From positions 1,364,001 through 1,428,000 of the forward strand of contig NZ_KQ031382.1 in the NCBI RefSeq assembly GCF_000384335.2: 64,000 nucleotides of DNA. Direction: 5' to 3'. The stretch is from Hyphomicrobium sp. 99. Lineage in GTDB: Bacteria > Pseudomonadota > Alphaproteobacteria > Rhizobiales > Hyphomicrobiaceae. The stretch's first letter is position 1. Each line of letters begins with the position of its first letter. Below, piece by piece: positions 1 through 64,000 of the stretch. The notes beneath the pieces were generated by a model. It was not told the DNA's origin. It saw only the letters and a list, made by a program, of their open reading frames with translations, and did no database searches. A program made the translations under genes and the position numbers.

Positions 1-774
1 CTCTTCATCTTGTACGTGTTGATCCCGCTCGCGATCACCGCGGTGGTGGCGTTCAGCGACGACAACGTCGTCCGTTTCCCGATCCGCGGCTTTTCAGGCC
101 GCTGGTTCGGTGTGTTTTTCAACGATGCGCAATGGATCAACGCCGCCTGGAATTCACTCCAGATTGCGTTGATCACCGCAGTCATGTCGATGGTTCTGGC
201 GCTGCCTGCATCTTACGCATTGGCGAATGGCAAGAAGGCCCGTCCGATCCTCCAAACGCTTTTGATCTTGCCGCTGTTCGTACCGGGCGTCGTGTTGGGA
301 ATTTCAGTGGCGATGGGTCTCGGCTCCATCAATCTGTTTGGCTACGACCTTTTCGGTTCGAGAATTCTCGTCGCTTGCGCCCACACGCTTTGGGCATTGC
401 CATTGGCGATCACCGTTCTCATTCCGACGTTCGAGACGCTCGACAAGAGTTTGGTCGAGGCTGCGGGTGATCTCGGCGCTTCGCCACTCAGAGCGTTTTT
501 CAATGTGATCGTGCCCGTCGCGATGACCGGCATCGTTTCGGCTGGGCTCTTCGCGTTCATCACGTCGCTGAACGAATTCATCATGGCGCTCTTTCTGACG
601 ACGCGCGAAACGCAGACGCTGCCGGTCATGCTCTGGCTTTCGCTCCGCTCGAGCGCGACACCCCAGATCGCGGTCGCTTCGTTCGTATTGGCAGGCTCCG
701 TGTTCACTGCCGTTGGCCTCGCATACGCTTGGTTCACGCTCTCGCGCCGGCGCAGTCAACCAAAGATCGCCTGA
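1..774 (+). CDS. ABC transporter permease, PotC-like (5' end outside window)
   Basis: Inner-membrane permease subunit of an ABC importer of the spermidine/putrescine (PotC) type. The frame is already open at base 1 and begins inside the first membrane helix, so the real start lies upstream. Hydrophobic segments follow in the usual order, and the cytoplasmic EAA loop that docks on the ATPase is visible near residues 149-170 of the visible protein (LVEAAGDLGASPLRAFFNVI). The stop at 774 is followed by about 100 bp and then the dimethylglycine-dehydrogenase-like gene on the same strand. That neighbour suggests a methylated amine or polyamine substrate, but the substrate itself cannot be read from the sequence. 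Confidence 0.9.
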   Translation, partial: LFILYVLIPLAITAVVAFSDDNVVRFPIRGFSGRWFGVFFNDAQWINAAWNSLQIALITAVMSMVLALPASYALANGKKARPILQTLLILPLFVPGVVLGISVAMGLGSINLFGYDLFGSRILVACAHTLWALPLAITVLIPTFETLDKSLVEAAGDLGASPLRAFFNVIVPVAMTGIVSAGLFAFITSLNEFIMALFLTTRETQTLPVMLWLSLRSSATPQIAVASFVLAGSVFTAVGLAYAWFTLSRRRSQPKIA

Positions 775-878
775 AAATACTCGTTTGCAGGTGACGCGGA
801 CGTGAAATTATCTATTGAAAATTTCACGAAAGCGAACAATGATCCCGCCAGGGAAATTCAGTCGACAGGCGGGTGTAA

Positions 879-3329
879 ATGTCTTCGTTCCGGAATCGTG
901 TTGAGGTTCTGATTGTCGGGGGCGGCGTCGCCGGCGTCTCGATTGCCTATCACTTGGCGAAGCTTGGCATCACAGATGTCATGCTCTGCGAACGTAAGCA
1001 GCTGACGTGCGGCACCACATGGCACGCAGCCGGCCTCGTCACGCAGCTCCGCGCCACCCGCAACATGACGGAGCTCGCGAAGTACACCGGCGAACTCTTC
1101 GCTAGCCTCGAATCCGAAACGGGACAGGCGACCGGCTTTCGCCAGAACGGAGCGCTTCGCGTCGCGAAGACGGAAGGACGCTTCGAAGAACTGAAGCGCG
1201 GCGCCTCGATGGCGCGCAATTTCGGACTGCCGGTCGAAGTGCTGAGACCGGAAGAACTCAAGGAGCGTTGGTCGCCACTGAACACCGATGGAATCGTCGG
1301 CGGTCTGTGGGCGCCGAAAGACGGTCAGGTCAATCCGGTTGACGTGACGATCGCGATGGCGAAAGGCGCGCGCAACGCCGGCGCCACCATCCTCGAGAAT
1401 ATTCGGGTCGAACGCATCCTCGTCGAAAACGGCCGCGCCGTGGGTGCGATTACCGATCATGGCGAAGTGCGCGCCGACAAAGTTGTGATTTCCGGCGGAA
1501 TGTGGTCGCGCGATCTTGCAGCGCTGAGCGGCGTGTCCCTTCCGCTCCATGCCGCCGAGCACTTCTACATCGTCACCGAGCAGCTGCCGAACGTGCCGCG
1601 CGATTTGCCCGTGCTCTTCGTCACCGACGAGGAGGCGTATTACAAAGAGGACGCCGGCAAAATTCTTCTCGGCTGCTTCGAGAAGAACGCCAAGCCCTGG
1701 GGTCACAAGGGCATCTCTCCGGACTTTTGCTTCGACTCGCTGCCCGAGGACTTCGAGCACTTCGAGCCGATCTTGGAGAAGGCAATCAAGCGCGTGCCGA
1801 TGCTCGCGGAAGCCGGCATTCAGCTCTTCTTCTGCGGCCCCGAAAGCTTCACGCCGGACGATCGTTATTTGCTGGGCGAGACGCCGGAAGTCGAAAACCT
1901 GTTCTGCGCCTGCGGCTTCAACTCTATCGGCATTCTGTCTTCAGGCGGCGTCGGCAAGGCCCTGTCGCAATGGATTCGCGACGGCCGTCCGCCTGTCGAA
2001 CTGACCGACGTCGACGTGCGCCGCATGATGCCGTTCCAGTCGAACAGCAAGTACCTCTACGATCGAACGACCGAAACCCTCGGTCTGCTTTTCGATATGC
2101 ACTGGCCTTACCGGCAGTTCGAAACCGCGCGCAACGTCCGCCGCAGCCCGTTCCACGACAGGCTGATTGCGCAAGGCGCATTCATGACGGAAGCGGCCGG
2201 TTACGAGCGTCCGGGGTTCTTTGGCGCTCCCGGTACGAAGCCCGAGATCGAATATAGCTACGGACGTCAGAACTGGTTCAGCCTAGCGGCAGAAGAGTGC
2301 CGGGCCACGCGTGATGCCGTTGCCCTGTTCGACCACAGCTGCTTCACGAAATTCGCCGTCGACGGGCGCGACGCGTGTGCTGCGCTCAATCGCATTTGCG
2401 CGAATGACATCGACGTTCCGGTCGGCCGCCTCGTCTATACCCAGTGGTTGAACGAGCACGGCGGCATCGAAGCCGACGTAACGGTGACACGACTGTCCGA
2501 AACGTCCTTCCTCGTCGTCAGTATCGCGGTTTCGCAGATCCGCGATTTCGCTTGGCTGACGCGTCATCTTCCGAAGGACGCACACGTTTTCGCACGCGAT
2601 ATCTCATCGAGTCTGCCGATGCTGGCGCTGATGGGCCCGAAATCACGCGAGCTGCTGAGCTCCATTTCAAACGCCGATCTCTCGAACGCAGCATTCCCGT
2701 TCGGCACCAGCCGCGAAATCGAAATCGGATACGCGAAGGCCCGCGTAAACCGCGTGACCTTCGTTGGCGAACTCGGCTTTGAAATTCTGATGCCGGCCGA
2801 ATTCGCCCAACACATCTTCGATGTTCTCGTCGAGGCAGGCAAAGCGTTTGGCCTGAAGCAAGCTGGCTACTTCGCGATGAATTCGCTGCGCATGGAAAAG
2901 GGATACCGCCACTGGGGCCACGACATCGGCGAGGATGATACGCCGCTCGAAGGCGGCCTCGGATTCGCTGTCGCCTGGGATAAGAAGGGCGGCTTCATCG
3001 GCCGTGAGGCACTGCTGAAGCAGCGCGAAAGCGGTCCGCTGAAAAGGCGCCTCGTGCAAATCCAACTCGAAGGCGACGATGCTCCGTTGCTATATCATGA
3101 GGAGCCGATCTGGCGCGACGGCAAGGTGATCGGCTCGGTTACGTCCGGCGGTTATGGCCATCGCATCGGCGCTTCGCTCGGAATGGGCTACGTGCGCTGT
3201 GAAGAGGGCGTCGACGCAGCATGGCTCGCCGCTGCGCCACTCGAAGTCGAGGTTGCCTGGAAGCGCTATCCCGCACGCGCGCAGCTTGGGTCCTGGTACG
3301 ACCCGAAGGGCGAGCGCATCAAAAGCTGA
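879..3329 (+). CDS. Dimethylglycine/sarcosine dehydrogenase-like FAD-GcvT protein
   Basis: An 816-residue flavoprotein with the full architecture of dimethylglycine and sarcosine dehydrogenases. The N-terminal FAD-binding Rossmann motif ([14 protein letters not shown]) lies near residues 13-26. The GTTWHAAG segment contains His49, where family members attach FAD covalently. A DAO catalytic domain runs to about 370, a short FAO_M linker to about 430, and tetrahydrofolate-binding GcvT plus GcvT_C domains from about 430 to 810. Family members demethylate N-methylated glycines oxidatively and pass the one-carbon unit to tetrahydrofolate. Length is normal for the family. The upstream permease and downstream aldehyde dehydrogenase fit catabolism of a methylated amine. 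The exact substrate is inference. Confidence 0.88.
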
Positions 3330-3335
3330 GCCGGT

Positions 3336-3899
3336 TTAGAATTCAGAACCCAGACGCCGCGCGGTCTCGAGAATGGTCTTGGGGCCGGGCGCGCCTTCGA
3401 TAGACCCGAATAAAAGCTCGAGCCGCGTCTCTCTTATCCCGCAATACTGGAGAATGCCCGTCTCGAGCTGCGTGCGCATCGCTTCGTCATAGCCGCGCTT
3501 TGCATAGGCCTCTGCCGACGTTCCAGCTACCGCGAGCATCCACGCGCGGTTGTGAGGATAGGTCCGATCGCCGTACGCCCAGCCGTTGTTCCAGACGCGG
3601 TCGATCCAGCCTTTGAGAAGGGCCGGCATCGACCACCACCACACGGGAAAGACCATCACGGTCGCCTCGTTGCGTTCGATGCGCGCCATCTCGCTTTGAA
3701 CCGCAGCGGAATAGAGCTTGTTAGGATCAGCCCAGTCAGGTTCGTCGGGTTGCAGTAGAACAGGATCAAACCCTTCCGACATAAGATCCGCGACCTCGAT
3801 CTCGTGGCCCTTCTTCTGCGCAGCTTCGGCGAACGCCTTCGCGGCAGCAAAAGTGAGTGAGTCAGAGCGCGGATGCGCAGTGACGAGAAGAATCTTCAT
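3336..3899 (-). CDS. NAD(P)H:quinone oxidoreductase, flavodoxin-like fold
   Basis: A 187-residue soluble protein of the NQO/MdaB/KefF group. The N-terminus (MKILLVTAHPRSDSLTF) is the characteristic FMN/FAD phosphate-binding loop. The segment VFPVWWWSMPALLKGWIDRVW around residue 85 matches the conserved flavin-contact region of two-electron quinone reductases. The gene converges on the dehydrogenase gene with only 6 bp between stops. It lies downstream of, and in the same orientation as, the aldehyde dehydrogenase gene about 100 bp away, so co-transcription is plausible. A role in handling quinones or reactive electrophiles produced by this pathway is inference. Confidence 0.85.
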   Translation of the reverse strand: MKILLVTAHPRSDSLTFAAAKAFAEAAQKKGHEIEVADLMSEGFDPVLLQPDEPDWADPNKLYSAAVQSEMARIERNEATVMVFPVWWWSMPALLKGWIDRVWNNGWAYGDRTYPHNRAWMLAVAGTSAEAYAKRGYDEAMRTQLETGILQYCGIRETRLELLFGSIEGAPGPKTILETARRLGSEF

Positions 3900-3995
3900 G
3901 GCGACCTGTCCCTCCGCGAAAACGCAACGATTTGACGCTTGGGCCTCGCCCGCGCGCCAAAATCGCTGCGTTCGCCGACGTTTTCAATACTATCG

Positions 3996-5507
3996 TTAGG
4001 CGGTTGGTTCGAAGCTCTCCGCCTTGGAATACGGGAACCACCAGAAGTCCTGGTTCGATGCTTTGGGATCGATCATCACGAACTTGGTGTTCTGGAACTG
4101 CGCGAGGCCCTCTGGTCCAAGCTGACGTCCGCTGCCCGAAAGCTTGCGTCCACCGAAGGGTAAGGCGTCGTTATCGAGCAGAGGCGCGTTGACCCAAAGG
4201 ATGCCGCTTTCGATTTCGCGGACCGCGCGGAACGCTTCATCCATGTCGAGCGAGTAGAGGTTGGCGCCGAGCCCGAAGCGCGAATGGTTGGCAAGGGTGA
4301 TGGCTTCATCGAAGCTCTTCACCTTGCAGATCGGCGCGACAGGACCGAACGGCTCCTCGTTCAGGATCTCCATATCAGGCGTCACATCGGTGAGAACGGT
4401 GGGCTCGACGAACCAGCCTCGATTGAGTTCAGCGGGACGCCCGCCGCCGGTTGCCACCTTCGCGCCTTGCTTACGCGCCCGCGCGATTAATCCTTCGAAA
4501 CGATCGCGCTGACGGCTTGTCGCGAGCGGTCCGAGATCGACCGTGCCGAGACCGTTGCCAATGCGAAGCTTGCGCGCTTCCGCGACAAGCCCTTCGACGA
4601 AGGCATCGTGAATGGATTCGTGCACGTAGAAGCGTTCCGCCGATGTGCACACCTGCCCGCAGTTGAGATAGGCGGCGAATGCTGCGCCCCTGACGGCCAT
4701 GTCGAGCGGCGCCGAAGGCATGACGATGAACGGATCATTGCCCGAAGCTTCGATGAGGCTCGGCTTGAAACTCTCCGCGCACGTGCGCGCTACGGCCTGA
4801 CCGACAGCAACGGAGCCCGTGTAAGCGACGCCATGCGTCTTCGGGCTGGAGATCAGTCGCTGACCGACCCGCGCGCCACCCGTTATGACCTGAAGCAATC
4901 CAGGTGGCAGGCCCGCGAAAACCTCCATGAACTTGAGCGTCGTCAGGCTCGTCTGCTCATGCGGCTTGATGATGACGGAGTTTCCGCCAGCCAGCGCCGC
5001 AGCGGCTTCCCAGCACAACAGAACGAGCGGATAGTTGAACGGCAGGATGATCACGATCGTGCCGAGCGGTTCCTTCACGCTGAAGTGAAATTGCCCTGGC
5101 ACCGTTGCGCCCGCGAGACGTCCAGTCTCATGCCGCGCAAGTTCCGCATAATAGTCGATGGCCGTAGCGCACCACGAAACCTCATCGGAGGATTCCTTGA
5201 AGGGCTTGCCCTCTTCGCGCGTCAGGCATTCCGCGAACGGCCGCCGGTCCCGGCGAAGGATCGCCGCGATATCGTGTAGGATGACAGCCCGGCTGCGTGC
5301 GTCCATCGCCGTCCAAACGCGGCGCGCGTCATTTGCCGTGTCGATGGCGGCGTCGACTTCGTCGTCGGGACAATCGGCGACCGATCCGATCTTGTCTTCG
5401 GTCGCCGGATCGATGACATCGAAGTGCTCACGTGCTCTGCTGGCAACGAACTTGCCGCCCGCGTAAATCTTGCCGGATAGGAATGCGAAGTCATCCAGAG
5501 CCGCCAT
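3996..5507 (-). CDS. NAD(P)-dependent aldehyde dehydrogenase
   Basis: A 503-residue member of the aldehyde dehydrogenase superfamily, which oxidises an aldehyde to its acid. The coenzyme-binding strand IILPFNYP lies at about 153-160 and the YTGS turn at about 229-232. The general-base glutamate is E253 in LIEASGNDP, where most relatives have ELGGKNP. The catalytic cysteine is C287 in the GQVC motif. The C-terminal NEEPFGPVAPI motif is intact. It is divergent from the XRE-cupin gene that starts 111 bp away, and such pairs often form a regulator-target unit. Context favours an aldehyde from methylated-amine or polyamine breakdown, with specificity unproven. Confidence 0.92.
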   Translation of the reverse strand: MAALDDFAFLSGKIYAGGKFVASRAREHFDVIDPATEDKIGSVADCPDDEVDAAIDTANDARRVWTAMDARSRAVILHDIAAILRRDRRPFAECLTREEGKPFKESSDEVSWCATAIDYYAELARHETGRLAGATVPGQFHFSVKEPLGTIVIILPFNYPLVLLCWEAAAALAGGNSVIIKPHEQTSLTTLKFMEVFAGLPPGLLQVITGGARVGQRLISSPKTHGVAYTGSVAVGQAVARTCAESFKPSLIEASGNDPFIVMPSAPLDMAVRGAAFAAYLNCGQVCTSAERFYVHESIHDAFVEGLVAEARKLRIGNGLGTVDLGPLATSRQRDRFEGLIARARKQGAKVATGGGRPAELNRGWFVEPTVLTDVTPDMEILNEEPFGPVAPICKVKSFDEAITLANHSRFGLGANLYSLDMDEAFRAVREIESGILWVNAPLLDNDALPFGGRKLSGSGRQLGPEGLAQFQNTKFVMIDPKASNQDFWWFPYSKAESFEPTA

Positions 5508-5618
5508 CTGCGTTCTCTCCCGTTAAAAACGATCGGAAGTGCAGAGTATAAATTTATCGAACATATTGCTATAAAAATTTGATCGAGCCGAATTGGGCTC
5601 CAACGCGAATTGGAAACG
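5508..5618. promoter_or_regulatory. Divergent promoter region with A+T-rich dyad
   Basis: The 111-bp gap between the divergent aldehyde dehydrogenase and XRE-cupin genes is clearly more A+T-rich than its surroundings. Around 5549-5579 it holds an imperfect dyad: TTTAT and ATAAA arms about 13 bp apart, inside a larger AAATTT...AAATTT frame. This is a likely operator for the adjacent helix-turn-helix regulator. No exact promoter hexamers are assigned. Confidence 0.4.
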
Positions 5619-6230
5619 ATGGCACAATCGAAGAAAAAGCCGACCAACGTCACGACCAAGGCCCGCGCCCGGGCAGAGGCGAGCGAGCTGGCTGTGGGAT
5701 CGCGTCTCAAATCCGTGCGCGAAGCAGCTGGTCTTTCGCAACGCGAACTCGCCAAACGCGCGGGCGTCACCAACGCAACCGTTTCGATGATTGAGCAGGA
5801 AACGCACGCACCATCGCTCGCGTCGCTGCATCGCCTGCTGGCCGCGATTCCGATTTCGCTTGCCGATTTTTTTGCATTGCCGGTGTCGCAGAAGAATGCG
5901 CTTTTCTACGAGGCGGAAGATTTAGCCGTCGTCTCACGCGGCGATGCCGATCTTCGGGTTCTCGGCAGCGAGCGCCGCGAGAAGAAACTTCAAATGTTTA
6001 TTGAGCGCTATAAGCCAGGGGCTGGCACCGGCGACGATCCGATCGTGTTCGACGGCGAAACAGCGGTCGTTGTCGTTCAAGGAACGATTGAAGTGGAGGC
6101 GGAGGGCGAGGTCCGTCGTCTAAGCAAAGGCGGTGGCTATCAGCTCTTCGGGCGCGTGCCGTATCGGCTACGCAATATCGGCAAGATAGACGCGATCGTT
6201 GCCTGCGCGTGCACACCGCCGATTATTTGA
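5619..6230 (+). CDS. XRE-family transcriptional regulator with C-terminal cupin
   Basis: A DNA-binding regulator of the PuuR-like class. A basic tail is followed by an HTH_XRE domain at about residues 26-82 (LKSVREAAGLSQRELAKRAGVT is diagnostic) and a cupin sensory domain at about 105-200. ATG at 5619 is preferred over the in-frame TTG at 5610, because the shorter product starts in the basic tail typical of the family. Such proteins usually repress amine, amino-acid or polyamine catabolic genes and release them when a small ligand binds the cupin. It is divergent from the aldehyde dehydrogenase gene, its most likely target, and ends 3 bp from the stop of a second XRE-cupin gene. Confidence 0.87.
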   Translation: MAQSKKKPTNVTTKARARAEASELAVGSRLKSVREAAGLSQRELAKRAGVTNATVSMIEQETHAPSLASLHRLLAAIPISLADFFALPVSQKNALFYEAEDLAVVSRGDADLRVLGSERREKKLQMFIERYKPGAGTGDDPIVFDGETAVVVVQGTIEVEAEGEVRRLSKGGGYQLFGRVPYRLRNIGKIDAIVACACTPPII

Positions 6231-6233
6231 GCA

Positions 6234-6839
6234 TCAGTACGATGGTGGCGTAATTGCCCAGACGACAACAGTCTCGACGTTGCCGGGGTTGCGATACCGG
6301 TGAGGCTTCGTGGAAGGAAAGCTGAAACTGTCACCCTCCTTCAATGTAAATGATTGCTCACCGATCCAGAGTTCGAGCGATCCGGTGAGAACCAGACCCG
6401 CTTCCTCGCCTTGATGCGTGTAAGGCGATCCGGTCTCGGTTGATCCTGGCGGAAAACGGGACATCAGCAACTCGAGCTGGCCACGCAGATTGGGAGAAAG
6501 AAGCTCGTCGGTTATCCCCGATGCAAAACGCAACGTGCGCCTGTTGCTGGCGCGAACGATGTAGTCGCGCTCGTCAGGGTCTCCGCCTTCGGCGTTGTGT
6601 AGAAACCATCCGATGGTGACGCCGAGCGCTTTCGCAATATCGTGCAGCGTCTTGATGCCGGGGGAGGAGATCCCGCGCTCGATTTCGCTCAGATGACCGA
6701 TCGAGAGTGACGTCGCGAGCGAGAGTTCCTTAATTGTCAGCCTCTTGGCCTTGCGAAGGTCCCGGATTTCGGCTCCCACGCGCGAGGGCGTAAGATTGTC
6801 GTCCCCCGCGGACGCTGCCTTCTCCTTTGCCGCCGACAA
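6234..6839 (-). CDS. XRE-family transcriptional regulator with C-terminal cupin
   Basis: A second, distinct XRE-cupin regulator (201 residues), convergent with the first. The helix-turn-helix lies at about residues 22-78 (LRKAKRLTIKELSLATSLSIGHLSEIERG), and a cupin_2 domain spans about 125-198 with the typical HQGEEAGLVLTGSLEL strand. The two cupin regulators are only loosely alike, so this is not a recent duplication. It faces the AraC gene across an 80-bp region that contains an inverted repeat (6892-6917), so it may control itself and that neighbour. The ligand is unknown. Confidence 0.87.
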   Translation of the reverse strand: MSAAKEKAASAGDDNLTPSRVGAEIRDLRKAKRLTIKELSLATSLSIGHLSEIERGISSPGIKTLHDIAKALGVTIGWFLHNAEGGDPDERDYIVRASNRRTLRFASGITDELLSPNLRGQLELLMSRFPPGSTETGSPYTHQGEEAGLVLTGSLELWIGEQSFTLKEGDSFSFPSTKPHRYRNPGNVETVVVWAITPPSY

Positions 6840-6891
6840 TGTCGCCCCCTAAGATTAGCGTTTGTTCAAGCCTAAAATTTCAGCTTGTCAG

Positions 6892-6917
6892 GCGAAATAT
6901 GCAAGGCATAATTTCGC
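6892..6917. promoter_or_regulatory. Near-perfect inverted repeat between divergent regulators
   Basis: The arms read GCGAAATATGC and GCATAATTTCGC around a 3-nt centre and differ by one inserted base. The repeat sits in the only gap between the divergent XRE-cupin and AraC genes and ends 1 bp before the ATG at 6919. It is a plausible operator. Its position would overlap a ribosome-binding site for that ATG, which leaves the AraC start uncertain. Confidence 0.5.
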
Positions 6918-6918
6918 T

Positions 6919-7851
6919 ATGCTGAATTTATCAAACCCAGCCGCGCCCGTGCGTGATCTAGATCCCGATATTTTATCGGCGATGGCTTGGATCGGTAAAC
7001 TGGGTGGAAGTCCGGTGAAGCCCCAGAGCTTCGCAGCATCCCCGGTCCTCGCCGTGGGCCATTTTCGTTTCGACGGTCTGGCCGAAGAAGTTGAAGCTCC
7101 CCAGCTTCCCTTTCACTACATTTCAGTCTCGCTTGGCGCGCCGTTGGTCATTGAAGCGCGACTCGGTGGCGAGAAGGTCAAAGCGCGCGTTCTTCCCGGT
7201 CAATCACTGATCATGGCGGCGGAACGCAGCAACATCTGGCGCTGGGACGGTCCGACGGAAGAGGCGCACGTATTCCTCCACGCTGATTTTCTGGAACAAG
7301 TCGCGGTCGACGCCGGTCAGCGGCGGGCGGAAATCTCTGACCGGCTCGCCTTCACCGACACGAGGCTTCGCCATACAATCTTGGCGCTCACCGAAGAAAT
7401 GCAGCGCCATGGAAGCATTCCGACGCTTTTCTTCGACATGGCAGCGGATGTCCTGGCACGCCGCATCTTGTTTCGTCATTGCGAAAGCGATGGAAAATCA
7501 CGTCCGAGCAGCAGCACTGGAGCGCTGACGGCGCGTCAGCTGCGGCGTGTTCTGGCGGTTGTCGAGGATCGGCTATCCCACGATATCTCGCTCGACGATC
7601 TTGCGAGCGCCGCGGGCTTGAGCCGGTTTCACTTCGTGCGCGCATTCAAGACTGCTGTTGGAACGCCGCCGCACCGCTGGCTCGTCCGGTTGCGTATCGA
7701 GCGCGCCAAGGAATTGCTGCTGTGCCGCACGGCAACGATTATCGAGGTCGCAGCACTCGTCGGGTTTGAAAGCCAAAGCCATTTTGGTCAGGTTTTCTTA
7801 AGCCAGGTCGGCGTGCCTCCGAGCGAATGGCGCCGCCGCGCACTTTCCTGA
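6919..7851 (+). CDS. AraC-family transcriptional regulator
   Basis: The C-terminal ~100 residues hold two helix-turn-helix motifs of the AraC/XylS family: SLDDLASAAGLSRFHFVRAF and the second with IIEVAALVGFESQSHFGQVF. The N-terminal part is a sensor domain without a clear family signature. ATG at 6919 is proposed; a TTG at 6862 stays in frame but would add an A+T-rich leader. The gene lies upstream of, and in the same direction as, the monooxygenase/reductase/cupin operon that starts about 90 bp after its stop. It is therefore the natural candidate for that operon's activator, which is inference from position. Confidence 0.85.
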   Translation: MLNLSNPAAPVRDLDPDILSAMAWIGKLGGSPVKPQSFAASPVLAVGHFRFDGLAEEVEAPQLPFHYISVSLGAPLVIEARLGGEKVKARVLPGQSLIMAAERSNIWRWDGPTEEAHVFLHADFLEQVAVDAGQRRAEISDRLAFTDTRLRHTILALTEEMQRHGSIPTLFFDMAADVLARRILFRHCESDGKSRPSSSTGALTARQLRRVLAVVEDRLSHDISLDDLASAAGLSRFHFVRAFKTAVGTPPHRWLVRLRIERAKELLLCRTATIIEVAALVGFESQSHFGQVFLSQVGVPPSEWRRRALS

Positions 7852-7945
7852 GCAAAAAGCGCAATTTTCCGAGAGACGGTCGCCCTGGCTCCCGCTCATC
7901 ATCACCCGAATAGGAGCGGAGGTTAACCGCTGCCGGGAGATGATA

Positions 7946-9349
7946 ATGACGACGATGTGGGGCGATAGCGCCTATTACGGGCTTGACGCAGAGTTCAATC
8001 CGGACTGGTTCCTGACGCATGAACAAAAAGAGCTGCGCCGCGAGCTGATCGAGGTTTGCCACAACGTTCTGCGTCCGAACGCGATCGAGTGCGATAAGAC
8101 CAACGCCTATCCGCGCGCGAACATCGAAGCGCTGGCCAAGCTGCGGCTCTTAGGGGCGATCATCCCCAAGCAATTCGGCGGCAGAGGCGAAAATCACGTC
8201 GGCATCACGATGATCGCCGAGACCATCGCGCGATACGGTTGTCCGTCCACCGCCCTCATTTACATGATGCACACCGTGGCGGTTGCGGGACTCGTCTATC
8301 GCGCCAAAGGCAATAGCGAGATCGAGAGCTTGCTGTCACGCATCGACAGCGAATGTCTGATCGGCACGGCATCCTACACGGACCCTGAAACGGGCGGCCA
8401 CTTCTGGTACCCGAAGATGTCAGGCGCAAAGCGCGTCGAAGACGGCTGGCACGTGCACAAGAAGGCTGCGTGGACGACGTCGTCGGGCTATGCCGATTGG
8501 TACATCTCGCAGACGACGAGCCCGGATTTCGACGGCAACTACGGCAACCTCTCCGTCTTCCTGTTCTACAAAGACGAAGTGCAAGGTTCCGCGGGCAAGT
8601 GGGACGCGATGGGCATGCACGGAAACCAATCCGGCCCCGTCGAGATCGATACGGTCGTTCCCGCAAACCGCATCGTCGGATGGCCGGGTGACGGCGCGGC
8701 GTCCAACGACGAGGCCATCGATCCGCTCGCGATGCTTCTCTATGCGGGTTCGTATAACGGCGTCGGACTTGCGTGCATCGACGTCGCGAAGCGGCATGTG
8801 ACGCGCAAAGCCCACGTGCAGTATGGCCGCCGCGTCGCCGACTACCCGACGATCCAGGACACGTTCGGTCGCGCGATCATGGATGCTCAGGCTTCGCGTT
8901 TGTATGCGTACTCCGTCGCCAAGGCTCTGGACGATGCGACGGGTGGCGGACGCTGGGACATCTACTATGAAGATCCCAAGGCGATGCCGCGCGCCGAATA
9001 TGCGCTGTGGTGCTTCAAAGCCAAATTTCTTTCGACGCGATTCTGTTTCGAAGTCTCGGACAAGATGCTGCAAGCATGCGGCGGCCGTGGCTACATGCGC
9101 GATCTCGAGCTGGAGCGCCTCGTACGCGACTCGAAGGCTGGCTGGATCATGGCGCCGTCGAACGAAGTCACCGCGCAGCTCATCGGCAAGTGGGGTTTGT
9201 TCGGAAACGAAGCGATCGACTGGTGGAATCAGAAGGTCGACGAGCCCGTTTTGATGACTGAGCTCGGCAAGCTCGACGACGCCGGAAAGCAGCGCATCAT
9301 CCAAAAGCTGACCTCCGAAATTCAGACCAAGAAGGCCGCTGCGGAATGA
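7946..9349 (+). CDS. Acyl-CoA-dehydrogenase-like flavin-dependent monooxygenase
   Basis: A 467-residue protein of the acyl-CoA dehydrogenase superfamily: helical N-terminal domain to about 135, beta domain with TASYTDPETGGHF, and C-terminal helical domain with the ACGGRGYMRDLELERLVRD flavin-contact region. ATG at 7946 is chosen because GGGAG lies 6 nt upstream; the ATG at 7940 has no spacing. The stop overlaps the next start by 4 bp, and that gene encodes a flavin reductase. In this superfamily such pairing is typical of two-component monooxygenases that use reduced flavin and oxygen (DszC and HpaB/HsaA-like), rather than true acyl-CoA dehydrogenases. The substrate is not apparent. Confidence 0.8.
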   Translation: MTTMWGDSAYYGLDAEFNPDWFLTHEQKELRRELIEVCHNVLRPNAIECDKTNAYPRANIEALAKLRLLGAIIPKQFGGRGENHVGITMIAETIARYGCPSTALIYMMHTVAVAGLVYRAKGNSEIESLLSRIDSECLIGTASYTDPETGGHFWYPKMSGAKRVEDGWHVHKKAAWTTSSGYADWYISQTTSPDFDGNYGNLSVFLFYKDEVQGSAGKWDAMGMHGNQSGPVEIDTVVPANRIVGWPGDGAASNDEAIDPLAMLLYAGSYNGVGLACIDVAKRHVTRKAHVQYGRRVADYPTIQDTFGRAIMDAQASRLYAYSVAKALDDATGGGRWDIYYEDPKAMPRAEYALWCFKAKFLSTRFCFEVSDKMLQACGGRGYMRDLELERLVRDSKAGWIMAPSNEVTAQLIGKWGLFGNEAIDWWNQKVDEPVLMTELGKLDDAGKQRIIQKLTSEIQTKKAAAE

Positions 9350-9867
9350 CGTCTGCCGACGATTGGATCTCGCCCGACGATCCGTTGGACCTGCGCAAAG
9401 CCCTTGCGTGCTTTGCAACGGGCATCACGATCATCACGGGAACGACCGAAGAAGGCGCGCGCTTCGGATTGACAGCGTCGTCTTTCCAGCCGGTCAGCCT
9501 GACGCCGCCGCTGGTTCTTTACAGCGTCCGAAAAGGTGCAGCCAGCGTCGATCTCGTAAAGGGCAGTGGATCGTTCTGCGTGAACGTTCTGCGCCACGAG
9601 CACGTCGAACTCGCAAAGCGCTTCGCGGCTCCGATTGCGGATCGTTTCGAAGGTCTCGAATGGTATCGCGGATCATTGGGCTGCCCGGTGTTGCCGGATG
9701 CCATCGCAACCTTCGAGTGCCGGTTGTGGACCACCTACGATGGCGGAGATCACGAGATCGTCGTCGGCGAGGTCGCAAAAATGCGGCGCGCTCCAGAGGG
9801 TAATCCTCTGGTCTTCTTTCGCGGCGAATTCCATCCGATCGTCGCCGATGCCCCACGCGTATCCTGA
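9346..9867 (+). CDS. Flavin reductase, HpaC-like
   Basis: A 173-residue flavin reductase-like (split-barrel FMN-binding) protein. Diagnostic segments are LRKALACFATGITIITG near the N-terminus, FGLTASSFQPVSLTPPLVLYS and FCVNVLRHEHVELAKRFA. Family members reduce FMN or FAD with NAD(P)H and hand it to a partner oxygenase. The ATG overlaps the upstream stop in an ATGA junction, so translation is probably coupled and stoichiometry with the oxygenase is maintained. The cupin gene follows after 12 bp. This partnership is the main reason for reading the upstream gene as a monooxygenase. Confidence 0.88.
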   Translation: MTSADDWISPDDPLDLRKALACFATGITIITGTTEEGARFGLTASSFQPVSLTPPLVLYSVRKGAASVDLVKGSGSFCVNVLRHEHVELAKRFAAPIADRFEGLEWYRGSLGCPVLPDAIATFECRLWTTYDGGDHEIVVGEVAKMRRAPEGNPLVFFRGEFHPIVADAPRVS

Positions 9868-9879
9868 GAGGTCTTGCAG

Positions 9880-10404
9880 ATGACACTTATCGCTCCGGTC
9901 AAATCGGAACACGTCACGTTTGATCCGCCCGAGTTCGCCCATCTCGGAATGATTCCCGAGCTGGTCGTGCTGCCCGTGAAGGACGAGCGCATTTGGGTTC
10001 TGCTTGAGCCGAACGTCTGGTTTCGCCCGTTGTTCTTCGACATGAACTCCGGTTCGCACGGAGAAGTGCTGAAGGTCAAAAAGGGCGGTGTCCTATCGCG
10101 CCATCGCCACCCGTCGCCGGTGCACGGCTTCGTGCTCAAGGGCAGCTGGCGGTATCTCGAACATACCTGGCGCGCGGAGGAAGGCTCCTACGTCATGGAG
10201 CCGCCGGGCGAGACGCACACGCTGACGTGCGACAGCGGCGACGAAATGCAAACCCTGTTCTTCATTCAGGGTGCAACGCTCTACATCGACGAGCAGGATC
10301 GCGTGACCCTCGTCGAAGACAACTTCCACCTCATCGAAGCCTGCCGCAAGCACTACGAAGAGGTTGGTCTAGGGGCCGATTTCGTCAACCAGTTCATTCG
10401 CTAG
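9880..10404 (+). CDS. Cupin protein, 2,4'-dihydroxyacetophenone dioxygenase-like
   Basis: A 174-residue single-domain cupin. Metal ligands are visible as RHRHPSPVHGFVLKG in motif 1 and PPGETHTL in motif 2, and the layout resembles 2,4'-dihydroxyacetophenone dioxygenase, which cleaves an aromatic side-chain C-C bond with iron. ATG at 9880 follows a GAGAGG ribosome-binding site by 8 nt; an upstream in-frame TTG is less likely. It is the last gene of the three-gene operon, so the probable pathway is flavin-dependent oxygenation followed by ring or side-chain cleavage. The dioxygenase activity is inferred from family resemblance. Confidence 0.75.
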   Translation: MTLIAPVKSEHVTFDPPEFAHLGMIPELVVLPVKDERIWVLLEPNVWFRPLFFDMNSGSHGEVLKVKKGGVLSRHRHPSPVHGFVLKGSWRYLEHTWRAEEGSYVMEPPGETHTLTCDSGDEMQTLFFIQGATLYIDEQDRVTLVEDNFHLIEACRKHYEEVGLGADFVNQFIR

Positions 10405-10465
10405 CAGAAGCGCCAAGGCAGGCCGCGCGCGTTTTTTGGGGGGCGCGTGCACCGCCGAACGCTGG

Positions 10466-10493
10466 AAAGCGCGGGTCGAAAGCCCGCGCTTTT
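10466..10493 (+). terminator. Rho-independent terminator after the cupin operon
   Basis: A perfect 10-bp stem (AAAGCGCGGG pairs with CCCGCGCTTT) around a 7-nt loop ends in a short T run. It lies 60 bp after the cupin stop and before the DUF883 gene, so it should separate the two transcripts. Confidence 0.75.
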
Positions 10494-10581
10494 CATTGTC
10501 GCCCCCGACCGCCTTTGCCGGACGGGAACCAATGGCCACGATCAGTCATTCTCCTGGCAAGGATTGCCACGGAGAGGCTTC

Positions 10582-10809
10582 ATGGCTGCTCAACAAGACG
10601 TTTCATCCACCGTCCGCGACGCAACAAGCGCCGCCAAGCGGAATATCGATCAAACCGCCGATTACGCCGTCTCGGTCATCGATGACTTTCAAAGTATCGG
10701 GTCAGAATTCAAACGTGCAGTGAACAAATCGATGAAAAAGGAGCCCTATACGACGCTCGCGATGGCGGCGGCTGCGGGCTTCGTTCTTGGCGCACTGTGG
10801 CGCGCATAA
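10582..10809 (+). CDS. DUF883 (ElaB/YqjD-like) small protein
   Basis: A 75-residue protein with an amphipathic helical body and a C-terminal glycine- and alanine-rich hydrophobic segment (TTLAMAAAAGFVLGALWRA). This is the layout of DUF883/ElaB-YqjD proteins, which sit in the inner membrane by a C-terminal anchor and can bind ribosomes in stationary phase. ATG at 10582 is preceded by GGAGAGG. Longer upstream starts are rejected because they run through the terminator. It appears monocistronic. Confidence 0.8.
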   Translation: MAAQQDVSSTVRDATSAAKRNIDQTADYAVSVIDDFQSIGSEFKRAVNKSMKKEPYTTLAMAAAAGFVLGALWRA

Positions 10810-10915
10810 TTAGGTGGAAACAGGAGCGGAAGGCGTCGCTTCGGCGAGGCTCTCCGGCTGTCCAGACACGCAAAGGAAATCGACCCCAGAGTGGGCTCCG
10901 GGGCCGATCAGGTGA

Positions 10916-11110
10916 TTACTTCTTCTTGCGCGAATCTTCGCACTTGCCGCCCTTCCAATACTTGAAGGTGCCCTTGCAATCTTTCTTCTTGTCCTTGTGT
11001 GCCTTGTGATGATGCGCCTTGTGCGGCTTCGCCTTTGCGAAAGCGTCCTGAGCTGCGCCCATTCCGCCGAGGCTGAAGATTGCCAGAGCGAGCACTGTCG
11101 TAAATTTCAT
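10916..11110 (-). CDS. Small secreted His/Lys-rich protein
   Basis: A 64-residue product with a clear signal peptide (MKFTTVLALAIFSLGGMGAA) and a likely cleavage after the AQDAFA region. The mature part, about 38 residues, is dominated by Lys and His (KPHKAHHHKAHKDKKK) and has two cysteines. It is probably periplasmic. A metal-binding or envelope-charge role is conceivable, but no family is recognised. The start has GGGGGA upstream, and no partner gene is adjacent on this strand. Confidence 0.65.
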   Translation of the reverse strand: MKFTTVLALAIFSLGGMGAAQDAFAKAKPHKAHHHKAHKDKKKDCKGTFKYWKGGKCEDSRKKK

Positions 11111-11353
11111 GAGTGAAGTCCCCCAAAAGGCCGATCTGTAGTGATCGGATCGCCGTCGCTTATCTGAAATATGTGACAAGTGAGTGTAAGGGGGAGGGGG
11201 CTGTATTGGTGCCTGAACTCGGCTCTTCCGTCGTATCCATAAGGACATCGTCACGAGAGGCTGAGCCGATACGGGTTTCAAGCTAGACGCTGCCTACTAG
11301 GGCAGACGTCGCACGGGTGATATGCGAGCGCATCTAACAGTGGCCAAGCGTTG
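11111..11353. other. Intergenic stretch without recognised gene
   Basis: About 240 bp between the secreted peptide gene and the glycosyltransferase stop. It holds only the leader and ribosome-binding site of the small gene at its left edge. No convincing ORF, hairpin or repeat was seen in the remainder. Confidence 0.5.
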
Positions 11354-12295
11354 CTAAGCGCCGTCGACCCGTTGGTAGTAGTTTGATGTTCCGCCGATCA
11401 GCCCCGAAAAGCTTCCCCAAGCTTTGGTAACGCTGATGAGGCCCTTCAACATTGTTCTTTCGGCAGCGAATCGGCGCAATGGCCAGAAGCACGCACCGGC
11501 AAGCACCAAGAAACTTCCAACGCAGATCCGCCTTAAGCCATGCGGCAGGCGCCTGCCCAGCGTCTTGGCGTAGCCCTCTCTGATCACGTCGAGAAAAGTA
11601 CCCGCTGACGAGACCATGTAAGTGCGTTGCAGGAAGCGGCTTAGTGTGAGCCGGGAAGCTGGCACGATTTCGATGACCCTCGCTTCCGCCACGAACACGA
11701 TGCGGGCGCCCCGGGCATGTGCGCGTCTGAAAAAATCGACGTCCTCGGCGCCGAATGTGAGGCGATTGTCGAACCTCAACGCAAGCCCTTCTTGGGTGAC
11801 AAGACGGGCGTTGAAGAGGACGTTGTTCGTATAAGCGTCCCGCCGGAACTCGCCCGTCGTTCGGCGAGAATGCGAATGTGGTTTCCACCAGTGCGGCGCC
11901 TCGACTTCGGCCACCTGCTTTACCGGACCTGTCGCGACGTCCGCATCGAACCGCTCACACCCTTCGAACAACCGGAGCAGCCAGTCCGGCTCCGTATACT
12001 CATCATCGTCGAGCATCGCGATCCAATCGGCATTCTCGCCGATTGCGGCATCGATCGCGCGATTGCGCGCATGCGGAATTCCGATGTTCGATTCCAAACA
12101 ATACTTTATCGGAAACGGGCTCGACGCGCGGAATCGTTCGACGACGTCGAGCGACCGTCGCGCGTAATCGTTCTCCACGACGACGACGGAAAGCGTACAG
12201 CCCGGAGGTACTGTCAGCCGGCCCACGCTCGCCAAGGCTCGCGACAACATCTGCGGGCGCTTGGCCGTGCACACGGTAATTGTGATATGAGCCAT
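11354..12295 (-). CDS. GT2-family glycosyltransferase
   Basis: A 313-residue GT-A fold glycosyltransferase. The N-terminal nucleotide-sugar strand ITVCTAKRPQMLSRALASV is followed by the metal-binding motif MLDDDEY at about residue 93 and an acceptor motif AEDVDFFRRAHARGARI near 187. A hydrophobic stretch (ICVGSFLVLAGACFWPLRRF) near the C-terminus suggests membrane association. It probably transfers a sugar onto a surface polysaccharide or lipid; donor and acceptor cannot be read. Its ATG comes directly after the TAA of a fragmentary ORF on the same strand (12296-12550), so it may be the survivor of a longer glycosyltransferase operon. Confidence 0.85.
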   Translation of the reverse strand: MAHITITVCTAKRPQMLSRALASVGRLTVPPGCTLSVVVVENDYARRSLDVVERFRASSPFPIKYCLESNIGIPHARNRAIDAAIGENADWIAMLDDDEYTEPDWLLRLFEGCERFDADVATGPVKQVAEVEAPHWWKPHSHSRRTTGEFRRDAYTNNVLFNARLVTQEGLALRFDNRLTFGAEDVDFFRRAHARGARIVFVAEARVIEIVPASRLTLSRFLQRTYMVSSAGTFLDVIREGYAKTLGRRLPHGLRRICVGSFLVLAGACFWPLRRFAAERTMLKGLISVTKAWGSFSGLIGGTSNYYQRVDGA

Positions 12296-12550
12296 TTACC
12301 GTAACTGATGAGTCAGCTTTGCTGCCTCGCAGAAGGCAACGCGCGATTGGGATTGTTCTACCTGAGTAGCAATCTCCGATCTCGTGGTCGGCATCCAGGA
12401 CGGATCTTGATTCTCGCTCAAAATGTCGTGGATAAAATGCTCCTTGAAGAGATTGGCCTTTATCAATATGCCCCATCGATCACTGCGCGATGCGAAGTTG
12501 AGACACGCAGCGGGATTTCTTCCCGCTACGGCAAAACTGCTATTGAAAAC
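12296..12550 (-). pseudogene. C-terminal remnant of a gene upstream of the GT2
   Basis: The frame that ends with TAA exactly 1 bp before the GT2 start reads like the tail of a real protein (GILIKANLFKEHFIHDIL, then a polar C-terminus). That fits a lost larger gene of a glycan operon. No start or ribosome-binding site supports an intact gene, and the frame runs upstream into the 3' end of the autotransporter gene. Low confidence: it could also be chance. Confidence 0.3.
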
Positions 12551-12590
12551 TTCTTCAGAGCTAGATCGGCCGTCGGCCGCCCCGCCGCGT

Positions 12591-15455
12591 TTAGAAGTTG
12601 AAGCTGGCTTTGCCGCCGAAGGCATGCTGCTCAGTGGTCTCGCCAAAGGAACCATCGTAGTAGAGCTTCAGGGCTCCGCCGCTGATTGCAAGTAAGTCCA
12701 CGCCTGCAGAGATGGTGCCTTGAACCTGATCCATCGCAGCGCTCGTTTTGAAAGCTCCAATATAAGACGGCAAACCCGCAAACGAGCTGACGACCGAGAT
12801 CTCATCTGCGCTCAGGATGCTCGCGCCCAAACGCACGAACGGCCGTGCCGTCAGGCCTTTGGAGACACCCATCTCGCCGCCGATCTCGATTGCCGGGGCG
12901 AAGCGCGCAAACGTTTCCTCGCTGCTGGCGACTGAAAGCGCGACAGCACCGCCGGTCTCAGTGAACGACCCAAGCCAGAGCTGTGCCACTTCGAGGTCGG
13001 CCATTGGCTTCGCATAGAGGGAGGTGCTGCCGAACTGATAAGCGACGCGGAGACGCCCGCTGAGATTGGCGACGTCCTGGCTGCCGTGCATCGATGAAAC
13101 CAAGCCGCCAAAGTCAGCCCGTCTATCCGTGTCGTAGGCCGCTTGGCCGCCATAGATGGCAGCGGCGAAAAGCCATGGACCAGCATTGTGCTTCAACGTG
13201 GCGCCGCCGAAGAAGCGGTCGCCGTCGGTGCGGGCATAACCTCCCGTATCGGACGTCGACTGCTCGACGCCGCCTGCAAGACCAAACGTGAAACCAGGCG
13301 CAAGCTTCACCTGCGCCCCGCCGGCAAAGCGCCAAGCTTGCTCGCCGTAGCCAATATTGCTGCCGGTGCGATCCTGCTCGAAGTTGCTGCCCGAGACGTT
13401 AGCCCAGACGCATTCCTCTTCGCTCACGGCAACGTAAGCCGCGTCCTTTGCCCGGCAACTCATAAGCGCGTTGCCGAAATTCGTTGCAGCGAAGAGCGTC
13501 GAGGCTGCCGACTGCGCGTAGACTTCGGGCGACAGCTGATCGAGAGCGGAGCGATAGTCCGAGTTCGTCGTGACGTTCAACAGCGCGTCGGTGATGGGCT
13601 GAATGCCGGTTCCGCCCGCGGATACTGCGGCGTTGATATGCTGGCCGAGCGCCAACTGATTGCCGTTGAGGCCGGCATTGGTCGGAGCAAAGCTGATGGA
13701 GTAGGCAACCACCACGTCATTGGCATTCGGATAGACGAGTTCCGCTTGTACAACAGGACCGGAGCCCGCGAAGTTGAGCGCCAACCCGTTCGCAGTCGTG
13801 CCGTTTGTTGCGCTGAGGATTGTGACCTGACCACTCGTGATCGCAAGGCTCTGCATCGCGATCTGCACTTGACCCGAAAGCGCAGCCGTTCCGCTGACAT
13901 TGACGCGATCCGCCGAGTTGCTGGCGGCGTCGAGATCAATGGCGAGAACGCCTGTCGCGGTCTGCGAAAGATTGCCGGTGACCGCCGTCGTTACGATCGA
14001 TCCCGCGCCGCCGGGAGCGAGCGTTCCGGCGTTCGTCAACGTATTGCCTGCGCCAACCGAAAGCGCAGTTCCGGCGATAAGCCGACCGGCTGCGAGGTTG
14101 GAGAGAGTGTTCGTGCCTCCTCCGAGATCGATGCTGCCGATGATCGTGCCGGAGTTGGTGACTGTGTCATTGCCAACTCCCATGATGATGGTCGCTTCGC
14201 TGCCATCTCCACGAATAATTCCCGAGTTTGCGATTGAGTTGGCGTAAGGCCCCACGACTTTGATCGCGGCGCCGGCGAGACCCTCGATTGTGCCCGCGTT
14301 CGTGATCGTGACGGCACCCACACCATCGCCTTCCGAGCCGTCATCGATAAGAATACCGCGCTTTGCACCAGAAATGAGCGCTCCGGCATAGTTGTTGATC
14401 GTGCCGCCACCCATGGCGATGCCTTCAGAGCCGTTCGGTTGCCCGCCGGAATCGACGCCGCCCGCGCCGGTGCCCTGAATGATACCGTAGTTGTTGATTG
14501 TGCCGATCTTATCGATGTCGACACCATCGCCGTCACCGTTGATCGAAGCGGCACCGCCGTCGAGAAAAATATTTCCTACGCCCGCGTAGGCGCCAGTGAT
14601 CGTGCCGTAGTTCGTAACTGTGCCGTTGCCGTCCGATCCGACGCCCGAGCCGTTGCGGCCGGTAATCGAACCATAGTTGACGACCGTGATGTCCGTGTCG
14701 GCCGTGATGCCGTGACGCGCGCCGGAGATAACGCCAGTACTCTCGTTTGTGACGACGACGCCTGTTCGCGCGCCGGCGTCGATACCATCGGCGGAACCGC
14801 TGCCCGAGTTGGGAGCAGCGACGCCTTCGATGCCGCTGCGGATCGTGCCGTAGTTGTGAATGATCGAGTTCTGCGCAGCGCGGATCGCGTCATCCGTATA
14901 GGATTCAATAATGCCCGTGACGTTGTTGGTGATAGTGACCGTCACGCCGGAAGTAGCCGCGATCGACCGCAAATCGAGCGCTTGGCCAAGCCCGGTGAAG
15001 CCCGATCCGCCAGCGCGGATGAGGCCCGAGTTTTCAATCGTGATCACGCCGCTCGTCAAAGCCGTGTCGATGCGGAAGGCATCGTTGGCACTGGCGATCA
15101 GGCTCGCACCGGCATTATTGGTGAATGTCAGATTGCGCGTGCCGGACGCGGAACTCGGGGCATTGAAGGCGCGGCCCGAGCCAAGCTGCTCGACAATGCC
15201 CGAATTGGTGATGACGACAGTGCTCGCCGTGCCGTTCCAGGTGATGGCATTCGTCGAACCGGAAATACTGAGCTTTCCGCCGGCATCGATCGTACCGGAT
15301 TGCGTGCCGCTCAGCGTTTTGGCGGCTGTATCGGTGACGCCGGTGCCAATCGTGAACGTCTGTGCTTCAGATGGGCCCGCTAGTGCTGAGGTGAGGGCGA
15401 TACTCGAAAGAATACCAAACGCGATCCGCGGTACCGCGGCATGAGAACTCGACAC
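12591..15455 (-). CDS. Autotransporter outer-membrane beta-barrel protein
   Basis: A 954-residue type Va secretion protein. The N-terminus has a signal peptide (FGILSSIALTSALAGPSEAQ). Residues ~45-480 form a Gly/Asn/Thr/Ile-rich passenger of repeating NNYGTI- and TNSGTI-type strands, as in autotransporters with a right-handed beta-helix. Residues ~680-954 form the translocator barrel, ending in the aromatic outer-membrane signature (KASFNF). The passenger is therefore exposed outside the cell and probably adhesive. Adhesion is inference, because no catalytic motif is seen. It appears monocistronic, with a 330-bp upstream region. Confidence 0.92.
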   Translation of the reverse strand: MSSSHAAVPRIAFGILSSIALTSALAGPSEAQTFTIGTGVTDTAAKTLSGTQSGTIDAGGKLSISGSTNAITWNGTASTVVITNSGIVEQLGSGRAFNAPSSASGTRNLTFTNNAGASLIASANDAFRIDTALTSGVITIENSGLIRAGGSGFTGLGQALDLRSIAATSGVTVTITNNVTGIIESYTDDAIRAAQNSIIHNYGTIRSGIEGVAAPNSGSGSADGIDAGARTGVVVTNESTGVISGARHGITADTDITVVNYGSITGRNGSGVGSDGNGTVTNYGTITGAYAGVGNIFLDGGAASINGDGDGVDIDKIGTINNYGIIQGTGAGGVDSGGQPNGSEGIAMGGGTINNYAGALISGAKRGILIDDGSEGDGVGAVTITNAGTIEGLAGAAIKVVGPYANSIANSGIIRGDGSEATIIMGVGNDTVTNSGTIIGSIDLGGGTNTLSNLAAGRLIAGTALSVGAGNTLTNAGTLAPGGAGSIVTTAVTGNLSQTATGVLAIDLDAASNSADRVNVSGTAALSGQVQIAMQSLAITSGQVTILSATNGTTANGLALNFAGSGPVVQAELVYPNANDVVVAYSISFAPTNAGLNGNQLALGQHINAAVSAGGTGIQPITDALLNVTTNSDYRSALDQLSPEVYAQSAASTLFAATNFGNALMSCRAKDAAYVAVSEEECVWANVSGSNFEQDRTGSNIGYGEQAWRFAGGAQVKLAPGFTFGLAGGVEQSTSDTGGYARTDGDRFFGGATLKHNAGPWLFAAAIYGGQAAYDTDRRADFGGLVSSMHGSQDVANLSGRLRVAYQFGSTSLYAKPMADLEVAQLWLGSFTETGGAVALSVASSEETFARFAPAIEIGGEMGVSKGLTARPFVRLGASILSADEISVVSSFAGLPSYIGAFKTSAAMDQVQGTISAGVDLLAISGGALKLYYDGSFGETTEQHAFGGKASFNF

Positions 15456-15794
15456 AGATATCCCCGACTGACGACAAAGAAATGAGGCTGCGTCCCTAAG
15501 CAGGGGTTGTCTCAGTTTGATGACAACTGATCGGCTCCGCCGCCATCCGTGGCTGGGAGATCACACGCGACGATTGGCTCTGCCAAATTTGAGATCGCCA
15601 CATCGCTCGGACTTTCATCATATGCACGCGTGTTGATCTGAAATTTTTACACCCCGTTGACGACAAGAACAGAAGGCCCGCCGAAAAAATCAAAAGCTAA
15701 GCGATGTTATCGTGCATCGCATGCTTTCGGATAAGCCAGAAGGTCGTCACGAGCACCGCCTTGGGTGCATCGATTATAGAACCGGGTGAGTTTC
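15456..15794. other. Divergent upstream region of autotransporter and DUF2092 genes
   Basis: About 340 bp separate the divergent autotransporter and DUF2092 genes. The sequence becomes A+T-richer towards 15640-15700. It must hold both promoters, but no hexamers or clear dyads are assigned. No ORF with convincing codon use was seen. Confidence 0.5.
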
Positions 15795-16544
15795 ATGTTT
15801 TTTCGAGCGCTATTTTATATCTTGTTTTGTTTGATTGCTGTCCCGGCCCGCGGTCAGGAACAAGCTGAAAATCCGTCCGACACGCAAGCGCCCTCGGCAT
15901 TGCCGCTGCCGCTGAAAGAGTTGCGAGATCATATCGACGCGCAGCAGGAGATGGATTTTCAGACGACGTTTCACGCGTCGAGCAATGTCCTGGATACAAA
16001 AGTACAAGGGGTGTCGGAGTTTCGGACCCGGCGACCCAATCTGTTTCGGGCGACGGCGAATAGTGGTCCCAACGCATACGAATATGTCTCTGATGGAACC
16101 GTGCTGACGATTTATAACGTTCACACCAATGCGTTCGCACAGACACCGGCTCGCGCCTCGGTGCAAGGAAACATGGCGTTGATAGCCGGGCTGATGTCGT
16201 ATCAAGCGCGAATATTCGATTTCTTCGCCGCGCTTGATCAGGCGACAGTTGGCGGCGGTGTGGAGATCGCGACGAAAGGCGCGGAATCCGTCGGCGGACG
16301 CGAATGCGATGGCTTCGCGGTAAGAACGATGGTCGAAAAATGGGATGTTTGGGTGGAAAAGGCATCACCTCATCTGCCATGCAAACTTGTGAGCAGCGAT
16401 GTAGATGATCCATCCGGGAACGTGCAGGTCAACGAATTTACCTGGAAAAAAGCACCGAACTTTGAGCCGGCCACTTTCAAATTCTCTCCGCCGCCCGGAA
16501 GCAAGCGGCTCGATATCGGAGACTTGTTGGCGACTCCCCAGTGA
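15795..16544 (+). CDS. DUF2092 periplasmic protein
   Basis: A 249-residue exported protein with a signal peptide (FFRALFYILFCLIAVPARGQ). The mature part has the LolA/LolB-like half-barrel pattern of DUF2092 proteins: SEFRTRRPNLFRA, YVSDGTVLTIYN, and late CDGFAVRTMVEKWDVWVEK. ATG at 15795 follows a GGGTGAG site. DUF2092 proteins resemble outer-membrane lipoprotein carriers, but their function is not established. The gene ends 90 bp before the metallophosphoesterase start on the same strand, so co-transcription is possible. Confidence 0.8.
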   Translation: MFFRALFYILFCLIAVPARGQEQAENPSDTQAPSALPLPLKELRDHIDAQQEMDFQTTFHASSNVLDTKVQGVSEFRTRRPNLFRATANSGPNAYEYVSDGTVLTIYNVHTNAFAQTPARASVQGNMALIAGLMSYQARIFDFFAALDQATVGGGVEIATKGAESVGGRECDGFAVRTMVEKWDVWVEKASPHLPCKLVSSDVDDPSGNVQVNEFTWKKAPNFEPATFKFSPPPGSKRLDIGDLLATPQ

Positions 16545-16634
16545 TCGAGAGTACGGATGGGGCAGGAAAAGAGTAGTCGTGACTTGCATCGCTCCCTTAC
16601 CAACAAACCAAACAAACCTGAAGGGAGGCAAGCG

Positions 16635-18377
16635 ATGCGCCCGATCGTCGACCCGCGGCGCGGTGACGTCGAAGACGACGCATCAAGCACGAAACAGCGA
16701 TCGCTTCTCTCGTTGGCCGGAAGCTTGTTGGCGGAGATCAGTCTTCCGAAGCTGCTCGCCGCTTGGGCCATCCTAATCATCTTGCCGGCACTGCTACTCG
16801 GCGTGGCACCTCTCCTGGGGTCGATTTGGATGAGCACCGTCTCATCGAAGGTTGCTGCGATTTACACGGGTTTCTTGGCTCCCGTCGTTTTGGTTATTCT
16901 TCTCGTCGTGGGTTGGTTCGGAGGTAAGCCGCTGTGGCGTCTTATCGAGACAAATTTCTGGTCTTTGAATGCGCTTGCCGTTCAGCCGGCTTACGCGCTG
17001 TCGCGCGAGACGCTGCGCCAGCTCGTCGAGCGATTTTTGCCAGCAGACGCAGATCAGCACTCGCGAGATTTGATGCGCGCCATCAGTGCCGGCGCGTCAG
17101 GCCTGATAATCTGCGGGCTTTCACTGTGGATTGTCGCGCTCGCCTGGCCTCACACGCGATGGACTGGCTCGCTCTCCGATATAGCCTCGCCTTCTCTAAT
17201 TGCGCACGCGGCGCTCTTCAACAGCATCACGATCGTCTCCGCCTATCTCGCAGTGGCGGGACTTAGCTGGGGTCTGGCGGATGCGTTCATGACAGCGCCG
17301 CACGATCTTCCGAGCTACGCGCAGACGTCGGAAGGCAGGAAAATTTGGCGCGTCGCACACCTTTCCGACATTCACGTTGTCGGAGAGAGATTTGGTTTTC
17401 GGATCGAGGGAGGGCGGTCCGGCCCGAGTGGAAATGAGCGCCTCAAGCAAACGCTAGCGGCCCTCGACGCCGTTCATGCGCGCAACCCGCTCGACGTGGT
17501 TCTGATTACCGGCGACATGACTGATGCGGGTCGTTCATCGGAATGGGCGGAATTTATCGATGCGCTTGCGCCCTTTCCGAGCTTGGCGGAATTGATGGTG
17601 ATCCTCCCTGGTAATCACGACCTCAACGTCGTGGATAGGGCCAATCCCGCCCGCTTCGATCTGCCGACGAGCCCAAAGAAGCGACTGCGCCAGATCCGGG
17701 CGCTTTCGACGATGGCGGGCTTGCAAGGCAAGCGTGTGCATATCATTGACGATGTGACGGGCAAGCCTCGGGCGACGTTAGGGGAAGTTCTCGAACCTTA
17801 TACCGGGCGCATCGCAGACTTCGCTGATCGCGGATCGGCGCGCTTGACATGGGAGTTGGCCGACCTGTGGCCGCAAGCCTTTCCGATGGTGATGCAGCCG
17901 AAAACCGAGGATGGCCTGGGCGTCATTCTCCTTGATTCAAACGCGCAAACGCATTTCTCGTTCACCAACGCCCTTGGGCTCGTGACGCATGACCAGACGA
18001 AAGCCATCGAAAAAATTTCCGCGAACTTTCCAAAAGCGAAGTGGATCGTTGCGCTCCATCACCACGTTGTTGAGTATCCCAAAGCCGCAAAGACATTGTC
18101 CGTGCGTATCGGGACAGCACTTGTCAACGGAACGTGGTTCGTCCGCCGGATGCAGCGTCTATCGGACCGGCTGATGATCATGCACGGCCATCGCCACATT
18201 GATTGGATCGGAATTTGTGGCGGCCTCATCATCGTGTCGGCGCCATCTCCGGTGATGGACGTAACCGACGAAAAGGCCACTTATTTCTACATCCACAATC
18301 TCGGCGTTGGCACGGACGGCCGCCTCGCGTTGTTTGAACCGGAGCGCGTCGCCCTGCCTGGCCAGCCGACGAGCTGA
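16635..18377 (+). CDS. Membrane-anchored calcineurin-like metallophosphoesterase
   Basis: A 580-residue protein with several N-terminal membrane segments (about residues 38-60, 73-95, 150-170 and 190-215) and a C-terminal calcineurin-like phosphoesterase domain. All metal-binding motifs are present in order: SDIHVV, GDMTDAG, GNHDLN, HHHVV and GHRH. It should hydrolyse a phosphoester with a two-metal centre at the membrane; lipid-linked or nucleotide substrates are both possible. The start at 16635 is chosen because AAGGGAGG lies just upstream. The ATG at 16557 lacks such a site. Confidence 0.88.
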   Translation: MRPIVDPRRGDVEDDASSTKQRSLLSLAGSLLAEISLPKLLAAWAILIILPALLLGVAPLLGSIWMSTVSSKVAAIYTGFLAPVVLVILLVVGWFGGKPLWRLIETNFWSLNALAVQPAYALSRETLRQLVERFLPADADQHSRDLMRAISAGASGLIICGLSLWIVALAWPHTRWTGSLSDIASPSLIAHAALFNSITIVSAYLAVAGLSWGLADAFMTAPHDLPSYAQTSEGRKIWRVAHLSDIHVVGERFGFRIEGGRSGPSGNERLKQTLAALDAVHARNPLDVVLITGDMTDAGRSSEWAEFIDALAPFPSLAELMVILPGNHDLNVVDRANPARFDLPTSPKKRLRQIRALSTMAGLQGKRVHIIDDVTGKPRATLGEVLEPYTGRIADFADRGSARLTWELADLWPQAFPMVMQPKTEDGLGVILLDSNAQTHFSFTNALGLVTHDQTKAIEKISANFPKAKWIVALHHHVVEYPKAAKTLSVRIGTALVNGTWFVRRMQRLSDRLMIMHGHRHIDWIGICGGLIIVSAPSPVMDVTDEKATYFYIHNLGVGTDGRLALFEPERVALPGQPTS

Positions 18378-18393
18378 CCGCTGAATAGGGCCA

Positions 18394-19485
18394 TCAACTA
18401 GCATCGCGTGGTTGGCCAAACAGATCGACGACCCAATGGGTCGATGGGTGCTGCTCACAAAGTGTAAGAATCGAAATGACGATCGGGACGCCGATAAAGG
18501 CGCCTGTGAGCCCCCAGAGGAACGTCCAAAAAAAGACCGCGAACAAAACGACGAAGGGCGAAATCGACAACGCGTTCCCGACGAACCGTGGCTCTAAATA
18601 ACTTCCCACTACGAATTGGATGACGTTGAGGCACGCGAATACGACCACTGCCATCTGCCAGGATTCAAACTGAGCCACGGCGAACAGGGTCGGGAAGACG
18701 GTCGCAATGAAGGGACCGATGAACGGGATGAAGTTCAACGCGAACGCGATAACACCCCACTCAACGGCAAGCGGAAGCCCGGCGAGCAAGGCGAACGCCC
18801 ATACCAGCAGGCCCGTTACGGCGCTCATCAGGGTTCGGACAAGCATATATCGCCGGAGCTTGATCGCTGTTCTTGCGCCGCCGACGAGGAGGACATCGCC
18901 CAGTTTTCCGTGCCGCCAATTGTGGATCTTGAGGTAGGCGTCATCCACCTCCAGCAGGCCGAGCAGTACGTAGATGAAGACGACGATCAGAAAGGTCACT
19001 CCCGTATTGAGCCGCGAAGTGGCTTGCTGGGCCAGACGGACCAACTGATCGACGCTGAAATAATTCGACCAAAGACCGGCGAGCGCGATGCCGTGACCTT
19101 CGAGCCATAGGGCAAACGAAGCGTAGAGCGCCTGAAGCCGTGGCATATCGCTCGCAATGAATCGGCCGACGCGGCTTCCGGCCCAGGCGATCAACCATCC
19201 GAAGGCAACAATGACGAGGATCGTAGCCGCCATCGTCAATGCAAGAGCCAGGAGACGCGGGAGTCTCAGTTGCAACTGTCGCTGCAGCGGCCATGCGATC
19301 GCAACAATAAAGAGGGCAACAGCGAGTGGCGCAAACACCGACTGCGCCACGGAAAGTGCCCAGAACGTCAATACGGCCGCGCACACGCCGACCGGCGCGA
19401 TGAGCGCGTGGCTCGTGTCGGATCGAGGTCGTGGCTCAAAGTTGGTCACGCAGGAAACTCTGACCTCATAATTTTCAACGAACAA
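18394..19485 (-). CDS. AI-2E/PerM family transporter
   Basis: A 363-residue polytopic membrane protein with about eight helices and the AI-2E (PerM/TqsA) family signature: a large soluble segment between early and late helices, then ALNFIPFIGPFIATVFP and the C-terminal FFWTFLWGLTGAFIGVPIVI. Family members export autoinducer-2-like molecules or act as ion antiporters, so the substrate is open. It converges with the phosphoesterase gene 16 bp away. The start is uncertain: an alternative begins after the polar N-terminal leader. Confidence 0.87.
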   Translation of the reverse strand: MFVENYEVRVSCVTNFEPRPRSDTSHALIAPVGVCAAVLTFWALSVAQSVFAPLAVALFIVAIAWPLQRQLQLRLPRLLALALTMAATILVIVAFGWLIAWAGSRVGRFIASDMPRLQALYASFALWLEGHGIALAGLWSNYFSVDQLVRLAQQATSRLNTGVTFLIVVFIYVLLGLLEVDDAYLKIHNWRHGKLGDVLLVGGARTAIKLRRYMLVRTLMSAVTGLLVWAFALLAGLPLAVEWGVIAFALNFIPFIGPFIATVFPTLFAVAQFESWQMAVVVFACLNVIQFVVGSYLEPRFVGNALSISPFVVLFAVFFWTFLWGLTGAFIGVPIVISILTLCEQHPSTHWVVDLFGQPRDAS

Positions 19486-20146
19486 GGATCGCCCGTTGCG
19501 AATGGTAAACTGAGATGTTTTAAAAAATACACGATGAGTGAAGTTATGGTTGCGCGATTATTGCCCGGGCACACGCTTTCAAATTCTGTCTGGCACGCAC
19601 TCTCTGCTCATGGGGCCAAGTCCGCTAAGGGCGTTCCAGGCAGGGCGGGGCCACATCCGGAAACGGCAAAATCATCTGGCGAGAATCGCAAGTTCATTGA
19701 CTGGTCGGAACGAGGGCGGCAGCCGCGCGTCCGCGGATTGACCGGCCTGTACGGCAATGGTAAGGCCCCCTCGCATCGAAATCATAGCAAGCTGCGCCAT
19801 CCGCCGGTCCCAACCTGAAATACGCAAAGAGGGAGATCCGGGCGCGGACGCGAGCAAGTGGCTCCATGCGTGACGCGCGACGTATCAACACTTGCGCGGG
19901 TAGCTTCCCCTGCTGCGGTCATCACGCGGCAATCCAAGTTGGGCGGAGCCGGCACTCGAAAAAGACAATCTTCGTTGGGCTTTCATTTAGCCGCTAATCG
20001 GCTTCCTAGAACGGAAGCCAGGCCCTAGTCGCACAGCATTCCGTTGTCGCGACTAAATGGAGCCGCCAATCGAAGCCGCAGATATCTTGACAGAAGCGGC
20101 ATATGCCTCGATTAATTTTTTGTAAGAATTTCTTCCGGGGGGAAGC
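19486..20146. other. 660-bp gene-poor stretch
   Basis: Only short overlapping ORFs with poor codon character are present, none with a recognisable family. An A+T-rich leader and the GGGGGG ribosome-binding site of the HAD gene lie at the right edge. The left part must hold the AI-2E promoter. It may be decayed sequence at the border of the glycan block, but nothing specific supports that. Confidence 0.45.
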
Positions 20147-21094
20147 GTGCCTGAAATTATTCATATGCCGATCTCGGCCACGTGCCTCTCTCGACCCCAT
20201 TCGTTGTCGCCCATCGCGCCCCGCATTTTACACTTCTCGCCGATTGCTCGGGAACTTCGCGAATGTCAATCGCGGATAACATTGAGCGCGGAATCGCAAA
20301 CCCATTTTGATGCGCTTCGATCTGAATTTGAGAAATCTGGCGCTGGCGTGCTCTCGTTTGATGTCTTCGATACATTGCTTTTGCGAAACAATCAGAGCGA
20401 AGCGCGCCGATTTTTAAATGTCTCGCGCCGGATTTTGGGGGAGCTGCAATCAAGCGGAAAGTTTGAAAAAGCGAATTCGCTAACTCAATACGATCTGATG
20501 ATAGCGAGAGCTGACGCGATGCGCGTGAGCTATCGAACGAGGCGGCCTGTCAGAGGGTGTGTGGAGGGGGCTATCGCAGACGTAATCAAGATCGCGCGGA
20601 GGTCGTTAGGTTTGCCTCCCGAAGCGGACGCGATTTTTCGTCAATGCGAGATTGAATATGAAGCTAGCGTTCTTCACTTCAACAAAGCCTTATTCAAATT
20701 GATCCCATTCGTCAGATCGCGGGGCGGAAAAATTATTCTGGTAAGCGACATGTATCTTTCGAGCGAGCTAATCGGATCGATTATCCAAAAGATTGACCCA
20801 GCGGCGCTCCATCTGTTCGACGCAATCTTCTCGAGCGGCGATTTATCGGTCAGCAAGCGGTCGGGACGCATTTTCCGCGAGATCGAGCGCCAACTGGAAA
20901 TAGGGCCAGCTTCCTTTTTTCATATCGGAGACTCCTTTTTGGGCGATGTCCTCAAGCCGCGCGAAGCGGGATGGAAGGCGCTTCATTATCCTGTTTCTCA
21001 AGGGGAGATGCATGAGCGCTTAGAGGATCTAGCGAGCTTCGTCTCTGAGATGCGTTCGCTAGGCCTACCCGTAGATCATTGGGCGAAAATTTGA
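20147..21094 (+). CDS. HAD-superfamily hydrolase of glycan clusters
   Basis: A 315-residue HAD phosphatase-like protein. Motif I is SFDVFDTLLLR near residue 70, motif II VSDMYLSSE near 205, the motif III lysine lies in SVSKRSGR, and motif IV is HIGDSFLGDV near 265. The catalytic set is complete, so it should be an active phosphohydrolase or phosphotransferase. GTG at 20147 follows a strong G-run. The stop overlaps the next start as TGATG, and the next product carries the domain that usually accompanies this HAD type, so the pair probably acts together in surface polysaccharide synthesis. The substrate is unknown. Confidence 0.82.
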   Translation: MPEIIHMPISATCLSRPHSLSPIAPRILHFSPIARELRECQSRITLSAESQTHFDALRSEFEKSGAGVLSFDVFDTLLLRNNQSEARRFLNVSRRILGELQSSGKFEKANSLTQYDLMIARADAMRVSYRTRRPVRGCVEGAIADVIKIARRSLGLPPEADAIFRQCEIEYEASVLHFNKALFKLIPFVRSRGGKIILVSDMYLSSELIGSIIQKIDPAALHLFDAIFSSGDLSVSKRSGRIFREIERQLEIGPASFFHIGDSFLGDVLKPREAGWKALHYPVSQGEMHERLEDLASFVSEMRSLGLPVDHWAKI

Positions 21095-23685
21095 TGCCAA
21101 AAATTGAACGTACCTTGTCCTATCCGGGGCTAACCGGGCAGAGCGCCGATGCTTACGCGTTTGGGGCCAAAATTTTAGGACCCGCAATCGCGGATTATTG
21201 CTCTCGTCTTTCCTCTCACCTGTTGTCCTTCGAGCGTGACCAAGGCGCCAAGGTTCTTTTTGTCACTCGCGCTGGCGTCCGCATAAGGCGCGCGATGGAA
21301 ACATTTTCTACTGCAGCCGGGTTGGATTTGCCCTTCCACGCCGATTATTTATTGGCTTCGCGATTGATGATCGCGAAAGGCATCTGGTTGCGCAATCGGA
21401 CCGGCGCAATTCAACTACTAGAAAGCGTATTCTCTTATGCATCGATAAGAGACTTTATCGCGGCGATGTATCGTTATGACGGCGTGCCTGCATCCATTGA
21501 CCTCAATCAACCGCATCTTGGACAGCGCGCAGCAAACTTGGAAGCTTTTTTCGCTCAACGCACAAGTGAGTCGAAAGCGCTTGAGGATTACTTTGCTGCC
21601 CAATCCTCACTTTTCGACATTTATCTAAGCGACCTTCTAAAAGACCGGGATTTGGCTGTCTTAGTCGATTCCGGTTGGCAGGGAACGAGCCAGACTTTGT
21701 TGCAAGACGCCTATCCTGAGATCACTTGGTGGGGGGCATATTTCGGAAGATTCGGCACCGATAATCCCGATCGGCGTTTCTGGCCTAGGATGGTCGGTCT
21801 CGTGACCGAAAAGGAGTCGTTTGATCCGGCAATTCCGGAAAGCTGTGTGGTGTTACATCGACACCTGATCGAGGACCTCTTTCAACCGACTGGCCCTAGC
21901 GTTGAGCGCCTCGTTGAGACGAGTAAAGGCAGAATAAGCTCGCCAGAATCCGCAATTGTGCAAGACGACATCGAAGCGTCGCCGCTGTTTTCGGGCGTTC
22001 TCGAATATCTGTCTGTACTGCCCGATGGACGTGGGCCCGCGGCGTTGCGCGTAGCTGCGCAAGCAGCTTGGCGCGAGATCGCTCGAGTGGTGACGATGCC
22101 TGCCGCAGACGACGCAAGATTGTTCATGAATGTTAAGCGTCCTGCTGACTTTGGACGGTCGCTCGAGGTGAATTTGCTTCTCGAGCCAAAGCCTAGATTC
22201 CTCGGAGATACCGCAGAACGCCGCGTGACTGACGCTTTGTGGCCATCTGGTCAATGTGCGTTAGAATATACCTCCGATGTTGCCCTCAGCATGCAACGCA
22301 AGCTGGCGGGTATGGGAAGGTCAGATGTAATAGGCCAACCGCAAGTCAAGGTTCAGTACGACAACGGTAAGAGCCGGCGCGCCAAAGTTGCGGTAATAAC
22401 GAGGACGCTTGATCGAAAGCTCTTTCTCAAACGAGCTCTCGAGAGCGTCGCGCAACAAACCTTCCAAGATTTCGTTCATGTCATTGTCAATGACGGTGGC
22501 GACGACAATGTCGTGCGGGAAACAATTGAAAGCTCTAGTGCGGACATTGCGAAAGTTGTCCTCGTTGATACGTGCGTCAATCGCGGAATGGAAGCGGCGT
22601 CAAATATTGGAATTGGTCAATGTGATACCGAATATATCGTTATCCATGACGACGATGATTCTTGGGACCCCAAGTTTCTCGAGAAGGCGGTATCGTTTCT
22701 CGATAGCTCGGATGGCCAACAATATGGGGGCGTGATTACGCTCTCCAACTACGTTTCAGAATCGGTTGGCGCGGAAGGGATCCGCGTCCTCAATCGGCGC
22801 CCGTATTGCGATTGGATAGAAACAGTCCACGTATTTGAGATGGCGGTAGGCAATTTTTTCCCGCCCATATCATTTGTGTTTCGCAGAGACATTTACGATG
22901 CGATAGGCGGATTCGATGAAAGATATCCCGTTCTCGGCGATTGGGACTTTAACATAAGATTTCTTCTTGATAGCAATATCGCTGTTATACGCGAGTATCT
23001 CGCAAACTATCACCATCGTGATAACGGTGACACGGGGGTATTTGGCAACTCAGTCATTGCCGGAAAGAATCTTCACGTTGAATTCTCGGCAGTTGTCCGG
23101 AATAACTTGGTCAGACGCCTCAGTTCTGAAGGACGTACAGGAGAGGCGGCGCTGGTCGGAGGCGCGTTGATTTTAGGCGAGAATCGCGACCTCGGGAGAC
23201 GAAGCCTTCAACGGCTGAATGAGGCCCTAAGCAATTCGCACCTGAAATCGGATGGAAGCGATAAGCTTTCGTCAGTCCGGTCATCGGATGCCAATTGGAT
23301 TGCGCTGCAGCGATTGTTCCTGGCCTGCTTTGTTGGAGATACGCACGTTCTGACTGATGTCGGGCTAACGGCGAAGCCGAGCGCTATTCGACAGCAGGGA
23401 TCCCGCATGCTTGCGAAACTAATGCGGTCGCGAAAGCGAACCTTAGGACGCACGCCCGGCCTCAAGAATAAGCCGGCGATTACAGCGGAACACATCGATA
23501 GGCTCTTGGCCTTGCGCAGCGGTGTCTACAGCGCTGTTCCCGCACCTCCCGATTTTGATGAGGCGCGCTACTTGCGGGACAATCCAGACGTAGCCGCCGC
23601 GATCCAGAACGGGATCCTGGATTCCGCCTTCGAGCATTACTTCTATCACGGGCGTGAGGAAGGTCGGGTTCGTCCACGGCGATAG
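21094..23685 (+). CDS. Fusion of HAD-associated domain, GT2 and FD-YL-NPDV tail
   Basis: An 863-residue fusion. Residues 1-~400 match the region that follows HAD enzymes in glycan clusters (VLFVTRAGVRIRRAM, LVDSGWQGTSQTLL). Residues ~425-640 form a GT2 glycosyltransferase (AVITRTLDRKLFLKRALESV, metal motif HDDDDSWDPKFLEKA, and FDERYPVLGDWDFNIRF). The C-terminal ~45 residues contain FDEARYLRDNPDV and FEHYFYHGREEGR, a module repeated three times in the large glycosyltransferase at 26526. The start at 21094 overlaps the HAD stop by one base. This is a likely multi-domain glycan polymer enzyme. Confidence 0.82.
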   Translation: MPKIERTLSYPGLTGQSADAYAFGAKILGPAIADYCSRLSSHLLSFERDQGAKVLFVTRAGVRIRRAMETFSTAAGLDLPFHADYLLASRLMIAKGIWLRNRTGAIQLLESVFSYASIRDFIAAMYRYDGVPASIDLNQPHLGQRAANLEAFFAQRTSESKALEDYFAAQSSLFDIYLSDLLKDRDLAVLVDSGWQGTSQTLLQDAYPEITWWGAYFGRFGTDNPDRRFWPRMVGLVTEKESFDPAIPESCVVLHRHLIEDLFQPTGPSVERLVETSKGRISSPESAIVQDDIEASPLFSGVLEYLSVLPDGRGPAALRVAAQAAWREIARVVTMPAADDARLFMNVKRPADFGRSLEVNLLLEPKPRFLGDTAERRVTDALWPSGQCALEYTSDVALSMQRKLAGMGRSDVIGQPQVKVQYDNGKSRRAKVAVITRTLDRKLFLKRALESVAQQTFQDFVHVIVNDGGDDNVVRETIESSSADIAKVVLVDTCVNRGMEAASNIGIGQCDTEYIVIHDDDDSWDPKFLEKAVSFLDSSDGQQYGGVITLSNYVSESVGAEGIRVLNRRPYCDWIETVHVFEMAVGNFFPPISFVFRRDIYDAIGGFDERYPVLGDWDFNIRFLLDSNIAVIREYLANYHHRDNGDTGVFGNSVIAGKNLHVEFSAVVRNNLVRRLSSEGRTGEAALVGGALILGENRDLGRRSLQRLNEALSNSHLKSDGSDKLSSVRSSDANWIALQRLFLACFVGDTHVLTDVGLTAKPSAIRQQGSRMLAKLMRSRKRTLGRTPGLKNKPAITAEHIDRLLALRSGVYSAVPAPPDFDEARYLRDNPDVAAAIQNGILDSAFEHYFYHGREEGRVRPRR

Positions 23686-23913
23686 GTTGCGGCTAGGTTG
23701 CAACGATGCCTTCCGCAAATTTCTCTTCTCGTGCTTTCAACCAAGGGGCGGCTTTGCAAAATCTCGACCGCAAAGATCGACCGCACAATAGTGCGCGATC
23801 TGCGGGAGGGGATTCCCGAGCCAAGGCCCAACAACTATCTTTGATGCGGAGCTTGAGTGGAGTAATTCTGTAGAACTTTTAGTTATACCCTCAGCCAAAC
23901 TAACAAATGGGAA

Positions 23914-24210
23914 TTATAGCGGACGGCGCCCCGAACAGAGTTGGGGCGGGGAAGCGTGCACAGTCAAATAACGGCCTGGCCCAGCCAATTCAATCAATTC
24001 AATTTGCGGTTTCGGTCCAGGCTTTTGAGTCCAAAGCGCCAACAGCGTTCGCCCATTGGCCGATGTGATGACCTGATACCGACTAGCCGCGGCAAGTAGC
24101 TCTATAATGTGGCTAGGATTGTCAGGAAGCGTTGCTGTCATGACCAAATCGTCTTTAGCCAGATAATCCGTCAGGTTCAGCTGGGCTAAGTCCCGGGCCT
24201 GCAACATCAA
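23914..24210 (-). CDS. Hypothetical protein, possibly a fragment
   Basis: A 98-codon frame on the minus strand inside the 1.3-kb gap between two glycan genes. The product looks soluble (LAKDDLVMTATLPDNPSHIIELL), and no family is recognised. Start signals are weak. Neighbouring minus-strand frames (24275-24529, 24550-24905) also look like broken genes, so this may be one piece of decayed material. Confidence 0.3.
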   Translation of the reverse strand: MMLQARDLAQLNLTDYLAKDDLVMTATLPDNPSHIIELLAAASRYQVITSANGRTLLALWTQKPGPKPQIELIELAGPGRYLTVHASPPQLCSGRRPL

Positions 24211-24274
24211 TGATACCTTTCGAAGTCCAGCAATGTAAACGCTCTAAAAGAACAACCTACCGGCCACTCAATAG

Positions 24275-24529
24275 TTATCGAGCTCGCTTGCGATTAATAT
24301 AGTTCGGACGCACTAAGCTTGTACGACGTTGGCAATAGGCCGCTCCAAAGTCCGTGGCATTGTCATAAAGGGGGAGGCCAAACGAGGGCGGAGCCAGATT
24401 GTGGGAAACGAGGTCGTCGGGAAGTCGGAAGTGCTCAGCTGTAAAGCGAAACAGTTGGGCTGAAGCTGAAAAAGTTCCCGATGGAGTCGCTGCGAACGCC
24501 TGACTGCGCACCCTCTCGTCTTGGGTCAA
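24275..24529 (-). CDS. Hypothetical ORF, possibly a fragment
   Basis: An 84-codon minus-strand frame beside the glycosyltransferase remnant. The first half (VRSQAFAATPSGTFSASAQLF) looks protein-like. The C-terminal half is basic and poorly structured. No ribosome-binding site or family was recognised. It may be residual coding sequence from the gene that left the fragment at 24550. Confidence 0.25.
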   Translation of the reverse strand: MTQDERVRSQAFAATPSGTFSASAQLFRFTAEHFRLPDDLVSHNLAPPSFGLPLYDNATDFGAAYCQRRTSLVRPNYINRKRAR

Positions 24530-24549
24530 CGACCTCTACGGCGATGTTC

Positions 24550-24905
24550 TCAAGATGGCAAAAGCATCGTGATGCGTGACGCGGAAGGGTCGCGCAATCG
24601 ATTCATAAAATCCAGGATGCGGGTATCGTCTTCCTGGTTCCGGTCGTGAACCGTGAAGTGGTTTTCGCCGATATTATGACGTGCACCTGAAGGCGTGCTG
24701 GCTGCAAGTGACCCGCGGCCCTTCATTCGTTTTTTCAGCCACTCTTCATGGGATTTGAGGACGTAGTGGTTGAGTTGCACGATATCGTAGTTCGATGGTC
24801 GATTGCCGTGAAGGATGGGAGACTCGAGTTTGAATTCGAACTTCTTCGGAAACACAGTCCGATCCGGGAAGAGATAGCGGCTCGGATCAGGATGACGGCG
24901 GTCAT
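24550..24905 (-). pseudogene. C-terminal remnant of a GT2-type (Glyco_tranf_2_4) glycosyltransferase
   Basis: The frame contains HPDPSRYLFPDRTVF, then KFEFKLESPILHG, then IVQLNHYVLKSHEEWLKKR. This is the C-terminal pattern of glycosyltransferases that end with an NHYxxKSxEEWxxKxxRG motif. The catalytic N-terminal part is missing, and an in-frame stop near 24908 cuts the frame off upstream. It is therefore a decayed piece of a glycosyltransferase gene on the strand opposite to the surviving glycan genes. This shows gene loss or rearrangement in the block. Confidence 0.55.
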
Positions 24906-24977
24906 TCCATTTTCAAAATCGCTTAGGTGTCCTAGGCTAATGAGTGCGAAGAAACGGGAATCGGGGAAATACGCGCT

Positions 24978-26105
24978 TTGGAAAGAACCATTGAGTCCGG
25001 CCTATCGGGCCGGGAGAACAATTTTGACCTGATCCGTTTGTTCGCCGCTTGGCTCGTTCTGTTCAGCCACAGCTTTGACCTTCTCAATCGAGCCGGTGAA
25101 GACCCCACGGGGCTGATATTTGGGGGCCAAGCACGCGGCGGCGGGTTAGGTGTGGCCATCTTCTTTGTTATATCGGGCTTCCTGGTGACGCGGTCAGTCG
25201 TTACGCGATCAATTTCTCAGTATTTATGCTCGCGAGCACTTCGTATCGTTCCCGCGCTGGCAGTCGTAAGTGCGATATCCGTATTCGTCATTGGCCCATT
25301 GTACAGCAGTCTTCCGCCGCAGGACTATTTTGCTCGCACGGAAACATGGTCGTATCTCTTGAACACCATCATTTGGCCGATACGGTACACCCTTCCCGGA
25401 GTATTCACGGAACTTCCGAGTGCTTCCATCAACGGCTCATTGTGGACGCTACAAATCGAATGTCTATTCTACCTGCTGCTTCCGGTTCTTGCGGCGGTCG
25501 GACTCATCAAAAAATGGCCGATGCTCTCCATGTTCATTTTGGTGCTCGGCGGCTTTCTCATTGCCGTCAACGTTTTTGGATTGAAGTGGACCAACCAAGG
25601 TCCGTGGCTTTTCATAGGATGCAGCACGTATTCGACGTTAGGGAATGGCGCCTTCTTTCTCGCAGGAAGCGTCATGTGGCTCTACCGGGACAAGCTAGTC
25701 TTGGATTTCCGGCTTGCAGCTCTGGGTCTGATCCTGCTCACTTTGGTGACTTATGACCCACTACGTATAGCGCTATTCCGCCTAGTTCTCCCCTATTGCG
25801 TCATCGTCGTCGCCCTCTCCAAGCCCGTCCTCCAGGACGAGATGAGAAAAATTGGCGATCTATCTTACGGGTTCTATATTTTCGCATGGCCCGTACAGAA
25901 AATTTTGATTGTCCAATTTGCGGGATGGATATCCCCTTACACGCTCATTGCTCTCGCCACGCCTCTGACGCTCGTTTGCGCCTGGGCATCATGGCATCTG
26001 GTTGAAAAGCCATTTCTCGCTTTGCGCGACAAGCGCCCGCCAAAGGTCAGCACGACACGCGTGCCGCAATTCCCGCATCATGCCCCTTCGGCTTCAATCA
26101 CATAG
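24978..26105 (+). CDS. Acyltransferase family 3 (OafA-like) membrane protein
   Basis: A 375-residue integral membrane acyltransferase. Hallmarks are the N-terminal FDLIRLFAAWLVLFSHSFDLL with the catalytic histidine, GGGLGVAIFFVISGFLVTRS, and the late helix pattern FYIFAWPVQKILI. About ten hydrophobic segments follow. Members O-acetylate or succinylate sugars of lipopolysaccharide, capsule or exopolysaccharide at the inner membrane. TTG at 24978 is the likely start; no better in-frame ATG lies before the first motif. It sits between two large glycosyltransferase genes, so a decorating role on the same polymer is a fair inference. Confidence 0.87.
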   Translation: MERTIESGLSGRENNFDLIRLFAAWLVLFSHSFDLLNRAGEDPTGLIFGGQARGGGLGVAIFFVISGFLVTRSVVTRSISQYLCSRALRIVPALAVVSAISVFVIGPLYSSLPPQDYFARTETWSYLLNTIIWPIRYTLPGVFTELPSASINGSLWTLQIECLFYLLLPVLAAVGLIKKWPMLSMFILVLGGFLIAVNVFGLKWTNQGPWLFIGCSTYSTLGNGAFFLAGSVMWLYRDKLVLDFRLAALGLILLTLVTYDPLRIALFRLVLPYCVIVVALSKPVLQDEMRKIGDLSYGFYIFAWPVQKILIVQFAGWISPYTLIALATPLTLVCAWASWHLVEKPFLALRDKRPPKVSTTRVPQFPHHAPSASIT

Positions 26106-26262
26106 CATTGCAGTCGATGGTCAGCATTTCGACGGCGAGCGATTTGCGCGAAGAAATCTTGCCCGTCGACATGCAGTTGTGAACCCAATCCACTGCGCAT
26201 AGCCCGCGCCCGTGCGCCCTGGTTTGCGATACGCGGCAAACCACTGAAGTAGAACGCTTTTT

Positions 26263-26529
26263 TTGCCCGTTGACGCTCTGTTGAACTGTGTTTATTGGGA
26301 AATGGGGATCTGTGAACAGGGTTTACAGGGGCGCGTTTGTCAATCTCACATCGTTGCAAACGGTAATGCGAAACACTTTTCGCTACCCGAAGCGAACGGC
26401 GGCCTGCTAGCGGCCCTGCTCCTCTGTAGCCCGAGAATGTGGGGCGTGTTCGGGACATGGCTCGCTGGCTTCATTCGAGATGCCAACGCAGTTGAGTTCG
26501 CCAAAGTTACGGTTGGGGGCACAAAGTGA
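26263..26529 (+). CDS. Small ORF overlapping the following glycosyltransferase gene
   Basis: An 88-codon frame that ends in TGA overlapping the GTG start of the next gene (GTGA). Such a junction suggests translational coupling. The C-terminal half has a hydrophobic patch (LLAALLLCSPRMWGVFGTWL). No family is recognised, and the start (TTG 26263 or ATG 26302) is unclear. It could be a real small membrane protein or the tail of a lost gene. Confidence 0.3.
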   Translation: MPVDALLNCVYWEMGICEQGLQGRVCQSHIVANGNAKHFSLPEANGGLLAALLLCSPRMWGVFGTWLAGFIRDANAVEFAKVTVGGTK

Positions 26530-29072
26530 GGCGCGCGGCCGCGAACGATATTCACGAAGACCAGCTACGCCTCGCTGATTTTAAAGCAACGACTTTGATG
26601 CAGTTCGTGCTGAAAAGTCACCTTGCCGTCCGGCGACGAAGCGCGCTTGGAACGTTGGCCCGGAAGTTCAGCAAAAGCAAACTCGCGAAGACGTGTCGGA
26701 CTCTGAGCCGGTCCGGTCTCTTCGACCGGGACTGGTACTTGCGACAATACGATGACGTCCGCGCTTCCAGAATTGAACCCGTTGCCCACTATATTTTGTG
26801 CGGGGCTTTCGAGGGCCGAAATCCCAACCGCGTATTCGATACTGCATACTATTTGAAAACCAATCCTGACGTCTATGCCAGCGGCTTAAATCCGCTGCTC
26901 CACTACATCCGCGTCGGAGAGAAGGAAAAAAGAAAGCCGTCGCAAAAGTTCGATCCCGAAGCCTATCACCTTTCGAATCCGGACGTTCGGGTTGGTGGCG
27001 GTGCACTCCTGAAGCATTTTCTCCGCCGTACGGATCGCGGGGTCGCAGAACCGGCTTATCGTCCCAAGGAACCGGAGTGGAGCTTCTTCGAAAAGATTAG
27101 CAGCGCCACGGGTGGACCCACTAGGCAGGTCAGCGATGCTGCTGTGGTCGATGTGGTTATCCCCGTGTTCAAGGGCTATTCGGATACGTTGGCGTGCATC
27201 GCCTCAGTCCTCTCCAGCGTAAATCAAACGGCATTTGAGTTGGTGGTTATCAACGATGCGTCGCCGGATGAGAGGCTCACCGAAGCTCTCATTCGCCTGG
27301 AGACGATGGGCCTCCTCACGCTATTGCAGAACGATGTGAACTTGGGGTTCGTAAAGACGATCAATCGCGGGATGAGCCGATCCTCGCGGGACGTCATCAT
27401 TCTCAACAGCGACACCCTGGTTTTCAATAACTGGATTGATCGGCTTCGCATTCACGCTATCGAACCCGCAGTGGGAACTGTTACGCCATTCACCAACAAT
27501 GGCGAGATTTGCAGCTATCCCATCTTCTGCGCCAACAATCCTGCAGCTCTGGAAATCGAATTCGCGGAGTTGGACCAACTGGCCGCACTCGTGAACAAGG
27601 GCCGATCTCTTGAAGTGCCGACCGGCGTCGGCTTTTGCATGTATATCACCCGCGCCGCACTCGATAGTGTCGGCTACTTTGATTTCGAATTATTTGGCCT
27701 CGGTTATGGCGAGGAAAATGATTTCTGCCTGAGGGCCAGTGAATTAGGGTTTTCCAATAAGCACGCATTGGACACTTTTGTATTCCACTCGGGGGCTGGA
27801 TCGTTCGGGGCAAAAGAAAAAACGCTCAAGCGAAAGGCGCTCCAAACCCTGACGCAGAAATACCCTGATTATCAAAATATCGTTGGCAGGTTTATCGAAC
27901 GCGATCCGGCGCGCGTGTATCGGGCAAAGCTGGACGTGGTTCGCATGCTGCGTCAAGCTCCGCGCGCGGTGACGTTGGTCTTTACGCACTCTCTTGGTGG
28001 AGGTGTGGAGAAGTTCCTGAGTGACCGGTCCGCGCGCATGCCCTCGGGTGAGGCAATCTTGGCGGCGTACCCGGATAAAGCAGGCGAAGCTATTTTGCTC
28101 CGCGCGGACCGAGACGGTCTCAACCTACCTAACGTCCCGAGCTTCGACTTGCACGCGGATGAGGGGTTGTTCGCTGCTTTGCTTGTCGAGCTGAACGTAA
28201 CCAGGATCGAGGTGCATAGTACGGTCGGATGGTCAGCCTCGCTTTTCGAAAAGCTTGAGCGGCTGAGAGATTCGACCGGCATTTCCTATGATGTTCATCT
28301 CCACGACTACACCGCGATCTGTCCGCAGGTTACGCTCATCGACGATAGCGGCGTATATTGCGGCGAGACCGGCGTCCGGGCGTGTGATCGTTGTCTCTTG
28401 GTAAAACCCGGCAGGCTGAGAGAGATCCATCCAGATGCCGACAATTCGGGCATGGCGGATATTCGCGCCTGGCGAGAGACCTATCACCGGTTCCTACTAT
28501 CCGCACGAAGCGTCGTCGCGCCCTCGGAAGATACACGACGGCGGGTGCGGAAGTATTTTCCGGACATTGACATTCGGGTCGAGCCACATCCCGAAAACCA
28601 TCAAACATATTCTGGTGTCGCGCGAACTTATACGGGTGGTCTCGTAAAGGTAGCCGTTATCGGCGCTATCGGTCCTCACAAGGGATCCAATATTTTGCTC
28701 GAATGTGCACGCGACGCAATACGCCGTTCTTTGCCGCTCGAATTCGTCGTGGTGGGCTACACAAATCTCCAGTCGCTGCCGCCAAATTTGAAAGTCACCG
28801 GGCGTTACGAAGACCATGAGGTGTTCTCGATACTCGATCAACAGAACGCACATGTCGTCCTTCTACCGTCAGTGTTGCCCGAAACGTATTGTTACACCTT
28901 GTCGATAGCGCTGTCGGCGGGGTTCCCAGTCTACGCGTTCGACTTTGGCGCTCCTGCCGAAAGGCTCGCCAGTGACGCCAGGCACGTTTTGATGCCGCTG
29001 GCTTTGATGACGGAGCCGGCATCCATAAACGATCTACTACTGTCGAAGAGTCTTCCTTCGCAGTTAAGCTAG
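26526..29072 (+). CDS. Large bifunctional GT2-GT4 glycosyltransferase with three FD-YL-NPDV modules
   Basis: An 848-residue protein. Three tandem modules at about residues 65-175 share the pattern FDxxYL-x-NPDV-x-PLxHY-x-G-x-EGR (FDRDWYLRQYDDV, FDTAYYLKTNPDV, FDPEAYHLSNPDV). Residues ~205-440 form a GT2 domain (VIPVFKGYSDTLACI, ILNSDTLVFNNW and GYGEENDFCLRASELGF). Residues ~480-840 form a GT4-like domain (HSLGGGVEKF, GAIGPHKGSNILLECA and PSVLPETYCYTLSIALSAG). It probably builds two successive linkages of one surface glycan. GTG at 26526 is used; ATG at 26598 is an alternative. Confidence 0.85.
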   Translation: MRRAAANDIHEDQLRLADFKATTLMQFVLKSHLAVRRRSALGTLARKFSKSKLAKTCRTLSRSGLFDRDWYLRQYDDVRASRIEPVAHYILCGAFEGRNPNRVFDTAYYLKTNPDVYASGLNPLLHYIRVGEKEKRKPSQKFDPEAYHLSNPDVRVGGGALLKHFLRRTDRGVAEPAYRPKEPEWSFFEKISSATGGPTRQVSDAAVVDVVIPVFKGYSDTLACIASVLSSVNQTAFELVVINDASPDERLTEALIRLETMGLLTLLQNDVNLGFVKTINRGMSRSSRDVIILNSDTLVFNNWIDRLRIHAIEPAVGTVTPFTNNGEICSYPIFCANNPAALEIEFAELDQLAALVNKGRSLEVPTGVGFCMYITRAALDSVGYFDFELFGLGYGEENDFCLRASELGFSNKHALDTFVFHSGAGSFGAKEKTLKRKALQTLTQKYPDYQNIVGRFIERDPARVYRAKLDVVRMLRQAPRAVTLVFTHSLGGGVEKFLSDRSARMPSGEAILAAYPDKAGEAILLRADRDGLNLPNVPSFDLHADEGLFAALLVELNVTRIEVHSTVGWSASLFEKLERLRDSTGISYDVHLHDYTAICPQVTLIDDSGVYCGETGVRACDRCLLVKPGRLREIHPDADNSGMADIRAWRETYHRFLLSARSVVAPSEDTRRRVRKYFPDIDIRVEPHPENHQTYSGVARTYTGGLVKVAVIGAIGPHKGSNILLECARDAIRRSLPLEFVVVGYTNLQSLPPNLKVTGRYEDHEVFSILDQQNAHVVLLPSVLPETYCYTLSIALSAGFPVYAFDFGAPAERLASDARHVLMPLALMTEPASINDLLLSKSLPSQLS

Positions 29073-29122
29073 ATGGCCTCGATAAATGTCAAGGTTAGAG
29101 CCCTCGCCATCTCTAGAGTGCT

Positions 29123-29243
29123 GCACGTGCCCGGAACAGGTTAGATGTCAGCGCGTACCAATGCGTTGTTGTCGTGAGCAGAAACCGGCAAAATGCCCAC
29201 GTCCATCATTCTCTGTTGCGGCCGGTTAACACCGGGCACGTGC
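29123..29243. repeat. 121-bp element with perfect 12-bp terminal inverted repeats
   Basis: GCACGTGCCCGG at 29123-29134 pairs perfectly with CCGGGCACGTGC at 29232-29243. Between them lies a ~90-bp segment that recurs at 62282-62373 at roughly 85% identity, but without the inverted repeats. The element overlaps the small minus-strand ORF behind the radical SAM gene. It could be a miniature inverted-repeat element, a structured RNA, or a transcription end structure. Confidence 0.55.
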
Positions 29244-29278
29244 TCCAGCGTAAACGAACTGGGCAGCAAAGAGTTCAT
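29144..29278 (-). CDS. 44-residue micro-ORF behind a B12-radical SAM gene
   Basis: ATG lies 5 nt after the stop of the radical SAM gene on the same strand, so translational coupling is possible. The product contains NRPQQRMMDVGILPVS and ends NALVRADI. A similar frame occurs in the diverged repeat near 62.3 kb. Between the copies the matching codons show almost no synonymous changes while the differing codons change residues, which argues against selection on the peptide. A peptide substrate for the upstream enzyme is possible, but a non-coding repeat is at least as likely. Confidence 0.3.
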
Positions 29279-29283
29279 CTTGT

Positions 29284-30933
29284 CTAATGCAGCGTGCGAT
29301 CCGCTACTATCGCACCCGCATCGGACGTGACGCGAGATCGAGCGCGCGAAAACGAGCGCGCTGACTCCGGGACCGGACCACCGGCCGACGCCGAAAGGCT
29401 CTTCGCTATAGCCTCGTAATGATAGTGCATTGCCGTTTTCACAGCGTAGGTGAAGAGCAACTGAGGCTCAAACATGCGCGCGCGGAAGGCGCGGAGCAAC
29501 TGCGCGCGATAGCGGCGCGCCAAGCCTCTGTCTTCGACGCGATGAACCAGACGGCTGGCAAGTACAAGGAACATGACATAATTCTCAAAGCAGCTTTTTG
29601 CCCAGGCTAACCGATGGCTCCGCCAGTAAGCGAGCTGATGCGCCGCGAACTTGAATCCCCCGTCGATAAACAGGGCATCGAGACGCTGGAAATAGGCGTT
29701 CGCCGAATACGAGCATTCGGTCACCCTGATCAGACCCTCGCGTAACATGCCTGGCGACATGCCGAGCGGAATGACATTAGTGCCGAAAGCCTCACTGCCG
29801 GCTGCGTCATTCAACCTGCCATCGGCTTTCAAGCGATCGAAGAGAGGCGTGGTCGGAATGGCGTGGAGCAAACCGATGAGAGCGTTCGCGATCCTCGCTT
29901 CGGCTAGGAATCCCGGAAGAACATCGAAGGCTGCCGGCTTGTCGTTATCGAATCCGACGATCATCCCGCACCAGACGTCAAGCCCGCTGTCTTGAATGCG
30001 TCTAACGCGCTCAATGAGCGTGCCGGCTCTCTCGCGCACATTCTGAAGTTTCTTTGTTTCTCTGAGAGATGCCTCGTCGGGGCTTTCAATGCCAATAAAC
30101 ACGCTTTGAAAGCCGGCTCGCCCCATAAGGCACATCAGCTCGTCATCCTCCGCGAGGTCCAACGATGCTTCGGTGAAGAGTGTGAGTGCATAGGCGTGGT
30201 CTTCCTGCCATTTTGCGATCTCGCGTAACGTCGGCTTGATGGCTTTCTTGTTGCCAATGAGATTGTCGTCCACGACGAAGACGATCTTGATGCCTTCGCG
30301 ATAATAGGCGTCGAGTTCGGCCAGAACCTGCTGGGTTGATTTCAGACGCGGTTTCCGCCCGAAAGTGACGATGATGTCGCAAAACTCGCAGGTGAACGGA
30401 CATCCGCGCGAGATCTGCATGCTGCCGAACATGTAATGTTGTGATTTGAGGAGATCGAGCCGCGGCTGCGGCAAGGTCGTCATGTCAGTCTTTTCGTGTT
30501 GCTCGTAGCGGGAGGCGTGCTGGCCTGTTTCCCACTCTTTGAGGAACTGCGGCCACGTTGCGTCAGCTTCGCCGACAAAGATGACATCGGCGAGATCCTC
30601 GAGCTCTTCCGGCTCAACGGTTGCCATTGGGCCGCCCGCAACGGTGAAGACACCACGCGTACGGACCTCCTTTAAAATTTCGCGCATCCGCGTTCCCTGG
30701 ATCGACATGCCCGTTACACACACCATGTCCGCGCGGCCGAGGCGGGCGAAATCCAAGTCCTCGACGTTCTCGTCGAGAATCGTCACGTCATGGTGCTTTG
30801 GAACGAGAGCCGCGAGCAAAGGAAGGCAGGCGACCGGAAGATTGCCTCGCTTGCCGAGCAATCCCATACATTTTTCCATGCCCCAGAAGGATGTGTTGAA
30901 GCGCGGATTGACGATTACAATATCGGCCATCAC
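29284..30933 (-). CDS. B12-binding domain radical SAM protein with DUF4070-like tail
   Basis: A 549-residue cobalamin-dependent radical SAM enzyme. The N-terminal B12-binding Rossmann domain covers ~1-140 (VNPRFNTSFWGMEKCMG, LGRADMVCVTGMSIQ, VAGGPMATVEPEEL). The 4Fe-4S motif CxxxCxxC is C178, C182 and C185 in SRGCPFTCEFCDI. The TIM-barrel core has VVDDNLIGNKKA and FIGIESPDEASLRETKK. The C-terminal ~150 residues resemble DUF4070. The layout is that of the hopanoid C2-methylase HpnP and relatives, which methylate unactivated carbons, but local features do not prove HpnP. It stands apart from the glycan genes on the opposite strand. Confidence 0.85.
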   Translation of the reverse strand: MMADIVIVNPRFNTSFWGMEKCMGLLGKRGNLPVACLPLLAALVPKHHDVTILDENVEDLDFARLGRADMVCVTGMSIQGTRMREILKEVRTRGVFTVAGGPMATVEPEELEDLADVIFVGEADATWPQFLKEWETGQHASRYEQHEKTDMTTLPQPRLDLLKSQHYMFGSMQISRGCPFTCEFCDIIVTFGRKPRLKSTQQVLAELDAYYREGIKIVFVVDDNLIGNKKAIKPTLREIAKWQEDHAYALTLFTEASLDLAEDDELMCLMGRAGFQSVFIGIESPDEASLRETKKLQNVRERAGTLIERVRRIQDSGLDVWCGMIVGFDNDKPAAFDVLPGFLAEARIANALIGLLHAIPTTPLFDRLKADGRLNDAAGSEAFGTNVIPLGMSPGMLREGLIRVTECSYSANAYFQRLDALFIDGGFKFAAHQLAYWRSHRLAWAKSCFENYVMFLVLASRLVHRVEDRGLARRYRAQLLRAFRARMFEPQLLFTYAVKTAMHYHYEAIAKSLSASAGGPVPESARSFSRARSRVTSDAGAIVADRTLH

Positions 30934-31618
30934 TCACCCGGACTGTTAAAATCGGCGCGGTTTAGTTCTCGTCGTGCGACGTAGCGCCAATGCCGTACAC
31001 AGACGACTGGCATGTTCTATTTCAATATCGGTCTCTTAAAGGCCGAAGGGCTGTGGGTCCGACCACGCTGAGCGATGCGGCACCACATTTGCAAACGCGG
31101 CCGCGTCATGAGGGTTTCCACCATTTTGGCGGTCACCCGATCGAAAAGAGATTGTAATGGCGCAGGCTGTCGCGCTCGCCCGGAGCTTTCGATCCGGCGC
31201 AGACGCGGCGCGCAGAGCGGATCTGAGAAGAAGGGCCTGTTGGCGGGCTAACGGAGCGTAGCCGATGCTTAGTCCGCCCCGACGCGCTTTTGAATGATTG
31301 CTCTCGCCTGTGGTGCGATGCGAAAACGGTTAAACAATAGATAAACAATAGAAACGGAAACGGCGAACGATGCGGCGCCGTTCGGCAATGCGCTGCCACC
31401 CTACTGTCTTGAGCGGCCGCGCGGCTGACTATTTCCCGTGTTCGCCTCAAAAGCTTCGCAGCTTCTCCCGGTTAGCAGAAGCACGCCACAGAAGGCGAGC
31501 TTGGCGGCCCGCAGGTTTATCGCACGACCGCCGACAGTTGTGCCGAGATAGCGGCAGTCGCCGTGCGCCGGGAAAAAACCAGGGAACGTTGATTTTTCCC
31601 CGCGCATGGCTCGTCAGG
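30934..31618. other. 685-bp intergenic stretch with a short tandem repeat
   Basis: No gene with convincing codon use was found between the radical SAM start and the demethylase stop. Around 31331-31350 the unit AAACAATAGA occurs twice, in an A+T-rich stretch that could hold a promoter. The right part is GC-rich with only short overlapping frames. Confidence 0.45.
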
Positions 31619-32854
31619 TTATGAATGGACGGCTTCTGGCTTGCGCGATTTGGTGGTCTCCTTGTTCCCGCCGCTCTTCCGCGCGGGGATGTCGACGATA
31701 AGTCCGCGGGGAATTTTCTTTTCCTTATCGTAGAGAGGCAGCTGGGCCAGTACTGCTGAATGCGTTTTGCCGTCGCGACCCAAAACCTCCACCTTCGTGC
31801 CCTCGGCATAAGGTTGATCGAGCCGTACGATCGCAATGCCAGCTTCGAGGAATGGAGAGAAGGCAGCCGCAGTGACGAAGCCCACTTTCTTGCCGGCGAT
31901 CGTTACGGGGCCTTCGCGCACCGGCTCGCCACCTTCGCTTACGAGCCCGATCAGGCGTGATTCCCTTTTTTCGGCAGCGAGCGCCGCTTTGCCGATGAAG
32001 TCGTCCTTCGAAAGATCGACGAATGCCCCGAGACCCGCTTCGAACGGCGTCATCGTATCATCCATGTCGGACCCGTTGTTGAGAATGCCCGCTTCGATGC
32101 GGCGGACTTCCATCGAGTCGAGCCCGCAAACTTCGAGCCCGAACGGTTTGCCGGCTCCCAGCACCGCATTCCACAGCGCTGCGCCGTCGTAGTTGGGCTC
32201 GTTCGGCAGCGTGTAGAACTCGAAGCCGGCCTCGTTCGTCCAGCCCGTGCGGGAGACGATCACGTCCTGTCCATTGATGCGCGCCTTCCGCACGGAGAAG
32301 TATTTGAAATCTGCCGGCAAGCCGCCTTCGACGAGCTTGTCGAATATGTCGAGCGCCGCCGGACCCTGCACCTGCGCGACCCAGGAGTTCGGATCTGAAA
32401 TTTCGACATCCAGACCCTGAGCGTGCGCGATGAGCCACGAGTACACCGGGCCATCGGCCTGGACGTACCAGAAGGTATCCTGTGCCAGCCGAAGAAGTAC
32501 GCCGTCGCACAGAATTTTTCCATTCGGATAGCTGAGGAGCGCGTAGCCGGCGCGCCCCGGCTTCAAGTTCGAGATGTTGCGCGTGAAGACTTTGTTGCAA
32601 AGCTTCTCCGCGTCGGGCCCCGAGATTTGGATCGGGCGTTCGCCGGTGTCGAACAGTCCAGCCTTTTGCCTGAGGATCCAATAACCCTCTTCGCGCGAGA
32701 TCTTCTGGCTAACCGGCATCAGTCGATTGTTATAGACGCAGTATTTGGCGCCGTTCGCGATGTGGAACGCCGAATAGGGTCCGCGAAGCGTGCCGTAGTC
32801 CCATCCACCTTCATTGTCGGCGGTGACGACCAAGCGTGTAGTGTTGAGAGACAT
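31619..32854 (-). CDS. GcvT-family aminomethyltransferase, DmdA-like demethylase
   Basis: A 411-residue tetrahydrofolate-dependent methyltransferase-like protein. It resembles DMSP demethylase DmdA in several places recalled from the SAR11 enzyme: YCVYNNRLMP near the N-terminus, RIEAGILNNGSDMDD followed by PFEAGLGAFVDL, SPFLEAGIAIV, and a closing LAQLPLYD. The GcvT folate domain spans ~50-300 and the C-terminal barrel ~310-390. A basic tail (KSGGNKETTKSRK) is unusual. It is the last gene of the sfn-type operon, so a methylated-sulfur substrate such as DMSP is attractive. A methylated amine remains possible. Separating DmdA from other GcvT homologues needs a phylogeny. Confidence 0.72.
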   Translation of the reverse strand: MSLNTTRLVVTADNEGGWDYGTLRGPYSAFHIANGAKYCVYNNRLMPVSQKISREEGYWILRQKAGLFDTGERPIQISGPDAEKLCNKVFTRNISNLKPGRAGYALLSYPNGKILCDGVLLRLAQDTFWYVQADGPVYSWLIAHAQGLDVEISDPNSWVAQVQGPAALDIFDKLVEGGLPADFKYFSVRKARINGQDVIVSRTGWTNEAGFEFYTLPNEPNYDGAALWNAVLGAGKPFGLEVCGLDSMEVRRIEAGILNNGSDMDDTMTPFEAGLGAFVDLSKDDFIGKAALAAEKRESRLIGLVSEGGEPVREGPVTIAGKKVGFVTAAAFSPFLEAGIAIVRLDQPYAEGTKVEVLGRDGKTHSAVLAQLPLYDKEKKIPRGLIVDIPARKSGGNKETTKSRKPEAVHS

Positions 32855-32904
32855 GTTTGTCGTGTCCTGATGAGTTTTTTTGACGAAGTAGCGCTAGGGC
32901 GCTG

Positions 32905-34416
32905 TTAGGCGATGCGGAGATCCTTCTTCGCCTGCTCAGGCCACTCACCCTTGTCGACGATGTAGTGGCGATAGAAGAAGACAAGCACTATGATGGCGAG
33001 TGCGCCCGCTCCGTAGAACAGTGCGTAAGGCACGAACGTGTTGGCTCCGAGCAGGACGACGCCAATGTTGAAGGCGGCGAGAAGTGGCGCGACGTAGTTG
33101 ACGAGGAAATCCGGCGCGCGGAAGTGACGGCCGCGGTCGGGATATTGCTTCCGCAGCAGTTTGACGGCGATCAGATCCATTGAAAGGCTGGTGAGGTAGC
33201 ACACGGCGCCGGCAGCGAGCACGAACAACGGCGATCCGAGCAACATGAGAAACGTGTTCACGGCGACGTCAGCCCACATTCCAGCGACAGGTGCACGGTG
33301 CTTGTTGAGCTTGGAGAGGAACTTCGGAAATACGCCGTCAACGGAGGCTTGGTAGAGAGCGCGCGAGCTCGACGCCATCAGAGTGCCGACCGAGAGAATG
33401 AGCGCAAGCGTCAGAACGATTGTTACGATGTAGGCCGAGTGGCCGCCAAAGGACCTCGTCGCGAGTTCAGCAACGGCCTGCTGCGTGTATCCTGCAACGA
33501 AATCCGGCTGAGTGAGTACCGTGAGGCCGAGCACACCGAGGAACGTGAAGGGCAGAAGAACGTATAAAATAAGCGAGACAAAGCCCGTCGACAAAATTGA
33601 TCGGATATTGTCCCGGCCCGGGTCCTTGAGTTCACTCACGTATGCAATAGCGACCTCGGCGCCGTACGTGCTCCAGCCCGCGACCAGGAAGCCGCCCGCT
33701 AGCGCGGTGATACCTGCAGCGCCGAACCAGTCGATGCCGCCTTTCAGTTCAAACGGCTGGAAATTAGCATAGTTGATGGTTCCGTTGAAAAGCGGGGCGA
33801 TGGCAATGAAGGCGAGCGGAAGAAGCGCAAGAAGTGCGATGACGAATTGCGTTCTCGCTGCACGCAGTATGCCCGTGTGCTGAACCGCAAAGACCAAAAG
33901 CAGGACGGCTATGCCGGTGATGATCGTTGCATTGAGCTGAAGGACGATTCCCGGCAAGATCGACGAAAGGTCAAGAAGTGTGATCGAGAACGATGCGAAA
34001 GCCGTGTCCTTGAAAAATCCCGATACGATGTAGCTGCCGGCGAGCGTAGCCAACACCGAGAGCGAGGTCGAGTCGCCGAACCAATAGCCGCCCATGTTGA
34101 TTGGAGCGAAGACCTTTCCGTATTTGATCCAGGCGACCGAACCATACACCGATCCGCCGCCGGTCTTATTTGGAAAAACGCCGGCAAGCTCGGCGAAGAT
34201 GATGCACTGAATGAACCCGATGATGGCGGACACGGTCCAGACGAGGATAGACGCCGTTCCAAGCGTGTCGGCCATCGCGCCGATCGAGAATAGAACCCAC
34301 GGGGCCGCACCCGCAGAAATCCAGAACACGTTCTTCCAGGTGATGACGCGACGCATGGAGGAAGCTTGCGCTTCCTCTCCGGCCGCGTCGGCAACGTCGG
34401 CGGTGGTGACAGACAT
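32905..34416 (-). CDS. APC-family permease
   Basis: A 503-residue amino acid-polyamine-organocation transporter with about twelve helices. The first helix has WKNVFWISAGAAPWVLFSIGAM, and the conserved segment after helix 5 is WSTYGAEVAIAYVSELKDPGRDNIRS. Late motifs include ASSSRALYQASVDGVFPKFLSKLNK. APC permeases import amino acids and related compounds. It lies between sfnB (71 bp upstream) and the demethylase (50 bp downstream) on one strand, so it probably imports the organosulfur or methylated compound used by this operon. That assignment is inference. Confidence 0.87.
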   Translation of the reverse strand: MSVTTADVADAAGEEAQASSMRRVITWKNVFWISAGAAPWVLFSIGAMADTLGTASILVWTVSAIIGFIQCIIFAELAGVFPNKTGGGSVYGSVAWIKYGKVFAPINMGGYWFGDSTSLSVLATLAGSYIVSGFFKDTAFASFSITLLDLSSILPGIVLQLNATIITGIAVLLLVFAVQHTGILRAARTQFVIALLALLPLAFIAIAPLFNGTINYANFQPFELKGGIDWFGAAGITALAGGFLVAGWSTYGAEVAIAYVSELKDPGRDNIRSILSTGFVSLILYVLLPFTFLGVLGLTVLTQPDFVAGYTQQAVAELATRSFGGHSAYIVTIVLTLALILSVGTLMASSSRALYQASVDGVFPKFLSKLNKHRAPVAGMWADVAVNTFLMLLGSPLFVLAAGAVCYLTSLSMDLIAVKLLRKQYPDRGRHFRAPDFLVNYVAPLLAAFNIGVVLLGANTFVPYALFYGAGALAIIVLVFFYRHYIVDKGEWPEQAKKDLRIA

Positions 34417-34487
34417 AGGTTTATTCCGCTTTCAAGAATGCAGTTTGAGATTTCGATGATGTTAGTGAGTGGCGGGAGACGTCCGCC

Positions 34488-35744
34488 TCAGCTCCAGGCG
34501 TGCAGTGGCGGGTTCACGCCGTTGAGGAAGTAGTTTCCGAGAATCGCGTACTTCCAGCGAACCGGATCGTGCAGTGTGTGAGTTCTCGCGTTGCGCCAGT
34601 GGCGATCGAGATTGTGTTCCGCGAGCGTCGAGCGCGTACCAGCCAGTTCGAACAGTTTGTTCGTGGCAGTGATCGCGATCTCCGTGCTGAGAACCTTTGC
34701 TTCCGCGACCGCGATTTGTGCGCGGGCAACGGATTCGGCAGTGGCGTCGACGACCGCTTCATCGACGGCCTGACCGGCCTTCTCGAGAAGGGCCTGGGCG
34801 GCATGCAAGCGAAGCTTGAGATCTCCGACGGCCTGGATCGTATAGGGATCCTGCCAAGCGTGCTCGAGTCCGCTGTCGACCCATGCGCGCGACTTGGTCC
34901 GGACGAACTCGATGGTGTCGTCGATGGCCGCTTTGGCGATGCCGTTGTCGACCGCAACCTGGATGATCTGGAAAATGGCGCCGTCCGCAGTCGGCCGCTC
35001 ATAACCCTTATAGCCGGGGACGAGATGCGTCTTCGGAACGCGAACGTTGTCGAGGATGACGGTGCCGCTCAGCGTCGTGCGCTGGCCGAAAGCCGACCAG
35101 TCGTCGATGACAGTCAGTCCGGGTGCGTCACGCTCGGCGATGGCGTACCAGGCGCGGCCCTGATCGTCTAAAGTGACGATTGGAACGAGATGAGCCAACA
35201 ACGCGCCGGACGAATAGAATTTCCGTCCGTTGACGATGACGTCATCGCCGGCGTCCGTGAATTTGGTCTGGAAGTCGACGGCCCGTTTGGAGCCAAACTC
35301 CGAGAACGCGTTGCCGAAGCGGTAGCCGCGCAGCGCCAAGCCGAACAGCAGGCGCTGTTGAGCCTCGTCGGAAACTGTTCGGATTGCCGCGAGCACACCG
35401 AGATGGTTTTGAGGAATCTGCCCGATGGATGGATCGGCCGCCGAAATGATCTCGATGACTTTTCCGAGCGTGACGTAGGAAACCTCGGGGCCTCCGAATT
35501 TCTTCGGCACGTTGATAGACCAGAGGCCGCTCTGCGAGAATGCATCCAGCTCCTGCACGGGCCAGCGGCGCGTACGGTCGCGTTCGGACGAGCCTTGGAC
35601 GAAGACCTTGGCGAGTTCCGTGGCGACCTCGATCGCCTCGCGGTCGGACTTGATGACATGCGCATCCTTTTGTGGACGCGGAAGTGCTGGAACGGCCTCG
35701 TTTTGGGCATTGGCTGGCTTCGGAGCGTCAAGCGTAATTGTCAT
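34488..35744 (-). CDS. sfnB: SfnB-family sulfur acquisition oxidoreductase
   Basis: A 418-residue acyl-CoA-dehydrogenase-like flavoprotein of the SfnB type, tied to use of alternative sulfur sources. Diagnostic segments are AHVIKSDREAIEVATELA, SGLWSINVPKKFGGPEV, and the active-site region IISAADPSIGQIPQNHLGVL. The C-terminal helical domain ends HDPVRWKYAILGNYFLNG. In Pseudomonas the sfn genes support growth on dimethyl sulfone as sulfur source. It sits 80 bp downstream of sfnG on the same strand. The exact reaction of SfnB is not established, although flavin-dependent desulfurising monooxygenation is the usual proposal. Confidence 0.82.
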   Translation of the reverse strand: MTITLDAPKPANAQNEAVPALPRPQKDAHVIKSDREAIEVATELAKVFVQGSSERDRTRRWPVQELDAFSQSGLWSINVPKKFGGPEVSYVTLGKVIEIISAADPSIGQIPQNHLGVLAAIRTVSDEAQQRLLFGLALRGYRFGNAFSEFGSKRAVDFQTKFTDAGDDVIVNGRKFYSSGALLAHLVPIVTLDDQGRAWYAIAERDAPGLTVIDDWSAFGQRTTLSGTVILDNVRVPKTHLVPGYKGYERPTADGAIFQIIQVAVDNGIAKAAIDDTIEFVRTKSRAWVDSGLEHAWQDPYTIQAVGDLKLRLHAAQALLEKAGQAVDEAVVDATAESVARAQIAVAEAKVLSTEIAITATNKLFELAGTRSTLAEHNLDRHWRNARTHTLHDPVRWKYAILGNYFLNGVNPPLHAWS

Positions 35745-35824
35745 GGTGTAGATCCTGAGAAGAGAAGGGGGTTGAGACGACGGCGCCGGGAGGCGGCGCC
35801 TGTATGTGCGTGTGTTCGCGCGAC

Positions 35825-36943
35825 TTATTCGGCCGCATCGGCCAATGGCCGAGCTGCCTCCAGCCCACGCACGAGCGGAATGACGTGACGGCCGAAGTAT
35901 TCGACCTCTTCTTGGAAGTGCAGGAATCCGAGCAGGATGAGATCGGCCCCGGCATCCTTCAGCGCGATGATGCGTTCTGCGATTTGCTGCGGCGTCCCGA
36001 TGAGATTGGAGCGGAAACCATCGTTGTACTGCACCAAGTCATCGAACGTGGATTTCGCCCAGTTGCCATCGCCTTCTGGCGACGCCTTGCCCGCGTTCTT
36101 CACCTCGTGACCGAAGGCTTTGACGGCGTCCGGATCGGCGTGCGCGATGATATTAGCCAGAACGTCCCTGGCTTCGCTCTCTGTTTCGCGCGCAATCGCA
36201 AAAGCATTGACGCCAATCTTCACCGAGTGACCGTTGGCCGCCGCCTTCGCGCGAATATCGTCGACCTGCTTGCGGATCTCTTCGGGAGTGTTGCCGTTCG
36301 TAAAATACCAATCCGAGACCCGCGAGGCCATGTCGCGAGCGGCGCGAGATGACCCGCCTTGGAAGATCTCCGGCTGCGGATCAATGGGCTTCGGCTTCAG
36401 ATTGTAATTGTTGAATCGATAGAAATCGCCGCGGAACGTGAAGTTCTCCTCCGACCAGATTCCGCGCAACGCCCGAATAAACTCTTCCGACCGGCGGTAC
36501 CGTTCATCGTGATCCAGCCAATGTTCGCCGATGGCCGCAAACTCCCCGCGAAACCATCCGCTGACAACGTTCACCGCGATGCGGCCGCCATAGAGATTGT
36601 TGATCGTCGCGATCTGCTTTGCGGCGACAGCCGGATTCCATGGACCTGGAAGAAGCGCGGCGATGACCTTCAATTTTTTGGTTTCGGACAACAGCGCCTG
36701 GCTGAACGTCACAGGTTCGTGCTGAAACTCCGCGCCGTACCCGGCGGTGAACCGGATCTGGCTCAAGGCGTATTCAAAGCCGCTGTCCTCGGCGATTTGG
36801 GCAAGCTTCCGATTGTAGTCGAAATCCCAGCTTGTCCGTTGCTCGACCTTGCTGATCACAAGGCCACCGGACACGTTGGGAACCCAGTAGGCAAATTTTA
36901 CCGCATCATTCGAGGGTGAGGCGGTGGCCACAGAATTTGTCAT
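35825..36943 (-). CDS. sfnG: Dimethyl sulfone monooxygenase (FMNH2-dependent)
   Basis: A luciferase-like (LLM) monooxygenase closely resembling SfnG from Pseudomonas. Characteristic stretches are FAYWVPNVSGGLVISKVEQR, IRFTAGYGAEFQHEPVTFS, GGRIAVNVVSGWFRGEF, and GSSRAARDMASRVSDWYFTN. SfnG converts dimethyl sulfone with FMNH2 and oxygen to methanesulfinate and formaldehyde. ATG at 36943 is chosen over 36973 because CAGGAG lies 7 nt upstream; the product is 372 residues, about the normal size. FMNH2 must come from a reductase, and the adjacent reductase gene is internally deleted. Confidence 0.92.
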   Translation of the reverse strand: MTNSVATASPSNDAVKFAYWVPNVSGGLVISKVEQRTSWDFDYNRKLAQIAEDSGFEYALSQIRFTAGYGAEFQHEPVTFSQALLSETKKLKVIAALLPGPWNPAVAAKQIATINNLYGGRIAVNVVSGWFRGEFAAIGEHWLDHDERYRRSEEFIRALRGIWSEENFTFRGDFYRFNNYNLKPKPIDPQPEIFQGGSSRAARDMASRVSDWYFTNGNTPEEIRKQVDDIRAKAAANGHSVKIGVNAFAIARETESEARDVLANIIAHADPDAVKAFGHEVKNAGKASPEGDGNWAKSTFDDLVQYNDGFRSNLIGTPQQIAERIIALKDAGADLILLGFLHFQEEVEYFGRHVIPLVRGLEAARPLADAAE

Positions 36944-36975
36944 CGAGAATCTCCTGAAATCTCTTGGGTTCACGC

Positions 36976-37236
36976 TCAGGCAACAACGGCCTTGGGCGCG
37001 AATACTTCGTCCGGGGAGGCGGGGAGGGAGTGCCGCGTCAGCTGGATCAGCGCTTCATTCGCGACGCGTTCGATGCGTTCATGAATGACGGAGCTGCCAA
37101 TGGCATAGTTCGAGAAGTCGCCTTCGGCCGCGTAGATTGCCGTCGGCAAGGTGAGCGCATTCAGGAACCCGAACAGGGGAGTTTGTGAGGGATTTGATAA
37201 ACTTCCGGATATTCCGAAAATCGATAGGGTCGTCAT
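36976..37236 (-). pseudogene. msuE: Internally deleted MsuE/SsuE-like FMN reductase
   Basis: The 86-residue frame has the start of an MsuE-type NAD(P)H:FMN reductase (MTTLSIFGISGSLSNPSQT) fused directly to its C-terminal part (PLFGFLNALTLPTAIYAAE and the ERIERVANEAL helix). Intact relatives are about 175-190 residues, so roughly 100 central residues, including most of the flavodoxin core, are missing without loss of frame. The junction lies near 37180. The gene precedes sfnG by 32 bp in the same operon, where it would supply FMNH2. The product is unlikely to be active, so another reductase would have to serve SfnG. Confidence 0.75.
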
Positions 37237-37322
37237 TCTTTGTCCCGGTCTTGCGCGAGAGTTGACTCGCGCGTTCGAATGAATTCCGGGACGATTTAGG
37301 ATTGGCGGTTTTTGCAGGGCAA

Positions 37323-37340
37323 TAGTGCCGAATGGCACTA
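37323..37340. promoter_or_regulatory. 18-bp perfect palindrome upstream of the sfn operon
   Basis: TAGTGCC-GAAT-GGCACTA has 7-bp arms and a 4-nt centre. It lies 87 bp upstream of the first operon start and in the gap behind the LuxR-type regulator gene. It is a good candidate operator for that regulator or another sulfur regulator. A small hairpin ending the regulator transcript is less likely because no T run follows. Confidence 0.6.
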
Positions 37341-37407
37341 GCCGTTAGTTTTTCAGTAATTACAGCTTATACCAATTTTCACTATGCTTTGCAGCCGCAA
37401 TGACCGG

Positions 37408-38433
37408 CTAGACGCGCGACTTCGCGAGTAGTCCAAGGAGTTCGCGCTCGGAGTTGACCGCAAACTTGCGGTATAGCCGTTGCTTGTAGTTCTTGACCGT
37501 GCCCTTGGCGATCCCGAGTTCCACAGCGATCTGGCCAGACGATTTCGTCAACTTGATCAGCTCCAGAACGTCACTTTCAAGCTTTGTAAGCGGCGCGATT
37601 GCGTGGTTGTCGAGGGCTGCCAATTTCTCAGTGGCAACGCGAACAGGACGCCAATTTAACACACAAATCTGACCTTCCGGCGCGATGGAGAAGTCGTCCG
37701 GAAGTCGTGCAACCTTGAGGCTCATCGTTTCCGAAATATCGAAGTCGCATCTGTCGATCGTGCGAATATCTTTGCGAACGTTGGAGAGGCGCGGCTCTTG
37801 ATCTTCCGCTTCCCGCCAGCTGGCACTGCGGTAGATGACCTGACCTTTGCGGTCCATGAGCAAGATGGGCGTCGTGCTTGCGTCATCCGCGCCGGGTGTG
37901 AGTTCACATAATTTGCCGAAGGTCCGCGCGAGATGCGCGAAATGAAGGCCCTCCAATGCCGGAAATAAGTTCTCTATGTGAGCTGCCAATTTATCCGAGA
38001 ATTTCCGGTCGGAGCTTTCCAGAAATAAAGCAATGCACGCTTTTCCCGGTGAGGGAAAAACAACGCCTATTTCATCGGATATCTTGGCCCGCCTTTGAAA
38101 TACGCCCGTATAGAGCCGGCTCTCCGCTGTGTCGTTTAGTACCTGCTGCGAAGTCACCAGCCCTTTGCGCCGTGTCGATCGCCAGAAGCTGCCAAACGGA
38201 TCGACGTGATGATAAGTCGTCTTATACTCGTCGACGATGAAATCAGGATGTCCGGTCGTGCATAGAACATCCGTCGATTCCGGATTTCCGTAACGAACGG
38301 CAAATCCATACTCATGCGAGATCCCCGATCCGAAAAGCCGGAGCATGTTCTCGTAGAACGCAGGCGTCCCGGCCGATTTTGCAGCGGTGCCGAGCCTGAC
38401 GTACCAATTCGCGTCATTGAGTACTTCAGACAT
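37408..38433 (-). CDS. LuxR-family transcriptional regulator
   Basis: A 341-residue regulator with a C-terminal GerE/LuxR helix-turn-helix (LTKLESDVLELIKLTKSSGQ, then GIAKGTVKNYKQRLYRKFAV). The N-terminal ~260 residues form a sensor region without transmembrane segments and with no receiver aspartate pattern. ATG at 38433 is favoured because the further upstream sequence is poorly coding. It is encoded just upstream of, and in the same direction as, the sfn-type operon and is the obvious candidate regulator. The Pseudomonas sfn genes are instead driven by a sigma-54 activator (SfnR), so control here would differ. Confidence 0.85.
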   Translation of the reverse strand: MSEVLNDANWYVRLGTAAKSAGTPAFYENMLRLFGSGISHEYGFAVRYGNPESTDVLCTTGHPDFIVDEYKTTYHHVDPFGSFWRSTRRKGLVTSQQVLNDTAESRLYTGVFQRRAKISDEIGVVFPSPGKACIALFLESSDRKFSDKLAAHIENLFPALEGLHFAHLARTFGKLCELTPGADDASTTPILLMDRKGQVIYRSASWREAEDQEPRLSNVRKDIRTIDRCDFDISETMSLKVARLPDDFSIAPEGQICVLNWRPVRVATEKLAALDNHAIAPLTKLESDVLELIKLTKSSGQIAVELGIAKGTVKNYKQRLYRKFAVNSERELLGLLAKSRV

Positions 38434-38699
38434 GATGGGCGCATCTGGGATGGGAAAGACTGCGAGGGGTATCGCACCTAGATGTCGCAGCCCAGACGAC
38501 GGAGGTCTTGCCGCGACGGATTTTCGGGGCACTAAACAGCGGTAGGCACAGCATTCAAAATAAGAAATCTGGGATTCCTTATATGCGATCGTGCATTGCC
38601 CAAATCCGCGCTCATGGCGAGCGCTCATTTCCAGAAATCTGTTTCCGACAATCGCGGGCGTCTGCTGTCGTAGAGAGAGTGTGCCTTTGCCGTTAGGAC

Positions 38700-39542
38700 T
38701 CAGGGTGACACGCGATCTCTTCGCCACAGGGTGTCAACCTTCCAGACATGCCCATCTGGATCACGCACAACGACCTGCCCGGGGGCGATGTCGAAGATCC
38801 AACCGAAATTCAAACTTTGCCCTTCAAGCCATGGAAACGTCGAAAGCTCGACAATGTACTCATCTGACGCAGCGCTTCTTTGGGCATAGGAGAACTCGCA
38901 ATCGAGCATCGCGCGGATCGTCCCGAGGTCGTTGCCCCGTCCGCGCACCACCTCAACAAGTGGGCTCTTGTGCGCAATTGGGTGCCGCCGGCTGCGGGCT
39001 CGCACCGCATGGTTGCCGGTCAGGTAAAGGCATTCGGTTACATTATTTTCTGTCTTCATAAGATGGATCGCAAACGCCGGATTCATCTCGAGCAGCCGCC
39101 AATCCTCTTCATACGCGCCGCTTGGGGCGTATTCCAGCATCACGCTGCCGTTGTCTCTCCACTCGAGCCAGCCGGGCTCAGGAAAGCTCACGACGGGCTG
39201 AAAGCGAAAGAGATCGAGCGAAAGCGGCCAAATGGCCATTGGGTAAGGCGTCGTCGTGGGATCGAACAGCGTCGTCGCACAGAAGCAGTCCTGCTCGGCC
39301 AAGGCCAGCAGCTCATCCCGGCTGCAGTCCGCGAGTCCTGTTCGATGGCGCAGCTCGGGACGTTCCGCTGAAATGCGAATGTCGGCGACTCCGGACGCCG
39401 TTTGGAGCCAGAGGACTCGCGTGGTGCGGTCTACTGTTCCGTTGTTGAAGGCGATGCTGTGCCTTTTCCAGCAGCCGATCAGCTGCTCAGGCACTGTTCG
39501 CGTCCCCGTTTCTGCTCCTTCAACAAGTGACATGCACGCCAT
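38700..39542 (-). CDS. Conserved hypothetical protein (lipocalin/HRI1-like pattern)
   Basis: A 280-residue soluble protein without signal peptide or membrane segment. It starts with a tryptophan-rich pattern (IGCWKRHSIAFNNGTVD, RVLWLQTASGVADIRI) suggesting a beta-barrel. A second half repeats the theme (PGWLEWRDNGSVMLEYAPSG, then EEDWRLLEMN). This looks like two related lipocalin-like halves, somewhat like HRI1 proteins, which is a weak resemblance. It ends about 270 bp upstream of the LuxR start on the same strand. Function unknown. Confidence 0.6.
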   Translation of the reverse strand: MACMSLVEGAETGTRTVPEQLIGCWKRHSIAFNNGTVDRTTRVLWLQTASGVADIRISAERPELRHRTGLADCSRDELLALAEQDCFCATTLFDPTTTPYPMAIWPLSLDLFRFQPVVSFPEPGWLEWRDNGSVMLEYAPSGAYEEDWRLLEMNPAFAIHLMKTENNVTECLYLTGNHAVRARSRRHPIAHKSPLVEVVRGRGNDLGTIRAMLDCEFSYAQRSAASDEYIVELSTFPWLEGQSLNFGWIFDIAPGQVVVRDPDGHVWKVDTLWRRDRVSP

Positions 39543-40166
39543 TCCAGGGCTCTCCTCGGTGTGAATTTTTGCGCGGGCTCAGGATACGCGGGAGCCCTTC
39601 AAGGTCGATCGCGGATCTCGCTTCGCGGGGCGCGTCGCCTCCTCAATCGATCGAGGAATTCCACTGCGGGATAGCTTTCGCATGCCGCGAGCATCAGATC
39701 GACGTGGCAGGTGGCGGCCATGTCCTGGGCTCGGAAGCAGCAGTGGTGCTTGGTCGGTCGGTGTGCGAGGATACAGGGAAAGCATTGAACCTGAAGTCTG
39801 CTGAGCGCCTGCTCTTAGGTTTGGACTAAAAAGCTACCAAACTTCCAGTCGCCAGAGCATTACGAGTAGAATTACACGCGAACCACTCGTCAAAAGAAGC
39901 AGGCTGCGAGCGCGGCCCCACGTTTTGCGAAGGCCAAAAATGGACAAGTGTCCGACCTTCGCCAAGCGCTTAAGATGACATGATTATCAACGTGAATTGG
40001 CGCCCCGTAGGGGACGGGTCATTTTCCATTGATTTCATTGATGTTTTTCAGCTGTTACTGCTGACTCGGATCTCGAAATTTTCATTATGGATCAGATCAA
40101 ATCGATGGGCTGCATTCCGGTGAGAGGTGTGTGCGACTTGAGCTGGCGCACCGTGAACTGCGAACC
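39543..40166. other. Gene-free border region of the accessory elements
   Basis: This 624-bp stretch lies between a hypothetical gene and the first glycosyltransferase of the accessory region. It holds the first att-like core (39993-40018) and an arm-like motif at 40052. The sequence turns A+T-rich to the right of the core. No convincing ORF was found. Confidence 0.5.
39993..40018. repeat. att-like core, copy 1 (left end of element 1)
   Basis: First of three copies of a core containing GGCGCCCCGTAGGGG. It shares an extra ACGGG on its right with copy 2. A motif CTGTTACTGCT starts at 40052, 59 bp from the core start, exactly the distance of CTGCTACTGCT in copy 2. Read on the minus strand the core resembles a tRNA 3' end (TCCCCTACGGGGCGCCA). 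Confidence 0.7.
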
Positions 40167-41483
40167 CTACGTTATCTTCAACAGTGCAGTATGGATTTCG
40201 GAACCATAAGTAGACCATGATTTCATCCTCGCCCTATCGATGCGCTTCTCGTAGGAAGGAATGAATTCCTTCTGAAAAAGTGCCTTCGTTAGGGCGTGCA
40301 AAATCTCTTCTGTAGAGTAAGGATCGAAGTAAGGGCACATGTCTCGGCCCACCTCTGGCATAGAGGAGGTCTTTGAGCACAGGCACACTTTTCCGAACCA
40401 CAAACTTTCGCCGACAGGAAGTCCCCATCCCTCGTACAAACTGGGGAAGATGCTGCAGAACGCGTTCCCATAGAGCAATTTGAGAATGTCGTCGGGCGGC
40501 TTTCGAAAAAGGATAACGTTGCGCCGGATTGGAGATAGCGACATCACCTGTCGGGGATCGTTATCTCCAACGATCACGAGGTCAGCTTCAGGATCACGAA
40601 AAAAGTTCAGCGCTTTCCAGGCAGACAAAAGGCGCTCGAGGTTTTTATGTGAGGAGAGCGTGCCGACAGTAAGCAGATAGCGCCTACTTCTATTCGCAAG
40701 GAACGTCTCCGCAGAAAATTCCTCGTTCGACATCGGTTGATTACGCGTATCGGACACGGAAAGGAATTCATGAGGATTGGTTACAACTCGGCACCGTGGG
40801 GCGCTTTGCCCTCCATACCGTCGCCAATACCGCATGAGGTCCGCTTTAGTGTTGTCGGAGATGCAAATGAACTCATCCACAGAGCGTGCCGCATCCCGCA
40901 GCCACCGCCGAAATTGCCTGGTGCCAAGCCGATTTCTGTAGACTTTCCTTATAAGCGGGATGAAATCGTGGACCAGCACGACGAACCGGAATCCAGGATG
41001 CTGAGCTTTCCATTTGCGCGCGGCATGCATGGTTTCCGGAGCATCCCAACCGGCTCCGCAGAAGTAAAGCACGTCTTCCGCTTGCGGGTAGTAATTACCT
41101 TCGACGAAATCTTCGTGCATTATCTCCTTCTTTTTTCCAAATTTTTGAAATCTCGCCTTTGCTAATTCGATAAAATAGCGAGCCCGGCGCTGTGCATACT
41201 TGTTATAGGAATACTCTATTCCATTTCCACCAATGTAGATTGGATCTGAAAAATCCTCCTCCATAAACCGGTGAGATATAATCTTATGGCGGTTGGTTTC
41301 GGGGTCGTGCCGGATTATCTCAAACGGCAATCCAAGTTCTTGCCATGCGCGTAATAGCCCAAGGGTTATACGATGAACTCCGGAAATAGGCTTGCCCGCA
41401 AACAAGAACCTATTCCAGTCGGTGATGTCGACAATAATTCGTCGCGACGCGCTCATGCGCCGGATAGCTGTCGAACTCAGCAT
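40167..41483 (-). CDS. GT4-family glycosyltransferase (group 1)
   Basis: A 438-residue GT-B fold glycosyltransferase. The N-terminal acceptor side has GVHRITLGLLRAW, and the C-terminal donor domain has LLTVGTLSSHKNLERLLSAW, VIVGDNDPRQV, and the PSLYEGWGLPVGESLWFGK motif with the catalytic EX7E-type pair. Such enzymes transfer a sugar from an activated donor onto a glycan. It is the last gene of a four-gene minus-strand operon, starting 7 bp after the sulfotransferase-like gene. Its A+T-rich codon choice differs from the flanking chromosome, which is consistent with transfer. Confidence 0.87.
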   Translation of the reverse strand: MLSSTAIRRMSASRRIIVDITDWNRFLFAGKPISGVHRITLGLLRAWQELGLPFEIIRHDPETNRHKIISHRFMEEDFSDPIYIGGNGIEYSYNKYAQRRARYFIELAKARFQKFGKKKEIMHEDFVEGNYYPQAEDVLYFCGAGWDAPETMHAARKWKAQHPGFRFVVLVHDFIPLIRKVYRNRLGTRQFRRWLRDAARSVDEFICISDNTKADLMRYWRRYGGQSAPRCRVVTNPHEFLSVSDTRNQPMSNEEFSAETFLANRSRRYLLTVGTLSSHKNLERLLSAWKALNFFRDPEADLVIVGDNDPRQVMSLSPIRRNVILFRKPPDDILKLLYGNAFCSIFPSLYEGWGLPVGESLWFGKVCLCSKTSSMPEVGRDMCPYFDPYSTEEILHALTKALFQKEFIPSYEKRIDRARMKSWSTYGSEIHTALLKIT

Positions 41484-41490
41484 TTAGATT

Positions 41491-42681
41491 TCATTCAACT
41501 CCGTTTGTGAAGCGCCATTCGCCCGTCGAAAACGCCACTCGATCATTATCTGAATAATCATTGGAATACATGCAGAGTGGATAAATTTCAGGAACTGCGA
41601 TCATCAGCACTCCTTCCCGACGATCAGGAGGGAGTGAAATGGATACTCTCACAGGGTCGCCGGATTGCACGGTGGCGTCTAATTTCTGCAAGGTTTGGCC
41701 ATCGATGAAAGTCACAGACTCGGCGGGGACTCCGGCAATAAATGCCGCCTTGAATGCGATGTGCCTTTGATTTTCGTTCCGTCTATAAGCAATCGACGCA
41801 ACCTTCCCGGGACCCATTCGCATTTCAGTTCCCCAATTCGGGGTTGACCGTGGCGGGTACCAGCCAGATATGAGACGAATTGTGCTTCCATTGTCGTTGT
41901 GTATTACGTTGGAATCATAGGCCGGAACTCCATCTCGAGCGCATAGGCGCTCAATAAGCTCACGGCGATATGCATCGAATCTCCGGCACACTTCGGAATA
42001 TAAGAGGAGATCCACGGCGAAAAGGTCAGCGCGACGTCGTAGCCACTCTTGCATGCTCTGATGTTCAGCGGCATCTGTGTCTGGCGCTTGATTGGTGTCT
42101 GCTCGCTTTCCTCCCGAGGAAAGGCCCAATTCAATGGAGATAAAGTCCACCAAATCATCAAGGCGATCCGTTGGAGCAATCCATCGAATACGGTCGATAG
42201 AATCATAAAGGCGGGGCAACAGCCAATGCTCAAGGGGCCTTAGCAGATCGCGTTCTTGTAGCGGGTGAAAGGCGCCGACCAAATATCGTGCTTGAATGTT
42301 GAAAAACCTATCGGCCAGCAACGTGAGGGATCTGGAGAAGGACAGCTTGTTCAACGCGGTATGCAGCGGATGCGCTGGCGCTCTCCGGATGTGCTGAAAA
42401 TATGAAATGATCTGAGCGATGGGTTCGCGTGCCAAGCAAGCGATATCTAAATCGCTATGCCCTTGAAGGACGTGACCGTTCACATGCGCAGAAATGAACT
42501 GCTTCGACTTGAGCAGGCCCTCAAAAGTTTCCGCGTCGGAAGATATGCTTAGGTCGCCCTCCATGTAACGGACGCTTTCGGGCGGGAAAGCAGTTGCTAG
42601 GCGCAATCCGAAAGTTTGTCCTCCGGTTTTGGGGATGTGCAAATGGAATAGAGGCCGCCGGCTTCGCATTGGATTGAGCAT
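41491..42681 (-). CDS. Sulfotransferase-family protein
   Basis: A 396-residue protein whose N-terminus carries the 5'-phosphosulfate loop of sulfotransferases (FHLHIPKTGGQTF, residues 12-24). The 3'-phosphate-binding region is CLAREPIAQIISYFQHI near 82-98. Residues ~245-396 form an extra C-terminal domain rich in beta strands, not part of the usual enzyme. Family members transfer sulfate from PAPS to sugars or lipids. Its start overlaps the stop of the FkbM-type methyltransferase gene (TGATG), so the products are likely made together to decorate one glycan. The acceptor is unknown. Confidence 0.8.
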   Translation of the reverse strand: MLNPMRSRRPLFHLHIPKTGGQTFGLRLATAFPPESVRYMEGDLSISSDAETFEGLLKSKQFISAHVNGHVLQGHSDLDIACLAREPIAQIISYFQHIRRAPAHPLHTALNKLSFSRSLTLLADRFFNIQARYLVGAFHPLQERDLLRPLEHWLLPRLYDSIDRIRWIAPTDRLDDLVDFISIELGLSSGGKRADTNQAPDTDAAEHQSMQEWLRRRADLFAVDLLLYSEVCRRFDAYRRELIERLCARDGVPAYDSNVIHNDNGSTIRLISGWYPPRSTPNWGTEMRMGPGKVASIAYRRNENQRHIAFKAAFIAGVPAESVTFIDGQTLQKLDATVQSGDPVRVSISLPPDRREGVLMIAVPEIYPLCMYSNDYSDNDRVAFSTGEWRFTNGVE

Positions 42682-43835
42682 CAGCGCTTCAGAACGACAT
42701 CGCAGTGACGCGTGGCGCTCAATTCCTCAAAAGTGACCTGCGCGAGAGTGGAGTCGTGCTCGATTCTAAAAATGGTGAAACCGTACGCCTTCAATTCATC
42801 ATAGAACTTTTCGATCGAACCATAAGCACCCGCTAATATGGACGGCGCGAATTCCATCATAATCTGGATGTTCGGGTTTTCACTTAGAAGACGCGTCGCG
42901 CCCTTTAAAATAAACGGCTCTGCGCCCTCAGCGTCAATCTTGATGAAATCAATTTTGGTGCCCGCTGGAAAATAAGAATCCAGCGTTATCGCATTGACGG
43001 CCAACTCTCTAATTGAGTCATTGAATTCCGCGGCAGTGTCGGAAGTCGCAAAAATGCTGCTTGAGCCCATGTAATGGTTATAAATTTTGAAATCGATTGC
43101 CTTGCACTCGCTATATACAGCGCAAGGCACGACCGTGCTTCTCTCCAGGAACCCATTTACCATCAGGTTCCTGTGCGTTATCGCAGAAAGTTCGGGATTG
43201 GCCTCGAACGATACTAGCCGCCCCGATTGGCCAATTAGATCCGCTGCCAGAAGCGAATACCAACCGACATTTGCACCGATGTCGATCACTTTCATTCCGG
43301 GCCTTACCAAAGCTCGGAATACGTTCGTGATCCACTGCTCCCAATATCCATCGAGAAGAAGGTGGGGCGTTAACGAGTAATCGCGCGTGTCGACGTAGAT
43401 CTTGTGTCCATATATCGTTTTGGTGAGCGCTACGTTTTGGCCCAAATAAACGGCCATCCGCGTCTCTTGAATTGCCGGTGCGGCTTTCGGCCGAGCCATT
43501 GCGGAGAAAAGTTTCCGAAATGCTTTGAAATGATCGGATTTCATAATCGAATTATCATGTCCGTCGCGCGCGAATATCACGAATACTTCGTTAGCAAAGG
43601 TGGGCCCCAGATCTCTTAGCAATTCCTCCAACCTAGCGGCACCAATAAGGTCCATCTGACCTTTATGCACCACGAGCAGATCAGGCGTGCCGATAGCAGA
43701 CAGCTGATCGTATGGAAGAATACTGGAAACCAAAGTCCGGAATTCAGCAGGACCCACCGCAAGTTTGTTTGCGATATCGCGACTGGCAACAAATGCCGCC
43801 GCATCTCGCCAGTAGCGGTCGTGAGCGACAGTCAT
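42681..43835 (-). CDS. FkbM-family methyltransferase
   Basis: A 384-residue protein with a C-terminal FkbM methyltransferase domain. The SAM-binding loop is KVIDIGANVGWYSLLAA near 195, followed by LVSFEANPELSAITHRNL and IDFIKIDAEGAEPFILKGA. The N-terminal ~150 residues form a separate region of unknown role. ATG at 43835 is fixed by a 4-bp ATGA overlap with the stop of the upstream glycosyltransferase; the longer frame to 43958 is rejected. FkbM-type enzymes O-methylate sugars or peptides, and here the neighbours indicate a glycan. Confidence 0.87.
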   Translation of the reverse strand: MTVAHDRYWRDAAAFVASRDIANKLAVGPAEFRTLVSSILPYDQLSAIGTPDLLVVHKGQMDLIGAARLEELLRDLGPTFANEVFVIFARDGHDNSIMKSDHFKAFRKLFSAMARPKAAPAIQETRMAVYLGQNVALTKTIYGHKIYVDTRDYSLTPHLLLDGYWEQWITNVFRALVRPGMKVIDIGANVGWYSLLAADLIGQSGRLVSFEANPELSAITHRNLMVNGFLERSTVVPCAVYSECKAIDFKIYNHYMGSSSIFATSDTAAEFNDSIRELAVNAITLDSYFPAGTKIDFIKIDAEGAEPFILKGATRLLSENPNIQIMMEFAPSILAGAYGSIEKFYDELKAYGFTIFRIEHDSTLAQVTFEELSATRHCDVVLKR

Positions 43836-44992
43836 GCCGGGAGACCCTGATCGACATTTCGAGAAGTGGCGCTGTTGGCCCCTATAGCGGACATGAAGTT
43901 GCGCGGCAGATCGATTGGATACCGTGAGGCCATCGCACCTGCACGCTTTTCCTGCCAACGCGTCCTGACTTCACGCAGGGCGCTGGCGGAAAACTCGATA
44001 TCAGGTTCCGCCCAAGAGAGGTTCGTTCCCTGATAGGCGAAGGTTCTGTCTTTGTAAGGAACCAGACGATAGGGGACCGGCACGGAATGCGGGTAGCACT
44101 CCATATAGTCCATGTTTCCGGACCAAGCCGTGGCTAAAGTCGGGACGCCGAGTTCGAGCATCTCATGGATATTCAACCCGTAGCCCTCCGCACGGTGCAA
44201 CGAAAGGTAGACGTCGGCCATGCGTTGAAATGCGGTCATATCTCTGTCGCTGAAGACTTGCTCCACGAGAGTTATGTTTTTCGCCTTCCCAATTTCCCTG
44301 AGGAGTTCTCGCCGTGCAAAGGTCGTATTTTTTTTGAATCGAACCTTCATCAAGAGATGGCAAGACGTGTCGCCTCCGAACGCGAGCGTCCACGCGCGAA
44401 CGTGGGCCAAAGGATTTTTGCGATCCGGGCAGGCGGCAAGATCCATGATCGCCAACCCTAGGAACTGATCCTCTCGCACTCCAAATTCTGCGCGCGACAG
44501 AGGAGAAACCTCAGGACAAACGACGGCATGAGGAACGACTCTGATCGGTAAGTCGGTACCACGCCGCAGGGCGTTTGCGCTGAAGGATGAAGGAGTCCAA
44601 ATCTCGTGGACGATATCTAGGGCGAACTTCCAGTCGCCGGGAAATTGATCGAGCTCCCACACCCAAAGGCCGATCCGGTATGCATTGTGGAACCGGTCCG
44701 GAGGTTCTGCCAGCAGTCGGGGATAGTCCCACGGCTGGCCAAGAATCAGAACCTGATTGCCGTCAGCGTGAGCCGTGCCGTGCTTCAGGATTTGACGTCT
44801 CACCTCATATCGATAGGCACGAGATAATCCGTTGATTGTCTCTGTGTCGCCGATGAAACGCAGCTGTGCGCGAGGATCAAATTCGGCGAATTTCTTGGGC
44901 CATGTACGAGCGAGAGCGTCACCTTGGACTAACCGCCGTTGATACCGGCGGCGTTGCTTGCGCCGCCAGGAAGACAGTACGTGAGAGAACAT
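43832..44992 (-). CDS. GT4-like glycosyltransferase
   Basis: A 386-residue glycosyltransferase of the GT-B fold and first gene of the four-gene operon. Recognisable segments are WELDQFPGDWKFALDIVHEI, WTPSSFSANALRR, and the donor-side motif SLHRAEGYGLNIHEMLELG with TLATAWSGNMDYM. The arrangement resembles mannosyl- or fucosyltransferases of capsule clusters. The sugar is not identifiable. A strongly basic N-terminus (WRRKQRRRYQRRL) may help membrane association. Confidence 0.85.
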   Translation of the reverse strand: MFSHVLSSWRRKQRRRYQRRLVQGDALARTWPKKFAEFDPRAQLRFIGDTETINGLSRAYRYEVRRQILKHGTAHADGNQVLILGQPWDYPRLLAEPPDRFHNAYRIGLWVWELDQFPGDWKFALDIVHEIWTPSSFSANALRRGTDLPIRVVPHAVVCPEVSPLSRAEFGVREDQFLGLAIMDLAACPDRKNPLAHVRAWTLAFGGDTSCHLLMKVRFKKNTTFARRELLREIGKAKNITLVEQVFSDRDMTAFQRMADVYLSLHRAEGYGLNIHEMLELGVPTLATAWSGNMDYMECYPHSVPVPYRLVPYKDRTFAYQGTNLSWAEPDIEFSASALREVRTRWQEKRAGAMASRYPIDLPRNFMSAIGANSATSRNVDQGLPA

Positions 44993-45163
44993 GCTTTGCT
45001 GCGATACTCAGTTCGGTTAGTTCAACTGAACGGTGTGTATAGCCGACGCTGACCTGTCTTGCGCACATAACATCGAGTGATCCACAGCGTTGTGACACCG
45101 TCGATGAGTTTCTACCGACGAGAATGAAGACATCCTCGGCCATCAACTGGCGCGAGATTAAAA

Positions 45164-45420
45164 ATGCGCGTCGACGAAGTCGCTCTCGACGCCAAGATCC
45201 CGCTTGACGACGAGCCCAATCCCAACGCCTTCGCGGTTTCGCCGCCGGGGCTGCTCGGCCGACTGGTGTCCGGCGCGACGATGCGCTTCTCGCGAGATCC
45301 GAAGCCGCGGAAGCCGCCTAGCGTGAAACCGTGGCGCAGCACGAAGACGTGGAAAACGGCGCGGCCTGTGTTGATCGAACTGACCAGCGCTGACATCTAC
45401 CGTCGAGGGGAGAGAAACGG
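45164..45420 (+). pseudogene. Uncharacterised gene fragment with coding-like codon use
   Basis: From 45164 to about 45415 the plus frame has G or C in nearly every third position, unlike the A+T-rich flanks, and reads as a basic, proline-rich segment (ATMRFSRDPKPRKPPSVKPW, then ARPVLIELTSADIYRR). The frame runs into the acyltransferase gene in another phase. It looks like the 3' part of a lost gene. No family was recognised. Confidence 0.4.
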
Positions 45421-46581
45421 ATGCGGGAAGATCGAGTCGAATTCGCAAATGCATTGCGGGGAATCGCTGCCCTTTGCGTGATGACGACTCACATGATGGG
45501 GTTTTGGGGGAATCCGACCTTTGTCGCACAACGCATCAATGCCAATGAAATTGCCCCGCCAGTCGAAATGCCGAACGCGCTTTGGTTCGTGGGCCATTAC
45601 CTATATGCTATGGGCCTAGATCTAGGCTCGTTTGGCGTTGGCATTTTCTTTGTCATCAGCGGCTTTGTTATATCGATATCTCTCGCCAAGACGTCAGTTG
45701 GCGAGTTCGCCATCAGACGATTTTTCCGCCTGTGGCCGACGTATTTGACATGCTTTGCGATAATGCTGCTGTCGATCTATGCGACTGGTTGGTTTTTCGG
45801 CAGAGCGCTTCCATTCGACGAGTTCTCAATCCTCGTTCACCTGTTGCCCGGGCTAAACGAAATTTTCGGAGTGCTGAGCTTAGACGGCATATCGTGGTCG
45901 CTAGCGGTTGAGCTGAAGTTCTATATATTTGCCGCTTTGTGCGCGGGCCTGCTTCGGCGCGCTGATTTGAAGGTGTTCGCCGTCGCAGTTGCCGTTAGCG
46001 CTGGCCCATACCTCTTATGGCATCTGTACCCGAACCGAAATGATCTTGGCCTATTTGGCGTTCGCACGCTTTGGTCATTCGTCTTCTTTGGCGACTTTCT
46101 GCTTATCCTTATGGTGGGCGTCGCGTTCCAGTTTCATTATGCCCGGAAGATCGGCAATGGAACATTTTGCGCTATCGTGGCAGCGATGCTTTCCATCTTC
46201 GTAGCGATCAATCTATTGAACCCGATAATTCTATCGACGAGTCCGGTATGGTCATACGTTGCCGCGGTCGCCGTGTTTTGGGCATGCTATCTCTTGCGAG
46301 ACTACTTCCGCGCAACCGTACCGACGACATTTCTAGCGAACATAAGTTATCCGCTCTACGTCCTTCACTGTTACGCGGGGTGGTGCTTCATGCGGATGCT
46401 GGTGGAGTTTGGACTCTCCTCGAATACGATCGCCATTTTGTACATCGTCGTTTGCTTTGCGATGTCATGGGTGATCCATCGAGTAATCGAGAGGCCATCA
46501 AACCTTTTTGGCGGCGAACTTGCGAAGAAGTTTCGTTTGAAGCCGTATTATCTGGCAGCCACTGGCACCGCAGCCGCTTAA
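45421..46581 (+). CDS. Acyltransferase family 3 membrane protein
   Basis: A 386-residue multi-pass acyltransferase. It opens with EFANALRGIAALCVMTTHMMG, which carries the family's catalytic histidine, followed by GVGIFFVISGFVISISLAKTS, an RRFFRLWPTYL loop, and about ten hydrophobic segments. It should acylate a sugar at the inner membrane. The ATG has GGGGAGAG upstream. It is the only plus-strand gene of element 1 and the last gene before the second att-like core. Together with the sulfotransferase and methyltransferase it suggests a heavily decorated surface polymer. Confidence 0.87.
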   Translation: MREDRVEFANALRGIAALCVMTTHMMGFWGNPTFVAQRINANEIAPPVEMPNALWFVGHYLYAMGLDLGSFGVGIFFVISGFVISISLAKTSVGEFAIRRFFRLWPTYLTCFAIMLLSIYATGWFFGRALPFDEFSILVHLLPGLNEIFGVLSLDGISWSLAVELKFYIFAALCAGLLRRADLKVFAVAVAVSAGPYLLWHLYPNRNDLGLFGVRTLWSFVFFGDFLLILMVGVAFQFHYARKIGNGTFCAIVAAMLSIFVAINLLNPIILSTSPVWSYVAAVAVFWACYLLRDYFRATVPTTFLANISYPLYVLHCYAGWCFMRMLVEFGLSSNTIAILYIVVCFAMSWVIHRVIERPSNLFGGELAKKFRLKPYYLAATGTAAA

Positions 46582-46658
46582 CGTCTCCGCTACCAGTTTT
46601 GGGAACCGGAGCGATGGGTCAGGAAGGGATATTTGGCCATGTCGGACATGCTCGATTC

Positions 46659-46678
46659 GTAGCAACAAATCGTAGCAG
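46659..46678. repeat. Pair of GTAGCA arm-like direct repeats, copy 2
   Basis: GTAGCAA (46659-46665) and GTAGCAG (46672-46678) start 13 bp apart, just left of the second core. Copy 3 has two GTAGCAG motifs with the identical 13-bp step (59511 and 59524). Such iterations suit arm-type binding sites of a tyrosine recombinase. Confidence 0.5.
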
Positions 46679-46718
46679 TCAATGGCTTAGCTTGAATTGG
46701 CGCCCCGTAGGGGACGGG
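46679..46718. repeat. att-like core, copy 2 (junction of elements 1 and 2)
   Basis: The 36 bp at 46679-46714 are identical to 59573-59608, and the right side (through ACGGG at 46718) matches copy 1. This copy therefore combines the left flank of copy 3 with the right flank of copy 1, as expected at the junction of two tandem integrated elements. Confidence 0.75.
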
Positions 46719-46751
46719 GAATAAGACATTGATATTAAACGATAATCGAGG

Positions 46752-46776
46752 CTGCTACTGCTCTCTTGAGTAGCAG
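46752..46776. repeat. 8-bp inverted repeat overlapping the arm-like motif and the transposase stop
   Basis: CTGCTACT (46752-46759) and AGTAGCAG (46769-46776) flank a 9-nt loop. The left arm is the motif conserved 59 bp from the core start. The transposase remnant frame terminates inside it. Confidence 0.5.
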
Positions 46777-47836
46777 GCTTCAGCAGCAAATTCTAGCTTT
46801 AACTGACGCAGTAATAGACAGAGGTAGGCGAAGTCATCCATGCCGAACCGCCCCGCCGCTTTGGCATTTGAGGTAAGTGGTTTCGGTACGTATGGCGTTG
46901 CGCCGATGGCCTCGCAGGCGAGAACCTCCTCGCCGCTGAAGTAGCCGCGATCGGCGAGGACATCGATCTTCTCGACGGCCATGGCCTCCTTTGCCGAGCG
47001 CGCCATGGGAGAAAGCAGCGTCCGGTCGGTCACGACGTTGGTGACGTCATGGGCGACGATCAGATGGTGCTCGGTATCGACCGCCGCTTGCACGTTATAA
47101 CCGACGACGCCGGCGCCACGCATGCTGGTCGCCATTGCCCGGGCGTCGGGATCGGTGAGTGAGATCTGCTGATCCGGCGCTTGCAGAACAGCCGTCTCCA
47201 GCTGTCTGAGTTCGGCAAGCTTGCTCTTCATCGCCGCGATCTTGTCCCGCAGGCGCGAGGCTTTTGTCTCTACGCTTTCACCCTCCTGAAGGTCAGCAGC
47301 CTCTAAGGAAGCGATGTAGCGCTCGATGCTCGCTTCCACCTGCTCCAGGCGCCGCTTGAGCTTGCCCTTCGTGAAGTTGCGGTCGCGCGAGTTGACGCCC
47401 TTGAACTTGGCGCCGTCGATGGCGGCAACAACGGCATGCGAGAAATGGCCTAGCTGGCCGCAGATCACGATGAAGCGCGCGCAGACTGCACGGATCGCTG
47501 TGCTGTTCGCTCTTCTAAAATCGGCGATGGTCTTGAAGTCAAGCACCAAGCGGCCAGTGAGCCACATCAGCTCGACATTCCGGGCCGCCTCGCGCTCCAG
47601 CCGACGGCTCGACTGGATACGATTGAGATAGCCGTAGAGATAGATCTTCAGAAGCGTCGCCGGATGATAGGACGGACGACCGGTCGCCGCTGGTTGAACG
47701 CGTTCGAACCCGAGAGCGGCAAGGTCGAGCTCATCAATGAAGGCATCGACGACACGGACCCGGGGATGTAGTCCTCGAGGCAAACGGGCAACATCGTCCG
47801 CTGGCGGCGATCCTCGCCTTCCACAAATCGGCCCAT
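46755..47836 (-). pseudogene. IS1182-family transposase, truncated and frameshifted
   Basis: The sequence matches IS1182-type transposases: LLKIYLYGYLNRIQSSRRLE, MWLTGRLVLDFKTIADFRR, AAIDGAKFKGVNSRDRNFTK and DVLADRGYFSGEEVLACEA. The real start (MGRFVEGEDRR at 47836) is in another frame from the rest, with a shift near 47760. The C-terminus stops shortly after GRFGMDDFAYL, where intact proteins continue for over 100 residues including the last catalytic acid. Both defects make it inactive. The break lies about 60 bp from the second att-like core. Confidence 0.85.
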
Positions 47837-47890
47837 GTCGGCCTCCCTGTCGGATCGCGGGAAGCATGGACTGATTTGCCGTTTTCACAC

Positions 47891-48411
47891 AGCCACTCCC
47901 AATAGCGGACCTCCCTTGAAGCGGAGGGCTCGGCTCAGCTCGAGTCCTCGCTTTCGTCCGCTCTTAAATCAAGTGCCGACGTTAGAAGCAAAACCCGATC
48001 GGCGGCGACTGCCCCGAAGCAGACCGGTTGCGAGGGAAACGGACTCGACAGCTATCGAATGACGGGCGGTCATCGCCGATGCGGGCTGACGCTTTGAAAG
48101 GTTGCGAGGAATCGTACTAGTCGATCACTCAACGGTGCTGCCTCGATTTTGATCTAGCCAACTTGAGGAAGCGGCATAAAGGATCAATGCACGTCGCCGG
48201 ATACCTGTGCCAGTTACGACGGCGTTCGTGGCCGCCGCAACGAAAGGCAAGAGTAGCAGAACCGCAACGCCATGCGGCGAAATCGAACATGTTGTGAATG
48301 CTGTGAACAATTGGGGGCAGCCGCCTCGCCTTTCCCGCAAAACGGCGCCAGATGGACGTTGGCTGATTCAGCAACTTCGATTGCTCTGTCCAAATTCGGG
48401 GAAGATTCTAA
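47891..48411. other. Leader region of the HPr-rel-A operon
   Basis: About 520 bp between the IS remnant and the first gene of the operon. A plus-strand frame starting at GTG 48207 has moderate codon character (VTTAFVAAATKGKSSRTATP) but runs out of phase into the operon. A 36-codon frame begins at ATG 48187. Either could encode a short peptide substrate, but no signature supports it. The operon promoter must lie here or upstream. Confidence 0.35.
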
Positions 48412-48867
48412 ATGGTAGTGGCTGCCGCCGATATTGGCATCTTAGAGGTCTCAACTCCCGACTGCGTCGCCAACGATTTTGACGGCGAGATCGTGGCACT
48501 GAATTTGTCGAGCGGTGTCTACTGGAGTCTGCGCGATCTCGCGGCCGCGCTGTGGCGGGATGTTACGTCAGGACACAACCCAGCAGCGATCGCAGACCGC
48601 TTAGCTCAGATAAATTCAAACATTGCTCATGAGAGTCATCTCCTCATTGCGAATCTCGTGAATGCTGGCCTGTTGCGCCCATGCAGTGCGAACCCGGTTG
48701 CGCTTGAGGCGAGCGAGACCGTGGCACGTGCAGAGGCGGGCGAACTTGCCTTCACGGTCGAGTCCTATGAGGACATGAAGGACCTTATCCTGGCAGATCC
48801 GGTGCATGATACCGAGGAGCACCTCGGCTGGCCCATCGTACGCAACGACAATGGCGTCGGCGCATGA
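48412..48867 (+). CDS. PqqD-family protein of an HPr-rel-A type system
   Basis: A 151-residue protein whose first ~90 residues form a PqqD winged helix (GEIVALNLSSGVYWSLRDLAAALWRDV, then ANLVNAGLLRP). PqqD-like domains bind the leader of a ribosomal peptide and present it to a modifying enzyme. The C-terminal ~55 residues are acidic and specific to this type. Its ATGA junction with the HprK-like gene and the nucleotidyltransferase later in the operon match the family set catalogued as the HPr-rel-A system, a presumed modification system of unknown product. The start follows GGGGAAG by 6 nt. Confidence 0.82.
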   Translation: MVVAAADIGILEVSTPDCVANDFDGEIVALNLSSGVYWSLRDLAAALWRDVTSGHNPAAIADRLAQINSNIAHESHLLIANLVNAGLLRPCSANPVALEASETVARAEAGELAFTVESYEDMKDLILADPVHDTEEHLGWPIVRNDNGVGA

Positions 48868-49958
48868 TCGCGAGCGCTCTGTCCGGCGTCGCGCAATCTG
48901 AGGCAACCCGGCCAAGCGCACGACAGCTTTTAGACGCGCTTGACTTGTTCACCGCGCGACACGCTGAACGCGCACATCAGGTCCGGGTCCGCGTAGCGGA
49001 TCTGTCCATCCGCCTGTACATGCCATCGGCCGCCATGGCCGACCTTTATGCAGGTCGGCTCGGTGGTGAGATCAACACCTGTACCGGGACGGACGATCTG
49101 CACTTTCACCTCGGTGAGCCAGGCTCAGTCGGCAGCCCAGACGCCGCGAATTTTGCTTCCTACCAATCCCTCGGACCTGATTTCGAGCGGCTTGCCGGAG
49201 AGGCGGGCCTCATCGGTATCGTCGGTCAACCAGACGCGTACAACAATCCAACCGAGCCATGCACGCTTTTCAATCCGCGTACCGGCGTCGGCGTGCAGTG
49301 GCTGACCTCGCTTGCTGACCTGCCACCGTGGGATGCTGGCTCGCCTTTCCGTCTGCTAATCCACTGGGCAACCGCACAGCGCGGATCGCGCATGATGCAC
49401 GCCGGCTCTCTCGTCTCCGGGCATCGGGCCATGCTGCTCGTCGGCGGGGGTGGAAGTGGCAAGTCGGGTACGACGCTCGCGGGCATCGCGTCGGGACTTC
49501 AGACCGTGGGCGACGACTATGTTGTGGTCACGGCCGACTCTGTACCTCGCGTCCATCGAGTCCATCAGTTGCTGAAACAGGACCCCGCCGGTATCAAACG
49601 TGTCCTTGGGCCACGCGAGTTAGAGAAGCCCTTAGCGCTGAATTGGCAGGGCAAGGTCGAAATCGATCCCGAATTATATTTTAAGGGATGCATGGCCGAG
49701 AGCGCTGCCGTTGTAGCGCTCGTGCTTCCCCGGATCGCTCGTGCAGATCAGACGACTTTCGAGCCTCTTCGACCTCAGGATTTATTCCATCACGCAGCCG
49801 CATCCATGTGGCAGCAGCTTCCGGGTGCGCAGAAATCCGGCTTCGTTTTTGCAACGGCACTGACGCGGCGCGTTCCGACGTGGAGCATGAGCCTTTCCTC
49901 GGACCCGTTCGAGATCGGCATTGCGGTACGCCGGTTTCTCGATAGCGGGGTGTCATGA
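48864..49958 (+). CDS. HprK-related kinase A
   Basis: A 364-residue protein with the nucleotide-binding part of HPr kinase/phosphorylase. The Walker A loop GGGGSGKS lies at 194-201 after MMHAGSLVSGHRAMLLV, and GDDYVVV at about 218 corresponds to the downstream acidic region of HprK. The N-terminal ~150 residues are unrelated to canonical HprK. True HprK phosphorylates HPr on serine; relatives in peptide clusters phosphorylate peptide substrates. Both ends overlap neighbouring genes by 4 bp, so it is co-translated with PqqD and a glycosyltransferase. A role in phosphorylating a carrier or peptide is inferred. Confidence 0.82.
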   Translation: MIASALSGVAQSEATRPSARQLLDALDLFTARHAERAHQVRVRVADLSIRLYMPSAAMADLYAGRLGGEINTCTGTDDLHFHLGEPGSVGSPDAANFASYQSLGPDFERLAGEAGLIGIVGQPDAYNNPTEPCTLFNPRTGVGVQWLTSLADLPPWDAGSPFRLLIHWATAQRGSRMMHAGSLVSGHRAMLLVGGGGSGKSGTTLAGIASGLQTVGDDYVVVTADSVPRVHRVHQLLKQDPAGIKRVLGPRELEKPLALNWQGKVEIDPELYFKGCMAESAAVVALVLPRIARADQTTFEPLRPQDLFHHAAASMWQQLPGAQKSGFVFATALTRRVPTWSMSLSSDPFEIGIAVRRFLDSGVS

Positions 49959-50752
49959 CCGCTCGCATAGTCAGCATCATCATACCGATTTTCAACGGTG
50001 AGCGGCACCTTGGGGAAGCGCTGGCTTCGCTAGAAGATGAGCCCGGCCTTCAGCTCGACATCGTCATTGTCGATGACGGATCGACGGATCGTTCGCTGGA
50101 TATCGTCTCTGAAATCAGTTGCCGCGATCAGCGCCTGCGCATCATGAGCGGGCCACATCGAGGCGTCGCCGCCGCGCGCAATATTGGCGTCCAAGCGGCA
50201 CGGGGCGAGTTTGTAACTTTTCTCGATTGCGATGATGTCTGCCCGCGCGGGCGTATTGCGCGCCAGCTCGGAAAGCTTCTCGCCAATCCGGAGCTGACGT
50301 GCGTCGTCGGGCAGACCCTGCTTTTCGAGCAGCTCGACGATGCGCAGTGTCCGTCGCCCGGTTCGCGGAGCGCAAACATGTTGCTGCCGACCTTGCACAG
50401 TGCGCTATTTCGAAGAGCCGTCTTCAGTCAATTCGGGATGTTCGACGAAGAGCTCGCCTTCTCGGAAGACTTAGACTTTTTCTTCCGGCTCGCTGAGCAC
50501 GATGAGCCGCTGCTGGTGGAAGCGGAGATTGCCTCGCTCTACCGCCGGCACGACGGCAATATGACACGCAACGGACGCGCCATTCGCACGTCCACTCTCC
50601 AGGTTCTCAATAAATCGATTGCCCGGCGAAGGGCGATGGGACGGCGTAAGCCGCTGGACTTGTTCTTCGTGCAGCACCAGGAGGCAGAGACTTTGTTCGG
50701 TAGGCCGCCGAGTGATGATGCGCGTGACCGCTCAAAGACAGGGATGCAATGA
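49955..50752 (+). CDS. GT2-family glycosyltransferase (operon copy 1)
   Basis: A 265-residue GT-A glycosyltransferase. It begins IVSIIIPIFNGERHLGEALASL, has the metal motif FLDCDDVCPRGRIARQL near 87 and the acceptor-side FDEELAFSEDLDFFFRLAEHD near 155. No transmembrane segment is seen. Codon use matches the neighbouring operon genes. It overlaps the kinase gene by ATGA and the next GT2 gene by ATGA. It closely resembles the second copy (IVDDGSTD versus VVDDASTD), so the pair probably arose by duplication and then specialised. Confidence 0.87.
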   Translation: MTARIVSIIIPIFNGERHLGEALASLEDEPGLQLDIVIVDDGSTDRSLDIVSEISCRDQRLRIMSGPHRGVAAARNIGVQAARGEFVTFLDCDDVCPRGRIARQLGKLLANPELTCVVGQTLLFEQLDDAQCPSPGSRSANMLLPTLHSALFRRAVFSQFGMFDEELAFSEDLDFFFRLAEHDEPLLVEAEIASLYRRHDGNMTRNGRAIRTSTLQVLNKSIARRRAMGRRKPLDLFFVQHQEAETLFGRPPSDDARDRSKTGMQ

Positions 50753-51498
50753 CCGTTCAAGCTCTCCCTCGGATCTCGGTCATCATGACGACGTATAACG
50801 GGGCCGAATTCGTAGAACAGTCCATAGGGTCGCTTACGGCCGAGGCCGGCGTCGATCTCGATATCGTCGTCGTCGACGATGCCTCGACTGATGGAACGCT
50901 TGCGCGCCTGCGCGATATTGGGGCGCACGATCCACGCATCCGCGTTTTCGCCGGGGAGAAGCGCGGTATCGCCGGATCGCGCAATGCCGGGCTGGCGAAA
51001 GTCAGGCACGAGCTTCTGACGTTTCTTGATCAAGACGATCTTTGCATGCCGGGACGTCTCGCGCGTCAAGCCGCGCTGATAGAGAGAACGCCCGGTGTAG
51101 CGGCCGTCATGGGCGAAACGCTGATGTTCCAGACCCTTGGGGCCGACAGGATGCCTTTGCCGGGCACCAGCACAGCGCGCGTCCTTGTTGTACAGCTCTC
51201 GGCCGGCCTGTTCCGGACAAGCGCCGTCCAGTCCCTTGGGTTCGACAGCACATTCACGATGGGAGACGATTTTGATCTGATCTTGCGCCTGCTTGAGACG
51301 GATCATGAGATCACGGTCGAACGCGAAATTGCGACGTTGCACCGCCGTCACGCCCGAAACACTTCGGGAAATATCGCGGCCTTGCGGCTCGAACTGCTCA
51401 AGGTGTTCCAGGCATCATTGAAGCGCCGCCGCGCTGCGGGACGAGTGGGACCCATCACGCATCCACTGGTGGCCGCGATGTCTCGGGCTGGGAGTTAA
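50749..51498 (+). CDS. GT2-family glycosyltransferase (operon copy 2)
   Basis: A 249-residue GT-A glycosyltransferase homologous to the preceding one. The fold start is ISVIMTTYNGAEFVEQSIGSL, the metal motif is FLDQDDLCMPGRLARQAAL, and the late segment is FDSTFTMGDDFDLILRLLETD. Both copies end in a similar arginine-rich tail (SLKRRRAAGRVGP here; SIARRRAMGRRKP in copy 1), supporting tandem duplication. The sugar donor is unknown. It lies 4 bp upstream of the third glycosyltransferase gene. Confidence 0.87.
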   Translation: MTVQALPRISVIMTTYNGAEFVEQSIGSLTAEAGVDLDIVVVDDASTDGTLARLRDIGAHDPRIRVFAGEKRGIAGSRNAGLAKVRHELLTFLDQDDLCMPGRLARQAALIERTPGVAAVMGETLMFQTLGADRMPLPGTSTARVLVVQLSAGLFRTSAVQSLGFDSTFTMGDDFDLILRLLETDHEITVEREIATLHRRHARNTSGNIAALRLELLKVFQASLKRRRAAGRVGPITHPLVAAMSRAGS

Positions 51499-51502
51499 GT
51501 CC

Positions 51503-52183
51503 ATGTCGGATAACGCGTATGCAGTAATCATCCCCGCATATAACGCGGCGCGCACGTTGGATGAAGCAATCCGGTCGGTGCTTGCACAGACGGTTGCCGC
51601 CAGCGACATCCTCGTGATTGACGACGGCTCGAAAGATGATACGGCCGATATTGCCGCGAGATACGGCGGCACGGTTCGCGTTATCCGGCAAGCCAATGCG
51701 GGGGCGGCTGCAGCGACGACCGCAGGATTGAGGAACGTATCGGCGCCGTTCGTTGCGGGTTTGGACGCCGATGACATTTGGCTGCCTGAGAAAGCCGAAC
51801 GGCAATTGGAGCGATTTGCGCGCGGACCACGCGTTGACGGTCTGTTCTGTCGCGGCCGGCGTTTCCAGCATGGCAGCGATGATCGATCGAGCGGCGCGGT
51901 TTCCGAAGGCCTGTCGCGCTCCGCCATGATGTTGCGCACGTCTGCCGTTGCGGCGATCGGGCCCGTCAACGATCCAGGGGGTGCGCGTGGCCGTGGTGAG
52001 ATGATCGATTGGCTGCAAAGAGGCCGCGAACTCGGATTGATTTTCGAAACGCTCCCGGAGGTGTTGTGGCTCCGTCGGATCATCCCGGGGAGCTTGAGCT
52101 ACGGCTATAACACGATGGCAGATCGTGGATATCTCGACGTTGTCCGTGCCTCGCTCGAGCGGAGGAGGGCGAGATCAACATGA
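51503..52183 (+). CDS. GT2-family glycosyltransferase (operon copy 3)
   Basis: A 226-residue glycosyltransferase, the shortest and most divergent of the three. It has AVIIPAYNAARTLDEAIRSV, VIDDGSKDDTADIAARYGG, NAGAAAATTAGLRNV and the DADDIW metal motif near 92. A late EMIDWLQRGRELGL segment contains the presumed catalytic acid. It overlaps the nucleotidyltransferase gene in an ATGA junction. Three glycosyltransferases in one operon with a peptide-chaperone-like protein are unusual and point to a glycosylated product. Confidence 0.85.
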   Translation: MSDNAYAVIIPAYNAARTLDEAIRSVLAQTVAASDILVIDDGSKDDTADIAARYGGTVRVIRQANAGAAAATTAGLRNVSAPFVAGLDADDIWLPEKAERQLERFARGPRVDGLFCRGRRFQHGSDDRSSGAVSEGLSRSAMMLRTSAVAAIGPVNDPGGARGRGEMIDWLQRGRELGLIFETLPEVLWLRRIIPGSLSYGYNTMADRGYLDVVRASLERRRARST

Positions 52184-53634
52184 GGGTCCCTATATTGAAG
52201 GGGGCGCGGCCGGCCCCTGAGATAGATCTTCTGCTCCAAGCTTGCCTCGCTCCGCCGGATGCAGCACGTGCTGCTTGGCAGCGCTGGCTCAAGAGCCGCG
52301 AACTCGACGATGCGAGTTGGCCTGAAATGCGTATTCTTGCACCTCTTTCGGGTCGCCTGCGGACTCTCGATCCGAACTCAACCTACCGGCCTCGCATCGA
52401 CGGGTTAGCCAAATCCCATTGGACCCAAACCCAGATCATGCTGGGTGAAACGCTGCCGGCCATCAAAGCCCTACGCAAGGCCGGCATCGAATGCATGCTC
52501 ATCAAGGGCGCCGCAGGATACGCAGAAGGATTCGGACCAACGGTTCGTCGTTTGATGGGCGATGTCGACATACTCGTTCGGCAAGAGGATGGGCCGCGTG
52601 CCGCCAGCGTGCTGACAGCAGCAGGTTGGGAGGCAACGAACGGCGATTCTGCTCTCCTACTGCGGCAACTCGCGCCGCTTCGCGCGTCCTCAAATTATCG
52701 TCGGGGCGTTTACGGCGAAGTCGACCTGCACACTCAGGCGTTTCACTTCTGTCGTCGCGACCAAGAACTCGAAAGCGCACTATGGCAAAATTCGAGATTA
52801 ATCTCGTTCGGCGGCACTGACGTTTGCGTACCCTCTTCTGCGGACAGCATTGTGATCAGTCTCGCACACGGCGTGGTCGGCCGCGATGGAGACTGGGCAA
52901 TCGACATCGGTCAGCGCATCAACGCCGGCGGCGTCGATTGGGACCGCACGATCGAGCTTGTCGAGCGCCGAGCCTTAGTTCCATTGGCGCTCGCGGGTCT
53001 CAACTATCTGCACAAGCTTGGCCTCGGTGTGCCGCAGGAAGTGCTGCGCAGACTTGCCGAGACGCCGGTCGCGCCTGGCGTCTGGTTGAAGCATTACGCA
53101 AGCATCCGCCCGAACAGACGAAAGCGCGGATTGCTGCAAAAAATTGCCGACGTATTATCATCGCCGCTCCTGCCGCGTGCCATCTACCATCGGTCGTTTA
53201 AATCCGACAATTTGATCGGAGTTTCACGTGACAATCTTGGCGTTTGGTACCCGCGCCGATGGAAGCGCATACCGCTGGCGCAGGGTCATACGGCAGCGTC
53301 GGTAGGTCATTGCATCGAAATTGATTCTGACCCGAATATAAGGGTATGCGGAGTATCTCTGCGTTTTCCGACTAGCGGCCAATCGAGGAGAGTGTTCATC
53401 GAGGTCGTGTCCGGCGAGAGGGTCATACATCGCCTGCGAGGCCGTTTGCGCTCCCGTGCCGGAAAGCATCAAACCATGCACTTTGAAATTCCGCTCAATG
53501 ATTTGCCCCCCGGTCAGCGCATCGTAACACTTCAGGCCCGCCCCTCTGGCTATGTGTCGTCCGCGGAACCGCATGCTGAGGCAGTGGCAAAGGCAGCGCC
53601 TGCTTTCCAAATAACTGATGCCTGGGCCGCTTGA
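52180..53634 (+). CDS. Nucleotidyltransferase family protein (NTP_transf_5)
   Basis: A 484-residue protein with the NTP_transf_5 domain in its first ~330 residues. The motif CMLIKGAAGYAEGFGP, then RRLMGDVDILV, places the metal-binding aspartates at about D128 and D130. The last ~130 residues form an extra beta-rich domain (VFIEVVSGERVIHRLRGRLR). This family is the third constant partner of HPr-rel-A clusters. By fold it should transfer a nucleotidyl group to a protein, peptide or sugar, but no reaction has been established to my knowledge. It ends the operon; no terminator is obvious downstream. Confidence 0.82.
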   Translation: MRVPILKGARPAPEIDLLLQACLAPPDAARAAWQRWLKSRELDDASWPEMRILAPLSGRLRTLDPNSTYRPRIDGLAKSHWTQTQIMLGETLPAIKALRKAGIECMLIKGAAGYAEGFGPTVRRLMGDVDILVRQEDGPRAASVLTAAGWEATNGDSALLLRQLAPLRASSNYRRGVYGEVDLHTQAFHFCRRDQELESALWQNSRLISFGGTDVCVPSSADSIVISLAHGVVGRDGDWAIDIGQRINAGGVDWDRTIELVERRALVPLALAGLNYLHKLGLGVPQEVLRRLAETPVAPGVWLKHYASIRPNRRKRGLLQKIADVLSSPLLPRAIYHRSFKSDNLIGVSRDNLGVWYPRRWKRIPLAQGHTAASVGHCIEIDSDPNIRVCGVSLRFPTSGQSRRVFIEVVSGERVIHRLRGRLRSRAGKHQTMHFEIPLNDLPPGQRIVTLQARPSGYVSSAEPHAEAVAKAAPAFQITDAWAA

Positions 53635-53649
53635 CATCCGGTTGTTCTG

Positions 53650-54081
53650 CTTGGCCACGCGCGCCAAATCTCGTTGATTTCTTTTCACTGAGAGGACGGT
53701 CGCGTCGCAAACGCCGCAACCGCTTTGGCGCAGCCGTGTGCGGCTTGAGTGAGACGCGCAGGCACTCATTCTTTTCCCGTTAATCACATCGCGCTGGCCG
53801 AACTCCGCCATTGGTCGAACGCCGACCGCTAGCGGTGCTTGTATCGATCGCCTCAGACAAAGATCTATAAGCAATGCCTCGCTGCTCAGTTCGGTAGCAA
53901 GCGAGATCAGGTGTGAGAGGCTTCGCCCCAGACGGTCCAGCCGCCAACTAACCAAAACATCTCCATCTTGTGCGTAGGCGGGAACTTCGTCCTGAGCCGG
54001 GCGACTTCTAATCACGCATGAAACTCCATAGTCACAAAAAATCCGCTGTATCCACTCACTCAAGCGAATCGTGGTCGACAT
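53650..54081 (-). pseudogene. Serine recombinase/resolvase remnant
   Basis: A decayed minus-strand gene just after the operon. The part DGDVLVSWRLDRLGRSLSHL is the diagnostic mid-region of serine resolvases and invertases, and PMAEFGQRDVINGKR corresponds to the downstream LAEFERDLIRER motif. The two are separated by unrelated residues, the catalytic N-terminal serine region is absent, and the C-terminal HTH is broken. It marks the right end of the operon as a past insertion or mobile-element border. Confidence 0.65.
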
Positions 54082-54499
54082 AGATTTTCTGCTGCACTGT
54101 ATTTAACCCTCGCAGCACCTCGCTCCGGCGCGTCTGGCGGCCGGTCGCGAAGGGAGGAGCAGCAGGCGCGCGTGGCGATGGCACCAACGCGTTGCAAATT
54201 GCTTCTGATACCCGCAGTCAGTTTTGGGTGCCCACTTTTTGCTTTCGAATTGAAAGCATGTGATTGCACGTCGCATAGGCTTCCATTTTTGCCGCAAACA
54301 AACGCGCCGAAATATTATCGATCCCCCATATCGATACGATGCCAAGGGGCAAATCAGCGCAAAGGCAGCACACTGATTCTAAGCGGCTGATGCGCGACAA
54401 ATTTTTTTAGGCACGGGGAGAGGGCGGCCACAAAGCGACAGCGCGCGATATCAGATCGAGAATAGCAACAGACATTGGGCACATAACTCGGGGGGCGAT
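54082..54499. other. Upstream region of the chemoreceptor gene
   Basis: A 418-bp stretch with only short, poorly coding frames. It must contain the promoter of the chemoreceptor/cheW pair. A GGGGGG ribosome-binding site precedes the ATG at 54500. No dyad or repeat stood out. Confidence 0.45.
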
Positions 54500-56233
54500 A
54501 TGAGTCACGGTGCGCATTACAACGCGGCGACCGCATCTGACGGCGGATTGGCCGAACGTATGTCTTTTATTCAACTCGACGAAGAGAGATGCAAAAGCAT
54601 CCGTAGCATTAAATCCATCATCGACCGCGAGATGCCCGTGGCGCTCGGCATGTTTTACGAAACGATCCGCAAGACCCCGGAAACACGGAAATTCTTCAAA
54701 AGCGACACGCACATGGTTGCAGCCAAGACGGCCCAGGTCAACCACTGGGCGTCCATCAGCAATGCTGATTTCGACGCACGCTACGTTTCCAATGTGCGCA
54801 GAGTGGGCCAGACTCATGCGCGCATCGGTCTCGAGCCTCGGTGGTATATCGGTGGTTATGCCATCGTGGTCGACCACCTCATTCGTTCGGTCGTCAACGA
54901 CATGTGGCCATCTGGCTTTTCGCTTGGCCGAAAAAAGAATGACTCCGAAGATGTCGGACGGTGTCTCGGTTCGCTCGTGAAGGCCATGATGCTCGACATG
55001 GATTTATCCATTTCCGTCTATGTCGAGGCCGCCGAGGAAGCGAGACGCAAGTATGAGGCAGATGCCGAAGCCGAACGCATCCGCACGGAGCAGGCGAGAC
55101 GCGAGGCGGAGCGCAAAGCTGAAGAGGAAGCGATCGGGCGTGAACGCGCCATGGTTTCCAATTCGATTGGGGCGGCCGTTGCAAAACTCGCCGCCAAAGA
55201 CCTGTCGTTCCGATTGACCGACGATCTTCCTGACGCCTATCGCAAGCTACAAAAGGAATTCAATGCAGCTCTCGAGCAGTTCGATGTGACCCTGCAATCG
55301 GTAATCGCAAGCTCGCAGAAGATGACGGCGGGAACTCACGAGATTGCGGCAGCCGCCGACGACCTCGCTCGCCGTACGGAGCAGCAAGCGGCCAGCCTCG
55401 AAGAAACAGCGGCAGCTCTTGAACAGATCACGATGACCGTAAGAAAGTCGTCGGAGGGCGCCTCCCATGCCCGGGATACAGTGGCAGCAGCAAAGAACGC
55501 TGCGGAATCGAGCCGTGAAGTCGTTCGCCAAGCGGTCGACGCAATGGGGAACATCGAGAAATCTTCAAAGCAGATCACTCAGATTATCGGTGTCATCGAT
55601 GAAATCGCCTTTCAGACAAATCTGCTCGCATTGAACGCCGGCGTGGAAGCCGCGCGCGCAGGCGACGCGGGACGCGGATTTGCGGTCGTTGCTTCCGAGG
55701 TACGCGCCCTCGCACAGCGCTCAGCCGAAGCCGCGAAGGAGATCAAGATGCTGATCTCGACATCGAGCGGACAGGTCGAGCAGGGCGCGCGCTATGTTTC
55801 CGAAAGTGGCAAGACACTCGAGCAGATTATTTCCCATGTCGTCGGGATCAATCAGATGATCGCCGAGATCGCTGGCGCTGCTGAAGAGCAGGCCAGTGGA
55901 TTGCAGCAAATTAACACCGCGATCAACAGCATGGATCAGACCACGCAGCAGAATGCGGCGATGGTGGAAGAAACGACGGCCGCTTGCCACTCGTTGACGG
56001 ACGAGACGAACCAACTTTCAGACCTCATGAGCGAATTCAAGGTCAATCAGAACTCGTCCGTTATGGCGCTGAGGCAAACGTCGGCCCAAATGACGGCGGC
56101 ACGCCAATCACGCCAGAGGCCTACCGAGACAAAGACCAGGCGCGATCTCCGCGCGACGGCTTTGAAAACGACTTCCTCGTCGGGAGGGGCATCCGTTGCT
56201 CGCAAAACCGAGGACGGATGGGAGGAATTTTAA
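54500..56233 (+). CDS. Globin-coupled methyl-accepting chemotaxis protein (soluble)
   Basis: A 577-residue chemoreceptor without transmembrane helices. Residues ~20-180 are a protoglobin sensor: the proximal heme histidine is H106 in GQTHARIGLEPRWYIGGY, matching HemAT-type aerotaxis receptors. A charged coiled coil (~185-225) leads to the signalling domain, with the near-invariant tip IDEIAFQTNLLALNAGVEAA and GFAVVASEVRALAQRSA. It should sense oxygen (possibly NO or CO) and pass the signal through CheW to CheA. The cheW gene follows after 49 bp on the same strand. Confidence 0.9.
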   Translation: MSHGAHYNAATASDGGLAERMSFIQLDEERCKSIRSIKSIIDREMPVALGMFYETIRKTPETRKFFKSDTHMVAAKTAQVNHWASISNADFDARYVSNVRRVGQTHARIGLEPRWYIGGYAIVVDHLIRSVVNDMWPSGFSLGRKKNDSEDVGRCLGSLVKAMMLDMDLSISVYVEAAEEARRKYEADAEAERIRTEQARREAERKAEEEAIGRERAMVSNSIGAAVAKLAAKDLSFRLTDDLPDAYRKLQKEFNAALEQFDVTLQSVIASSQKMTAGTHEIAAAADDLARRTEQQAASLEETAAALEQITMTVRKSSEGASHARDTVAAAKNAAESSREVVRQAVDAMGNIEKSSKQITQIIGVIDEIAFQTNLLALNAGVEAARAGDAGRGFAVVASEVRALAQRSAEAAKEIKMLISTSSGQVEQGARYVSESGKTLEQIISHVVGINQMIAEIAGAAEEQASGLQQINTAINSMDQTTQQNAAMVEETTAACHSLTDETNQLSDLMSEFKVNQNSSVMALRQTSAQMTAARQSRQRPTETKTRRDLRATALKTTSSSGGASVARKTEDGWEEF

Positions 56234-56282
56234 CCCGCATCGATCCATGACCGTAGATCGAAGCCGGATCCGAGGCTGAACA

Positions 56283-56750
56283 ATGATCGAGAAGCAAATG
56301 ACTGAGGGAAGCAGAACTCTCGAGGTTTTGGCGTTTCGCGTAGGCAACCAGGACTTCGGTATCGACGTCGTGGCTGTGCGGGAGATCCGTGGCTGGACCC
56401 CGGCCACTCCGCTACCTCACGCGCCGAGCTTCCTCTGCGGCGTGGTCAATCTGCGTGGCATCGTGCTTCCGATTGTCGATCTCGCGGCCCGGCTGGGATT
56501 TGTCCCGGCCGAACCAACTGCGCGTCACGCCATCGTAGTCACTCAGCAGGGCGACCAAGTGATCGGCCTGCTCGTCGATGGAGTTTCCGACATTCTGACC
56601 ATCGATTTGACGCAAGTTCAGCCGACGCCCGAAGTCGCCTCTGAGATCGCAAAGTCATTCGTGCGCGGCGTCATCCCGATCGACGGCCGCATGATCAGCC
56701 TTCTTGCTTTAAATACAGTGTTGCCGGCAGTGGATCAGCACGCCGCCTAG
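56283..56750 (+). CDS. cheW: CheW-like chemotaxis adaptor
   Basis: A 155-residue CheW-domain protein that links chemoreceptors to the kinase CheA. Diagnostic segments are [40 protein letters not shown] and [17 protein letters not shown], covering both beta-barrel subdomains. The gene begins 49 bp after the globin-coupled receptor and should be expressed with it. No cheA, cheY or cheB lies nearby, so signalling must join a chemotaxis system encoded elsewhere. The start could be M1 (56283) or M7. Confidence 0.92.
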
Positions 56751-56776
56751 CGGGTACCTCGTAGCCTATCGGCAGC

Positions 56777-58600
56777 TTATCGGGCTCGCCTCCACTTGAT
56801 GCCAGCTAAGGAAGGCAATGCTTCCTTGGGACTAGGCAATCCGAAATAATATCCTTGTGCTCCTCGGCATCCGTTGTTCACGAGAAAGTCCAATTGGAAG
56901 CAGTTTTCGACGCCCTCCGCGAGAACCTCCAGACGCAGACTCCGGCCGAGACCGATAATGGCGGCGGCAATGGCCTGGGCCGCACCTCCGGATTCCAAGT
57001 CCGAGACGAAACTGCGGTCGATCTTGAGTTTATCGATCGGCAGCTTTTGCAGATACGACAACGACGAATAGCCGGTGCCGAAATCGTCCACGGCGAGACG
57101 CAATCCCAAGGCCTTTAGAGCCTGAAGGATGGCCACAGGCGCTTTGCCTTGGCCCATGAGCGTGCCCTCGGTTATCTCGAGTTCGATCACGGAAGGGCTG
57201 AGATCGAACTCTTCCAGGATACTTTGAAGGGTGTCGACAAATCCGGCATGGTGGAGCTGCTGAGCCGACACATTGATCGCCATAGTCGTTAGCTCCGCAC
57301 CACTGGCAAGAAGCTCTTTCATATCGCGGCATGCGGTCCGCAGCACCCATTCACCGAGAGGAACGATAAGGCCTGTCTCTTCGGCAACCGGTATGAAATC
57401 CCCGGGCGGCACGATAGTGCCGTTCGCAGTCTTCCAGCGAACGAGAGCCTCGAAACCAGTCACCTTGCCGTCCGGCATAGAAACGAGAGGCTGATAGTGG
57501 AGAATGAACTCTTCGCGCTCGAGAGCTTGCCTCAGCTGCAAGTCAGCCGAAAGCCGCGTGTTGGCTGCCTCGGTCAAGCGGGTTGAGAAGAAGCGATACG
57601 TGCCCTTACCGGCGCGCTTTGCATGATAGAGCGCCGCGTCTGCGTACTGTATCAACGAAGCGGCATCCCGGCCGTCATCAGGAAATAGGCTGATCCCGGC
57701 GCTTGCTCCGAGCCACACCTGCCGTCCCCCGGAAAGAAAATACGGCTGGCATAACTGGTTTAATATCCGGCCGACGAGATCACCGAGCATAGAGCGCGGC
57801 GTGCTTTCGCAAAGCAGCCCAAACTCGTCGCCTCCAAACCGGGCAACCATGTCCGAGGTTCGCACACATGAGGAAAGCCTCTCGGCAGCGCGTATCAAAA
57901 CCTCGTCTCCGGCGGTATGTCCGAGGCTGTCGTTGACAAGCTTGAATCGGTCAAGACCGACGAAAATGACGGCGCCGGTTGATCGTTTCGCACGTGAGCG
58001 CACAAGCGCTTGATCGAGCCGTGACGTGAGAAGGCGTCGATTTGGAAGGCCGGTCAGCTCATCATGTTGCGCACGACGCTCGAGTTCGCGCTGTGACGAT
58101 TTGATCGGAGTGAGGTCGGCGCTGCTGCCGACATAGTGCGTCAGCTGGCCATCCTCGGAACGGACGGCGCTGATTGTGAGAAGTGCCGGATAAATATTCC
58201 CGTTCTTCTTCCTATTCCAGATTTCGCCGTGCCAATAATCATTCGCTTTGAGGCAATTCCACATTGCCTCGTAAAACGACTTCGGATGCATACCAGATTG
58301 CAGAACGCGCATATTCTGGTTCCGGATATCGTCAGTCGAGTATCCCGTTATCCGCGAGAACGCAGCGTTGGCGCTGATGATGGTGCCGCTGGCATCGGTT
58401 ATGATGACCGCTTCGTGCGTACACGAAAGGATTGTCGCGACGAGTTCTTGCTCGACAGTAAGCGGTAGCCTGCTCCCGAATGCCCCGGAGGAGAGAACGT
58501 TTCTATTCTTCTCATAGTGCTCTCTTCCGGGGCCGAAGCTCATTTGGCAATTCCCACTGCAAGCAATCGCCGGGAGTGTGAGTGGGATATGGTGAAGCAA
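56777..58600 (-). CDS. PAS-GGDEF-EAL cyclic-di-GMP protein
   Basis: A 607-residue soluble signalling protein. A PAS domain at ~50-165 (AVIITDASGTIISANAAFSRITGYS) is followed by a GGDEF domain at ~175-340 with the intact ARFGGDEFGLL active site. An EAL domain at ~350-600 has FEALVRWK and DDFGTGYSSLSYLQKLPIDKLKIDRSF. Both catalytic motifs look intact, so it may make or degrade cyclic di-GMP under control of the PAS domain. An alternative start is M20 (58543). It converges with cheW and is divergent from the MarR gene. Control of motility or polysaccharide output would fit its neighbours. Confidence 0.92.
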   Translation of the reverse strand: MLHHIPLTLPAIACSGNCQMSFGPGREHYEKNRNVLSSGAFGSRLPLTVEQELVATILSCTHEAVIITDASGTIISANAAFSRITGYSTDDIRNQNMRVLQSGMHPKSFYEAMWNCLKANDYWHGEIWNRKKNGNIYPALLTISAVRSEDGQLTHYVGSSADLTPIKSSQRELERRAQHDELTGLPNRRLLTSRLDQALVRSRAKRSTGAVIFVGLDRFKLVNDSLGHTAGDEVLIRAAERLSSCVRTSDMVARFGGDEFGLLCESTPRSMLGDLVGRILNQLCQPYFLSGGRQVWLGASAGISLFPDDGRDAASLIQYADAALYHAKRAGKGTYRFFSTRLTEAANTRLSADLQLRQALEREEFILHYQPLVSMPDGKVTGFEALVRWKTANGTIVPPGDFIPVAEETGLIVPLGEWVLRTACRDMKELLASGAELTTMAINVSAQQLHHAGFVDTLQSILEEFDLSPSVIELEITEGTLMGQGKAPVAILQALKALGLRLAVDDFGTGYSSLSYLQKLPIDKLKIDRSFVSDLESGGAAQAIAAAIIGLGRSLRLEVLAEGVENCFQLDFLVNNGCRGAQGYYFGLPSPKEALPSLAGIKWRRAR

Positions 58601-58796
58601 ATTCTAAATCGGCGAGCGATTTGCGCCGACGCTATCTATCGCCCGGACATATCGAACCAGCACGAAAATCTATGCTTTCGAAACGAAACTAGTTCTTTTC
58701 GCCTCGATCAGTTCGACGAGAGTTTCTTCGCCATGTTTTTTGTTGACTTTCCGAGGCAGGATTCGCGTATGAAGGCTATGCTGGTCCGGGGGAAGA

Positions 58797-59405
58797 ATGG
58801 TTGCGAAAGAGGTTGTTGACGTCCTTTTGCAGTTGAGTCGCGCACTCCTTGCGGAAAACGACGGAGATCAATTGACGGCCGCGCAATGGATCGCCCTTCG
58901 CTATTTCTCGCGATCCAACGCATACAGCCGTACCCTCACGGGACTGGCCCAGTATCAGGCGACAACTGCGGGCACGGCTTCGCAGACAATCAAATGTCTC
59001 GAGCACGCCGGATATGTCGAGCGCGATGTCTCGGCGCGCGATGCGCGAAGCTCGGTCTTCACGATTACCGATGCGGGACGTGCGGTCATGGAAGAAGATC
59101 CGCTTGCGCATCTTGGGCAGGAGGTCGACGATCTAAGCGTGGCGGACTTAACTCATCTTCGTGATGTTCTACGCTATCTTTTGGCGAATATCGGTGGAGA
59201 GCAACCGCGTAATCCCTACGGCACCTGCAGGGATTGTGCATTCCTTCTGACTCGCCAGGCCAGGGGCCCGAACGCCGCCCGCAGCAATCAATATCTTTGC
59301 AAGTTACTGAATTTCTATATTTCGGAAACGGAACTCAACTATCTTTGCAAAAACTTTCAGGCGCTGCGGGAATTTCAGAGACCGCAGAGTCGGGATGCGA
59401 CCTAA
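58797..59405 (+). CDS. MarR-family regulator with C-terminal cysteine motif
   Basis: A 202-residue winged-helix regulator. The DNA-binding region has ARTLTG-like helices (SRTLTGLAQYQATTAGTASQ) and the wing VERDVSARDARSSVFTITDAG. After the MarR core (~1-140) follows a tail with four cysteines: GTCRDC, then YLCK and NYLCKNF. This pattern could bind a metal or Fe-S cluster, or form disulfides, and is known in some alphaproteobacterial MarR proteins. It is the last gene before the third att-like core. Targets are unknown. Confidence 0.87.
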   Translation: MVAKEVVDVLLQLSRALLAENDGDQLTAAQWIALRYFSRSNAYSRTLTGLAQYQATTAGTASQTIKCLEHAGYVERDVSARDARSSVFTITDAGRAVMEEDPLAHLGQEVDDLSVADLTHLRDVLRYLLANIGGEQPRNPYGTCRDCAFLLTRQARGPNAARSNQYLCKLLNFYISETELNYLCKNFQALREFQRPQSRDAT

Positions 59406-59510
59406 CCGCAGCTGCTGATACCATTTGACGGGCAGCCGCTTGTAGTAGAGGTTTTGCGACCCGGAGCGGCGCGTCAGAAAGGGGGGGGCACGTCGACAAT
59501 ACCTCGCAAA

Positions 59511-59530
59511 GTAGCAGCGAAAGGTAGCAG
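59511..59530. repeat. Pair of GTAGCAG arm-like direct repeats, copy 3
   Basis: GTAGCAG at 59511 and 59524, starting 13 bp apart, just as in copy 2 (46659 and 46672). The second motif lies 63 bp before the core here but 21 bp in copy 2, a difference of 42 bp. Confidence 0.5.
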
Positions 59531-59572
59531 TCGAGTAAAGAAAGCCCTTGTTTCTCAATGACTTCTATAAAA

Positions 59573-59608
59573 TCAATGGCTTAGCTTGAATTGGCGCCCC
59601 GTAGGGGA
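59573..59608. repeat. att-like core, copy 3 (right end of element 2)
   Basis: 36 bp identical to 46679-46714, including GGCGCCCCGTAGGGG. To the right the match stops immediately, as expected where the element meets other DNA. The right flank contains no tRNA body, so if the core derives from a tRNA 3' end, the tRNA itself is not here. Confidence 0.75.
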
Positions 59609-59639
59609 AAACAACCCGAAATTTCCCGCAGCCATAAGC

Positions 59640-60340
59640 TATTGTAATTGTTTAATATTCATCCTCAAGTTTCTTTCCCGCTCAATCGTTTTGTGTGGAG
59701 CGTTTGTATGAGCACTGAACAACGCCCTCTTCGAAGGCGCATGCGAACCCATGCACTTTGGGTATAGCTTCCGGGAAACCTTCAAAATCCACCTGGAATA
59801 AACTGCCAATGGCAGGGTTTGGCAGGGCATCGAAATCGCGCCTCTGCGGAGCTCTTTGGCCAATTCTCGTCCCGGTCGGCCCCACGCGCTCAAGCAATTC
59901 AGGCTTCCAGATCAGCCGCACAAGGGACCGATTGGAGGGGACGCTTCAGTCCACGTGGGGTTCGTCGCCCCGATTTGCTATCTCGGCAAAAATTGCCTGC
60001 AGGCTTACTGATCGCGGATCAAACATTTCCAGACGCGACCTTGCCCATTGGAGCCAATCTGAAACTGCCTGGCCATGGACGACGGCTGAGAACTCGTCCG
60101 TCCGGCTTTCAGGCTGGCATCCGCATCTGGGCGATTTATCAAGATCGCCAGAACCGGTTATCCGACTTCACTCACTCCAAGGGACGGGCGGCAGGAGCGT
60201 CCGCCTTGGGCTATGCCCAAAACACCATCAAGCAGCCTTCCGGAAGCGCCATCTATTTTTCTGTCGATTTCGATCCGTCGATGTTCCAAGTTGGTCAATT
60301 CGCAATCCAGAAGGACAATCACCCGGACATTTAGGTCGGT
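59640..60340 (+). pseudogene. Decayed DUF1906 (Rv2525c-like glycoside-hydrolase-like) gene
   Basis: The frame around 60110-60290 reads AGIRIWAIYQDRQNRLSDF and then PSGSAIYFSVDFDPS. This is the core of DUF1906 proteins, TIM-barrel glycoside-hydrolase-like domains acting in the cell envelope. Upstream, short matches to conserved text are scattered over frames, and there is no credible start. The C-terminal half is missing. The gene is therefore inactivated, lying directly right of the third att-like core. Confidence 0.55.
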
Positions 60341-60900
60341 CGGTTCTCCAAACCATCGCGCCGTCTGCTTGGCCGAGAAAGCGGACCTTTCTTCATCCGC
60401 CCTCACCCCACGTTATGTGCGCCACGAATACGTCTGCATCGCCATCGAAAGCAGACGACCTCCAAATGACACCAAGTGCCTATAGCGCTTGGCGCATCCG
60501 TCCGAGGATCAAGTCCTTACCAACTTCCGCTGCGCCAAGCTGTCTCAAAGATCGCGATACGCGTCCGCAGATCACCGTGCCGAGGCTGGTGGTGGGCGTG
60601 CGGTTCGCACTTCCCCTACTCTCCACGCGGTTTTAGGCGTAACGGCTCCAAAATAGGGCCGATCCGGAGGTTTGAGCCTTCATCGAAACTTCACCTTCTG
60701 TGGCCGGACTTAGCGGCTCTTGAGAGGAACTTTAACAGACCAATCCGCGTCTCTAACGATCGAAGCCCAAACCTTTAGGGCGAAAGACAGAATGCTCGCG
60801 GCTTTCTTTCGAGCCGCCCTACAAGCCTAAACATCCCATCCACGCCTCATCTTGGAGATCAGGCAGCAGTGACAATCAAGACAAGCCATCCCCGTCAAAA
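60340..60900. other. Gene-poor stretch before the ROK-family gene
   Basis: 560 bp with short overlapping frames of irregular codon use. It continues the decayed zone to the left, and nothing specific could be assigned. The ROK-type gene has no strong ribosome-binding site at its left edge. Confidence 0.4.
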
Positions 60901-61974
60901 TTGGAACTGCCCACGCATGGGGCCGCCACTCTGCCCAGTGTGACGGTTGATAGTTATAATATCGAGGTGCGCGACGATGACGGTTTTGTCGGCGACAAAG
61001 CGAGCAAGGGCGCATTCTGGGACATCGTCGAGAAGTGGCGCAAGGCGCTGCGGAAGGCCGGCGAGGATCCCTTCGGAAAGACGACGACCGAGGAACTGAC
61101 GAAGAAGCGACTGGTCGAGGAGCTGGAAAAGGGCGACCCGGACGCTGCGGGCATCGTACAAAGCGCGGTTGAAGAATTCTCACAGCAATTCGCGGAGGTC
61201 ATTCGGCGTTTTTTGCAGACCATGGAATGGCGAGATACCGAAGCTATTGTAATCGGCGGCGGGTTTCGCGGCAGCCGGCTTGGCGAGCTGGTGGCGGGCC
61301 GTACAGGCCTGCTTCTCAGGGCCGATAAAATCAAGGTCGACCTTGAAATGATTCACAACGACCCCGACGACGCGGGTTTGATCGGCGCGGCGCACCTGTT
61401 GCCGCCCTGGATGCTCAAGGGGCACGATACGATGCTCGCCGTTGATATCGGGGGTACCAACATTCGCGTTGGCACTGTGGAATTGAATATCGGCAAATCG
61501 CGGGATCTTGTGAAGAGCAAAGTGGCGAACTCAGAGATCTGGTGCCACGCGGAAGATGAGACAGATCGGTCGGGCGCTGTCGCCAGATTGGTGAAGATGC
61601 TAGAGAATCAAATCCGGTGGAACAGCAAAGAGAAGCTGGCGTTAGCGCCCGTCATCGGTATTGGCTGCCCGGGGATCATCCGCGAGGACGGATCCATTGA
61701 TCGCGGGGGCCAGAATCTTCCCGGCAATTGGGAAAGCAGCAGCTTCCATCTACCCAGCAGCATCAAGGAAAAGCTCACCGAAATCGGCGGATTTGAAACG
61801 ATGATCGTTATGCATAACGACGCCGTCGTTCAGGGGTTGAGCGAATTGCCCCATATGAAAGATCGCGAGTATTGGGCGGTTTTGACAATCGGAACTGGAC
61901 TCGGCAACGCGCTTCACCAACCGCGATGTGAAGAAGCCGAAATAACTCCGTCGGCAGACCCAACGACCGTCTAA
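60901..61974 (+). CDS. ROK-family protein with permuted-looking motif order
   Basis: A 357-residue actin-fold ATPase/sugar-kinase-like protein. The phosphate-1 motif MLAVDIGGTNIRVGTVEL lies in the middle (~180), the catalytic-type loop IVMHNDAVVQGLSE at ~305, and phosphate-2 GTGLGNAL near the C-terminus. Motifs normally found at the end of ROK proteins (IVIGGGFRGSRLGE, then DDAGLIGAAHL) come first, at ~118-170. So the order looks circularly permuted, preceded by a lysine-rich helical region. TTG at 60901 is the only early start. I recall similar proteins in related bacteria, so this seems to be a family trait, not damage. Substrate unknown. Confidence 0.7.
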   Translation: MELPTHGAATLPSVTVDSYNIEVRDDDGFVGDKASKGAFWDIVEKWRKALRKAGEDPFGKTTTEELTKKRLVEELEKGDPDAAGIVQSAVEEFSQQFAEVIRRFLQTMEWRDTEAIVIGGGFRGSRLGELVAGRTGLLLRADKIKVDLEMIHNDPDDAGLIGAAHLLPPWMLKGHDTMLAVDIGGTNIRVGTVELNIGKSRDLVKSKVANSEIWCHAEDETDRSGAVARLVKMLENQIRWNSKEKLALAPVIGIGCPGIIREDGSIDRGGQNLPGNWESSSFHLPSSIKEKLTEIGGFETMIVMHNDAVVQGLSELPHMKDREYWAVLTIGTGLGNALHQPRCEEAEITPSADPTTV

Positions 61975-62011
61975 CCGGGACCTCCGTGGAATTTCCCCGA
62001 CGAACAATATG

Positions 62012-62206
62012 TCAACCGCCGATCTCCTTAACACCGAGTGGCGAAAGCCCATGACCGCCTGCTGGACCCTCAACGATCCACCTCTTTAAGCGAGCGAAAG
62101 CCAAAACGGCCGGCAAGTTTTGAACCGGAAGAATTTCGACGGAAGGCTTTCCGAGCCCGTAAAGAGCCCTGAGATAGTCCCGCGCTTGTTTCTCAATTTC
62201 TTCCAT
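62012..62206 (-). CDS. Hypothetical small protein
   Basis: A 64-codon frame with reasonable codon use and a soluble, helical-looking N-terminus (MEEIEKQARDYLRALYGLGK). The sequence ends in a glycine-rich tail. No family was recognised. It lies downstream of and opposite to the ROK-type gene, without an operon partner. Confidence 0.4.
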   Translation of the reverse strand: MEEIEKQARDYLRALYGLGKPSVEILPVQNLPAVLAFARLKRWIVEGPAGGHGLSPLGVKEIGG

Positions 62207-62281
62207 AAGGTCTCAGGGCATCTCTTCGATCGACTAGGCCTTCCCGGACGAGGGCACGCACTCGGAATAGGCTAGATTGCT

Positions 62282-62373
62282 ACGCGTACCAATGCGTTGC
62301 TGTCGCAGTCAGAAACCGGCAAAATGACCACGTCCATCGATCTCTGTTGCGGCCGGTTGCCACCGAACGCGTG
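62282..62373. repeat. Diverged second copy of the 29.15-kb repeat
   Basis: This segment aligns with 29152-29243 at roughly 85% identity (shared blocks include CGTACCAATGCGTTG and CTGTTGCGGCCGGTT) in the same orientation. The 12-bp inverted repeats of the first copy are not preserved. A minus-strand frame of about 50 codons overlaps it with the same terminal NALVR pattern. Confidence 0.6.
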
Positions 62374-62582
62374 CATCAACGAAACGGATCGCACGCGGAA
62401 TATGTTCCGGGACATGGATTCGAGGTTCTAAACGCCTCTGACCAGCTCGTACATTCCTTGGGATCATAAAGGGTCTCGATGAGGCGAGAGCCAATGTGGT
62501 TCGGACGGTTACAATCGCCGGAACGAATAGCATCGATGACTCGATTGGCGATGTGATACTTGGAATAGAAGGAGACACTTCA

Positions 62583-62842
62583 ATGCCCAACTCTACCAGC
62601 ATCAAGGCGCTCAGCTGATCGCGAGAGTGACCATTCTTGAGCGCGTCGTGGGCCTCATGGTGCGCGACCGCATGCTCGAAGCAGGCAAGGGCGCGACGGA
62701 CATCCTCACTTTCGGCGAGGACGTCAAAAAGTACTTTCATGGCCGCACAGCTGAGGGCTCGACCGACCGCGAACTCAACGACGCTGCTGATCGTTTCTTC
62801 TCGGCGATTGCATCAGATATCGGCAGCCAAGATAGCCAATAA
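62583..62842 (+). pseudogene. Small gene with a single frameshift
   Basis: An AAGGAG site at 62569-62574 precedes ATG 62583, which gives an 11-residue frame ending at 62618. Shifting frame near 62610 yields a strongly coding 76-codon continuation (ARVTILERVVGLMVRDRML, then FGEDVKKYFHGRTAEGS) with G/C in most third positions. Together these would form a protein of about 86 residues. Either a real frameshift or a sequencing error is possible. GTG 62627 could start a 71-residue product. No family recognised. Confidence 0.45.
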
Positions 62843-62849
62843 TGGCCTG

Positions 62850-63224
62850 CTAATTCGTTTCCGAAAGCATCCCGCGGATAGTTTCGATTATTGCGTCCTC
62901 GTTATAGGGCTTCGGGAAAAATCTAGCCCCGACGGGCATGTGGCCCTGCTCAACGAGGGTCCGGCCCGACACCACGATCAACTTAATCGGCGGCCATCGA
63001 TCGCTGATGTAATGAGATAGCTTTAAACCATCCATCAAACCAGGCATCTCGACGTCGGTGAACACAAGATGGATTTCGGGCCGCGCTTCGAGAACCCGAA
63101 TAGCTTCGTCCGCGCTACTCGCCTCGATCACCTCAAAACCAGCGGTTTCCAGAAATTCGAGAGCAGCGTTTCGAATAATCGGGTGATCCTCGACCACCAA
63201 AACAACGTTCTTATGAATTGGCAT
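62850..63224 (-). CDS. Single-domain response regulator
   Basis: A 124-residue receiver domain without an output domain. The acidic pocket is ED at 12-13, the phospho-acceptor is D57 in VFTDVEMPG, and the conserved lysine lies in FFPKPYNED. Such proteins relay or sink phosphoryl groups. The gene lies 67 bp downstream of the histidine kinase gene in the same direction and is probably its partner. The sequence resembles receivers paired with HWE/HisKA_2 kinases in alphaproteobacteria. Confidence 0.9.
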   Translation of the reverse strand: MPIHKNVVLVVEDHPIIRNAALEFLETAGFEVIEASSADEAIRVLEARPEIHLVFTDVEMPGLMDGLKLSHYISDRWPPIKLIVVSGRTLVEQGHMPVGARFFPKPYNEDAIIETIRGMLSETN

Positions 63225-63291
63225 ATATTATCCGGTGAGGACGAAGCTGATACTCAATCGCTGAGCGTAATGTGAAGCAGGGGAGCCTCTG

Positions 63292-64000
63292 CTAAGCAGT
63301 CGGCAGTGCCTCCCTCCGTTTGGCGACCAGCTCGTCGTAAACAATACAAACCGAGGTTCCAGGTTTTGCATCGCGCACAATAATTTTGCCGCCCAGCTGT
63401 TTGGCGAGCGCCTCGACGATTCCTGTACCGAGCCCCGGCTTGGCTTTGTCGGAACCCGTCGCCATGCCAATCCCGTCATCCACGACGGATAGAGCCCATT
63501 TCGCTCCATCGGACCGGAAATCGACGCTAATCTTGCCGTGCCGGTTGCCTGGGAAGGCGTGTTTAAGAGCATTGATCACCAGTTCGGTGATGATCAGACC
63601 AAAGCTCACCGACGTATTTGCATTGACGACACTGTCATCGATGGTCGCCACGATCGACAGACGGTTGGGGTCTTGGATCATCGATGCACCAAGGCTTTCG
63701 CAAAGTTGGACGAAATAGGGTCGAAGCGACACGTCTCCGAGGCTCGACGCCGCGAGGTGACGCTGAACTTCGGCGATCGACATGACGCGATGGTGCGCGT
63801 CTTGAAGATGTCCCCTCGCTTCCTCGGACTGCACCTTGCGAGCGCTCTGCATCAACACGCTGGCGATGATCTGGAGACTGTTGGCGACGCGGTGCTGGAT
63901 TTCCTGCAGAAGAATCGCCTTCTCTCGGATGAGATCATCTTTTTCCCGAGACGCTGCACGAGCGGCGGTTACGTCAGATATCGCCAGAAGGAGCCGAACA
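63292..64000 (-). CDS. HisKA_2-type sensor histidine kinase (5' end outside window)
   Basis: The C-terminal part of a sensor kinase; the frame is open to the window edge. The visible product starts in the end of a probable PAS domain (LLLAISDVTAARAA), then the phosphoacceptor helix EIQHRVANSLQIIASVLMQS with His in QHRV. The ATPase domain has the N-box ELVINALKHAF and the G-boxes VVDDGIGMA and GLGTGIVEALAKQLGG. This is the class common in Rhizobiales. It probably phosphorylates the adjacent receiver. The input signal lies in the missing part. Confidence 0.87.
   Translation of the reverse strand, partial: VRLLLAISDVTAARAASREKDDLIREKAILLQEIQHRVANSLQIIASVLMQSARKVQSEEARGHLQDAHHRVMSIAEVQRHLAASSLGDVSLRPYFVQLCESLGASMIQDPNRLSIVATIDDSVVNANTSVSFGLIITELVINALKHAFPGNRHGKISVDFRSDGAKWALSVVDDGIGMATGSDKAKPGLGTGIVEALAKQLGGKIIVRDAKPGTSVCIVYDELVAKRREALPTA

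Follow-up and report, generated by a model that had tools for sequence, protein, structure and literature searches.

The tailoring sets of lasso-peptide clusters (PadeK, ThcoK; PsmK/PsmN) bring together a kinase with a His-Lys-Asp-Asp set of residues, a nucleotidyltransferase-type protein, and a PqqD-type B1 protein. PMC9266682 describes His-Lys-Asp-Asp as catalytic in lasso-peptide kinases and reports that PsmN, an "annotated nucleotidyltransferase," is required for the hexoses on phosphoserine in pseudomycoidin, although the sugar may instead be added by a host enzyme. HPr-rel-A loci likewise place a PqqD-type protein, an HprK-related kinase, and an NTP_transf_5 protein side by side, and the SynChlorMet system pairs an HprK-like with a PqqD-like protein (ScmC and ScmD, by their NCBIfam names). 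The cassette described here resembles the lasso tailoring sets in all three components and differs from them in its additional GT2 enzymes, in a tail on its PqqD-like protein, and in that a precursor was not found.

A six-gene cassette in Hyphomicrobium sp. 99

The cassette lies in the window, the whole 64,000-nucleotide stretch of Hyphomicrobium sp. 99 DNA that was analyzed, and consists of the following features.

48412-53634, + strand: the cassette, six genes
48412..48867, + strand: gene 1, PqqD-like protein of the RRE type, with a linker and a conserved tail at its C-terminal end, 151 aa
48757..48834, + strand: tail of gene 1, residues 116-141, VESYEDMKDLILADPVHDTEEHLGWP (from alignments and 30-sequence conservation)
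48864..49958, + strand: gene 2, HprK-like P-loop kinase, 364 aa
49398..49517, + strand: kinase motif stretch with H179, the P-loop with K200 and S201, and D217-D218 (from alignment invariance and the HprK structure alignment)
49955..50752, + strand: gene 3, GT2 glycosyltransferase A with DCDD and EDLD motifs, 265 aa (PF00535)
50749..51498, + strand: gene 4, GT2 glycosyltransferase B with DQDD motif, 249 aa (PF00535)
51503..52183, + strand: gene 5, GT2 glycosyltransferase C with DADD motif, 226 aa (PF00535)
52180..53634, + strand: gene 6, NTP_transf_5 protein with about 200 aa outside the Pfam domain, 484 aa (PF14907)
48192..53638, no strand: DNA block common to four other Hyphomicrobium genomes at about 89 to 92%, its ends differing slightly between genomes

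All six open reading frames start with ATG; four junctions are 4-bp ATGA overlaps, and genes 4 and 5 are separated by a 4-bp gap. The earlier note had described this operon-like packing, and its account is exact to the base; the families that it named (PqqD-like, HprK-like, three GT2, and NTP_transf_5) agree with the profile scores and alignments. Outside the shared block, nothing between 44000 and 58000 matched the four Hyphomicrobium genomes, apart from a 147-bp piece (47997-48143) in one of them. Against the four other Hyphomicrobium copies, dN/dS was 0.13 to 0.31 for each gene, and all six genes are under purifying selection.

Recurrence and spread of the cassette

A scan of public genomes seeded by the kinase yielded 80 loci. 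The kinase, PqqD, GT2, and NTP_transf_5 families were all present in 76 of these (counted as matches anywhere in the locus, with adjacency seen in separate locus readings), and a PqqD-type protein was present in 78. Because the set recurs in this way and dN/dS is low throughout, the gene set is more than a chance assembly. The recurring flank families, judged from the 40 largest clusters, are mainly common to Mesorhizobium loci or belong to widespread transporter types (duplicate or short loci, L001 to L008, L089, L091, and L092, were left out of the flank-cluster and tail-alignment counts). Since the set recurs while its flanks are mostly lineage-shared or generic, the cassette itself is the unit that is kept; it is portable and probably self-contained. 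It occurs in Alphaproteobacteria, Betaproteobacteria, planctomycetes, and one cyanobacterium, where it is carried on a plasmid, includes the tail, and lies a few genes from an ABC transporter gene. The cassette has probably spread horizontally.

Comparison with HPr-rel-A and other HprK-related systems

The earlier note had labeled the cassette an HPr-rel-A operon, a label that we reject. Against TIGR04352 the kinase reaches 28.7 bits (27.5 in the genome search), far below the cut-off of 200, and gene 1 is absent from the TIGR04353 matches at E 0.01 (cut-off, 35 bits), whereas the PqqD protein beside a true HPr-rel-A kinase scores 51 bits against that profile. True loci are also built differently. 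In the five compared, the PqqD proteins have 88 to 116 aa and no tail (the 88-aa protein was recognized by its position alone), the kinases have 287 to 307 aa versus 364 in the window, nothing between kinase and NTP_transf_5 matches the GT2 queries, and upstream of PqqD lies a gene for a small protein whose start is of the twin-arginine type. The tail was matched by no open reading frame in 20 of 20 HPr-rel-A loci of about 3 to 4 kb each, and neither the tail nor anything matching the three GT2 queries was found in 5 of 5 loci taken at 15 to 16 kb. What the two systems have in common is architecture; the profile scores and the comparison with true members rule out membership.

The best NCBIfam profile for gene 1 is that of the lasso PqqD protein, at 23.4 bits versus a cut-off of 70. 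The B2 protease (Transglut_core3, PF13471) had no match in the genome carrying the cassette, and the domain was matched in 8 of 27 tail-bearing genomes, always either on a different contig or at a distance of over 100 kb from the tail. No lasso cyclase of the asparagine synthase type was present among the window open reading frames scanned around the cassette. A remnant of a lasso cluster was rejected on the absence of the protease from this genome and from the vicinity of the other cassettes checked. The SynChlorMet profiles were weakly matched by relatives of the window proteins (16.5 to 19.4 bits; cut-offs, 100 to 125) and were not among the matches of the window's own proteins.

The cassette kinase aligns with HPr kinase/phosphorylase in the P-loop region and at the His, Lys, Asp, and Asp positions; the difference is that HPr and its own kinase, which scores above the PF07475 cut-off, are neighbors at a distance of 2.3 Mb from the cassette on the same contig. 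HPr is therefore an unlikely partner of the cassette kinase.

A conserved tail on the PqqD-like protein

The conserved tail of the PqqD-like protein is what is new in this analysis, and no report on the family names or the tail strings was found in the literature searched. Gene 1 scores 22.5 bits against PF05402, just below the cut-off of 23.4, and 9 of 22 close relatives carry the Pfam label. Among 30 aligned sequences, the mean frequency of the commonest residue is 0.741 in the tail, 0.469 in the PqqD domain, and 0.305 in the linker, which makes the tail the most strongly conserved section of the protein, far ahead of the PqqD domain. Its core reads DP[IV]H[DE]-x5-GWP, and L125, D129, P130, H132, G139, W140, and P141 are kept in all 30; 4 to 10 variable residues follow GWP (35 tails). 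Conserved Ser, Thr, Tyr, Asn, or Lys residues are missing from the tail, and its modifiable invariant side chains are Asp, His, and Trp.

The tail was present in all 78 loci of the kinase-seeded set that have a PqqD protein, the planctomycete records included. Relatives picked by residues 1 to 95 alone carried it in 20 of 22 cases, and the remaining two (108 and 98 aa) look cut or disrupted. Of 12 cassette genomes checked, 11 contain a single copy of it. The strong genomic matches inspected were all on PqqD proteins, and the single free tail among the 80 loci (L046) is at a contig edge. Three weak matches from the family search (E 0.002 to 0.03) were set aside: one (L105) is an unrelated protein, and DP[IV]H is absent from all three loci. 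The tail was also matched by 26 short database proteins, many of which look like cut-off PqqD ends, while a few (P0139, P0140, and P0142) could be separate peptides.

Kinase, glycosyltransferases, and NTP_transf_5 protein

Gene 2 has no Pfam match of its own. Its family profile aligns to a solved HprK across the P-loop region (E 0.053), and H179, K200, S201, D217, and D218 do not vary among the 27 sequences aligned, the His, Lys, Asp, and Asp positions lining up with those of the HprK of known structure. The protein has the His-Lys-Asp-Asp set of the lasso-peptide kinases, as judged from the published motif. Genes 3 to 5 score 94.7 to 102.7 bits against PF00535. In many loci a C-type GT2 copy stands before NTP_transf_5. 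Gene 6 matches PF14907 over residues 51 to 280 with 88.5 bits (cut-off, 31.2); D128, D130, and D182 are conserved in 16 or more of the 17 sequences aligned, the first two forming an Asp-x-Asp pair. The catalytic motifs are intact. None of the six proteins has a membrane-spanning-like stretch (maximum 19-residue Kyte-Doolittle mean, 1.47).

Search for a peptide partner

A constant short open reading frame beside the PqqD and HprK genes had been proposed in the earlier note as a check on its reading. We compared 3,134 open reading frames of 18 to 150 aa that lie in internal gaps of 81 cassettes or no more than 1,500 bp away from them, labeled by genus for five groups and otherwise as single loci. 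Families spanning at least two labels numbered 32, two of them spanning three. Twelve of the 32 were inspected: eleven are frames inside longer genes, nearly all from Kaistia-type loci, and the twelfth is an Arg-rich match at inconsistent positions. On this inspection, no separate conserved short peptide gene was found beside the 81 cassettes, and the check was negative for a separate gene. Judging from the alignments, the constant peptide that was sought may be fused, as the tail on the PqqD protein.

Proposed function and alternatives

The cassette looks like an unstudied machine for attaching sugar to a peptide or protein through a phosphate link. In our tentative best explanation, to which we give a probability of roughly 0.4, its enzymes build a phosphate-linked glycan on such an acceptor and are docked by the tail. 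The HprK-like kinase would phosphorylate the acceptor, a peptide or protein presumably encoded elsewhere, and NTP_transf_5 together with one or more of the soluble GT2 enzymes would then add a sugar (or nucleotide). The PqqD-like protein would act as the hub, its PqqD domain supplying the peptide-binding-type portion and its almost invariant tail serving as a putative recognition peptide for the cassette's own enzymes. The earlier note had suggested a glycosylated, phosphorylated, or nucleotidylated peptide or polymer; that idea persists here as a peptide or protein bearing both phosphate and sugar, by analogy with the His-Lys-Asp-Asp kinases and PsmN, and is detached from the HPr-rel-A frame. 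Against this explanation, no acceptor was found for the cassette and no conserved short open reading frame beside the cassettes, and ordinary surface sugars, too, are made with GT2 enzymes.

That last role underlies a different explanation, in which the GT2 and NTP_transf_5 enzymes synthesize or modify a surface carbohydrate or glycolipid, the kinase either phosphorylates a sugar or controls these enzymes, and there is no peptide acceptor. The 1 to 4 open reading frames per locus that match the GT2 queries (80 loci) are consistent with it, as are the FkbM, glycosyltransferase, and oxidoreductase genes in the cyanobacterial locus and a sugar-type region of glycosyltransferase and acyltransferase genes at 40167-46581, which lies beyond a transposase gene from the cassette. 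We consider it unlikely, since the recurring unit holds no further sugar-polymer gene, none recurs across genera in the flank clusters inspected (families judged by eye), and the near-constant presence of a PqqD-type protein is difficult to account for if no peptide is involved. The scores far under all cut-offs, the lack of the tail and of GT2 matches in HPr-rel-A loci, and the absent or distant Transglut_core3 make it very improbable that the cassette is an ordinary HPr-rel-A member or the leftover tailoring half of a lasso-peptide cluster, despite the shared trio of families and the best-scoring lasso profile of gene 1.

The tail could itself be the substrate, the PqqD protein being a recognition domain with a fused peptide that the kinase and transferases modify; a separate precursor gene would therefore be unnecessary, which fits the outcome of the short-frame comparison. 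Its near invariance and its single occurrence in most cassette genomes point the same way, and in the window it contains an L-x-x-P element (L127-P130) resembling the W/Y/LxxP/L/I recognition sequences reported for several RREs in PMC12710340. Yet the tail lacks a conserved Ser, Thr, Tyr, Asn, or Lys, the lasso-peptide kinases of PMC9266682 act on Ser, and few residues, all variable, follow GWP; we regard this reading as unlikely. A more specific form is slightly less likely still. In it the PqqD protein would be a one-piece precursor with a built-in leader/acceptor peptide kept across phyla, and the kinase, NTP_transf_5, and GT2 enzymes, working in cis or in trans, would turn it into a phospho-glycosylated carrier protein, possibly through an unusual acceptor residue such as Asp, His, or Trp.

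Implications

Sets of a PqqD protein, an HprK-related kinase, and NTP_transf_5 are common: in a phylum sample, 36 of 249 genomes contain a match above the TIGR04352 cut-off. The tail offers a concrete handle on what such sets act on or through, as its 26 residues can be deleted, swapped, synthesized, or turned into bait. Should the product prove to be a peptide carrying a phosphate-linked sugar, the pseudomycoidin case would extend to a cassette that is present in Alphaproteobacteria, Betaproteobacteria, planctomycetes, and a cyanobacterium.

The six-gene cassette and its genomic setting

Six plus-strand genes, arranged head-to-tail, make up the cassette. The first encodes a PqqD-like protein and the second an HprK-like kinase; three GT2 glycosyltransferases follow, and the product of the last gene is an NTP_transf_5 protein.

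29284-30933, B12-binding radical SAM protein with DUF4070
46755-47888, transposase gene upstream of the cassette
48412-53634, plus strand, six-gene cassette
53224-54081, ORF antisense to the cassette that overlaps the 3' end of gene 6; its start, beyond 53634, resembles a serine resolvase N terminus by eye
54500-56233, methyl-accepting chemotaxis protein whose sensor domain is a protoglobin

Consecutive genes share a 4-bp ATGA overlap at four of the five junctions and are separated by a 4-bp gap at the remaining one. The ORF coordinates and family assignments confirmed both the gene families and this packing, as described in the earlier note. No membrane-spanning-like stretch was found in any of the six proteins. 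The dN/dS values against four other Hyphomicrobium copies range from 0.13 to 0.31 for each gene, and thus all six look functional. The putative resolvase-like ORF and the transposase gene fit a mobile setting. The genome is 4.1 Mb in size, and its nearest named relatives are Hyphomicrobium.

A conserved tail on the PqqD-like protein

Alignment of the PqqD proteins revealed a PqqD domain, a variable linker, and a second conserved element, the tail (residues 116-141 of the gene 1 product), with the pattern F/Y-x-D-L/M-x-D/E-L-x-x-x-D-P-I/V-H-D/E-x5-G-W-P. Conservation, measured in 30 diverse sequences as the average frequency of the most common residue, is 0.741 in the tail, 0.469 in the PqqD domain (residues 15-88), 0.305 in the linker, and 0.193 beyond the tail, and 7 of the 11 fully invariant columns fall in the tail (L125, D129, P130, H132, G139, W140, and P141). 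Conserved Ser, Thr, Tyr, Asn, or Lys residues are absent from the tail in these 30 sequences. A control search used PqqD residues 1-95 only, to avoid selecting by the tail; the motif was present in 20 of its 22 matches, the two without it being 108 and 98 aa long.

In counts that include the own genome, the tail profile matched 10 of the 99 genomes searched in the family (strongly in seven, with the other three set aside), 7 of 397 in the phylum, and 4 of 199 from the phylum of a planctomycete MAG, the MAG itself included. All of the 12 cassette genomes searched matched, 11 with one copy and the last with three (one weak). An alphaproteobacterial MAG (G525; loci L124, L132, and L133) carries three PqqD genes of the tailed type; in the third, the tail matches weakly, stops early (LLALDPPLPA), and has no GWP. 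The more distant tails of loci L132, L154, and L155 have one residue fewer before GWP, and a variant at L156 has GWK in place of GWP, followed by a longer charged extension.

Distribution of the cassette

The cassette is a portable unit. DNA common to four other Hyphomicrobium genomes starts at 48014-48245 and ends at 53638-53685, depending on the genome, and comparison of positions 44000-58000 found no further DNA match in these four genomes except 147 bp (47997-48143) in one. The kinase is present in 5 of 21 other Hyphomicrobium genomes, in one of them at 36% identity. A kinase-profile scan of one genome per species identified 123 relatives, the best 80 of which were kept as loci. Among these best 80, in counts conditional on the kinase as scan seed and with matches counted anywhere within a locus, the kinase and at least one GT2 occur in all 80, the tailed PqqD and NTP_transf_5 in 78 each, and all four together in 76. 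The incomplete loci lack PqqD (L012), lie at a contig edge (L046), or lack NTP_transf_5 (L022 and L027).

Going by record titles, Mesorhizobium hosts are the most numerous; Aminobacter, Kaistia, Bauldia, and Rhodobacteraceae also occur, as do two records from betaproteobacteria, two MAGs from planctomycetes, and a single MAG labelled Chlorobiaceae. Recurring flanking-gene clusters are found mainly among Mesorhizobium loci, and no flanking family in the 40 largest clusters, judged by eye, tracks the cassette across genera except widespread transporter-type families.

Several loci depart from this arrangement. A Bauldia litoralis MAG (L012 and L061) holds a second kinase-NTP_transf_5 pair without PqqD, and the sole tail match of that genome lies in another cassette, which suggests action in trans. 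The cassette is rearranged and partly divergent in Kaistia-type loci (L015-L017, L050, and L052), with an extra gene of ~320 aa whose L015 copy matched no NCBIfam family at E 0.001. A 250-aa database protein (P0110) continues directly from kinase into GT2 domain in a single frame, representing either a fusion or a sequencing slip; its contig is 3.3 kb. On the plasmid NC_019735 of the cyanobacterium Crinalium, the neighbours of a tailed PqqD gene include NTP_transf_5, HPr-kinase, FkbM, and glycosyltransferase genes, with an ABC transporter gene further along. This locus (L158; NC_019735.1, 5896-17248) is a larger version of the cassette, with two NTP_transf_5 genes.

Comparison with HPr-rel-A, lasso-peptide, and HPr systems

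The earlier note had assigned the cassette to HPr-rel-A, the system defined by TIGR04352 (kinase) and TIGR04353 (PqqD). This label was rejected: the window kinase scores 28.7 bits versus a TIGR04352 cut-off of 200, TIGR04353 is not listed for the window PqqD, and genuine loci are built differently. From 36 genomes over the cut-off, 20 loci were read at about 3-4 kb and 5 at 15-16 kb, and none has the tail. In the five longer loci, unlike the cassette, PqqD is 88-116 aa, NTP_transf_5 is 370-410 aa, and none of the three GT2 queries has a match. These five loci (L159-L163) differ further in that, directly upstream of PqqD in 5 of 5, they encode a small protein of 159-241 aa whose start reads by eye as twin-arginine-type; it is a candidate substrate of that system.

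A lasso-peptide cluster was also rejected, since Transglut_core3, the B2 protease family of such clusters, has no match in the own genome and is not near the tail elsewhere; 8 of 27 tail genomes have a match (6 over the cut-off), on another contig or >100 kb from the tail. HPr was ruled out as a neighbour of the cassette kinase: it lies at 3.71 Mb on the same contig, together with a kinase that exceeds the PF07475 cut-off.

Proposed mechanism and novelty

PqqD-type domains are peptide-binding elements of RiPP pathways. The cassette kinase has a P-loop, its H179, K200, D217, and D218 are invariant in 27 of 27 aligned sequences, and this His, Lys, Asp, Asp set aligns with HprK of known structure. 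The NTP_transf_5 protein retains three Asp residues, D128 and D130 as an Asp-x-Asp pair and D182 as the third, and DxD-type motifs are kept in the GT2 enzymes. The kinase resembles lasso-peptide kinases in the same four motif residues, which PMC9266682 reports as catalytic in enzymes that phosphorylate a C-terminal Ser of the precursor. According to the same paper, PsmN of the pseudomycoidin pathway, annotated as a nucleotidyltransferase, was needed for the addition of one or two hexoses to the phosphorylated Ser, though a host enzyme may carry out this addition. From the kinase motif, the PsmN case, the NTP_transf_5 Asp residues, and the GT2 motifs, we infer a three-step chain in which the kinase would phosphorylate an acceptor, a sugar (or nucleotide) would be moved onto the phosphate, and the GT2 enzymes would extend the product. 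Docking is the preferred putative role of the tail because no hydroxyl residue is conserved there; alternatively, the tail itself may be the acceptor.

A literature search, with most subscription journals outside it, found nothing on NTP_transf_5/PF14907, the HPr-rel-A names, or the tail sequence strings, and one lasso-peptide paper that named at least four of five such families together; this is weak evidence of novelty. Architecturally, the cassette is a variant of the known PqqD-HprK sets, and the near-invariant PqqD tail is the new element.
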